From Bacteroidales bacterium (GTDB lineage: Bacteria; Bacteroidota; Bacteroidia; Bacteroidales; UBA7960): a DNA stretch of 33,929 nt. Made by a program: the position numbers and the translations under genes. The notes under the pieces were generated by a model that saw only the letters and a program-made list of their open reading frames with translations, ran no database searches and had not been told where the DNA came from. This document shows positions 1 to 33,929 of the stretch, in pieces. Position 1 is the first letter of the stretch, and the number at the start of each line of letters is the position of its first letter. The stretch lies in the NCBI GenBank assembly GCA_007129355.1, contig SKVR01000001.1, positions 1 to 33,929 on the forward strand. Direction: 5' to 3'.

Positions 1-15
1 ATCAGTGGTCTTTTG

Positions 16-99
16 TGCCCAGAACAGGACTCGAACCTGCACGTACTTGCGTACACTAGTCCCTGAAACTAGCGCGTCTACCAATTTCGCCATCTGGGC
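16..99 (-). tRNA. tRNA-Leu (anticodon CAG)
   Basis: Read on the minus strand, an 84-nt class II tRNA folds: acceptor stem GCCCAGA/TCTGGGC with discriminator A at 16, anticodon stem CTAGT/ACTAG around loop TTCAGGG, a long variable arm (GTAC-GCAA-GTAC), and a T arm with loop GTTCGAGTC. The anticodon CAG (plus positions 63-65) reads CUG leucine codons. The long variable arm and the A discriminator fit tRNA-Leu. The 3' CCA is not encoded: the genome continues with CAAAAG. It lies 31 nt downstream of a second tRNA-Leu and is probably processed from the same transcript. Confidence 0.96.
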
Positions 100-130
100 A
101 AATAAGTTGAAGATCTGTTATTTAATGATG

Positions 131-214
131 TGCCCAGGACAAGACTCGAACTTGCACGAGCTTGCGCTCACTACCCCCTCAAAGTAGCGTGTCTACCAAT
201 TTCACCACCTGGGC
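131..214 (-). tRNA. tRNA-Leu (anticodon GAG)
   Basis: An 84-nt class II tRNA on the minus strand: acceptor stem GCCCAGG/CCTGGGC with discriminator A at 131, anticodon stem CTACT/GGTAG (one G-U pair) around loop TTGAGGG, variable arm GAGC-GCAA-GCTC, and a normal T arm. The anticodon GAG (plus positions 178-180) reads CUC/CUU. CCA is not encoded. It is the promoter-proximal gene of a two-tRNA unit and differs from its neighbour at 14 of 84 positions, mostly as compensated base pairs. Confidence 0.96.
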
Positions 215-282
215 TTGTTGTTACATTTTCTGCTATTAAATAAGGAAAGTCCGTTACAGAAACCTTTTCTGAAAATGTGTGG

Positions 283-313
283 CAAAGGTAAGAAAAGTTT
301 TATTTCACACAAT
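283..313 (-). promoter_or_regulatory. Bacteroidota-type promoter of the tRNA-Leu pair
   Basis: Read on the minus strand, ATTG (313-310) is followed after exactly 19 nt by TACCTTTG (290-283), matching the phylum's TTTG-N19-TAnnTTTG primary promoter. Transcription would start near 276, about 60 nt before the first tRNA. No other promoter-like site is seen between the tRNAs and the next gene. Confidence 0.6.
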
Positions 314-347
314 AGCTTTTGATGCATTTTTTTACAATGTTTTTTCT

Positions 348-355
348 TAGGTTTG
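348..355 (+). promoter_or_regulatory. -7 box upstream of the DUF5063 gene
   Basis: TAGGTTTG matches TAnnTTTG and lies 17 nt before the ATG at 373. The nearest TTTG (318-321) is 26 nt upstream, longer than usual, so the -33 element is uncertain. The position helps set the start: the upstream in-frame TTG at 319 would lie before the promoter. The ten bases CTTAGGTTTG recur upstream of the GroES-like and rhomboid genes. Confidence 0.4.
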
Positions 356-372
356 TACAAATATTTTTTGCC

Positions 373-921
373 ATGACAAACCTACAGGACAATCCCGTTT
401 TATCGCGCCAGGTGCTTGAAATGATTACCGTCGCCCACGAATACTGTCTGTTTTTTGAGCAGGTTGAAAAGTACTCTGCACAGGAAATCTTCTCTTACTT
501 TCAGAAAATCGGACCTCTTCTCTATTTGAAAGGTGCAATGCTACCTGCCGGAATTGAAGCAGAGCCCGAATACATGGAGCGGTTTGTTACGGAAGAACAG
601 TGGGAAGGAATTTTCAAGATACTGAGAGAGAAGTTCGGCAAAGAGGATGTGTATTATGTGCACGATCATAACTACGATACTGAAGAGGTAAGCCTTGCAG
701 ATAACCTGGCAGATATTTACCAGGACATGAAAGATTTTGTTTTGCTTTACCAGAAAGCTCCTCTCCTCAGCAAGGAATGCGCGGTGGCCGAATTACAGAA
801 GCTGTTTGAAAACCATTGGGGCTTAAGAGTTTTGCAGGCTTTGGGCTATGTGCACGGCAAAATTTATCGCGATAGTATTGACCCTGAACTTTTTTCCGAC
901 CAAGACCTTTCAGATCTTTAA
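373..921 (+). CDS. DUF5063 family protein
   Basis: A cytoplasmic, probably all-helical protein of 182 residues with no signal peptide or catalytic motif. It matches the DUF5063 family, small proteins common in Bacteroidota, through the N-terminal helix with the EYC(L)FFE pattern, the central LLYLKGAML segment, the ADIYQDMKDFV motif and the terminal HWGLRVLQALGYVHGKIY motif. The family has no established function. I chose the ATG at 373 because the longer frame begins with a TTG at 319, adds a poorly conserved Phe-rich stretch, and would start before the apparent -7 box at 348-355. The stop codon abuts the terminator of the convergent gene. It stands alone on the plus strand, so context says little about its role. 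Confidence 0.75.
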   Translation: MTNLQDNPVLSRQVLEMITVAHEYCLFFEQVEKYSAQEIFSYFQKIGPLLYLKGAMLPAGIEAEPEYMERFVTEEQWEGIFKILREKFGKEDVYYVHDHNYDTEEVSLADNLADIYQDMKDFVLLYQKAPLLSKECAVAELQKLFENHWGLRVLQALGYVHGKIYRDSIDPELFSDQDLSDL

Positions 922-960
922 AAAAACTCCCCGGCATGTCTTATAGATCAATACCGGGGA
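920..960 (-). terminator. Rho-independent terminator of the GLUG/T9SS gene
   Basis: On the minus strand, TCCCCGG (960-954) pairs perfectly with CCGGGGA (934-928) across a 19-nt loop, then one G and seven T (926-920). It ends transcription of the minus-strand gene that stops at 990. Its T-run overlaps the stop codon of the convergent DUF5063 gene. On the plus strand no T-run follows the stem, so it works best in one direction. Confidence 0.8.
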
Positions 961-989
961 ATGGGTGTCATCAAACCTAAAAAATATTT

Positions 990-3500
990 TTATCTTATCA
1001 GCATTTTCTGAGAAATTACTTCATCAGAATAAAATTGCACTGTATATAGTCCGGCAGGTAATTGCGGCAAATTTACTGAAGTGATATTCCTTGCACTTAA
1101 AACTGAAGAATAGATTGTCCTGCCCTGCATATCGAAAATTCGCCATTCAATATCCCGGTCACCCTGGTAATCGATACGAAAGTTTCCATTGTTGGGATTG
1201 GGATAAAGAGTGAAGTGTTCTTCCGAATTCGTTTCTGTATATATACTAACGGGTGTAAAATATTCGAAGCTACCGTCATAATCGGATTGTTTCAGACGAT
1301 AATAGGAAATTCCTGCAATGGGGTCGGTATCCCTGGCAGAATAATATTGTGACTGACTGGTGGTGCCTGAACCATTCACGAAAGTAAGAACCTCCCATGA
1401 TTTTCCATTGGTACTTCTTTCAACCGTAAAAAAGTCATTATTGATCTCGGCAGCTGTTGCCCATTCAATAAGAATCTCCCGGTTGTTTTGTTGTTTTGCA
1501 TCGAAGGAAAGCAGCGATATGGGCAAGGGATCATCAGAGCTTCCTGCTGTCCATCGGCTGAAGCTTTCAACCTGATGGGCAATGATTCTTTTGCCAGAGG
1601 CATCCACTTCAGCTGGCACCCAAATCCATTCTATACCGGGATAGTAATCATGTCCTACGCTTTTGAAAAGTGAAAAATTGGCCGATTCATCATACAGATT
1701 CAGCTCCCCGGTATAATAGTGAAATATTATGGTTGCATCAAGATTTTCATTAAACTCCGGAATAATGTCGAACCATCTGAGAATGCTGCGTGACTCGTCT
1801 GAATAGTTTAGTTCACTGTGACCTCTTCTGATTGTGGTATTTCCCAGTTCTTGTGATGATTCAATTTCAAGACCTATACCACTGATATTTCCTGAAGGAT
1901 TGTTGAGGTAACGGACCATTTCAATATATCCGCTTGTACCAAAAATTCTTGATGAACTATTGACTGATTCAAATTCCCTAAGTTCTGCATTTTCGCCCAG
2001 GAAAATCCGGTGGCCATTGAGATCAAGCAAACCGTTATCCATTTTTAACTGACCATTTACGTAAATATCTCCTGTAAGTTTTACGTTGTTATTATTTTTA
2101 ATTGTAAGGTTATCAAATACCAGATTCGACAAAGTCTGTGTGGTACTACCAACCATTTCAACAACACCTTCTCCTCCAATTCTTGCCGTAATGGAGTTAC
2201 TCACCAACTGACCTGTAATGGTTAAAACCGAATGATTGGAAAGCATTAGTTCAGCATTGCCTTCAATTATAAGCATATGCAGGCTCTCGTTATAAGGCAG
2301 CAATGGATATACTTCTGAAGAAAAAGGAATCATAACCACCGAACCCGATGGGGGCACTGAAACTAAATTCCAGTTGTTAATAATGGACCAATCGGTACTA
2401 TTGCCCTCAGGTGTCCATACCCATATATTTTCGGGGTTATATACATCAATCAGAACCGGATACCTATCGTTTTCATCTTCAAAGAATTGCCAGGTAGAGA
2501 TAAAATCCCATCCATCGTAATTCTGCTGGTCTTTCATTTGCTCTGTGGTAAGTCCTTTACCCCCTGCACTGGTAGCCTGCCCCGAAGTGGTAATATCCCA
2601 GTAACAATTGTTAACAGTTCCGGCATTTCCGCCAACACCTCTCATCCCTACTAATCCACCAATGTGTGATACGGGATCCATTACATTCACCGTACCTGTT
2701 GAATAGGAGTTGATGATAAACCCGCGCAATTCAACGCATCCAGCCAGGCCACCCACACGCGTTCCTCCAGGAACACTGACAGAACTTCTTGAATACGAAT
2801 TGCTTATCAAACCCTTTTGATTACATCCTACAAGACCTCCAAATTTGTCCTTGCCGCTGGCAGTTGTGGTCCTTAATAAAACATTTACCCTCGACCAGCT
2901 CTTGTCTATTATGGGCCTGAAACTTTCGGAAGCACCGGCATTATCTATATAACTATTGTTAGAACCAACCAGTCCGCCTGTTGCTCCATCGCCACCAACA
3001 GTTCCCAGGTATACATAACAATTTTCTATCCGGGTATTTTGGTTTCCGGTAACTCTTCCTACGAGGGCACCGGTACCTCTGCCTCCTGCAACATATACAT
3101 TAGTTAACCCAAGATTTTTTATGGTGGTAGCGCCATCTCCATCTTCACCTATATGACCAAACAAACCCACATTGGAGATTCCACCTCTGTATATATTCAA
3201 ATTTTTTATCACATGACCATTGCCATCATAATGTCCGGTAAACCTCAGTGATGAACCACCACCGCCGATAGGAGCCCAATTGGGAAATGTATTATTGGGG
3301 GGTTTGCTGAAATCAATGTCATTATCCTGACGAAAATAACTGTCCGGAAAATTTCTGACATTGTTAAGATGGCTGGCATCCAGAATTATATATGGATCGG
3401 CTTCAGTACCGCTACCACTAGCAAACTGACTGTATGCCAGCATATTGGGAACAACAACAAAAACAAAAACTGCTATCAGGGATGTGAAAAACTTTTTCAT
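990..3500 (-). CDS. Exported GLUG-repeat protein with T9SS sorting domain
   Basis: An 836-residue secreted protein. Residues 1-24 are a Sec signal peptide (MKKFF start, long hydrophobic core). Residues about 45-300 hold GLUG-type beta-helix units: VGLFGHIGE near 111, then GALVGRV near 144, GGLVGSN near 175, GGLVGCN near 221, GGLAGCV near 250 and GGLVGMR near 281. A middle beta-rich region (about 355-560) resembles T9SS cargo stalks. Near residue 655 comes LPISLLSFDA, the usual lead-in to an Ig-like module of these proteins. The last ~75 residues (FTLYPNPNNGNF..., ending KMLIR) form a type A T9SS C-terminal domain. It is probably carried across the outer membrane and anchored or released at the surface. 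GLUG repeats occur in adhesins and peptidase-associated proteins; no enzymatic motif is visible, so the substrate is unknown. Confidence 0.85.
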   Translation of the reverse strand: MKKFFTSLIAVFVFVVVPNMLAYSQFASGSGTEADPYIILDASHLNNVRNFPDSYFRQDNDIDFSKPPNNTFPNWAPIGGGGSSLRFTGHYDGNGHVIKNLNIYRGGISNVGLFGHIGEDGDGATTIKNLGLTNVYVAGGRGTGALVGRVTGNQNTRIENCYVYLGTVGGDGATGGLVGSNNSYIDNAGASESFRPIIDKSWSRVNVLLRTTTASGKDKFGGLVGCNQKGLISNSYSRSSVSVPGGTRVGGLAGCVELRGFIINSYSTGTVNVMDPVSHIGGLVGMRGVGGNAGTVNNCYWDITTSGQATSAGGKGLTTEQMKDQQNYDGWDFISTWQFFEDENDRYPVLIDVYNPENIWVWTPEGNSTDWSIINNWNLVSVPPSGSVVMIPFSSEVYPLLPYNESLHMLIIEGNAELMLSNHSVLTITGQLVSNSITARIGGEGVVEMVGSTTQTLSNLVFDNLTIKNNNNVKLTGDIYVNGQLKMDNGLLDLNGHRIFLGENAELREFESVNSSSRIFGTSGYIEMVRYLNNPSGNISGIGLEIESSQELGNTTIRRGHSELNYSDESRSILRWFDIIPEFNENLDATIIFHYYTGELNLYDESANFSLFKSVGHDYYPGIEWIWVPAEVDASGKRIIAHQVESFSRWTAGSSDDPLPISLLSFDAKQQNNREILIEWATAAEINNDFFTVERSTNGKSWEVLTFVNGSGTTSQSQYYSARDTDPIAGISYYRLKQSDYDGSFEYFTPVSIYTETNSEEHFTLYPNPNNGNFRIDYQGDRDIEWRIFDMQGRTIYSSVLSARNITSVNLPQLPAGLYTVQFYSDEVISQKMLIR

Positions 3501-3888
3501 AACTATCGAATTATATTGCCTCTGTGTATACTTATTTTACATTCAAAGGGTTACATACAAAGTAAAATCAGTACACTATAAATTCCAACAGTGTAAACAC
3601 CTGAATTACAAAGTTGTAAATGCGCAAAAATACCCAGTAGCTAACTAAGCATTTCAACCAATACGTTGTAGTGCTTTCTCGCAAAAACTTGAGCACATTA
3701 TTATAAACCCACTGCAGAATTATATATATATCCTGTTTTCGTAATTATAATCGTTTGCATCTGAGCTGAATCTTAATTATTGGACTGTAATTAAAACCTG
3801 GAAATCGAAAAAAAAGCAAAAAACAATAGGGAGTGACGAATTGTTATTAAATTCGCAGTTGTACTAAAACTTCGCATAAAAAACCAGA
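3501..3888. other. 388-nt intergenic region between divergent genes
   Basis: An AT-rich divergent control region. Toward the minus-strand GLUG gene there is a candidate promoter: GTTG (3658-3655), 22 nt, then TATTTTTG (3632-3625), giving a leader of about 118 nt. A small perfect palindrome TTACAA-AG-TTGTAA lies at 3606-3619 within that leader. An alternating TA run sits near 3721-3732. I found no clean TAnnTTTG for the plus-strand thioredoxin gene and no additional coding sequence or RNA gene. Confidence 0.35.
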
Positions 3889-3894
3889 TTGAAT

Positions 3895-5298
3895 ATGAAT
3901 CTTAAAAGACTTTTTTATACCATTTTAATTACCGGAAGTGTTCTGAGTTGTGCCATTGCCGACAAAGGACATCATATTGAAGTTAAAGTTGAAGGGTTAC
4001 AAGACACCACTTCCATGCTGGCCTATCATTTTGGAAACCGCCAGTATATTCAGGATACAGTTAGAATAGATCATGAAGGAAGGTTTCGTTTCCAGGGAGA
4101 TGAAAGACTAGATCCGGGAATGTATATGATTGTTTTACCGGATCAGAAATACTTTGAGATTATTGTGGATCACAATCAGCATTTCAATATTGAAACAGAG
4201 ATGGATAATTTCAAAAATACCATGAAATTTGAGAACTCTCCCGACAATGAAGCCTTTTACAATTATATGCGTTTTATCAGTAAGCAGAATGAAGAAATCG
4301 GGCCTGCAAGGACAGAATTGCAAGACCCGGACACCAGCCCCGAACGACAAGTCGAGCTTCGCAACCTGCTATCAGATGCGGATACTCGTGTAAAAGCACT
4401 ACAGGATGAGATTATTGAAATGTTTCCTGATGGTTTATTTGCCAAAATACTCCTGGCCCAGAAAGAACCTCTAATGCCTGAGACTCCTCTAAAGGAAGAC
4501 GGAACTCCCGACAATGATTATATGTACCAGGTGTATAAACAAAATTTCTGGCAGAATATTGATTTTTCAGATGATCGCATTTTACGTACACCGGTGTTCC
4601 ATGCCAAACTCAATCAATATTTTACACGGGTGGTGATGCAAATCCCCGATAGTATTATTGTTGAAGCAGACCACCTGGCTAAAAAAGCCCGTGCTCACCC
4701 CGAAGTGTTTAAATATGTAGTATTTTTCGTAACCAATACTTTTGAAAGATCACAAATCATGGGTATGGATGCCGTTTTTGTACATATGGTGGAGAATTAT
4801 TACATGACCGGTGAAGCAGACTGGGTGACCCCTGAACAACTCGAAAAAATTTCAGAACGTGCCATGGCTCTTAAACCCTTGCTTATTGGCAATATTGCCC
4901 CTGAAATTACGATGTTTACTCCTGATCGCGCGCCCTTGAGCCTGCACGATGTAGATGCCAGGTTTACAATACTTTATTTCTGGGATTCGGAATGTAGCCA
5001 CTGCAAACGACAAACACCACTTCTGAAAGAATTTTACGAAAGACTTAAACCCAAAGGAGTGGAAGTATTTGCCGCCAATACGGAAGCAGACCGCAATAAA
5101 TGGCTGGATTATGTTAATAAAAATAATCTTGAATGGATACAAGTTAACGACCCCACAAATACTTCCGGTTTTCGTGACAAGTACGATATTTGGGCTACAC
5201 CACTGATATTTCTGCTTGATGCTGACAAACGCATTATAGCCAAAAGAATCACAGTGGAACAAGCTGAAGAAATCATAAACAGGCAACTGGCAAATTAA
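3895..5298 (+). CDS. Exported thioredoxin-like lipoprotein (DUF4369/TlpA type)
   Basis: A 467-residue envelope protein. The N-terminus has a hydrophobic segment ending VLSC (Cys19), a plausible lipoprotein cleavage site, so it is probably tethered in the periplasm. Residues about 27-105 form the beta-rich DUF4369 domain often found ahead of TlpA-like redoxins. Residues about 200-310 are a helical linker domain resembling DUF5106. The C-terminal ~130 residues are a thioredoxin fold with active-site CSHC (Cys367, Cys370) after LYFWDSE and the cis-proline loop WATP (Pro436). It should exchange disulfides on exported proteins, as a reductase or isomerase; the partner is unknown. I chose the ATG at 3895 over the in-frame TTG at 3889. 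It is convergent with the DUF4301 gene, 13 nt away. Confidence 0.82.
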   Translation: MNLKRLFYTILITGSVLSCAIADKGHHIEVKVEGLQDTTSMLAYHFGNRQYIQDTVRIDHEGRFRFQGDERLDPGMYMIVLPDQKYFEIIVDHNQHFNIETEMDNFKNTMKFENSPDNEAFYNYMRFISKQNEEIGPARTELQDPDTSPERQVELRNLLSDADTRVKALQDEIIEMFPDGLFAKILLAQKEPLMPETPLKEDGTPDNDYMYQVYKQNFWQNIDFSDDRILRTPVFHAKLNQYFTRVVMQIPDSIIVEADHLAKKARAHPEVFKYVVFFVTNTFERSQIMGMDAVFVHMVENYYMTGEADWVTPEQLEKISERAMALKPLLIGNIAPEITMFTPDRAPLSLHDVDARFTILYFWDSECSHCKRQTPLLKEFYERLKPKGVEVFAANTEADRNKWLDYVNKNNLEWIQVNDPTNTSGFRDKYDIWATPLIFLLDADKRIIAKRITVEQAEEIINRQLAN

Positions 5299-5311
5299 GG
5301 ATGTGACGGGT

Positions 5312-6847
5312 TTATCTGTGCTCTTCGCGCAACAAATCCATAATGGTTTTTACGGGATTGAAAGTTATGAGCGGTACTTCTACAAAAAGGGTATTCCAGT
5401 GAGCCATTGCCCCATTCCAGAGCCCCGGTAGTTCCTGTGCTTTCAGATCTTTACCATCCTTGCTTTTGAAACTGATAAACCCGGTTTCAGGATCAATAAA
5501 CTCACCCAGATCATGTGGCTTTCCATTGTGGTCTTTCAGCGAGCAAACCAGGTCAACAGGGTTAAAGTGTGTAGACTGCTCAAAAATCTTTTTCTGTTCT
5601 GCATTCTTATGGTCAACCTGCGATGATTCAACAATTTGCAGCGAGCGAATTCCTGTTTTGGGGTCAATTACCCAGAAAGGCCCACCTCCGGGTTCACCAA
5701 CATTCTTAACCATACCACAAATACGTATTGGTCGATCAAGTAAATTTCTCAGTAATGGAACTCCTGATTTGGCATCATGCGGAAGATTTTTCTCATCAAT
5801 ACAGAGATGCTCAATGGCAAAAGTACGGGCAACGGCATACTCATCATCAGCAAAGCTTCCACCATCAATCTCACTCAGTATCCTGAATACTTTTTCCTGC
5901 ATGAAAAGCAACAAACCACCCAGCAGCTTTTTATATGTATAGGTTTCATTTTTAAGATGGTCGGGAACCACATTGTCAATGTTTTTTATATAAACAATAT
6001 CTTCGGTGAGTTCATTAAGATTCTGGATCAATGCACCATGTCCGCCCGGACGGAACAGCAGCGACCCATCGTTTTCACGAAAAGGTTCATTGTTCATATC
6101 AACCGCCATAGTGTCAGTTGAAGGTTTTTGAACCGAGAACCTGACTTCAAACCTGGCCCCGAAGTTTTCTTCATAGCTTTTAATTACACTTCCAACATGA
6201 TTGATAAACCGCCCCCTATGTTCCGGAGAAACGGTAAAATGAAGCTTGACAACACCATTAAATTTACGCACATAATTTGCTCCTTCAACCAGGTGTTCTT
6301 CCAATGGGGTACGGCTGAAATTATCATATTTGTGAAAACGAAGCAACCCTTTGGGCAGCAATGCATATCCAAGCCCATCATCTTCAAGTAAATGATCAAT
6401 TAACGGCAGGTAATCTTTCTTTTCCAAAAGAGATTCTGCATTCATACCTTTATCTTTCAGCAAATTTTTAAGATCATCCCAGAAAGCAATGGTTTTCAAT
6501 TCTGCGAAAAACTCAGCTGCATTTTTGTCTGATGAAGCAATTTCATCAACAGATGCACCCCTGCGGAGTTCATCACGCCAGGTAAAAAGTTCTTTAAACA
6601 TGCGTGTTGCAGCACCACTTGCCGGAACAAATTTTACAATGTCCAGATCGGGAGATTTTTTTTCATAAAACTGAACATATTCTTTCAGTTGATCTTTGTC
6701 AATCTGAATAATTCCATCGCCCGGAGTTGCAGGTGCAGCCATTTTTATAAAAGGGAAACCCTTTTTAAAATTCCGGATCTGGTCTTTTGCCATATCGACG
6801 GAAATATCTTTTTCCCTCAACTGCTCTAAATCTTTTTCTGTAAACAT
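5312..6847 (-). CDS. DUF4301 family protein, possible nucleotidyltransferase
   Basis: A cytoplasmic protein of 511 residues that fits the Bacteroidota DUF4301 family in length and sequence. The family lacks an assigned function. I see a pattern resembling sugar-nucleotidyltransferases: VPASGAATRMFK at 74-85 in place of the glycine-rich GxGTRM loop, then after about 80 residues PKGLLRFHKY (165-174) followed by TPLEEHLVEGANYV, like the PK.L...KP.V.H part of GlmU. Further on come FSVQKPSTDTM (237-247), RPGGHGAL (266-273) and KNIDNV (288-293), which resemble the substrate and metal motifs of UDP-sugar/UDP-GlcNAc pyrophosphorylases. This is inference from motifs. It lies 62 nt downstream of the GroES-like gene with no clear promoter between, so both are likely co-transcribed. 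Confidence 0.78.
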   Translation of the reverse strand: MFTEKDLEQLREKDISVDMAKDQIRNFKKGFPFIKMAAPATPGDGIIQIDKDQLKEYVQFYEKKSPDLDIVKFVPASGAATRMFKELFTWRDELRRGASVDEIASSDKNAAEFFAELKTIAFWDDLKNLLKDKGMNAESLLEKKDYLPLIDHLLEDDGLGYALLPKGLLRFHKYDNFSRTPLEEHLVEGANYVRKFNGVVKLHFTVSPEHRGRFINHVGSVIKSYEENFGARFEVRFSVQKPSTDTMAVDMNNEPFRENDGSLLFRPGGHGALIQNLNELTEDIVYIKNIDNVVPDHLKNETYTYKKLLGGLLLFMQEKVFRILSEIDGGSFADDEYAVARTFAIEHLCIDEKNLPHDAKSGVPLLRNLLDRPIRICGMVKNVGEPGGGPFWVIDPKTGIRSLQIVESSQVDHKNAEQKKIFEQSTHFNPVDLVCSLKDHNGKPHDLGEFIDPETGFISFKSKDGKDLKAQELPGLWNGAMAHWNTLFVEVPLITFNPVKTIMDLLREEHR

Positions 6848-6909
6848 AAGCCTTGTCTTTTAGAATTTGTTACAATAAATTTGCGTTTCGAATAACTCAG
6901 AGAAAATCT

Positions 6910-7299
6910 TCATGGGTTTGAAAGTAGATCTTCATCCCGCACCAGCATAAGAATGGATGAATGTGGCACTATTGAATATTTTTCATTATTGAATTCTATT
7001 TCAAATGCGCTGTCCTGAAGAAAAATGGCAAGGTCTCCTTCAGCGGCCTGTAAAGGAAAATACTTGAGGTTATCACGTGTTTCTTTCCAGGGTTCATCAG
7101 TTTCAACAGGCGCAGGAATAGGATATCCGGGCCCTGATTTTATAACGTATCCACTTTGAATTTTTCGGTTTTCTTCAACTCCCGGGGGCAGATACAACCC
7201 TCCTTTTGTTCTTTGCGAAGCACTTTTGGGTTTTATCAATACCCTGTCTCCTATCAGAATAAATTTATCAAGATTTTTACCTTCAATTTTCAAAAGCAT
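6910..7299 (-). CDS. GroES-like (Cpn10) protein, stand-alone
   Basis: A 129-residue protein with the Cpn10 fold: ILIGDRVLIKP at about 14-24, a mobile-loop-like segment with TKGGLYLPPGV, the GYVIKSGPG turn, then EGDLAIFLQDSAFEIEF and a final ILMLVRDEDL strand. Compared with GroES (about 97 residues) it carries an insertion of roughly 25-30 residues after GPG (PIPAPVETDEPWKETRDN...). No groEL is adjacent, so it may be a paralog with its own partner rather than the main co-chaperonin. I chose the ATG at 7299: the longer frame begins with a TTG at 7335 that lies inside the -7 box TAGGTTTG. It heads the likely operon with the DUF4301 gene. Confidence 0.8.
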   Translation of the reverse strand: MLLKIEGKNLDKFILIGDRVLIKPKSASQRTKGGLYLPPGVEENRKIQSGYVIKSGPGYPIPAPVETDEPWKETRDNLKYFPLQAAEGDLAIFLQDSAFEIEFNNEKYSIVPHSSILMLVRDEDLLSNP

Positions 7300-7332
7300 A
7301 CTTAGAATTTTAGTATTGTATTCATGTGAACA

Positions 7333-7340
7333 CAAACCTA
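7333..7340 (-). promoter_or_regulatory. -7 box of the GroES-like/DUF4301 operon
   Basis: On the minus strand TAGGTTTG (7340-7333) matches TAnnTTTG. Transcription would start near 7326, about 27 nt before the ATG at 7299. The -33 position is only a T-rich stretch. Seventeen bases, AAAAAAACTTAGGTTTG (7349-7333), recur exactly upstream of the rhomboid gene. Confidence 0.45.
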
Positions 7341-7491
7341 AGTTTTTTTTGCGGAAAAATAAAATTTTGATCTACGAAAGCTTAAGTTTTTCAGGTACTA
7401 TGGTTAAGATTAGAAAATCATGACATTTCATAGGTTTTCTAAGACATTATGTTCCCCGTATTAACGATTAAAAGAAAAACAATTGAAACGG

Positions 7492-7524
7492 TTTGTACGT
7501 TAGCATAGAAAGAATTTACTATTG
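7492..7524 (+). promoter_or_regulatory. Bacteroidota-type promoter of pepE
   Basis: TTTG (7492-7495) is followed after 21 nt by TACTATTG (7517-7524), one mismatch from TAnnTTTG. Start of transcription would be near 7531, giving a leader of about 38 nt to the pepE ATG at 7569. Confidence 0.5.
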
Positions 7525-7568
7525 CCCCTGAAAAAATTGAACATTTTAAACATCCTAAGATAAATAAT

Positions 7569-8282
7569 ATGCAAAAAAAACTTTTATTAATCAGTAACTC
7601 AACGAACTACGGGGAAAAATATCTGGCTTACACCCTGAAATATATTTCAGCTTTTCTGGGTAAAGACATTCGCAACATTGCCTTTGTCCCTTACGCTGCA
7701 GTAGATATATCCTATGTAGAATACACCAACCAGGTGAACGATGTTTTTTCTGAGCTTGGATATTCTGTGAAATCCACTGAAGACATTCAGGGACCGCAGA
7801 AAGTAATAGAGAATTCTGATGCAATTGTAATTGGTGGTGGTAATACTTTTCATCTCATACATTATATGCATGAGAAGGGTTTGATGGATATTATCACAAA
7901 AAAAGTTGAAAACGGCACCCCTTTCATAGGATGGAGTGCAGGAAGCAATGTTGCCTGCCCCACCATAAAAACCACCAATGACATGCCTGTTATTCAACCC
8001 TCAAGCTTTGATGCACTCTCGCTGGTTCCTTTCCAGATTAATCCGCATTATACCGATGGTCGTATTCTCAATCATAATGGTGAAAGTCGTGAAGAACGGA
8101 TCAGGGAATTCCTGGAGCTCAATCCTCAAATGACTGTAGTCGGATTAAAAGAAGGTTCCATGCTGCAAATAGAGGGCGATACCGTGAAACTTCTGGGGAA
8201 TAAAACTCTGAAGGTTTTCCGCAAAGATCAACCAACGCTTGAATACGACCCCAGCACATCACTTGATTTTATTCTAAAATAA
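7569..8282 (+). CDS. pepE: Peptidase E, alpha-aspartyl dipeptidase (family S51)
   Basis: A cytoplasmic serine peptidase of 237 residues that hydrolyses dipeptides with N-terminal aspartate. It aligns along its length with enterobacterial PepE: LLLISNSTNYG at the N-terminus, IVIGGGNTFHL (87-97), the nucleophile elbow GWSAGSN with Ser123, TTNDMP with Asp138, and INPHY with His160. All three residues are shifted by +3 from the known E. coli triad (Ser120, Asp135, His157), so the active site looks intact. Family S51 also contains cyanophycinase, but the TTNDMP and FDAL motifs are of PepE type. A good promoter lies at 7492-7524 and a terminator at 8305-8343. The next gene, on the same strand, is a cyanophycin-synthetase-like protein, an association that may be meaningful because such polymers are made of aspartyl bonds. 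Confidence 0.92.
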   Translation: MQKKLLLISNSTNYGEKYLAYTLKYISAFLGKDIRNIAFVPYAAVDISYVEYTNQVNDVFSELGYSVKSTEDIQGPQKVIENSDAIVIGGGNTFHLIHYMHEKGLMDIITKKVENGTPFIGWSAGSNVACPTIKTTNDMPVIQPSSFDALSLVPFQINPHYTDGRILNHNGESREERIREFLELNPQMTVVGLKEGSMLQIEGDTVKLLGNKTLKVFRKDQPTLEYDPSTSLDFILK

Positions 8283-8304
8283 TAACACTTTTAATTCTGC
8301 ATTC

Positions 8305-8346
8305 AATCCCATACTTGCTATATTTGCATAGTATGGGGTTTTTATT
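8305..8346 (+). terminator. Terminator after pepE with an embedded -7 box
   Basis: AATCCCATACT (8305-8315) pairs with AGTATGGGGTT (8330-8340), 11 pairs including one G-U, around a 14-nt loop and followed by a run of T (8339-8343). This is a good intrinsic terminator for pepE. The loop region includes TATATTTG (8319-8326), a perfect TAnnTTTG, which could be the -7 box of the next gene, with transcription starting about 55-60 nt before the ATG at 8390. A clear -33 element is not seen. Confidence 0.6.
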
Positions 8347-8389
8347 ACAGCCCATCTACATAAGTTTTTCTAAGACCAAAACCATTTAT

Positions 8390-11131
8390 ATGAACTTTAG
8401 TCCGGATAACTTGCCGGATTTCTATCCGGTAAAAGGTCCCTTGAAGATTTCAGGATTACAGGCTCTGCATGGTGCCGGTTATTACAGTGCCGGACCGGTA
8501 ATAATCATGCAACTGAATCTTGGAAAATTTGATGAGGTATTTACCAATAACATAGATGGGTTTTTTGAAAAGCTAAAAGATAAACTTCCCGGTCTTGAAG
8601 AGCACCGATGCAGCGAAGGAGAAACCGGTGGCTTTTTCTCCAGGGTTAAAGATGGAACACTGCTGGGGCATGTGGCCGAGCATATAGCCATTGAGTTGCA
8701 AACACTTGCCGGAATGAATGTAAGCTTTGGTAAAACCCGCAGTACAGGGCAAAAGGGAATTTATAACGTTGTTTTCCGGTTTCATACTGAGGAAGCCGGA
8801 TTATTTGCTGCCCATGCGAGTATTGATATCCTGAACAGAATCCTTACTAAAAAAGAAACAAACATTGGTTTGTTTATTGATGATTTAAATCGTATAAGGC
8901 AAAAAAATGAGCTGAACCCGGGTACCCTTGCCATTGTGAATGAAGCGCGTGAGAGAAACATACCTGTAATTCATCTCGATTCATATAATATGATTCAATT
9001 AGGAACCGGAAAATTTCAGAAACGGTTCCGCAATTCCATTACATCCGACACACCACTAATGGCAGCTGAGAATTCGCAGGATGCATTTCTTAACACACTC
9101 ATGCTGGCAAATGCCGGAATACCTGTTGCAAAAACCATGAAAACAGGTAACGTGGAGGATGCAATAGCTTTCTGGAAAAGCTTAAATAGGCCGGTAACAC
9201 TAAAAACAAAGAATAAAAGAAATACATGTATTTTTCCAGCACTCAACAACCCCGAAATTATTCAATCAGCCTTTCTTCTGTGCAAAAATTATAGTGATGA
9301 TATACTGGTGCAGGAACAAATACCAGGCATAACCAATCGCCTGCTTATCATTGATAACAAGTTTGTGGCTGCGAGCCTGTTACAACAACCCGAGATTATA
9401 GGAAACGGTACGGACAATATTGCCCGGCTCATAGAGAAACTCAATGATGATCAGAATCGTCAACCCGAAAAAAAAGGTAGTCTTGAAGTGCTTCAACCCA
9501 GCGATGAAATGCTTGAAAATCTTTCCTTTTACGGTTTTTCGCTTAATGATGTGCCTGACGATGGAGTTAAGATTCTATTAAGTAATAACCCAACCATTCA
9601 AAGTGGCGTGCTTCCTGCCGACGTCACGGGGATAGTTCACCCTCTTAATCGAGCTATTGCTGAACGTGTTGCAGAAATAAGCGGGTTAAAGGTTGCTGGA
9701 GTAAATATGGTATGTGCTGACATAAGCAAGCCTGTTGAAGACATACAGGGTGCTGTTATAGATGTTGATCCGTCACCGGATATTCGTATACACCTCAGCC
9801 CTTGGAAGGGTAAAAGCAGAGATGTTGCTGCACCTTTTGTGAATATGCTTTTCCCTGAAAATACTCCTTCCAGAATTCCTGTTGTTTCCATAGCAGGTTC
9901 AGCCGGAAAATCTGTATGTGCATACCTTATCAGTTTTATGCTTGAAAAGGAAGGTTATCAAACCGGACTGGCACATTCTGATGGAATTTTTATGGGTGGC
10001 CGGCGCATTATCCGTGAAGATATGGCAAATTACCATGCAGCACAACTGATCCTGAAAGATCCTGGAGTAGAATGTGCTGTGCTCGAAACCTCCTTTGAGA
10101 GTATCTTAACCCACGGGCTTGGATATGATTTTGCTGATATTGGTATAGTACTCAACGTGCATTCTCAACATCTGAACAATAATTATATCAGAAATACCGA
10201 CGATCTTGCTTATGCAAAATCAGTGGTGGCAGAGGAGGTTTATCGCGAGGGTTTCTCTATCCTGAATGCCGATGACCCGCTGGTTTTAAAAATGTCAGAA
10301 CGTATATACAGCAAACCGGTTTTTTTTACCCACGACACTGAAAATCCTGATTTCCGTAAGCATTGTTTGCGTGGCGGAACAGGAGCAGGAAAGGAGAACA
10401 ATGAACTTTTTCTCTGGACAAGCGGAGGCAAAAACCGTATTGCCGGCCTGGATGAAATTCCCCTTTGGGCAAATGGCAAAAACGATATTCTACTTGATTC
10501 GATTCTGGCAGCCATTTGTGCAATGACAGCCTTCGATATGCGCCCCGACCGAATCAGCCATTTACTTAAAACTTTCAAACCTGCATCAGCTAGTCTGCAT
10601 GGTAGACTTATGACGCTTTTCCCCGGCCAGAATACTGTAATAATTGATAAACCAGCCGGGCCCATCGCACTGAAAAATTTAAAAGAAAAATTGTTTGAGA
10701 ATCAGGTAAACCAAGAGGTTTTTATAGACCTGAGCGGAGAATTACCGGATGATTTCTGGATAAATTTTTTAAATGTTTTTAAAAATGATAAAATTCTGGT
10801 GAACCTGTTTTTTTCGCAAAACGAAGATTTCAGAGGTGATAAATCAAATAAGAAGGATTATAGCAGTAATAATATCATTCTCACATTGAAAGAACGTTAT
10901 AAAAAAGCCCCCACCCTTCACCAGAATATGAATGAGAATGAAATAATAAATCATATTAAAACCAAGGCTGATAAAGAGTCTTTTAAAAACTATGTATTTG
11001 TTTTTTGGGAAAAACCTGAAGAATGTATAAAACAACTTGAAAGACAGGAAAAACCTGCAACATTTTTCATTTTCAGCTGGAACTTCAGGCATCTGCATCA
11101 ATTGATCAGCCAAAATCTTATTATTTTGTAA
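8390..11131 (+). CDS. Cyanophycin synthetase-like protein with degenerate catalytic sites
   Basis: A 913-residue protein with the three-part layout of CphA1. The N domain (about 1-190) is well kept: LHGAGYYSAGPVIIM, EHRCSEGETGGFFSR (71-85), GTLLGHVAEHIAIELQ (89-104), FGKTRSTGQKGIYNVVF. The ATP-grasp part (about 220-465) has lost the glycine-rich ATP loop (TLKTKNKRNTC where CphA has IKPLDGNHGRG), the DH of the SDHR motif, and the EVN metal motif (DVDPSPD, 458-464). The Mur-ligase part keeps a P-loop-like GSAGKS and NADDPL (626-631) but lacks the DNTG and RGG motifs, and DYAHNP is replaced by DKPAGP. The last ~100 residues are Lys/Asn-rich and match nothing I know. The ATG at 8390 is chosen because earlier starts (TTG 8315, ATG 8333) lie in the pepE terminator. 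It may be a pseudoenzyme; active synthesis is doubtful. Confidence 0.85.
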   Translation: MNFSPDNLPDFYPVKGPLKISGLQALHGAGYYSAGPVIIMQLNLGKFDEVFTNNIDGFFEKLKDKLPGLEEHRCSEGETGGFFSRVKDGTLLGHVAEHIAIELQTLAGMNVSFGKTRSTGQKGIYNVVFRFHTEEAGLFAAHASIDILNRILTKKETNIGLFIDDLNRIRQKNELNPGTLAIVNEARERNIPVIHLDSYNMIQLGTGKFQKRFRNSITSDTPLMAAENSQDAFLNTLMLANAGIPVAKTMKTGNVEDAIAFWKSLNRPVTLKTKNKRNTCIFPALNNPEIIQSAFLLCKNYSDDILVQEQIPGITNRLLIIDNKFVAASLLQQPEIIGNGTDNIARLIEKLNDDQNRQPEKKGSLEVLQPSDEMLENLSFYGFSLNDVPDDGVKILLSNNPTIQSGVLPADVTGIVHPLNRAIAERVAEISGLKVAGVNMVCADISKPVEDIQGAVIDVDPSPDIRIHLSPWKGKSRDVAAPFVNMLFPENTPSRIPVVSIAGSAGKSVCAYLISFMLEKEGYQTGLAHSDGIFMGGRRIIREDMANYHAAQLILKDPGVECAVLETSFESILTHGLGYDFADIGIVLNVHSQHLNNNYIRNTDDLAYAKSVVAEEVYREGFSILNADDPLVLKMSERIYSKPVFFTHDTENPDFRKHCLRGGTGAGKENNELFLWTSGGKNRIAGLDEIPLWANGKNDILLDSILAAICAMTAFDMRPDRISHLLKTFKPASASLHGRLMTLFPGQNTVIIDKPAGPIALKNLKEKLFENQVNQEVFIDLSGELPDDFWINFLNVFKNDKILVNLFFSQNEDFRGDKSNKKDYSSNNIILTLKERYKKAPTLHQNMNENEIINHIKTKADKESFKNYVFVFWEKPEECIKQLERQEKPATFFIFSWNFRHLHQLISQNLIIL

Positions 11132-11159
11132 AAGAATATTTCAACTTCTTTTATTTCCA

Positions 11160-11167
11160 TAATTTTG
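11160..11167 (+). promoter_or_regulatory. Candidate -7 box upstream of the DUF4831 operon
   Basis: TAATTTTG matches TAnnTTTG and would start transcription near 11174, about 77 nt before the ATG at 11251. The only -33-like element is TTTC at 11139-11142, with a short 17-nt spacer, so this is a weak call. Confidence 0.3.
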
Positions 11168-11250
11168 TGATGCATTGCAGTATCGGCAAATGACATAAAA
11201 AACTAACGAAATAATAAATAGGAATTTCAAGATAAACAATCATAAAGAAA

Positions 11251-12426
11251 ATGGACAGACTAAAAATTTTTCTTATAACAGTAGCACTTATCTTACTGGG
11301 AGTAAGCTGTAAAACTCAGGAGCCTATCAGGGTGCAGCACATCAGAAATCTTGAAACAGGGCACACCCTTCAGGGTTATTATTATGCCTTGCCCCGAACG
11401 GTTTTAATAGTTGATGTAACTGTAGTAAAAACAACGGAAACATCAGGTCCGTTTGCACCCTACGCAGAACGCCTTCTAGGACTGGAAGATGTAATTACAG
11501 AGCATTCCTCAGTTTATGAGATCAGAGAAGTAAACGTTAACTCCTATGCCGAACCAGATCCATCAGAGTTTTATTTTGTAGAACTGGATTTGAACAAAAA
11601 CCGCAAAAATCCTTTGTCTTTACATATGAGTGAAGGCGGACTCATCTCAGCTGTAAATGCTCCTTTCGATAAGCAGGAATTCCTGTTAAGCACTTCCCTG
11701 GAAAGAAAATACGGAATTTTTGGAAGTGAAGCAACGTTCAATCATTTTGTTGAATCCAACATGCACGAAAAGGTTGATACCATCATTCAGCACGTGCAGG
11801 TTGATACTATGACCGTTGAAAGGAGAACCCTTAGGCGCCGGCTGGTTGAAAAATCATCAGAAATAAGAGCCAAAGAAGTAGCTGATTATATTCTGAAGAT
11901 CCGGGATAAAAAGTTTGATTTGATAAGCGGATTTGCTGAAATAACTTACTCCAGAGAAGCTTTGCAGTATATGTACGATCAGCTTACAAAACAGGAGAAT
12001 AATTATATGGAGCTATTTACCGGAATGACAACCCAAAGCAAAATAAAATACCGCTATTACTTTATTCCGGACAAGAATACTGCCAGCGTACCCTATACAC
12101 TTTTCCATTTCTCTGAACTAAACGGAGTAGTGCAGGAAGAAGAACCTGGAAGCCAGGCTGTAAATATTCTGGCAACCCGAAGCAATACAACCCGGCAACT
12201 AGGGGTATTTGTAATGAATCCTGAACGCAGAAAAACAGAAACCGGTTTTTATTACCGGATTCCCGAACATGGCAATATTACTATTTCGAAAGGAGTAAGT
12301 CCAATTGCCGATGCCAGGATGCTTGTTAGTCAGTTTGGAATCATTACCAGTTTACCACCTGTTGATCTTCAGATTGAATTTTATCCTGATACGGGTTATA
12401 TTAAATCGGTAAAAAAAATTAAATAG
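11251..12426 (+). CDS. DUF4831 family lipoprotein
   Basis: A 391-residue exported protein of unknown function. The N-terminus is a short signal with hydrophobic core ending LLGVSC (Cys20), a plausible though not canonical lipoprotein box. The part after it carries the DUF4831 pattern: GYYYALPRTVLIVDVTVVKT, then GPFAPYAERLLGLEDVI, and later SEIRAKEVADYILKIRDKKFDLISG and LQYMYDQLTKQENNYMELFTG. The family is frequent in Bacteroidota envelopes, with no known activity. The predicted fold is beta-rich with a central helical stretch. It is the first gene of a tight unit: the next start lies 20 nt after its stop. Candidate -7 box at 11160-11167. Confidence 0.75.
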   Translation: MDRLKIFLITVALILLGVSCKTQEPIRVQHIRNLETGHTLQGYYYALPRTVLIVDVTVVKTTETSGPFAPYAERLLGLEDVITEHSSVYEIREVNVNSYAEPDPSEFYFVELDLNKNRKNPLSLHMSEGGLISAVNAPFDKQEFLLSTSLERKYGIFGSEATFNHFVESNMHEKVDTIIQHVQVDTMTVERRTLRRRLVEKSSEIRAKEVADYILKIRDKKFDLISGFAEITYSREALQYMYDQLTKQENNYMELFTGMTTQSKIKYRYYFIPDKNTASVPYTLFHFSELNGVVQEEEPGSQAVNILATRSNTTRQLGVFVMNPERRKTETGFYYRIPEHGNITISKGVSPIADARMLVSQFGIITSLPPVDLQIEFYPDTGYIKSVKKIK

Positions 12427-12446
12427 AAATTTGAAAAACCAAGTAT

Positions 12447-13202
12447 ATGAAGCATATAATAATCACTGGACATAGTAAAGGATTAGGAGCAGGAATAACT
12501 ACTGCACTTATTGATGAAAACCATCATATTCATGGCATTTCCCGAACCGATAACACTGACCTGCAGAAACTAGCTGCAGCTAAAGGCTGTAAAATAAACT
12601 TTTACTCCTGCAATCTGTCGCATACAGATACAATTGAACCGATAATGAAGCTTGTATTTGAAAATATTTTGCACGAAGACTGCGAGGGAATTTACCTGAT
12701 CAATAATGCAGGAGTGATAAAACCAATCGGGCCTATTGAAACTCTTGAACAAGCTCAGATGGACTTGCATATGATGATTAATCTGCTGGCGCCCATGTAT
12801 ATTATAAAGGAATTTGTGAAGCATTTTTCTGATTGGAAAACCGAAAAACGTATATTGAATATCTCATCAGGTGCTGCAATTAATCCTTATCATGGCTGGA
12901 GCAACTATTGTACGGGTAAGGCAGGCCTTGATATGTTCACACGTTGCATTGCAACAGAACAGGAAGACAAGAAATATCCTGTGAAACTTATGGCAGTAGC
13001 ACCAGGCATTATTGATACTGATATGCAAACAACCATAAGGGGTACAACAGACGCACAGTTCATCCACAAGCAAAAATTTGTGGAACTCAAGGAATCCGGT
13101 CAGTTGATTGCACCCAACCTTGCCGGGAAAAAGCTGAAAGAACTTCTGTTTTCAGCCAACTTTAAAAATGGCGATATCACTGATATCCGCGATAAATATT
13201 AA
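12447..13202 (+). CDS. SDR family NADP-dependent oxidoreductase
   Basis: A cytoplasmic short-chain dehydrogenase/reductase of 251 residues. The Rossmann cofactor motif is TGHSKGLG (7-14), a TGxxxGxG pattern; Arg33 after the second strand (ISRT) favours NADPH. NNAG is at 86-89, and the catalytic residues are Ser141, Tyr154 and Lys158 (YCTGK). The sequence after the active site (PGIIDTDMQ) is also typical. The TGHSKGLG start and overall pattern recall benzil reductase/sepiapterin-reductase-like SDRs such as Bacillus YueD, but the substrate cannot be inferred. It is the middle gene of an operon: 20 nt after DUF4831 and 23 nt before the GNAT-nitrilase gene. Confidence 0.88.
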   Translation: MKHIIITGHSKGLGAGITTALIDENHHIHGISRTDNTDLQKLAAAKGCKINFYSCNLSHTDTIEPIMKLVFENILHEDCEGIYLINNAGVIKPIGPIETLEQAQMDLHMMINLLAPMYIIKEFVKHFSDWKTEKRILNISSGAAINPYHGWSNYCTGKAGLDMFTRCIATEQEDKKYPVKLMAVAPGIIDTDMQTTIRGTTDAQFIHKQKFVELKESGQLIAPNLAGKKLKELLFSANFKNGDITDIRDKY

Positions 13203-13225
13203 CCAACCCCGAAATACCGTTCTAC

Positions 13226-14797
13226 ATGGATAAAATTGACCTTCAGGAATTTGAAAGCAAGCTAAAAGTAAGAAACCTGCAAATTGAAGATTTTGATACC
13301 CTGATACGCATGCAAAAAATATGCTTCCCTTCAATGCAAACCTGGAGTAGGGAGAACATTGAAAATCAGTTGCGTATTTTCCCCGATGGACAAATTGTAA
13401 TAGAAATAGACGGTATGCTTGTGGCAACTTCTTCAAGTCTGATAATCGACTCGGAGGATCTTGATTTGGACAAAAACTGGGATGAAATTTGCGATAATGG
13501 GAATATTGGAACCCATGATCCTGAAGGGGATACACTTTACGGTATGGAGATTATGGTTCATCCGGAATATAGAGGTATGAAACTGGCTACCCGGCTTTAT
13601 GAAGCTCGCAAGGAACTGGCCAGAGAACGTAATCTCATGCGAATCGTAATCGGTGGCAGACTACCTGGATACAGAAATTACAAAGATAAGCTCAGTATCA
13701 ATCAATATGTTGACAGAGTTACAAGTAAAGCCATTTTCGACCCAGTGCTCACACCCCAGCTTTCCAATGGTTTCTCGCTGAAGAAAGTAATCAGGGAGTA
13801 CCTGGATGAGGACAAAGAATCAGGTGGATTTGCCACCTACCTGGAATGGGCCAACTTTGATTACCGACAGGAAAAAGACCGAAAGTTCCTTGCGTCGCTG
13901 CCCATGCGTATTTGCGTGGTTCAATATCAGATGCGACCCATTCGAAGTTTCGATGACTTTGCAGTGCAGTGCGAATATTTCGTTGATGTTGCTTCCGGAT
14001 ATAAGAGTGACTTTGTTTTGTTTCCCGAGATTTTTACACTTCAGTTATTATCGCTGTTTCCCAAAGAAAACCCGGGTACTGCTGCACGTAAAATCGGAGA
14101 ATTTACAGAACAATACCTTGAGCTATTCAGCGAACTTTCCATAAAATACAATATCAATATCGTTGCTGGTTCGCACTTTACACCCGAAGACGACAAGCTT
14201 TACAACATTGCATATCTCTTTAAGCGAAATGGCGAAATAGGAAAGCAATACAAACTGCACATTACCCCCAATGAAAAGAAGTGGTGGGGTGTTGAACCGG
14301 GCCGTAATATAGAAGTTTTTGACACTGATAAAGGTAAAATTGCCATTCAGATATGCTATGACATAGAATTTCCTGAAGTTGCCCGTATAGCGGTAGAAAG
14401 AGGCGCCAGAATCATATTTGTTCCTTTTTGTACCGACGACAGGCAAGGCTACCTTAGGGTAAGGTATTGCGCCCAGGCACGTTGTGTTGAAAACCAGATT
14501 TTTGTTGCTATTGCCGGTACGGTGGGTAACCTGCCACAGGTTGATAATATGGATATCCAGTATGCACAATCAGGGATTTTTACTCCTTCTGACTTCTCAT
14601 TTGCACGCGATGCCATTGCGGCAGAGTGCACCCCAAACGTAGAAACCGTGATCATCAATGACATAGATCTTGAACTATTGAAACGCCACAGAAACCGCGG
14701 AACCGTTACTAACTGGAATGATCGCCGCACGGATATTTACCGTGTTCAGGCACTTGATCATGATATGGAACGACACGAACCCCAGAATCCCTATTGA
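13226..14797 (+). CDS. Bifunctional GNAT acetyltransferase / nitrilase-family hydrolase (YhcX-like)
   Basis: A cytoplasmic fusion of 523 residues. Residues about 12-215 are a GNAT domain with the acetyl-CoA motif around VHPEYRGMKLATRLYEA (111-127). Residues about 226-510 are a carbon-nitrogen hydrolase domain with the expected triad: Glu268 (LFPE), Lys343 (KQYKLH) and Cys377 (QICYDIEFPE). The same two-domain layout and length are known for Bacillus YhcX-like proteins, so this is an established architecture, not a new fusion. The natural substrate is uncertain; such enzymes hydrolyse amides or nitriles, and the GNAT half may acylate a related amine. Last gene of the DUF4831-SDR operon. Two hairpins follow the stop, but neither has a strong T-run. 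Confidence 0.9.
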   Translation: MDKIDLQEFESKLKVRNLQIEDFDTLIRMQKICFPSMQTWSRENIENQLRIFPDGQIVIEIDGMLVATSSSLIIDSEDLDLDKNWDEICDNGNIGTHDPEGDTLYGMEIMVHPEYRGMKLATRLYEARKELARERNLMRIVIGGRLPGYRNYKDKLSINQYVDRVTSKAIFDPVLTPQLSNGFSLKKVIREYLDEDKESGGFATYLEWANFDYRQEKDRKFLASLPMRICVVQYQMRPIRSFDDFAVQCEYFVDVASGYKSDFVLFPEIFTLQLLSLFPKENPGTAARKIGEFTEQYLELFSELSIKYNINIVAGSHFTPEDDKLYNIAYLFKRNGEIGKQYKLHITPNEKKWWGVEPGRNIEVFDTDKGKIAIQICYDIEFPEVARIAVERGARIIFVPFCTDDRQGYLRVRYCAQARCVENQIFVAIAGTVGNLPQVDNMDIQYAQSGIFTPSDFSFARDAIAAECTPNVETVIINDIDLELLKRHRNRGTVTNWNDRRTDIYRVQALDHDMERHEPQNPY

Positions 14798-15174
14798 TAA
14801 TCGGGTTCAAAACAAAAAATTACCCTTTACATAAATATTAACTGGTATTTTGAAAAATACCAGCAAAATAAAAAAACGATGGCATCGTTCTTTCCGGTTT
14901 CATGTATATTTATATTTGCGGTAAATGGCCTATTTATCGTGTAAGGTTCTATATTTTCGCCAGAAAAGTCATCCGATTCGAATTACTTAACCCGAAATTA
15001 TTTCTTTAATAATTCGAATTGAACTAACCAAACATAACATCAATTTAATTGTTTAACAATGCGTCTGGAAGATTTCAGACAATTTATTTGTTGTGATTTT
15101 CAATAAAAAAACACCTATAATTACAGATTTTTTTCTTAAATAACTAAGTATTAAAATATTCAGAGAAAGATAAT
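14798..15174. other. 377-nt intergenic region with inverted repeats
   Basis: No coding sequence is seen. A perfect hairpin CTGGTATTTT/AAAATACCAG lies at 14832-14853, and a second short one AACGATG-G-CATCGTT at 14875-14889 with only a weak T-rich tail; together they may end the upstream operon. TATATTTG (14911-14918) is a possible -7 box, which would give the downstream membrane-protein gene a leader of about 250 nt. Within it, ATTCGAATTA (14976-14985) and TAATTCGAAT (15010-15019) form a perfect 10-bp inverted repeat separated by 24 nt. Confidence 0.45.
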
Positions 15175-15642
15175 ATGGACAAATTCAAAAAAATTGAAAC
15201 CAGGAGCATTGACTGGATGGCAGTTAATGGAATATATTTATTAAGGATAAGTATCGGAATTATTTTCTTCTGGTTTGGATTTCAGAAGTTTTTTCCAGGC
15301 ATAAGTTCAGCCGAAGATATTGCCACACGCACTATAGATGTGCTATCATTCGGAATAGTACAAGCCCCCTATTCCATGCCAATTCTTGCCACCTGGGAGA
15401 CACTGATCGGGTTGGGATTTTTAACCGGAAAATTCTTCAGGGTAACAGTTGTTTTGCTTTATCTGCAAATGGCAGGGACTATTTTCCCCTTGTTTGTTTT
15501 TCCCGACGAAACTTTTCACAGGGTGCCATTTGTGCCAACAATTGAAGGTCAGTACATCATAAAAAATATTATCATCCTCAGTGCTGCGCTGGTTATACTG
15601 GCCTGGGATCAGGGCAAAATCATCAGTAAAGATAAGTCGTAG
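15175..15642 (+). CDS. DoxX/DUF417-like inner membrane protein
   Basis: A small integral membrane protein of 155 residues with four hydrophobic segments: about 20-40 (LLRISIGIIFFWFGFQKFF), 65-82, 87-108 and 130-147. The WFGFQKFFPG motif in the first segment and TIEGQYIIKNIIILSAALVI at the end are characteristic of the DoxX-like/DUF417 (YkgB) group. Members are often linked to redox or stress functions, but this one has no determined role. It stands alone, behind a long leader with an inverted repeat and convergent with the next minus-strand gene 19 nt away. A weak inverted repeat GTAGCA...TGCTAC spans the junction at 15639-15665. Confidence 0.75.
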   Translation: MDKFKKIETRSIDWMAVNGIYLLRISIGIIFFWFGFQKFFPGISSAEDIATRTIDVLSFGIVQAPYSMPILATWETLIGLGFLTGKFFRVTVVLLYLQMAGTIFPLFVFPDETFHRVPFVPTIEGQYIIKNIIILSAALVILAWDQGKIISKDKS

Positions 15643-15661
15643 CAGGCTGCATTAATTATTG

Positions 15662-18130
15662 CTACCAGTTGCGTATAAAGCTTCTTACATAAAATCTGTA
15701 CCAGGAGTCGTTAGCGGTGAGTTCTTTTACATATCCTGAAGGTTGCATTACGGGATCTTGAGTTGAAACTGACAAGGCTGCTCTTTTGCCTGCCAGTTCC
15801 TGCAATGTTCTAACTTCTCTTGCATCCAGGCGGTTGTCTTTCAACGCCTGTAAAGTCAGAAATGCGTTTTCATGTTCATTTCCCTGAGCAAAATAATCTA
15901 CAGCAGCTTTCATCAGAGAAATATTGGATGAGCCTGTTACAAACTCAACCAGTGGCTCGTGCTCTGCACCGTAATTCATCAAATCATTTTCATGGAAAAA
16001 GGTTGTTGTGCTCGAATAAGCAAGAAAGAAGTCATTAAACCCCTCGCGTGAACCCATGAAATAAGCACCCTGTGTTTCCTGTAACAACTCCTGGTATTGA
16101 GCAAGTAAGGGAATGTAGCTGAGTGCCGCAAGCTCATTTGTATAGGACCATTCGCAGTTTTCGTGGATTGCAATCAGGTTTTTAACCTGCTGGTAATCCT
16201 GGCTTGTCCTGAAATAATGTGCATCCATTAAACGTTCCGGGATCAATTGTAACAACTTTTCAATTTCTCTCTCGCCCAGCTCACATTCCTTTTGATGTAT
16301 CATTTCGGTAAGACTAATGATTCTCATGTTTATAAGTGTGTCCGTTCTCAGATCATAACGAATAGCATATTCTATTACATGATTAAGGATTGCCCTTGCC
16401 TCTTCGGTTTCACCGGCCCATGCCTTTAAGTGGCCGAGAGAGAGATCATCTTTTACTATCTCAACCGCCTGCTTTTTGCTTGATCCCGGTAAAATAACCA
16501 TTGGCTCAGTAAGAACATATTCAGCCCTGAAAATGGTGGCATCAGCTTTTTTGGCTTCAGCTTCTGCAAGCCGGTTATCAATATCAGCTGTGCATGCCAG
16601 TTCCGGGTAATTCTGGCATAAATCTCTTGCTTCCTTAAGCATTTTTAAAGCCATTGCGTAATCATGATACAACATGGCACGATCGGCACTGAAAAAATAA
16701 GCATCTGCAACATCCTGCAAGAGGCTTGTGCTTTCGCTTTCTGACGAAATGTATTGGCTGTTTTCCTTTTGATATTGCCGTGCACTCTCAATATAAGTAA
16801 CAGCAAAGGGAAAATTACCCGATTCGTAAGCTCTGCCTGCAACTCTAAGGTACGACCTGTACATACCATAATGCACATCAATAAGACTTCGCTGCAATTC
16901 AGCAGGGCATTCCCATACATTAATTTTGTGACAAAACCCATCAAGCTCATCTAAAATTCGCAATGCATCGAGAAACCGATCATCGGCTGCCAGTTTTCCG
17001 GCTCTTTCGATTTCATTTTCAAAAAGTATTTGTGAAAAACTGGTAATGTCATTTATCCAGAATGCGGGAGGGTGCACCTGCCCCATAAATGCCGCCAGTC
17101 GGTTCATAGCCAGCGAAGATTGACCTGCTTCAAAATCCATTACTGCAAGTGATAGCTGGGCAGGAATATAAAGGTTATTGTAGGAAAGAGCCCTTTCAAA
17201 GGAAGCTCTGGCCTTTCCTCTTTCTTCCTTTTCCAGGAAAGTTATACCCTGCTCATGCAATAAACTGTCAATGTGCGAAATTACGAAGTTGAACTCTTTA
17301 CGCAGTTTTTTAAGATCAGCCCACAATTGACTTATACTCTCAATATGACCTTCAGGATCTCTATCTGTAATCATAGAAAAATTCTGGAATGCAGCGTATC
17401 TTAATCGACCGATGGTGCCTTCAGCATCACACAAACGAAATTCATCGAGAATTACCGTTTCCGGACTTAACTGATCCAGTTCATGAATTACAGAATTAAC
17501 TTTATTAATCTGACCTTCTGCATCATAATATGCCAAAAGCGCTTTTTGCAGTGAAATTACATCGTAAAAAAATTCATCAGGATACCTGAAATTAACAGAG
17601 CTTATTTTAAATTCAAGCTCTGAAATCGGAGGAAACCCATTCAGGTTAAATGTCAGGTTTTTATCAGGGAAGTTTTCATCCTGCCATTTCAGACCTGCAA
17701 ATTTCAGTTCACGCAAAACACTATTCCCGTCGTTTTTTATTTTTATGCTGATATCGAGCAATGAAGGAGTAAGCCACTGTTCGAGATCGAAGTGTCTGTA
17801 GGTCGTTTCACCTTTAACTCTTACATCGTTAAGGTTTAAATTTAATTTCCCTGTATTATTATCGGCAGCAAATACTTCAACAGTAATATTACAAGTGAAA
17901 TCGTACTGTGTAAACACCCTCAGTTTCTGATTACCATCGGCAATTATTTGTAGCAAGGTATTCATAACATGATCACTGCCGCTCTGCACACCTGGCCTGA
18001 AGCGAAATTCCTGATGATGAATGTACTTATTTTTCTCTTTTGCAGGTAAATTACTGAAAACAGAAGTTGACTGGAAAAGAAATATCAGTGTTAGCAGAAA
18101 GGCTGCTTTCATGAAAGAAGCTGAAGACAT
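15662..18130 (-). CDS. Exported helical-repeat (TPR-like) protein of unknown function
   Basis: An 822-residue protein with an N-terminal signal peptide (hydrophobic core AAFLLTLIFLFQSTSVFS), so it acts beyond the inner membrane. Residues about 35-190 look beta-rich. From about 190 to 790 it is almost wholly helical, with tetratricopeptide-like spacing: for example ARASFERALSYNNLYIPAQ near 310, ALRILDEL near 390, and later ALKMLKEARDLCQNYP. No enzyme motif, sorting domain or lipobox is visible. I do not recognise a family. The start could be the Met at 18130 or the internal Met at 18112, which gives a more usual signal peptide. It lies 22 nt downstream of fabG and is probably co-transcribed, though a functional link to fatty-acid synthesis is not evident. 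Confidence 0.7.
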   Translation of the reverse strand: MSSASFMKAAFLLTLIFLFQSTSVFSNLPAKEKNKYIHHQEFRFRPGVQSGSDHVMNTLLQIIADGNQKLRVFTQYDFTCNITVEVFAADNNTGKLNLNLNDVRVKGETTYRHFDLEQWLTPSLLDISIKIKNDGNSVLRELKFAGLKWQDENFPDKNLTFNLNGFPPISELEFKISSVNFRYPDEFFYDVISLQKALLAYYDAEGQINKVNSVIHELDQLSPETVILDEFRLCDAEGTIGRLRYAAFQNFSMITDRDPEGHIESISQLWADLKKLRKEFNFVISHIDSLLHEQGITFLEKEERGKARASFERALSYNNLYIPAQLSLAVMDFEAGQSSLAMNRLAAFMGQVHPPAFWINDITSFSQILFENEIERAGKLAADDRFLDALRILDELDGFCHKINVWECPAELQRSLIDVHYGMYRSYLRVAGRAYESGNFPFAVTYIESARQYQKENSQYISSESESTSLLQDVADAYFFSADRAMLYHDYAMALKMLKEARDLCQNYPELACTADIDNRLAEAEAKKADATIFRAEYVLTEPMVILPGSSKKQAVEIVKDDLSLGHLKAWAGETEEARAILNHVIEYAIRYDLRTDTLINMRIISLTEMIHQKECELGEREIEKLLQLIPERLMDAHYFRTSQDYQQVKNLIAIHENCEWSYTNELAALSYIPLLAQYQELLQETQGAYFMGSREGFNDFFLAYSSTTTFFHENDLMNYGAEHEPLVEFVTGSSNISLMKAAVDYFAQGNEHENAFLTLQALKDNRLDAREVRTLQELAGKRAALSVSTQDPVMQPSGYVKELTANDSWYRFYVRSFIRNW

Positions 18131-18152
18131 AAAATTTTTTGAACCCTTTTCT

Positions 18153-18902
18153 CTATTTGGTCATTCCACCGCAAACGGCAATAACCTGACCAGTAATATA
18201 AGATGACATATCAGATGCAAGGAAGAGAGCCACATTGGCAACATCATCAACATTACCTGCCCTTTTCAAAGGAATTTTCTCTGCCCAGCCTTTTTTTACC
18301 TCTTCGGGAAGCCCGGCAGTCATATCAGTTTCAATAAAACCTGGAGCAATAGCATTACAACGCACATTGCGTGCACCCAGTTCCTGTGCAACAGACTTGG
18401 TGAACCCGATCATACCTGCTTTTGAAGCGGCGTAGTTGGCTTGTCCGGCGTTGCCACCCAGTCCTACAACAGAGCTCATATTGATAATTGAACCGTAGCG
18501 CTGCTTAAGCATATATTTCTGCACTGCTTTGGTGAGATTAAAAGCCGATTTCAGGTTTACTCTGATAACATCATCCCAGTTTTCTTCAGTCATACGCATC
18601 AGCAGGGTATCGCGGGTAATTCCTGCATTGTTGATTAAAATGTCAATCCGGCCAAAGTCGGCAGCAACCTGGTCTACCAACTTCTCACTATCAGCAAAAT
18701 TGCTGGCATCGGATGCATATCCTTTTCCTTTAACCCCTATGGTTGAAATCTCCTTTTCCAACTCTTTGGCTTTGTCATCATAAAAAAGATCGGAGAATGC
18801 AACCTGGGCACCCTGGGAGGCAAAAGCCAGCACCAGTGCTTTTCCAATACCTCTTGACCCACCTGTAATCAATGCAACTTTTCCTTCTAATATCTTCATC
18901 AT
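18153..18902 (-). CDS. fabG: 3-oxoacyl-[acyl-carrier-protein] reductase FabG
   Basis: A 249-residue SDR enzyme that reduces beta-ketoacyl-ACP to beta-hydroxyacyl-ACP with NADPH in fatty-acid elongation. Motifs: GGSRGIG (14-20), DASNF for the adenine pocket, NNAGITRDTLLMRM (91-104), the catalytic Ser144, Tyr157 and Lys161 within GQANYAASKAG, and the PGFIETDMT loop. The C-terminal GQVIAVCGGM is typical of FabG and distinguishes it from many other SDRs. Two consecutive ATGs (18902 and 18899) could start it. A good promoter lies 50-80 nt upstream. First gene of a two-gene unit with the exported repeat protein; no other fab genes are nearby. Confidence 0.92.
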   Translation of the reverse strand: MMKILEGKVALITGGSRGIGKALVLAFASQGAQVAFSDLFYDDKAKELEKEISTIGVKGKGYASDASNFADSEKLVDQVAADFGRIDILINNAGITRDTLLMRMTEENWDDVIRVNLKSAFNLTKAVQKYMLKQRYGSIINMSSVVGLGGNAGQANYAASKAGMIGFTKSVAQELGARNVRCNAIAPGFIETDMTAGLPEEVKKGWAEKIPLKRAGNVDDVANVALFLASDMSSYITGQVIAVCGGMTK

Positions 18903-18954
18903 AGTTTGTTTTAATTTGTAACTGATTCTTTCTTTACAAAGGTTTTGAATTTAT

Positions 18955-18985
18955 CAAATTTATTACAATTTTCTCAACAATCAAT
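18955..18985 (-). promoter_or_regulatory. Bacteroidota-type promoter of fabG
   Basis: On the minus strand ATTG (18985-18982) is followed after exactly 19 nt by TAAATTTG (18962-18955), a full TAnnTTTG match. Transcription would start near 18948, 46 nt before fabG. The layout is the same as that of the tRNA promoter at 283-313. Confidence 0.55.
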
Positions 18986-19004
18986 TCTGTTATCGCGCAT
19001 ATTG

Positions 19005-19040
19005 AAAAAAAAAGGCAACCCGGAATGAATTTTCCGGGTT
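19005..19040 (-). terminator. Rho-independent terminator of the GT3-GT35 fusion gene
   Basis: On the minus strand AACCCGGA (19040-19033) pairs with TCCGGGTT (19024-19017) around an 8-nt loop, followed by GCC and nine T (19013-19005). It lies about 37 nt after the stop codon of the fusion gene and upstream of the fabG promoter, so it separates the two transcription units. Confidence 0.88.
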
Positions 19041-19076
19041 GGTTTTAAAAGAGCTTATCAATATACATTGCCGGCA

Positions 19077-22000
19077 TCAGAACCATCTCACAAGTTTAAG
19101 ATCCTGACGATGTGCAAGTAATTCGTGTTTGGGGAACATGCGGAAGGCATAATTATAAATACCTACTCTTTTGGTGGTAACTTCACAACGGAATGTAACC
19201 TTACCGTTTTCCCTTTTCAGTTGATCCATTTCATAAACCGAAATTATGGATTCTTCGCCTTCTAAATTTTTCTGAATAAAAACAACTTCAACACCAAAAT
19301 CCGATTCATTCAGTTCATTGAGATCAAGAACCAGCTCTGCAATAAACTTATCTCCAAGGAGGAGTGAGTTATCAGCAGTATTCATCAGGTTGATAGATAC
19401 AAGTTCGATGCTTTCCCATCCACGGGTTATTATTGATTTCCAGTGTGCCAGTTCTCTTGAGCGATCGCATTCTTCGGCCAGCATAATATCAGCCCGCCTG
19501 AACAATTTATTGTAAAAGAATTTGAAGTAGTCATCCATCATACGTTTATTGGTAAAATGAGGAGCAATTTTTGCAATATTGTTCTTCACCCATCTTATCC
19601 ATTCAACAGGAATGCCATTTTTGTTCCTGTCATAAAACATAGGGATGATTTCATTTTCGAACGTATTATATAATATTTCGGCATCCAGTTCATCCTGGTA
19701 AGCCTGATTATCGTATGTTTTCTCCTCTTTAATGGCCCAACCGGCTTCAGGTGTATATCCTTCTGCCCACCATCCGTCAAGAACACTAAAATTCATTACT
19801 CCGTTAATTGCGGCTTTCTGACCTGAAGTTCCGGAAGCCTCCAACGGACGAGTAGGTGTATTCAACCACATATCAACCCCCTTAACCAGTGCTTCACCCA
19901 GTTCCATATCATAGTCTTCCAGGAAGATGATCTTACCCCTGAATTCCTTCATTTTGGAAACTTCAATGATATGCTTGATCAGATCCTGACCTGCTTTATC
20001 AGCAGGGTGAGCTTTTCCGGCATAAAGAAACTGAACAGGCATGTCAGGATTGTTAACGATACGCGATAATTTCTCCAGGTCATTAAAGAGCAGGTGTGCG
20101 CGCTTATAAGTGGCAAAACGACGAGCAAAACCTATGGTGAGTGCTTTTTCATCAAGCGCATCAAGCACCTGGTATACCTTTTTGGGTGTTTCCTGCCGGC
20201 GCGAAAGATTTGACAAAAGACGTTTCTTGATATATTCCATTAGCTTTTGCCTTTGCAACTGACGCATTTCCCATATTTTTTCATCAGGCAGATCATAAAT
20301 CTTTTCCCAATGAGCTGGGTCAGAAACATCATTAAAAAAGTCGTTTCCATAAGTATCGGCATAAAGTTTCTGCCACTCCGGGGCACACCAGGTGCCGTAA
20401 TGAACTCCATTGGTAACATAACCGATATGAACTTCATCGGCAAAATAACCCGGGTAAAGATCTTTAAACATATCGCGTGATACGGCACCATGAATTTTAC
20501 TTACACCATTCACTTCCGATGCGAGTTTCGCGGCAAGCACACTCATAGAGTAGCGATCTTCAGGATTGTCAGGATGAATTTTACCAAGCGACATAAACGT
20601 TTCCCATTTAACTCCGAGCCTGTCAGCATAATGAGGCATATAAGTTCTGAGCATGTCTTCACTAAAGAAATCATGACCTGCCGGAACAGGAGTATGAGTT
20701 GTGAATAAGCTGCTTGCTCTAACAGCTTCCATGGCTTCCAGGAAACTGAGTTTACGATCCTGAACAAACTTTCTGAGTCTTTCAAGACCTGCAAAGGCAG
20801 CATGTCCTTCATTCAAATGGTAAACTTTGGGCTTGATACCTAGTGCATCCAGCAAACGGATACCACCAATACCCAGCAGAAACTCCTGCTTAAACCGGTT
20901 TTCCCAATCACCACCATAAAGCTGATGAGTTACAACCTTATCAATAGATACATTTTCAGGAATATCTGTATCCAGCAAATAAAGCGGAATACGACCCACA
21001 TCAATTTTCCAAATCTTGGCGAAAATATTACGACCAGGGAATGCGATGCTGATTTTTACCCATTCTCCCATTTCATTGCGAACGGGCTGGGCCGACATGT
21101 AGGTAAAGTTATGAGAATTATAGTTGGCAAGCTGTTCGCCGCTGATGGAAAGATTCTGACTGAAATATCCGTATCGGTATAACAATCCAATACCTACCAT
21201 ATCAATGTTATCATCACTTGCCTGTTTGAGAAAATCACCTGCTAAAACTCCCAGTCCACCCGAGTATATTTTCACTGAAGTATGTAATCCATATTCCATA
21301 CTGAAGTATGCTATTGTATCAGAAGTTTTTTTCTCCGCTTTCTGCATATAGTCATCAAACATTTTTACTACACGCTTATACTCCTGCATAAACTCCTTAT
21401 CTAAAATCAATTTCTGATAATGCTCAACAGTTAGATTATCGAGCAGCCGGGGCGGGCTTTTTTCAACCCTTTCCCACAACTCGGGATCAATGCGTTCAAA
21501 AAGTAAGGCAGCATCATAGTTCCATGTCCACCAGAGATTTTTTGAAAGCTTTTGAAGATCTTCCAGTTCTTTTGGAACATTTATCTCTATCAGGATTTTT
21601 TTCCATTTGGGTTTGGAAGCTTTTGCCTTGTATAATTCATGAGGTTTAACAGGCTGTTTCTTTGTTTTAAAAAGTTCCGACCTCTGTTTAACCTTTTTGA
21701 TGGTTAAATCAAAAACTTTAAAATAATTTTCAGCCAATGTATCCCAGAGCGCTGATTTTGATATTTGATTTGCCCTTTCGCGCAGGGGAATCATGCTTTT
21801 GTGTGCGAGCGTATTGAAACCTTCATCCTCGCCTGTTAATTGTCCGAATTCATCATCAGAGATAAGGGACAGAATAATCTCTGAAATATTATCTGACACC
21901 TGTTGTCGATTATAGTCATTCCTTTCCACAACTGCTACGCTACGGTAATCATCAGGGAAATTATCTCTTGCCCATATTCCAAAACCGGCAAGGGATGTGG

Positions 22001-23366
22001 TAACCGTAGGCACATGGTAAGCAAGACTTTCAAGTGGTGTATAGCCCCAAGGTTCATAATAGGAAGGGAAAATACTAAGATCCATTCCTATAAGTGCGTC
22101 ATAATAATCCAGGTTAAGTGCGCCATCATCGCCATTTAGATATGAAGGAATGAAAACTACCTTCACCCTATCATCAGGACTGTTGTTAAGTCCTGTGTTT
22201 TTGAGATGCTTTAATATGGGGTCAGAGTCAGGATCGACCAGCTTATGAGTGGTGTATTCTCCGGTCAAAGGTTTTTTGAAATCCGGTTTTTGGATTCTAT
22301 TGACTACTTCAGGTCGAATACCGGTTTGGTTTGCCGGAACCATAATAAAAGCAATCACGGGAGTTTTAAGGTTTTTCTTGTTTACTCTGTCCAAAGCATC
22401 TAAAAAGACATCAATTCCTTTATTTTTAAACTCATACCGACCACTATTAATCAGCAGCAGGCTGTTCTCAGGAATTTCCTGGTTTAACAGGCCTGATGCC
22501 ATTTCAAGAAGTTGTTTTCTTGATTTTTTGCGCCTGGATGAAAAATCTCCTTCCTCAGGCACAAAAGAATCATTAAAGCCATTGGGGGCTATTATATCAA
22601 CCTCTTTATCCAGTATTTTATGACACTCTTTGGCGGCTATCTTGCTTACCGTAATAAACGCATCGGCATTGACAGATGCTGTTTTTTCCATACTGTGTTT
22701 TGAAACGACAGCTAACTCAATGGCACGGGCATCAGCGTCAAAATGACCCATTTCAGAATACAAATGATGGCCGTTTCCTGCGATAGAACGTCCCAAAGAT
22801 GTGGCATGAGTTGCGAAAATTGTACCCACCTGGGGTACTCTGTCTTTCAGGTATAAAACCCCTGAACCCGTCATCCACTCATGAAAATTAGCGAGTATAG
22901 TATCTCTGTAAGAAAGATGATAATCGTAGAAACTTTCGATTACCTGTCCGGCAGCATAACCAAACATGGTAGGCTCAGTATAATCCCATTGACCACTGAG
23001 AGAATTCAGTCCAAACTTCATCCAGAAATCTGTAAATATTTTGTCCTTATCTGAGAAAAGTGGTGTAAAATCAACCAGGATTGCAATGGGGGAGCCTGGG
23101 ATATTCCAACGGCCTATTCTGAAATGTAATCCATCCTTGGTAGCTTTTTTGCGCCATGATCTGTAAAGATATTTGTCTTCTATAAATTCAGGGTTGCCAT
23201 GTGTTTCCTTCCATACATCCGGACCAATACACATGTAATTGTCGTTCATATCATTAACCATTGACAATGCTTTTGTGCTGATAACTGTATGAATTCCTCC
23301 AATCTTATTACATACTTCCCAACTTACTTCGAATAAATAATCAGGCTTTTTAATATTTTCTGTCAT
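19077..23366 (-). CDS. Glycogen synthase (GT3) - alpha-glucan phosphorylase (GT35) fusion
   Basis: A 1429-residue cytoplasmic fusion. Residues about 1-560 form a GT3 glycogen synthase of the eukaryote-like type: FEVSWEVCNKIGGIHTVI near the start, HEWMTGSGVLYLK and HATSLGRSIAG in the acceptor half, and the nucleotide-sugar motif YYEPWGYTPLE with the EX7E pair Glu438/Glu446. A Lys-rich linker (about 560-600) leads to a short-type glucan phosphorylase: NLWWTWNYDA near 610, AYFSMEYGLH, HLNEGHAAF, TTHTPVPAGHD, TNGVHYGTW, and the PLP site EASGTSGQKAAINGV with Lys1184. One chain thus carries opposite reactions: chain extension from a nucleotide sugar and release of glucose-1-phosphate. Similar fusions are, to my knowledge, found in other Bacteroidota. 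It follows the GH57-GT4-debranching operon but has its own transcript, as terminators flank it. Confidence 0.92.
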   Translation of the reverse strand: MTENIKKPDYLFEVSWEVCNKIGGIHTVISTKALSMVNDMNDNYMCIGPDVWKETHGNPEFIEDKYLYRSWRKKATKDGLHFRIGRWNIPGSPIAILVDFTPLFSDKDKIFTDFWMKFGLNSLSGQWDYTEPTMFGYAAGQVIESFYDYHLSYRDTILANFHEWMTGSGVLYLKDRVPQVGTIFATHATSLGRSIAGNGHHLYSEMGHFDADARAIELAVVSKHSMEKTASVNADAFITVSKIAAKECHKILDKEVDIIAPNGFNDSFVPEEGDFSSRRKKSRKQLLEMASGLLNQEIPENSLLLINSGRYEFKNKGIDVFLDALDRVNKKNLKTPVIAFIMVPANQTGIRPEVVNRIQKPDFKKPLTGEYTTHKLVDPDSDPILKHLKNTGLNNSPDDRVKVVFIPSYLNGDDGALNLDYYDALIGMDLSIFPSYYEPWGYTPLESLAYHVPTVTTSLAGFGIWARDNFPDDYRSVAVVERNDYNRQQVSDNISEIILSLISDDEFGQLTGEDEGFNTLAHKSMIPLRERANQISKSALWDTLAENYFKVFDLTIKKVKQRSELFKTKKQPVKPHELYKAKASKPKWKKILIEINVPKELEDLQKLSKNLWWTWNYDAALLFERIDPELWERVEKSPPRLLDNLTVEHYQKLILDKEFMQEYKRVVKMFDDYMQKAEKKTSDTIAYFSMEYGLHTSVKIYSGGLGVLAGDFLKQASDDNIDMVGIGLLYRYGYFSQNLSISGEQLANYNSHNFTYMSAQPVRNEMGEWVKISIAFPGRNIFAKIWKIDVGRIPLYLLDTDIPENVSIDKVVTHQLYGGDWENRFKQEFLLGIGGIRLLDALGIKPKVYHLNEGHAAFAGLERLRKFVQDRKLSFLEAMEAVRASSLFTTHTPVPAGHDFFSEDMLRTYMPHYADRLGVKWETFMSLGKIHPDNPEDRYSMSVLAAKLASEVNGVSKIHGAVSRDMFKDLYPGYFADEVHIGYVTNGVHYGTWCAPEWQKLYADTYGNDFFNDVSDPAHWEKIYDLPDEKIWEMRQLQRQKLMEYIKKRLLSNLSRRQETPKKVYQVLDALDEKALTIGFARRFATYKRAHLLFNDLEKLSRIVNNPDMPVQFLYAGKAHPADKAGQDLIKHIIEVSKMKEFRGKIIFLEDYDMELGEALVKGVDMWLNTPTRPLEASGTSGQKAAINGVMNFSVLDGWWAEGYTPEAGWAIKEEKTYDNQAYQDELDAEILYNTFENEIIPMFYDRNKNGIPVEWIRWVKNNIAKIAPHFTNKRMMDDYFKFFYNKLFRRADIMLAEECDRSRELAHWKSIITRGWESIELVSINLMNTADNSLLLGDKFIAELVLDLNELNESDFGVEVVFIQKNLEGEESIISVYEMDQLKRENGKVTFRCEVTTKRVGIYNYAFRMFPKHELLAHRQDLKLVRWF

Positions 23367-23510
23367 ATTTCAATTTTTAAAAAATTATCTTTTATTTCCA
23401 AAAAACGAACGAAATTACAAAAATTTCATCAATAGAATTCAGCTAAAATCTTTGCTAACGTTTGCGTTCGTCTTAATTAACAAAAAAATTACATTTTTGC
23501 TGCTTCGGTT

Positions 23511-23550
23511 AAAAAAATCCTGTGTGAAAATTAACACACAGGATTTTTTT
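23511..23550 (-). terminator. Strong bidirectional terminator of the debranching-GT4-GH57 operon
   Basis: A perfect 16-bp inverted repeat: seven A then ATCC-type arm AATCCTGTGTG (23516-23526) and its complement CACACAGGATT (23535-23545) plus seven T to 23550, with an 8-nt loop. Either strand gives a hairpin followed by a T-run. It lies 34 nt after the GH57 stop and ends that operon before the GT3-GT35 gene. Confidence 0.9.
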
Positions 23551-23584
23551 GTTTTATACTTTAACAATTATAAATTATGAAAGT

Positions 23585-24904
23585 TTATTTTTTAGCAGAA
23601 TCGCCGTCCTTTTTCCGGGCAACAGGTTTTTTAGCTGTTTTACCTGGTTTTTCTGCAACTTTTTTTGATACTTTTTTACGGCCTGAGGTTTTAGCAGCAG
23701 TTACCTTTGTTTTACCTTCGCAGTTTTTTTTCACCCTGATCTCAAAATCTGCCAGTACATTCATGTAGTTTATAAAAGCATCGTAGGGCGAATTATAAGG
23801 ATTGAAGTTTTTTGTCACAGTGCCATCGGAAAACCATTTGGTTGACATATAATAAAAGTGATCACTTACCTGCAATTTCTCCCAGTCACTTAGCATTCCC
23901 TTATCTTCGCAGGTATTAACCTTTTCTTCCAGATCATAAAGTTTATTGAAAGCTTCATTTTGCATTTCATTTCCCAGCCATGCTGTTATATCCCTTTCTT
24001 CATCTGCCCATGAAATGGGATAAGGAATATGCAGAGGAGATGCAGGTTGTAGCAATGCAGCCACATCTGAAGGGGTTTTAAAAACAAATCTTGATTTATC
24101 GAAAACAACCTGTGGTAATAATTTCAGAAAATCAAAAATACCTGTTTCTTTCTTATGGTTCTCTCCAAATGTTTCGTAATCCATAAACAGATTTACAACT
24201 TCAGTTTTGGAGTCTAACGCATTGAGCCAACCGGTAAACTTTTCAGCAGTAAGAGGCCATTCGCTCCAGTTTCTTACTGAAAAACGGAATGCAATATCAT
24301 CAGACAGCTGGAAGTTTTTCATCAGCAATTTCACTTTTGGATTGGAAGCACTGCAATATAAAAGATTGGGACTTTTCCAACCCAGGATATGCTTGGGACC
24401 TTCAGTAATTACTGTATTATAGCCAAGTTCAAAAATATGGTTACCAATATCATCATTGTAAATAAGCTCAGTATTTCGAAAAGCTTTAGGTTTAACTCCA
24501 AACAGCATTTTGATTTTGGTTTCATGAAGTTTTACCTGCCTGAAAAACTCCTGTTTGCTTTTCAGTGAAGCCAGACTGTGACCATAAGTTTCAGCAAGAA
24601 ACTCCACATTTCCGGTAGAAGCAAGTTGTTTAAAACTATCAATAACTTCAGGGGTGAACTTTTCCATTTGTTCGAGAGCAACTCCGGAAATACTGAAACT
24701 CACCCTGAACTTGTTTCCGAATTTTTTTATCAATCCCAAAAGAATCTCATTGGCAGGCAGATAACTCTTTTCTGCAAGCTGTTGCATAATGAACCTGTTG
24801 GCATACTCATCAAAATAATCATGTTTATGGCCAATATCGAAAAAACGATAATTTCTTAACCTGAAAGGCTGATGAATCTGAAAGTAAAAACAAATTGACT
24901 TCAT
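23585..24904 (-). CDS. Glycoside hydrolase family 57 alpha-amylase-type enzyme
   Basis: A cytoplasmic alpha-glucan-active enzyme of 439 residues with the five GH57 regions: HQPF (11-14), GNVEFLAETYGHS (98-110), the nucleophile region AFRNTELIY with Glu146, the acid/base region FMDYETFGENH with Asp242, and ISWADEERDITAWLGN (297-312). It belongs to the short amylase-like branch; the length is below that of GH57 branching enzymes (about 520 or more), so branching activity is less likely but not excluded. The last ~48 residues (392-439) are a basic tail with 17 lysines, two arginines and many Ala/Thr/Pro, like histone H1 or AlgP tails. Third gene of the debranching-GT4-GH57 operon; 87 nt separate it from GT4. 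Confidence 0.9.
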   Translation of the reverse strand: MKSICFYFQIHQPFRLRNYRFFDIGHKHDYFDEYANRFIMQQLAEKSYLPANEILLGLIKKFGNKFRVSFSISGVALEQMEKFTPEVIDSFKQLASTGNVEFLAETYGHSLASLKSKQEFFRQVKLHETKIKMLFGVKPKAFRNTELIYNDDIGNHIFELGYNTVITEGPKHILGWKSPNLLYCSASNPKVKLLMKNFQLSDDIAFRFSVRNWSEWPLTAEKFTGWLNALDSKTEVVNLFMDYETFGENHKKETGIFDFLKLLPQVVFDKSRFVFKTPSDVAALLQPASPLHIPYPISWADEERDITAWLGNEMQNEAFNKLYDLEEKVNTCEDKGMLSDWEKLQVSDHFYYMSTKWFSDGTVTKNFNPYNSPYDAFINYMNVLADFEIRVKKNCEGKTKVTAAKTSGRKKVSKKVAEKPGKTAKKPVARKKDGDSAKK

Positions 24905-24991
24905 ATTTCTTCCTTGTTAGGCCCACAGAATTAGCAGGCAGATTTGTTATTTTTTCTTTTTTTTTCTTAAAAACCTGTTTTTATTTTGAAA

Positions 24992-26281
24992 TCAGCTTTG
25001 CCGGAGAAATTCCTGGTAAATTTCTTTTACCTTTTCTCCCGCCTGATCCCATTTGATATTATCTACTTCTTCCTTTCCATATTTCTTAAAGGTTTCAGGA
25101 AGAGCATTGTAATGCAGCAAACCATAGATGGCATCTGCCATGGCATCAATATCCCAGAAATCGACCTTGATGGCATGTTTAAGCACTTCAGCCACACCCG
25201 ATTGTTTAGAAATAATAACCGGAACATTTGATCTCATTGCCTCCAATGGGGAAATACCAAAAGGCTCTGATACAGAAGGCATTACATAAACATCACTTAT
25301 GGCAAACATCTTATCCACATCATCGCCCTTAAGGAATCCTGTAAAATGAAACTTGTTGGAGATTCCGAGTTTGGCTACCCTTCTGATCATTTTATTGAGC
25401 ATATCGCCACTGCCTGCCATAACAAAACGAACATTATCGTCGCGCTGCAGCACCTTATAGGCCGCTTCAATAAAATACTCAGGTCCTTTCTGAAAAGTTA
25501 TACGACCCAGGAAAGTGACGATCTTTTCATCAAGATGTCTTTTGATTTCCAGGTCCTTTTCTGTTTGTGGGGGCTCAACACCATTATGAACAGTAACAAC
25601 TTTGTCGGGATGAATTCCATATCGGTTTATAACGATACTCCTGGTCATATGGCTCACGGCAATTACCTTATCGGCAGCTTCCATTCCGGCCCGTTCAATA
25701 TTGTATACCTGCTTATTAACACTTTCTCCTGATCGGTCGAACTCAGTGGCATGCATATGCACGACCAGAGGTTTTCCGGTAATCCTTTTGGCTTCTTTAC
25801 CTGCCATATAGGTTAGCCAGTCATGTGAGTGAATAAGGTCAAAATCGTGCTCACGAGCTATGGAAACGGCAACCATTGCATATCTTTTCACTTCCTCGAG
25901 CAGATTTTTCCCGTAACCTCCGGAAAACTCAAACTTACTGGAGTGAATACTGCCCTTTTCGGCAGTAAATCCTTTTTGGGTATTTTCAATGATGCGGAAA
26001 TATTCTTCTTCTGTGGCATAGGGAACCAGCTGTGAATCCACTTCTAAATAAGACATTTTATCAAGGTATTCTTTGAAAACTTCGTCCTGAATATCGATGG
26101 ATATGTCGCTGGCATTTACCAGGCGAATACTACCGGGTTTTTCGTCGCCATATGCTTTAGGCACCACAAAAATCAAATCAACACCGCATTTTAACAAGGC
26201 CTTGGTAAGACCATAACTTGCGGTACCCAACCCCCCTGAGATATGAGGCGGAAATTCCCATCCAAACATTAAAACCTTCAT
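24992..26281 (-). CDS. GT4 family glycosyltransferase, probable alpha-glucan synthase
   Basis: A 429-residue GT-B glycosyltransferase. The N-terminal MKVLMFGWEFPPHISGGLGT is the nucleotide-sugar glycine loop typical of glucan-synthase-like GT4 proteins; HSHDWLTYMAGK follows, then VSHMTRSIV and KVVTVHNGVEP in the middle. In the C-terminal domain GRITFQKGPEYFIEA and the motif SEPFGISPLEAM with Glu339/Glu347 (EX7E) mark the donor site. Position between debranching enzyme and GH57 amylase suggests alpha-1,4-glucan or maltose-1-phosphate synthesis, but the donor (ADP- or UDP-glucose) cannot be read. It starts 42 nt after the debranching gene. A second synthase, GT3, lies in the same locus. Confidence 0.85.
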   Translation of the reverse strand: MKVLMFGWEFPPHISGGLGTASYGLTKALLKCGVDLIFVVPKAYGDEKPGSIRLVNASDISIDIQDEVFKEYLDKMSYLEVDSQLVPYATEEEYFRIIENTQKGFTAEKGSIHSSKFEFSGGYGKNLLEEVKRYAMVAVSIAREHDFDLIHSHDWLTYMAGKEAKRITGKPLVVHMHATEFDRSGESVNKQVYNIERAGMEAADKVIAVSHMTRSIVINRYGIHPDKVVTVHNGVEPPQTEKDLEIKRHLDEKIVTFLGRITFQKGPEYFIEAAYKVLQRDDNVRFVMAGSGDMLNKMIRRVAKLGISNKFHFTGFLKGDDVDKMFAISDVYVMPSVSEPFGISPLEAMRSNVPVIISKQSGVAEVLKHAIKVDFWDIDAMADAIYGLLHYNALPETFKKYGKEEVDNIKWDQAGEKVKEIYQEFLRQS

Positions 26282-26323
26282 TTCTTATCCTTATTAATTG
26301 TGCGCTTTATTTAAAACCTGCTT

Positions 26324-28267
26324 TTATTTTTTACTTTTCGTTATCATGTCATTTATTCTGAGCAACTCCGCCACGTTGGCCGAAAAGGAGATGGCCCCCC
26401 TGCTTTGGTGGGGTGGATCACCTTCATACAATTCAGATATGGTTCCGATACCATCATCGGTCATATCTTCCTGGAAGTTATCATATATTTCCTGAAGGAA
26501 ATCTAAAACACTTTCTTTATAGATTTTCAAATATGCATCAGCAAAATGGCCCAGCAGCCATGGATAAACCGTTCCCTGATGGAGAGCAATATCCCTTTTC
26601 ATTTCATTGCCTTTGTAGCGGCCTTTGTAATAAGGATCGTCAGGAGAAAGAGTACGTAATCCTTTGGGTGTAAGAAGATTCTTTAAAACAGTATCAAGAA
26701 TATGTCGCGAAATAGAGGCTGATACCGGGCTATAGGGCAACGAAGCTGCTATAACCTGGTTCGGACGAACGCTCCACTCTGCCTGATCCACAGCCACGTA
26801 ATCGGCTAAATAACCTTTTTCTTCGTTCCAGAAAACCTTTTCAAACGACTCCGGTATTTTATCGGCTATGGATTTCCATTTGGCAGTGAAAGACTTGTCT
26901 TGAGCAAGTTTTGCAAGCTCAAGGGCAAACATAATAGCATTATACCATAGCGCATTTACTTCAACCACATATCCGTACCGCGGGGTAACAGGATTTCCGT
27001 TAACTATAGCATTCATCCAGGTTACAGCAGGGTGATCTTCATTGATATAAAGCAAACCATTATCATCCATCTTCAACAGATGATTACCGTTTTTATAACT
27101 TTCAAGAATAGTTTTGATTGCATTGCCATATAATTTCCAGGCTTTAACCTGATCTTTTCCCTGGCAACAGCATTGCTGAATTGCCCAAACAAACCATAGT
27201 GATGTATCAGCAGAATTAAAGCGGGTACTTTCTCCTCTTCCTGTTTCAGGGAAAAACGGGCCAACCATCTGGCTGACCATTGTATCTAGAACATTCCGGC
27301 AGGCTTCATCATTTCCTTTGGCCAGAGATAATCCCGGAAGTGACATAAAAGTATATCTTCCTACCCTGTCGTACCAGGGATAACCTGCGATAATGTCTGT
27401 TTGCCCATCATGATGATAAAAAAACTGCTCGGCAGAATTAAGCAAACAATTTTGATATGAATTCCTTGGTGTGCGTAATTTTAATTCATAATTGAAGTTT
27501 CTGGAAATAAGGGTGGGTTTGATTTCCTGTGTACCGGCACAGAAGATCACACTCTCCCCTTTTTTGATGGGAAACTCAAAGAAGCCCGGCACATAAAGAT
27601 CCTCAAGATACTCATAACCACGATCCTTTTCATGAAAATACTCCAGATCATTATACCAGTCAGGTGAATGAACATACTCAACTTTTGATTTTGAAAACTG
27701 CATAAACAGCGGAGAGTAACCGTCATACATGCGTGTTTTTATACCATTGGGCACATTCTCATATTTGGTATCCAGATAAATATTCTTTTTGCTCAGGCTA
27801 TGGATATTTCTGAAAGCCAGAAATGGTTTAATTCGAAGAGTTGTGTTCGACTGTGCCTCAACCAGAGTATAACGTATCATTACCTTTTCTTCCTCGGTTA
27901 CAAACAGGGTTTCCTTTGTTAAAACAACCCCACCGACCCGGTAAGTTACTTTCGGGATGAAATCAGCTGAAAAATCTCTGACATATTTATGACCCTTGGG
28001 ATTATAGGTATTAGGGAAACGATTGATTCCAATATTGAATTCAGCATCACGTTGAATGATGGTTTCATCCAGTTTGGAAAGCAGAACGTGGACGGTGTTT
28101 CCCAGTAAAGGCTGATGGCAGATCAATAGCCCGTGATACTTGCGGGTATTGCATCCTATTATGGTATTACATGAAAAGGCACCTGCACGGTTGCTGCGAA
28201 GCATCTCTTTGGGCAGAGAATATTCCAGGTTAATAAGTTGAGTTTTGTCAAATTTTATGAAGCCCAT
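26324..28267 (-). CDS. Glycogen debranching enzyme (GH133, amylo-alpha-1,6-glucosidase type)
   Basis: A 647-residue enzyme that cleaves alpha-1,6 branch points. The N-terminal domain has SNRAGAFSCNTIIGCNTRKYHGLL (family hallmark NTRKYHGLL at 40-48). The (alpha/alpha)6 part shows YPWYDRVGRYTFMSLPGLSL, the acidic motif FNSADTSLWF with Asp354, VRPNQVIAASLP, HQGTVYPWLLGHF and a terminal GTISELYEGDPPHQSRGAI with Glu612. These are the conserved motifs of bacterial GDE-like enzymes. The family also holds related (alpha/alpha)6 hydrolases, but neighbours support glycogen work. First gene of the operon, with a -7 box candidate at 28328-28335. Confidence 0.93.
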   Translation of the reverse strand: MGFIKFDKTQLINLEYSLPKEMLRSNRAGAFSCNTIIGCNTRKYHGLLICHQPLLGNTVHVLLSKLDETIIQRDAEFNIGINRFPNTYNPKGHKYVRDFSADFIPKVTYRVGGVVLTKETLFVTEEEKVMIRYTLVEAQSNTTLRIKPFLAFRNIHSLSKKNIYLDTKYENVPNGIKTRMYDGYSPLFMQFSKSKVEYVHSPDWYNDLEYFHEKDRGYEYLEDLYVPGFFEFPIKKGESVIFCAGTQEIKPTLISRNFNYELKLRTPRNSYQNCLLNSAEQFFYHHDGQTDIIAGYPWYDRVGRYTFMSLPGLSLAKGNDEACRNVLDTMVSQMVGPFFPETGRGESTRFNSADTSLWFVWAIQQCCCQGKDQVKAWKLYGNAIKTILESYKNGNHLLKMDDNGLLYINEDHPAVTWMNAIVNGNPVTPRYGYVVEVNALWYNAIMFALELAKLAQDKSFTAKWKSIADKIPESFEKVFWNEEKGYLADYVAVDQAEWSVRPNQVIAASLPYSPVSASISRHILDTVLKNLLTPKGLRTLSPDDPYYKGRYKGNEMKRDIALHQGTVYPWLLGHFADAYLKIYKESVLDFLQEIYDNFQEDMTDDGIGTISELYEGDPPHQSRGAISFSANVAELLRINDMITKSKK

Positions 28268-28327
28268 AACTAATAAAAGTTAATGAAGAAGTATTATACG
28301 AATAATTGAGCCGGGGTAGATTTTTTA

Positions 28328-28335
28328 CAAAATTA
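28328..28335 (-). promoter_or_regulatory. Candidate -7 box of the glycogen operon
   Basis: On the minus strand TAATTTTG (28335-28328) matches TAnnTTTG and would start transcription about 54 nt before the debranching gene. No -33 element at the right distance is evident. The rest of the 264-nt gap (28268-28531) is AT-rich with no coding sequence or clear hairpin. Confidence 0.3.
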
Positions 28336-28531
28336 ATCATTTTTTCAATGTTAATATCCCTATATGATTGATTTAAAAATAAATTTACACTAATAAAAAT
28401 AAAATAAACACAGATATAAAATCCTTCATAAACAGGTGAATGCATAAAGCACAAAATCGGTTTTTGTGACAAATCCGCATAGCTGTAAGAGAAAGTGAAA
28501 CAAGGGTGAAGGAAGAAAAAGAAAAAAATGA

Positions 28532-29689
28532 TTATAAATTCTCAAATAAAATCAGAAAGCTGTCTGGAAAATCAGCTTTTCTTAATTCATCGCGGTAAAT
28601 TTCCGCTTCAGATCTTTCGGAAAACATGCCCAGAATCAACCTGAAGAGTTTTCTGCTGTTTACCTGCGAAATATCAATAAATACCGGTGTCTGATATTTT
28701 TCATGATATGCTTTAGCTAGTTCTTTAAGATTATGATGGTTATAATAACTGGCAACCTGAACACCAAAACCCGCAGGTATTACACCTTTAAGCAAGTGAT
28801 CATAAGTACCCGTTTGAAGGGATTCAATTTTTGCGGTTTCTTTAGCCGGGCGCGGTTCCTTATTACCATTAACTTCTGTTAAAACCTGTGAAGATTCTGC
28901 TTCAGAAGTCATCTGGACATTAACAGATGTTTGTGTTTCTGGTTTTTCCTGAGTTATTACCACATCATCTGGCCTGTTAAAAAAATCTGCAATATTGATT
29001 TCACGCCGTGGAGTCTGATGTTCTGATGTGATTTTTTCTGCAAAAGAATTAGGCTGTGAAATCAATTCCTGATAATGAGTAACTAATTTATGATCCGGCA
29101 GATAACCACGTCCGGTTTCCATGTTTCTTGCAGCCATTTCAGTTTCTCCCAAATGGTATAAAGTTACCCCTCTGTACAAATAGGCTTCATAGAAGTCCGG
29201 ATTCAACCGCAATGCAATTTCAAAATCCTGCAAAGCTCTTTGGAAGTTTTCCAGGCTCAGATAAACTTTGCCTCTCTGAAAAAAGGCAACATAATCGGGA
29301 TTCATGTGAATTGCAACAGAAAGATCATCAAGAGCCTGATGATACTCACTTCGCCAATAGCGTGCTACCCCGCGAAAATAATGTGCCTGATCTGAAAATG
29401 CAGGGTCAAGTTCAATGGTAATGGTAAGGTCGCGAAGAGCATTTGTGTAATCGCCCTGTTCAATATGAGACAGTCCCCTGTAAAGAAATGCTTCGGCAAA
29501 AATGGGATTAATCTCAATGGCTTTACTGAAAAAGGCTTCAGCCTTTTTAAAGTCTTCATTTAGTCCGGCTCTGATACCTTCATTAAATTCAGCCCTTGCC
29601 TGCTCCATTTGCTGAATTGACGGTGGCTGCGCATTAAGGAGATTAAAGGAAAGTAAGAAAACAGGTAAAGCAAAAAGTCCTAATTTCAT
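28532..29689 (-). CDS. Exported TPR protein with C-terminal SPOR domain
   Basis: A 385-residue periplasmic or outer-envelope protein. Residues 1-20 are a signal peptide ending LLNA/QPP. Residues about 34-200 contain about five tetratricopeptide repeats, e.g. AEAFFSKAIEINPIFAEAFLYRG and ALQDFEIALRLNPDFYEAYLYRG written here only by their ends (AEAFF to LYRG at 50-72; ALQDF to LYRG at 152-174). A low-complexity linker (about 215-300) leads to a SPOR domain (about 308-385) with GFGVQVASYYN, FIDISQVNSRKLFRLILGMF and RDELRKADFP. SPOR domains bind denuded peptidoglycan at division sites, so the protein is likely a cell-wall scaffold; its protein partner is unknown. It lies between the sensor gene and the glycogen operon; -7 candidate at 29728-29735. 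Confidence 0.85.
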   Translation of the reverse strand: MKLGLFALPVFLLSFNLLNAQPPSIQQMEQARAEFNEGIRAGLNEDFKKAEAFFSKAIEINPIFAEAFLYRGLSHIEQGDYTNALRDLTITIELDPAFSDQAHYFRGVARYWRSEYHQALDDLSVAIHMNPDYVAFFQRGKVYLSLENFQRALQDFEIALRLNPDFYEAYLYRGVTLYHLGETEMAARNMETGRGYLPDHKLVTHYQELISQPNSFAEKITSEHQTPRREINIADFFNRPDDVVITQEKPETQTSVNVQMTSEAESSQVLTEVNGNKEPRPAKETAKIESLQTGTYDHLLKGVIPAGFGVQVASYYNHHNLKELAKAYHEKYQTPVFIDISQVNSRKLFRLILGMFSERSEAEIYRDELRKADFPDSFLILFENL

Positions 29690-29727
29690 AGCAGAAGTAT
29701 TACATGAGCTTATGGCATAAATCCATG

Positions 29728-29735
29728 CAAAATTA
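29728..29735 (-). promoter_or_regulatory. Candidate -7 box of the TPR-SPOR gene
   Basis: On the minus strand TAATTTTG (29735-29728) matches TAnnTTTG, giving a start about 32 nt before the ATG at 29689. The -33 position would fall inside the end of the sensor gene and shows no TTTG, so confidence is low. Confidence 0.28.
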
Positions 29736-29754
29736 AGGATTTCTTTGGCCCATG

Positions 29755-32127
29755 TTAATTTTGTCTCTGCATTTCCCGGATTTTTTTCTTCAGGACATCT
29801 ATCTCTTGCTTATATTGCTCAACCTGGTTTTTACTTTCAGTAATATTGTAAGCAATTTTAAAAATCTTGTAAACATTCCCGTTCTGGTTCAGGATGGGTG
29901 CATAAGTTTCATCGAGCCAGAATAAGGTACCTTTTATATCCACTTTCACTCTTTGATTTCTAATCTTTCCATTCATGAGATCTTCCCAGAATCGGTCGTA
30001 GTTTTCTTTCTGATCGGGTGTAAGAATGAGTTTATCAGAATGGTGCGTACCGATAGCATCCCTTCGCGATAATTGCAGAAGCCCGAGGTACGAATCGGAA
30101 ATATTAATAATCTTTTTCTGAAGGTCATACTCAATGGTATAGCTTGATGAGTCGAGTGCATTGAGAATCCCTTGCATTTCTGCTGCCTTACGGGCGATCT
30201 CTTCCTGAGTGGCATTAAGTTCTTCCATATTTTGCCTCATCTCTTCTTCCTGGGCTTTCATTTCTTCGGCCTGCTGCTGCGATACTTCCAGTAATGCAGC
30301 AGTTTTTAAATTGATTTTAAGGGAAGAAACGGTAGCAGCCAAACTTTCACCTATCCTTTCAATGAATTCAATCTGGTAGGGTTTAAAACCATTGAAAGTG
30401 GCCACTTCAATGATCCCGTATACCTTTTCGTTATAAAGCAATGGCGCAATTATTAGTGCATTGGGGTTTTCATCGCCTAACCCGGATGTGATTCTGATGT
30501 ATGATTGCGGAATATCCGTCATATAAATGGTTTTGCCCTCAAGGTAGCAGGTTCCTACAAGTCCTTCACCGGGCTCAATTACTTTCTCCTGGTATTTTTT
30601 CCTGTCATAAGCATAACAACCTTTCAGTTCAAGATACCTGTGATGTTCTTCGTCATCGTTGAGAATAAAGAGTCCGCCCTGGTTGGCATCAAGATATTTC
30701 ACCAGATTCCTGATGACTTCAAATGCCAGATCTTCCAGATTATCATTATAATTACGAAGGATTTCAGCAAACTTAGCATAACCTTCAGTTGCCCAATTGC
30801 GAATTCTTGTTTCTTCCTGCCGTGCTTTCTCCTCTTGTCTGGCTTTTTCAAGGTCATTCTGCATCTCCTGCATAGATTGCCCCAGTACATCCTCCTCACT
30901 TAACAGATGCAGCTCTGCATCAAGGTTACCCTTGCCTATTTCTGAAGCAAACTTAGTTTTTTCAAGCAAACCTGTAATGGATGTATTGAAAGCCTCCGCC
31001 ATTTCCTGCAATTCATCTTTGGTTGAAATATCAAGAATCATGGATTTGTCAATCTGACCTTTGGCAAGCTTTTTCATAAGGCCGGTAATTTTCCTTATGG
31101 GTTTGGATATTTTCTTTGCCAGCAATGAAATCACAAACGCCAAAATCAACAACCCGACAATACCGATCAAAATGGAAATAATAAAGTGGGTGCGGGCTTC
31201 TTCACGAATATGTTTTACCGGCACTGCCATACCCATTGCCCAGGGAGTTTGAGTTTGGCCAACAAAAACAGGTGCAAAAGAGTAATAATAGTATTCATTT
31301 TTTTCTTTATTGCTGGTAAAGCTGAATGCTTCGCCCCGGCCTATTCTTTCCATAATCCGGTGCTCATCATTATCATTCAGAAGATTTGTAGTTAAAGGTT
31401 GTTCAAGAAAACTTGTTACCGGATGTGCAGCATATAAACCTTTGTGCGATACCAGAAAAGCATATGAATCATCAAAAGGGCTTATATCAGATATCATCTG
31501 TTGCAAACGGGCCAACGTAATATCGAGCCCCACCAGACCAATGTAATTATTATTGTGAAACATGGGAACGGTAAAGGTTGTCATTAGGGTAGTGCCGGTG
31601 GCTCCTTCTTCCAGTTGATCTGGATAAGGCTCCCAAATCATTTCCTTTCCCGAATTCCTGGCCATAGCATACAAAGGGGGATCACCATCCAGGCTGCGCT
31701 CCAGCTCCTGATAACCTATATCACCATTTTTCCGAAAATGATAATTCAGGAAACGCCCGTGCGGTAATGACCAGTCAGGGTTGATGTGTGAATATTCCCA
31801 GCTATCCCATAATGCATAGAAGTGCGGATTGTTTTCAAAAACCTTTCTGTACATTTTAACAAAAAGGGGATTCCAGGTGTTCTTCGGCAATTCCTTATGC
31901 ACATCAAACACCTGCGCCAGAGTGCGCACCACTGCCATATCCTCACTGAATGAGTTGCTTATATTCTCAGCATAATTGGCAGCATATCCATTAACAATCT
32001 CAGATGTGTCGCGAAGTGCCCGCTCACGGTTTTTTAAACTTATATAACCTATGGCAGCTGCAAAAACTACCACCGAAAGAAACAGTACATACAATTGCAG
32101 CTTTTGACCAATTTTCAGATTTTTCAT
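29755..32127 (-). CDS. Membrane sensor: Cache-HAMP-GAF-PAS protein without recognised output domain
   Basis: A 790-residue inner-membrane receptor. Transmembrane segment 11-31, periplasmic double-Cache sensor about 35-310 (FTVPMF, YIGLVGLDITL, SYAFLVSHKGLYAAHP), second transmembrane segment 314-337, HAMP about 338-395, a GAF domain about 455-610 (NQGGLFILNDD, GLVGTCYLEGKTIYM, APLLYNEKVYGIIEVATF), a coiled coil 612-650 rich in Glu/Gln, a PAS domain about 650-765 and a short terminal coiled coil. There is no histidine kinase, methyl-accepting signalling, GGDEF or EAL motif. It presumably passes a signal through protein contact. The ATG at 32127 is preferred over an in-frame TTG at 32163. No companion regulator is next to it. 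Confidence 0.85.
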   Translation of the reverse strand: MKNLKIGQKLQLYVLFLSVVVFAAAIGYISLKNRERALRDTSEIVNGYAANYAENISNSFSEDMAVVRTLAQVFDVHKELPKNTWNPLFVKMYRKVFENNPHFYALWDSWEYSHINPDWSLPHGRFLNYHFRKNGDIGYQELERSLDGDPPLYAMARNSGKEMIWEPYPDQLEEGATGTTLMTTFTVPMFHNNNYIGLVGLDITLARLQQMISDISPFDDSYAFLVSHKGLYAAHPVTSFLEQPLTTNLLNDNDEHRIMERIGRGEAFSFTSNKEKNEYYYYSFAPVFVGQTQTPWAMGMAVPVKHIREEARTHFIISILIGIVGLLILAFVISLLAKKISKPIRKITGLMKKLAKGQIDKSMILDISTKDELQEMAEAFNTSITGLLEKTKFASEIGKGNLDAELHLLSEEDVLGQSMQEMQNDLEKARQEEKARQEETRIRNWATEGYAKFAEILRNYNDNLEDLAFEVIRNLVKYLDANQGGLFILNDDEEHHRYLELKGCYAYDRKKYQEKVIEPGEGLVGTCYLEGKTIYMTDIPQSYIRITSGLGDENPNALIIAPLLYNEKVYGIIEVATFNGFKPYQIEFIERIGESLAATVSSLKINLKTAALLEVSQQQAEEMKAQEEEMRQNMEELNATQEEIARKAAEMQGILNALDSSSYTIEYDLQKKIINISDSYLGLLQLSRRDAIGTHHSDKLILTPDQKENYDRFWEDLMNGKIRNQRVKVDIKGTLFWLDETYAPILNQNGNVYKIFKIAYNITESKNQVEQYKQEIDVLKKKIREMQRQN

Positions 32128-32376
32128 TTTCACAATTTCAGGTTTTGTATTGGCAAAAAACAATACTGTGGAAAACTCTTATTGTCATATACGTAGTTTA
32201 GACAAACAGGTTATACTACACACGAAAATCAGGTAAATATAATTCACTTTTGCATAAATGGCATACCTTTGATCAACAGTAAATTATAAGGAAACAGGAA
32301 AGAAAAATCAACTGATGTGATAATGCTTCAACAGCCCAAAAAATTCAAACTAAACCCCAAAAAAGTTATAAACAAC

Positions 32377-33222
32377 TCATAAGTTAATTTCAGAATTAAT
32401 TAACTCAATGATTCGGGATGAGATTTTATGGTAATATCTTTTGTGTTCAAAACCCTTTATCCACTGCACACCGTTAATGGTATTGGAAAGAAACACCTCA
32501 TCAACGTCCAAAAGGTCTTCAGGCAGAAGGGAACACTCATGAATACTATACCCTTCCCGGGAAAGAACGGAAAGTAAAACGCTTCGCATAACACCTTCCA
32601 CACAACCCTGGTTAAGATCGGGAGTATGAATTCTGTTCTCCTTTACTATAAAAACATTGGAACTTGTAGCTTCGGCAATGTAGCCATCAGAATTGAGTAT
32701 CAGGGCATCATTCCAGCTTTTTTCGCGGGCAAAAACAGAAGCCAGTATGTAAACCAGAGCATTGGAGCTTTTGATGTTGCTTAAAGGATTTACCGGTTTC
32801 CTGATTTCGTCAAAAACTCCGGCTACGAGACCTTCCTTATTTAACTGATATCTTTCGGTCTTCAGAGGAAGTGACTCAATCAAAAACCCTGATTGATCAT
32901 TGTCGGGCCTGTAAAATCCCCCTGCATCACGAAATATGCTAAGCCTTAAGCGGGCTCCGGCAATATGACCGTTGGCCTGAAGCAATTCAGAAATATTCTG
33001 AGAAAAGAAATCGGGAGTGGCATTTCCGGGTAAACTGAACTTCAGTACCTGAGCAGACTTTTTCATGCGATCAAAGTGCTTTTGCATCCATAATGGTTTG
33101 CCACTGGAGCTGCGGATGGTTTCAAAAAAACCGTCACCATAACGAAAAGCTCTGTTATGATAAGGTATTTTTACATCAGGGGCAGGAACCAATTTCCCGT
33201 TAAAATTCAGATAAGTTTCCAT
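32377..33222 (-). CDS. Class IV PLP-dependent aminotransferase / aminodeoxychorismate-lyase family
   Basis: A cytoplasmic PLP enzyme of 281 residues, the usual length for the class IV fold that includes branched-chain aminotransferase, D-amino-acid aminotransferase and 4-amino-4-deoxychorismate lyase (PabC). Motifs: FRYGDGFFETIR (26-37), RLRLSIFRD (91-99), the PLP lysine in NIKSSNALVY (Lys151), AEATSSNVF (183-191) and GVMRS. The YGDGFFETIR start with ETIR and the short length resemble PabC and related enzymes more than IlvE, but the substrate cannot be set from the sequence. It begins 12 nt after the rhomboid stop, so both are probably co-transcribed. Confidence 0.85.
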   Translation of the reverse strand: METYLNFNGKLVPAPDVKIPYHNRAFRYGDGFFETIRSSSGKPLWMQKHFDRMKKSAQVLKFSLPGNATPDFFSQNISELLQANGHIAGARLRLSIFRDAGGFYRPDNDQSGFLIESLPLKTERYQLNKEGLVAGVFDEIRKPVNPLSNIKSSNALVYILASVFAREKSWNDALILNSDGYIAEATSSNVFIVKENRIHTPDLNQGCVEGVMRSVLLSVLSREGYSIHECSLLPEDLLDVDEVFLSNTINGVQWIKGFEHKRYYHKISSRIIELINSEINL

Positions 33223-33234
33223 CCTGCTATCAAC

Positions 33235-33843
33235 CTAAAAAATATTTCTGAAAAAGTCTGGTACAAATGAAGGATTAAGAGCAATGGTAAATACCACACC
33301 ATAAACTGCTCCCCAGAAATGGGCATCATGGCCAATGTTGTCTCTGCCCTGTTTTGCCATATAGGCAGAGTAAACCAGGTAGAGAATACCGAAGATCCAT
33401 GCAGGAATGGGAAAAGGAACAAAAATGAACATTATGGTACCCTGCGGATACATCATGATACTTGAAAACAAGACGGCTGCCACTGCCCCACTGGCTCCAA
33501 CGGCATTGTAAAAGTCGTTGTTTTTGTGTTTCCCGTAAGATGGTAAAGTGGAAAACAAAATTCCTCCTGCATAAAGCAGTAAGAAGTACAATGTAGCCAA
33601 TGGTCCGAAATAGATGCTGAATAGCTGCTCTACCAAAGTACCGAATGACCACAGAACAAACATATTAACCAGTAAGTGCATCCAGTCGGCGTGGATTAAT
33701 CCATAAGTAAAAAAGCGGTACCACTGCCGGTTGTGATGAATCAGATATGCATTGAACTTCATCTGATAAAATGCAGGTGCATTGTTAAACGCAATAAAGG
33801 AAGTAATAGCCGTAATAATTATAATAATGATAGTCAGACTCAT
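33235..33843 (-). CDS. Rhomboid family intramembrane serine protease
   Basis: A 202-residue polytopic membrane protein with about six hydrophobic segments. It cleaves transmembrane substrates within the membrane. Catalytic motif GASGA with Ser118, and His175 in IGHDAHFWG (His172 nearby). Conserved HADWMHLLVNMFVLWSFG (51-68) supplies His56 and Asn60 for the oxyanion hole, and the segment around YAGGILFS is typical. The core is minimal, without extra cytoplasmic domains. Substrates are unknown. It is first in an operon with the aminotransferase; the promoter candidate lies 21 nt upstream. Confidence 0.92.
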   Translation of the reverse strand: MSLTIIIIIITAITSFIAFNNAPAFYQMKFNAYLIHHNRQWYRFFTYGLIHADWMHLLVNMFVLWSFGTLVEQLFSIYFGPLATLYFLLLYAGGILFSTLPSYGKHKNNDFYNAVGASGAVAAVLFSSIMMYPQGTIMFIFVPFPIPAWIFGILYLVYSAYMAKQGRDNIGHDAHFWGAVYGVVFTIALNPSFVPDFFRNIF

Positions 33844-33863
33844 AATTTGAATATTTTAATTTG

Positions 33864-33891
33864 CAAACCTAAGTTTTTTTCATCAAACAAA
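33864..33891 (-). promoter_or_regulatory. Promoter candidate of the rhomboid-aminotransferase operon
   Basis: On the minus strand TAGGTTTG (33871-33864) matches TAnnTTTG; a TTTG (33891-33888) lies 16 nt upstream, somewhat closer than usual. Transcription would begin near 33857, leaving a leader of about 14 nt. The 17-nt core AAAAAAACTTAGGTTTG is identical to that before the GroES-like gene. Confidence 0.45.
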
Positions 33892-33929
33892 AGGGATGAA
33901 TCCTTTCAAAACTTTAATTTTGCCATTTC

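Follow-up and report, generated by a model that had tools for sequence, protein, structure and literature searches.

What might a protein do that has the full architecture of a cyanophycin synthetase and has lost residues with which such enzymes build their nitrogen-storage polymer? The question is raised by a gene at 8390..11131 on the forward strand of the window, the stretch of 33,929 nucleotides from a Bacteroidales bacterium analysed here. The reading frame runs from an ATG at 8390 to a stop codon ending at 11131 and encodes 913 amino acids (an alternative TTG start at 8315, upstream, would add 25). The TIGR02068 profile of CphA1 aligns over positions 1-860 of its 862, giving a complete N-G-M architecture, and an earlier note on this DNA was right to call the product a full-length relative of cyanophycin synthetase. 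However, its score of 701.1 bits lies below the equivalog cut-off of 850 bits. Pfam recognized the CphA N domain (PF18921, 142.4 bits) and the Mur middle domain (PF08245, 45.6 bits) and gave no match for ATP-grasp or the Mur C-terminal domain, whereas the canonical CphA1 of a congener (G011) is matched by all four. The structural comparison proposed in the earlier note bears out the kinship: the best fold match of the predicted structure is the CphA1 7txv_A (Z 49.8, rmsd 5.8, 852 residues aligned). A scan for promoters and terminators gave no clear excess over shuffles (13 versus a mean of 15.3 and 5 versus a mean of 4.4). The upstream neighbour on the same strand, at 7569..8282, is pepE, an S51 aspartyl dipeptidase gene (NF003642, 311 bits, cut-off 156). 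It precedes the homologous gene at all ten genus/g8 loci that cover this side, and at L041, L042, L045 and L067 as well, and the two genes may have a common function.

We mapped residues of known role onto the protein by alignment, using SuCphA1/TeCphA1 numbering and roles from papers including PMC9262961 and PMC9427784. All parts lie on the forward strand. The chain-binding, metallopeptidase-like N domain (8441..8914, residues about 18-175) contains the strings that had been quoted as near-textbook, and its zinc-site motif Cx19HxxEH, with the role described in PMC9262961, is complete at 8609..8683 (C74, H94, E97 and H98, with H72 adjacent). The G domain (8915..9883, residues about 176-498) has an ATP-grasp fold minus the ATP-loop, Mg2+ and Asp-binding residues: K220 is replaced by A232, R323 by L331, N394 by T402, S396 by Q404, D431 by N439, E450 by D458 and N452 by D460, and the phosphate loop 263-269 is absent, the stretch in its place (9203..9232) starting at the retained K272, the equivalent of K261. 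The Mur core (9884..10603, residues about 499-738) keeps the ATP-binding P-loop GSAGKS (residues 503-508, 9896..9913) with K499, and has Q593 instead of D585. In the degenerate Mur lid (10604..11128, residues about 739-913, block pLDDT about 34-71) H748 has become alanine and the GDRR residues are absent. Hence both Mg2+ acids and the phosphate loop, together with Asp-binding and Arg-adding residues, are changed, as had been claimed from the sequence at first reading. The further claim that nothing but GSAGKS and NADDPL is left goes too far, as the equivalents of K261, R309, R458, the chain contact E215, E558, H586, R731 and D745 are retained too. Nor is the lost histidine of the 'DHR' signature diagnostic, since position 308 is Y, F or H (38, 26 and 16 times) in 80 canonical CphA1s. 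K220, the ATP-grasp loop, D431, E450 and N452, on the other hand, are present in 79 to 82 of 82 CphA1s.

The protein belongs to a clade, here called class B, that has an SH-aLRT support of 99 in a tree of 61 hand-picked rows (30 class B, 19 of the 82 CphA1s and 12 of 30 members of a third group, class C); six class B fragments or interrupted copies (L016, L018, L020, L034, L060 and L061) were excluded from it. Of 393 genomes sampled in the order, 24 have class B; the matches there were split by identity, length and sequence into 24 class B, 5 CphA1 and, at E <1e-120, 27 class C (for G300 and G118, whose whole-match reports each contain one stop, single open reading frames were taken). A contig scan that returned at least 80 loci, and is not a census, placed class B also in at least one Muiribacteriota MAG among the matches listed. 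A phylum-wide class B search beyond the order gave a match in 48 of 395 genomes, the 47 others standing at 27-36% identity and mostly in CphA1-length frames. Two loci first assigned to class B by identity, L102 and L103, are placed in CphA1 by their motifs and adjoin class B in the tree.

Conservation differs strongly between the parts of the protein. Among columns at least 95% conserved in the 82 CphA1s, those retained by at least five of the six full-length members of the genus number 28/35 in the N domain, 50/91 in the G domain, 33/64 in the Mur core and 3/18 in the lid, the lowest of all parts (N versus the remaining regions, Fisher p = 0.0013, with columns treated as independent). Lost in all six are the phosphate-loop glycines, D431, E450, N452, R323, N394, D585 and H748, and in five K220; the GDRR residues have gone from the genus too. 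All six keep E215, R309, K499 and E558 and have serine at T500 and T522, and R458 is kept in five. The homologue alignment that had been proposed shows these losses to be common to the genus, whereas class B members elsewhere mostly retain the G-domain ATP/Mg residues, so that a loss of synthesis need not extend to class B in general. There the Asp pocket is changed, with R323 replaced by L in 20 and S396 by R or K in 19 of 21 rows (L060, L061 and L067 not counted), and E215 is E or D in all 21. The very divergent relative L067 has lost K220, E450, N452 and the Mur P-loop lysine and has kept the zinc motif. That motif is complete in 31/32 class B N domains, 0/30 class C and 77/82 CphA1s, and C59, H79, E82 and H83 are near-invariant across class B; since CphA1s normally have it, class B has inherited it rather than gained it anew. 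S603 and E607, Mur-core residues that are reported to contact chain bound at the N site, are present in 29/34 and 33/34 class B rows with a residue there, versus 29/82 and 52/82 in CphA1. These alignment counts leave out L094 (the class C copy of G337, which failed a matching step), class C copies without a locus, the repeat rows L068 and L095-L100, and the weak matches L021 and L022. The wider clade, the ATP/Mg residues kept by most of its members elsewhere and the linkage to CphA2 all go beyond the earlier note.

That note had also suggested that the protein may be a regulatory partner of a true synthetase encoded elsewhere, which is half right. The window's genome does encode a CphA2-like polymerase homologue of class C (G000:C311:7782-9695), likened to CphA2 by match scores (428.7 bits to 7ta5 and 397.1 to 8fxh, both titled CphA2, versus 195.2 to CphA1). 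It lies in an operon-like cluster with genes for cyanophycinase and isoaspartyl dipeptidase (cphB-cphA2-iadA). K220, K261, R309, D431, E450 and N452 are present in 30/30 class C proteins, which have a gap at D585 and H586 (30/30) and lack the zinc motif and the Mur catalytic residues. Thus, of the two genes that were to be sought in the genome, a cyanophycinase was found, in the class C cluster, but a canonical CphA1 was not among the 23 candidates, all of them scored; those scoring next best were class C proteins and parts of ATP-grasp or Mur-ligase proteins. The assembly consists of 326 contigs and reaches 90.5% completeness, which leaves room for a CphA1 that it does not contain. In the order sample, 21 of the 24 genomes with class B also have class C (18/20 by genus, hand count); B stands without C in 3/24 and C without B in 6/27. 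In G009, G010 and G011 class B is present and class C was not detected. Three further genomes of the phylum, in one other family, have class C and were unmatched by the class B query at 1e-60. The order cyanophycinase, class C, isoaspartyl dipeptidase, class B, on a single strand, occurs in two phyla, in the Muiribacteriota MAG and in G066.

Since the building sites are lost, the cutting site is retained and a second synthetase stands alongside, the protein probably handles polymer for a partner and does not synthesize it. Judging from sequence, we lean slightly towards the view that it is a former CphA1, now non-synthetic, which acts as a chain-binding endo-cyanophycinase and supplies the CphA2-like enzyme, in trans, with primers or chain ends. 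The N domain of CphA1 cleaves cyanophycin, an activity discovered as a cryptic third site within an active synthetase, and the Cx19HxxEH site is found in 83% of CphA1s (PMC9262961). We infer that the N domain of the window protein would likewise hold a chain, and that its C-H-H zinc site would slowly cut this chain into short (beta-Asp-Arg)n fragments. The G domain would be a folded but dead ATP-grasp; having kept the chain-end residues (equivalents of E215, R309 and R458), it would still bind but no longer ligate. The fragments might then prime, in trans, the CphA2-like enzyme of the cphB-cphA2-iadA cluster, itself without a zinc site, and offer additional ends to the exo-acting cyanophycinase. 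The genome yielded no intact Mur domain for adding Arg, so the source of the polymer would be salvaged beta-Asp-Arg or imported cyanophycin and not free Arg. The earlier suggestion that the protein binds or trims rather than makes fits the zinc site kept across class B and the G and M chemistry lost in the genus. We provisionally reject a two-protein 'split CphA1' making cyanophycin from free Arg, since the residues that add Arg are absent both from class B of the genus and from class C.

Other readings have to be weighed against the selection acting on these genes. In the comparisons that allow an estimate of dS, dN/dS is 0.04-0.17, with purifying selection on all regions and not on N alone; seven of the 24 comparisons are saturated (dS = -1) and unusable, and many other dS values exceed 1. 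As the residue losses are common to the genus and the genes are under purifying selection where measurable, the losses are not assembly damage, and values so far below 1 disfavour a pseudogene. It is hard to believe in a decaying relic without current function: the lid does diverge fast, the class B copy of G023 is interrupted and that of G011 is truncated and has lost E82, but six genus members, that of the window among them, keep the full length, and pepE stands upstream at every covered locus. Very improbable, too, is an ordinary divergent CphA1 that still makes cyanophycin via altered residues. Full length, the common fold, the P-loop and several retained contacts speak for it, yet the ATP-grasp loop, K220, D431, E450 and N452 are lost jointly, the profile score falls under the equivalog cut-off, and congener G011 carries a separate canonical CphA1.

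Less easily set aside is the Mur core, where dN/dS is 0.04-0.08 when estimable and which is the highest-identity region in the comparisons of the window protein with L011 and L013. With purifying selection in all regions and this core most identical, the part with the P-loop probably does something for which the favoured reading has no explanation. One rival is a ligase of altered specificity, in which the Mur P-loop (K499, E558) would still spend ATP on attaching a non-Arg moiety; the two retained residues, the serines at T500 and T522, the low dN/dS of the Mur core and, in class B elsewhere, the kept ATP/Mg residues beside a changed Asp pocket agree with this. We consider it quite unlikely, given that D585, H748 and GDRR are lost in the genus, that the lid is the least conserved part and that D585A H586A makes SuCphA1 M-inactive; moreover, at 18 of the 22 loci L040-L061 of the order the product has about 730-750 amino acids and no lid (two more are contig-edge fragments). 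It is also possible, if unlikely, that the protein is a scaffold or allosteric subunit, pairing with class C via a Gcore-Gcore interface, supplying E215 in trans and tethering the chain by its N domain, with cutting unimportant. In TeCphA1, E215 extends into the active site of its neighbour (PMC9427784), and this position is E in the six genus members and E or D in the 21 other class B rows despite the loss of nearby K220 in most of the genus; the co-occurrence and common clusters of B and C and the strong conservation of the Mur core among the nearest species point the same way. However, a pure scaffold would not need the near-invariant C59, H79, E82 and H83.

The favoured reading, an endo-cyanophycinase working for the CphA2-like enzyme, can be extended, though we hold the extension to be doubtful and draw it from sequence comparison. 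B and C might be the two parts of a divided cyanophycin machine. One part would be a CphA2-like polymerase with an active G domain, a dead N site and no ligase for Arg; the other, an ex-CphA1 with an active N site and a G domain that is dead in the genus, would dock on it by the Gcore interface, supply E215 in trans, hold the chain and cut primers. With cyanophycinase and isoaspartyl dipeptidase this would be a four-gene module that banks scavenged beta-Asp-Arg as polymer outside Cyanobacteria, without CphA1. Nature seems to have run a separation experiment here, in which a conserved lineage kept the cutting site and lost the building sites. CphA2s have been described as specialised cyanobacterial enzymes (PMC9262961), though close relatives occur here in Bacteroidota and, among the matches listed, in one Muiribacteriota MAG. 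Judged by titles and abstract openings, none of the papers listed outside subscription journals dealt with Bacteroidota enzymes resembling CphA2 or with CphA1 relatives there that have the zinc site alone. Such genes may well carry the label cyanophycin synthetase, and if our reading is true it would be wrong to infer storage capacity from it in the window's genus.

Compared with known systems, the protein is like CphA1 (TIGR02068; SuCphA1 7LG5/7TXV, TeCphA1 7WAC-7WAE) in its fold and three-domain N-G-M layout, in the N-domain Cx19HxxEH with H57, R70 and chain contacts, and in the Mur-core P-loop. It differs in having lost the ATP-grasp loop, Mg2+ acids, Asp-binding and Arg-ligation residues and in scoring under the family cut-off. 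With the dipeptide-repolymerising CphA2 (7TA5, 8FXH/8FXI), to which the class C partner is close, it has a homologous N-G-M start in common. By match score it is nearer to CphA1, at 430 bits against 114.7 for CphA2, and it has its N site intact and a G domain that is probably dead. It is the opposite of CphA2, which has an active G domain, no N-site motif and no Mur lid: its G residues are lost, the N motif is present and the lid region is present though degenerate. CphB (peptidase family S51) uses serine-peptidase chemistry on an unrelated fold. The window protein would likewise degrade cyanophycin, and CphB, which is exo-acting and releases dipeptides (PMC10206079), is encoded in the partner cluster. 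The functional parallel may be SuCphA1 with mutated G and M domains, in which the N site alone works and which, combined with primer-dependent TmCphA1, gives primer-independent synthesis (PMC9262961). That construct carries point mutations, whereas the window protein would have come to resemble it through evolution, with a CphA2-like enzyme as the partner that it would serve.

The open reading frame at 8390-11131 (+) encodes a 913-aa protein, and the profile search showed that the cyanophycin synthetase model covers all of it, scoring 701 bits, below the cut-off of 850. Pfam recognizes no more than two domains, CphA N-terminal (142.4 bits) and Mur middle (45.6 bits); in the canonical CphA1 of a congener, G011, it additionally scores ATP-grasp and the Mur C-terminal domain. 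An AlphaFold2 model (mean pLDDT 83.8, pTM 0.78; block values of ~34-71 in the lid, from about residue 739 onward) found SuCphA1 E82Q (7txv_A) as its top structural match, with Z 49.8 and rmsd 5.8 over 852 aligned residues. An earlier note had called the protein a full-length relative of cyanophycin synthetase, and both the end-to-end profile match and this fold match bear that out. The modelled fold is that of CphA1, as a check of architecture and not as independent proof, because the 29-row alignment behind the model is mostly CphA1.

The same note had proposed a nearly textbook N domain in a protein that lost its synthetic signatures, and the alignments agree on both counts. Residue roles were taken from PMC9262961 and PMC9427784. 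In all six full-length members of the genus the phosphate-loop glycines, D431, E450, N452, R323 and N394 are gone, as are D585 and H748 in the Mur part, and K220 is lost in five. K261, R309, E215 and the Mur residues K499 and E558 are present in all six, R458 in five. From this residue pattern, ATP, metal and Asp handling by the G domain appears to be lost in the genus, with the residues that contact the polymer end retained. Among columns at least 95% conserved in 82 CphA1s, those kept in five or more of the six members number 28/35 in the N domain, 50/91 in G, 33/64 in the Mur core and 3/18 in the lid (N versus the rest, p = 0.0013, columns taken as independent). Where dS could be estimated, dN/dS (Nei-Gojobori) was 0.05-0.17 for N, 0.09-0.12 for G, 0.04-0.08 for the Mur core and 0.08-0.15 for the lid, in a set with 7 of 24 comparisons saturated and many dS values above 1. 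Constraint spans the whole window protein, including parts for which only structural roles can be proposed, and the Mur P-loop is strictly kept.

The metallopeptidase-like motif Cx19HxxEH is complete in the window protein (C74, H94, E97, H98). It is also complete in 31 of 32 N-domain-bearing sequences of class B, the CphA1-derived clade to which this protein belongs (genus 7/8, sister genus 1/1, others 23/23), in 77/82 CphA1s, and in 0/30 members of class C, the CphA2-like polymerase homologues. The lone class B exception is a truncated copy in G011 (L019, G011:C56) with Gly in place of the catalytic Glu; this genome separately carries its canonical CphA1 (L035, G011:C108), a single case that fits a relaxed need for the motif. 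Two Mur-core residues, S603 and E607, have been reported to contact the chain bound at the N site. Where class B rows have a residue at these positions, S603 is kept in 6/9 (genus), 2/2 (sister genus) and 21/23 (others), and E607 in 8/9, 2/2 and 23/23; 29/82 CphA1s have S603 and 52/82 have E607. A terminator-like hairpin of 9 pairs (8775-8800, +) lies within the N-domain coding region; such sites are not clearly commoner here than in shuffles.

When did the ATP site decay? Among 59 relatives searched, class B orthologues turned up in the window's own genus and in a single sister genus, where the G023 copy is interrupted; 395 phylum genomes gave no match above 36% identity besides the window. 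Of the order's 393 sampled genomes, 29 gave a hit at E <= 1e-60; class B was counted in 24 of these and CphA1 in the other 5. Of the 22 order loci L040-L061, 18 encode ~730-750 aa without the lid. Class B also occurs in a Candidatus Muiribacteriota MAG (L101). In a quick tree search without bootstrap, class B forms one side of a branch (SH-aLRT 99) neighbouring CphA1s of Fermentibacterota and Eiseniibacteriota, and class C is separate (support 100). Twenty-one other class B rows all retain D431, E450 and N452, and 20 retain K220, but they share R323 to L (20/21) and S396 to R/K (19/21). Hence, judged from these residues, ATP-site decay is a step within the window's genus, added to an older Asp-binding change. 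A very divergent relative of 699 aa beside pepE (L067, G207:C32) has lost the Mur P-loop lysine as well as K220, E450 and N452, and retains the zinc motif, K261, R309, D431 and R458; it may have come to this state independently, although its tree placement is unsure.

The window's genome has a class C paralogue of 637 aa (G000:C311:7782-9695), flanked by genes for a cyanophycinase (203 bits to TIGR02069, cut-off 126.6) and an isoaspartyl dipeptidase (463.5 bits to TIGR01975, cut-off 331.25). It scores 428.7 and 397.1 bits against 7ta5 and 8fxh, both titled CphA2, versus 195.2 against CphA1. Position 267 is K and position 458 is F in all 30 class C sequences; the CphA2 structures read GHKG and PGIFMH (7ta5) and GHKG and PGVYMH (8fxh) at these sites. 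The sister-genus genomes G018 and G023 each have two class C matches. In the order sample B occurs in 24 genomes, C in 27 and both in 21 (Fisher p = 1.7e-26, relatedness not corrected), with B without C in three and C without B in six. Counted by hand by genus code, C is also present in 18 of 20 genera with B (207 genera sampled). Among the relatives searched, G009, G010 and G011 have class B with class C not detected. CphA1 was not found beside class B in the order sample, with one match per class B genome at E <= 1e-60 and at most two candidates scored in each. The order cphB, C, iadA, B is closely packed on one strand in L101 and G066:C176; in G374:C218 B is on one strand with iadA and C on the opposite one, and in the window's genome B lies away from the cphB-C-iadA cluster. 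Directly upstream of B is pepE (7569-8282, + in the window) in 10/10 covered loci of the genus and sister genus, and in four loci from four other families; L042 and L045 have pepE, B and cphB together, L045 also with iadA.

Other genes in the window include a 1429-aa protein (19077-23366, -) joining glycogen synthase (GT3), DUF3417 and glycogen/alpha-glucan phosphorylase, a building and a degrading enzyme in a single chain; it belongs to a cluster of glucan genes (19077-28267) that also includes GH57, GT4 and a debranching enzyme. A carbon-nitrogen hydrolase is fused with a GNAT acetyltransferase at 13226-14797 (+), and an 836-aa protein at 990-3500 (-) has a GLUG motif and a type IX secretion sorting tail.

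As to function, we infer every step. The customer of the window protein would likely be the CphA2-like class C protein, which has no zinc motif. Because an intact Arg-adding domain of the CphA family was not found in the window's genome (assembly 90.5% complete, 326 contigs), the polymer source would be salvaged dipeptides or imported cyanophycin. PMC10206079 and PMC9262961 describe CphA2 as an enzyme of cyanobacteria that polymerises beta-Asp-Arg dipeptides. PMC9262961 also reports that cyanophycin is cut by the SuCphA1 N domain, with tetramers as the preferred products, and that a SuCphA1 variant inactivated in both G and M, when combined with primer-dependent TmCphA1, gives primer-independent synthesis. 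The window protein resembles that SuCphA1 variant, its state having been reached by evolution.
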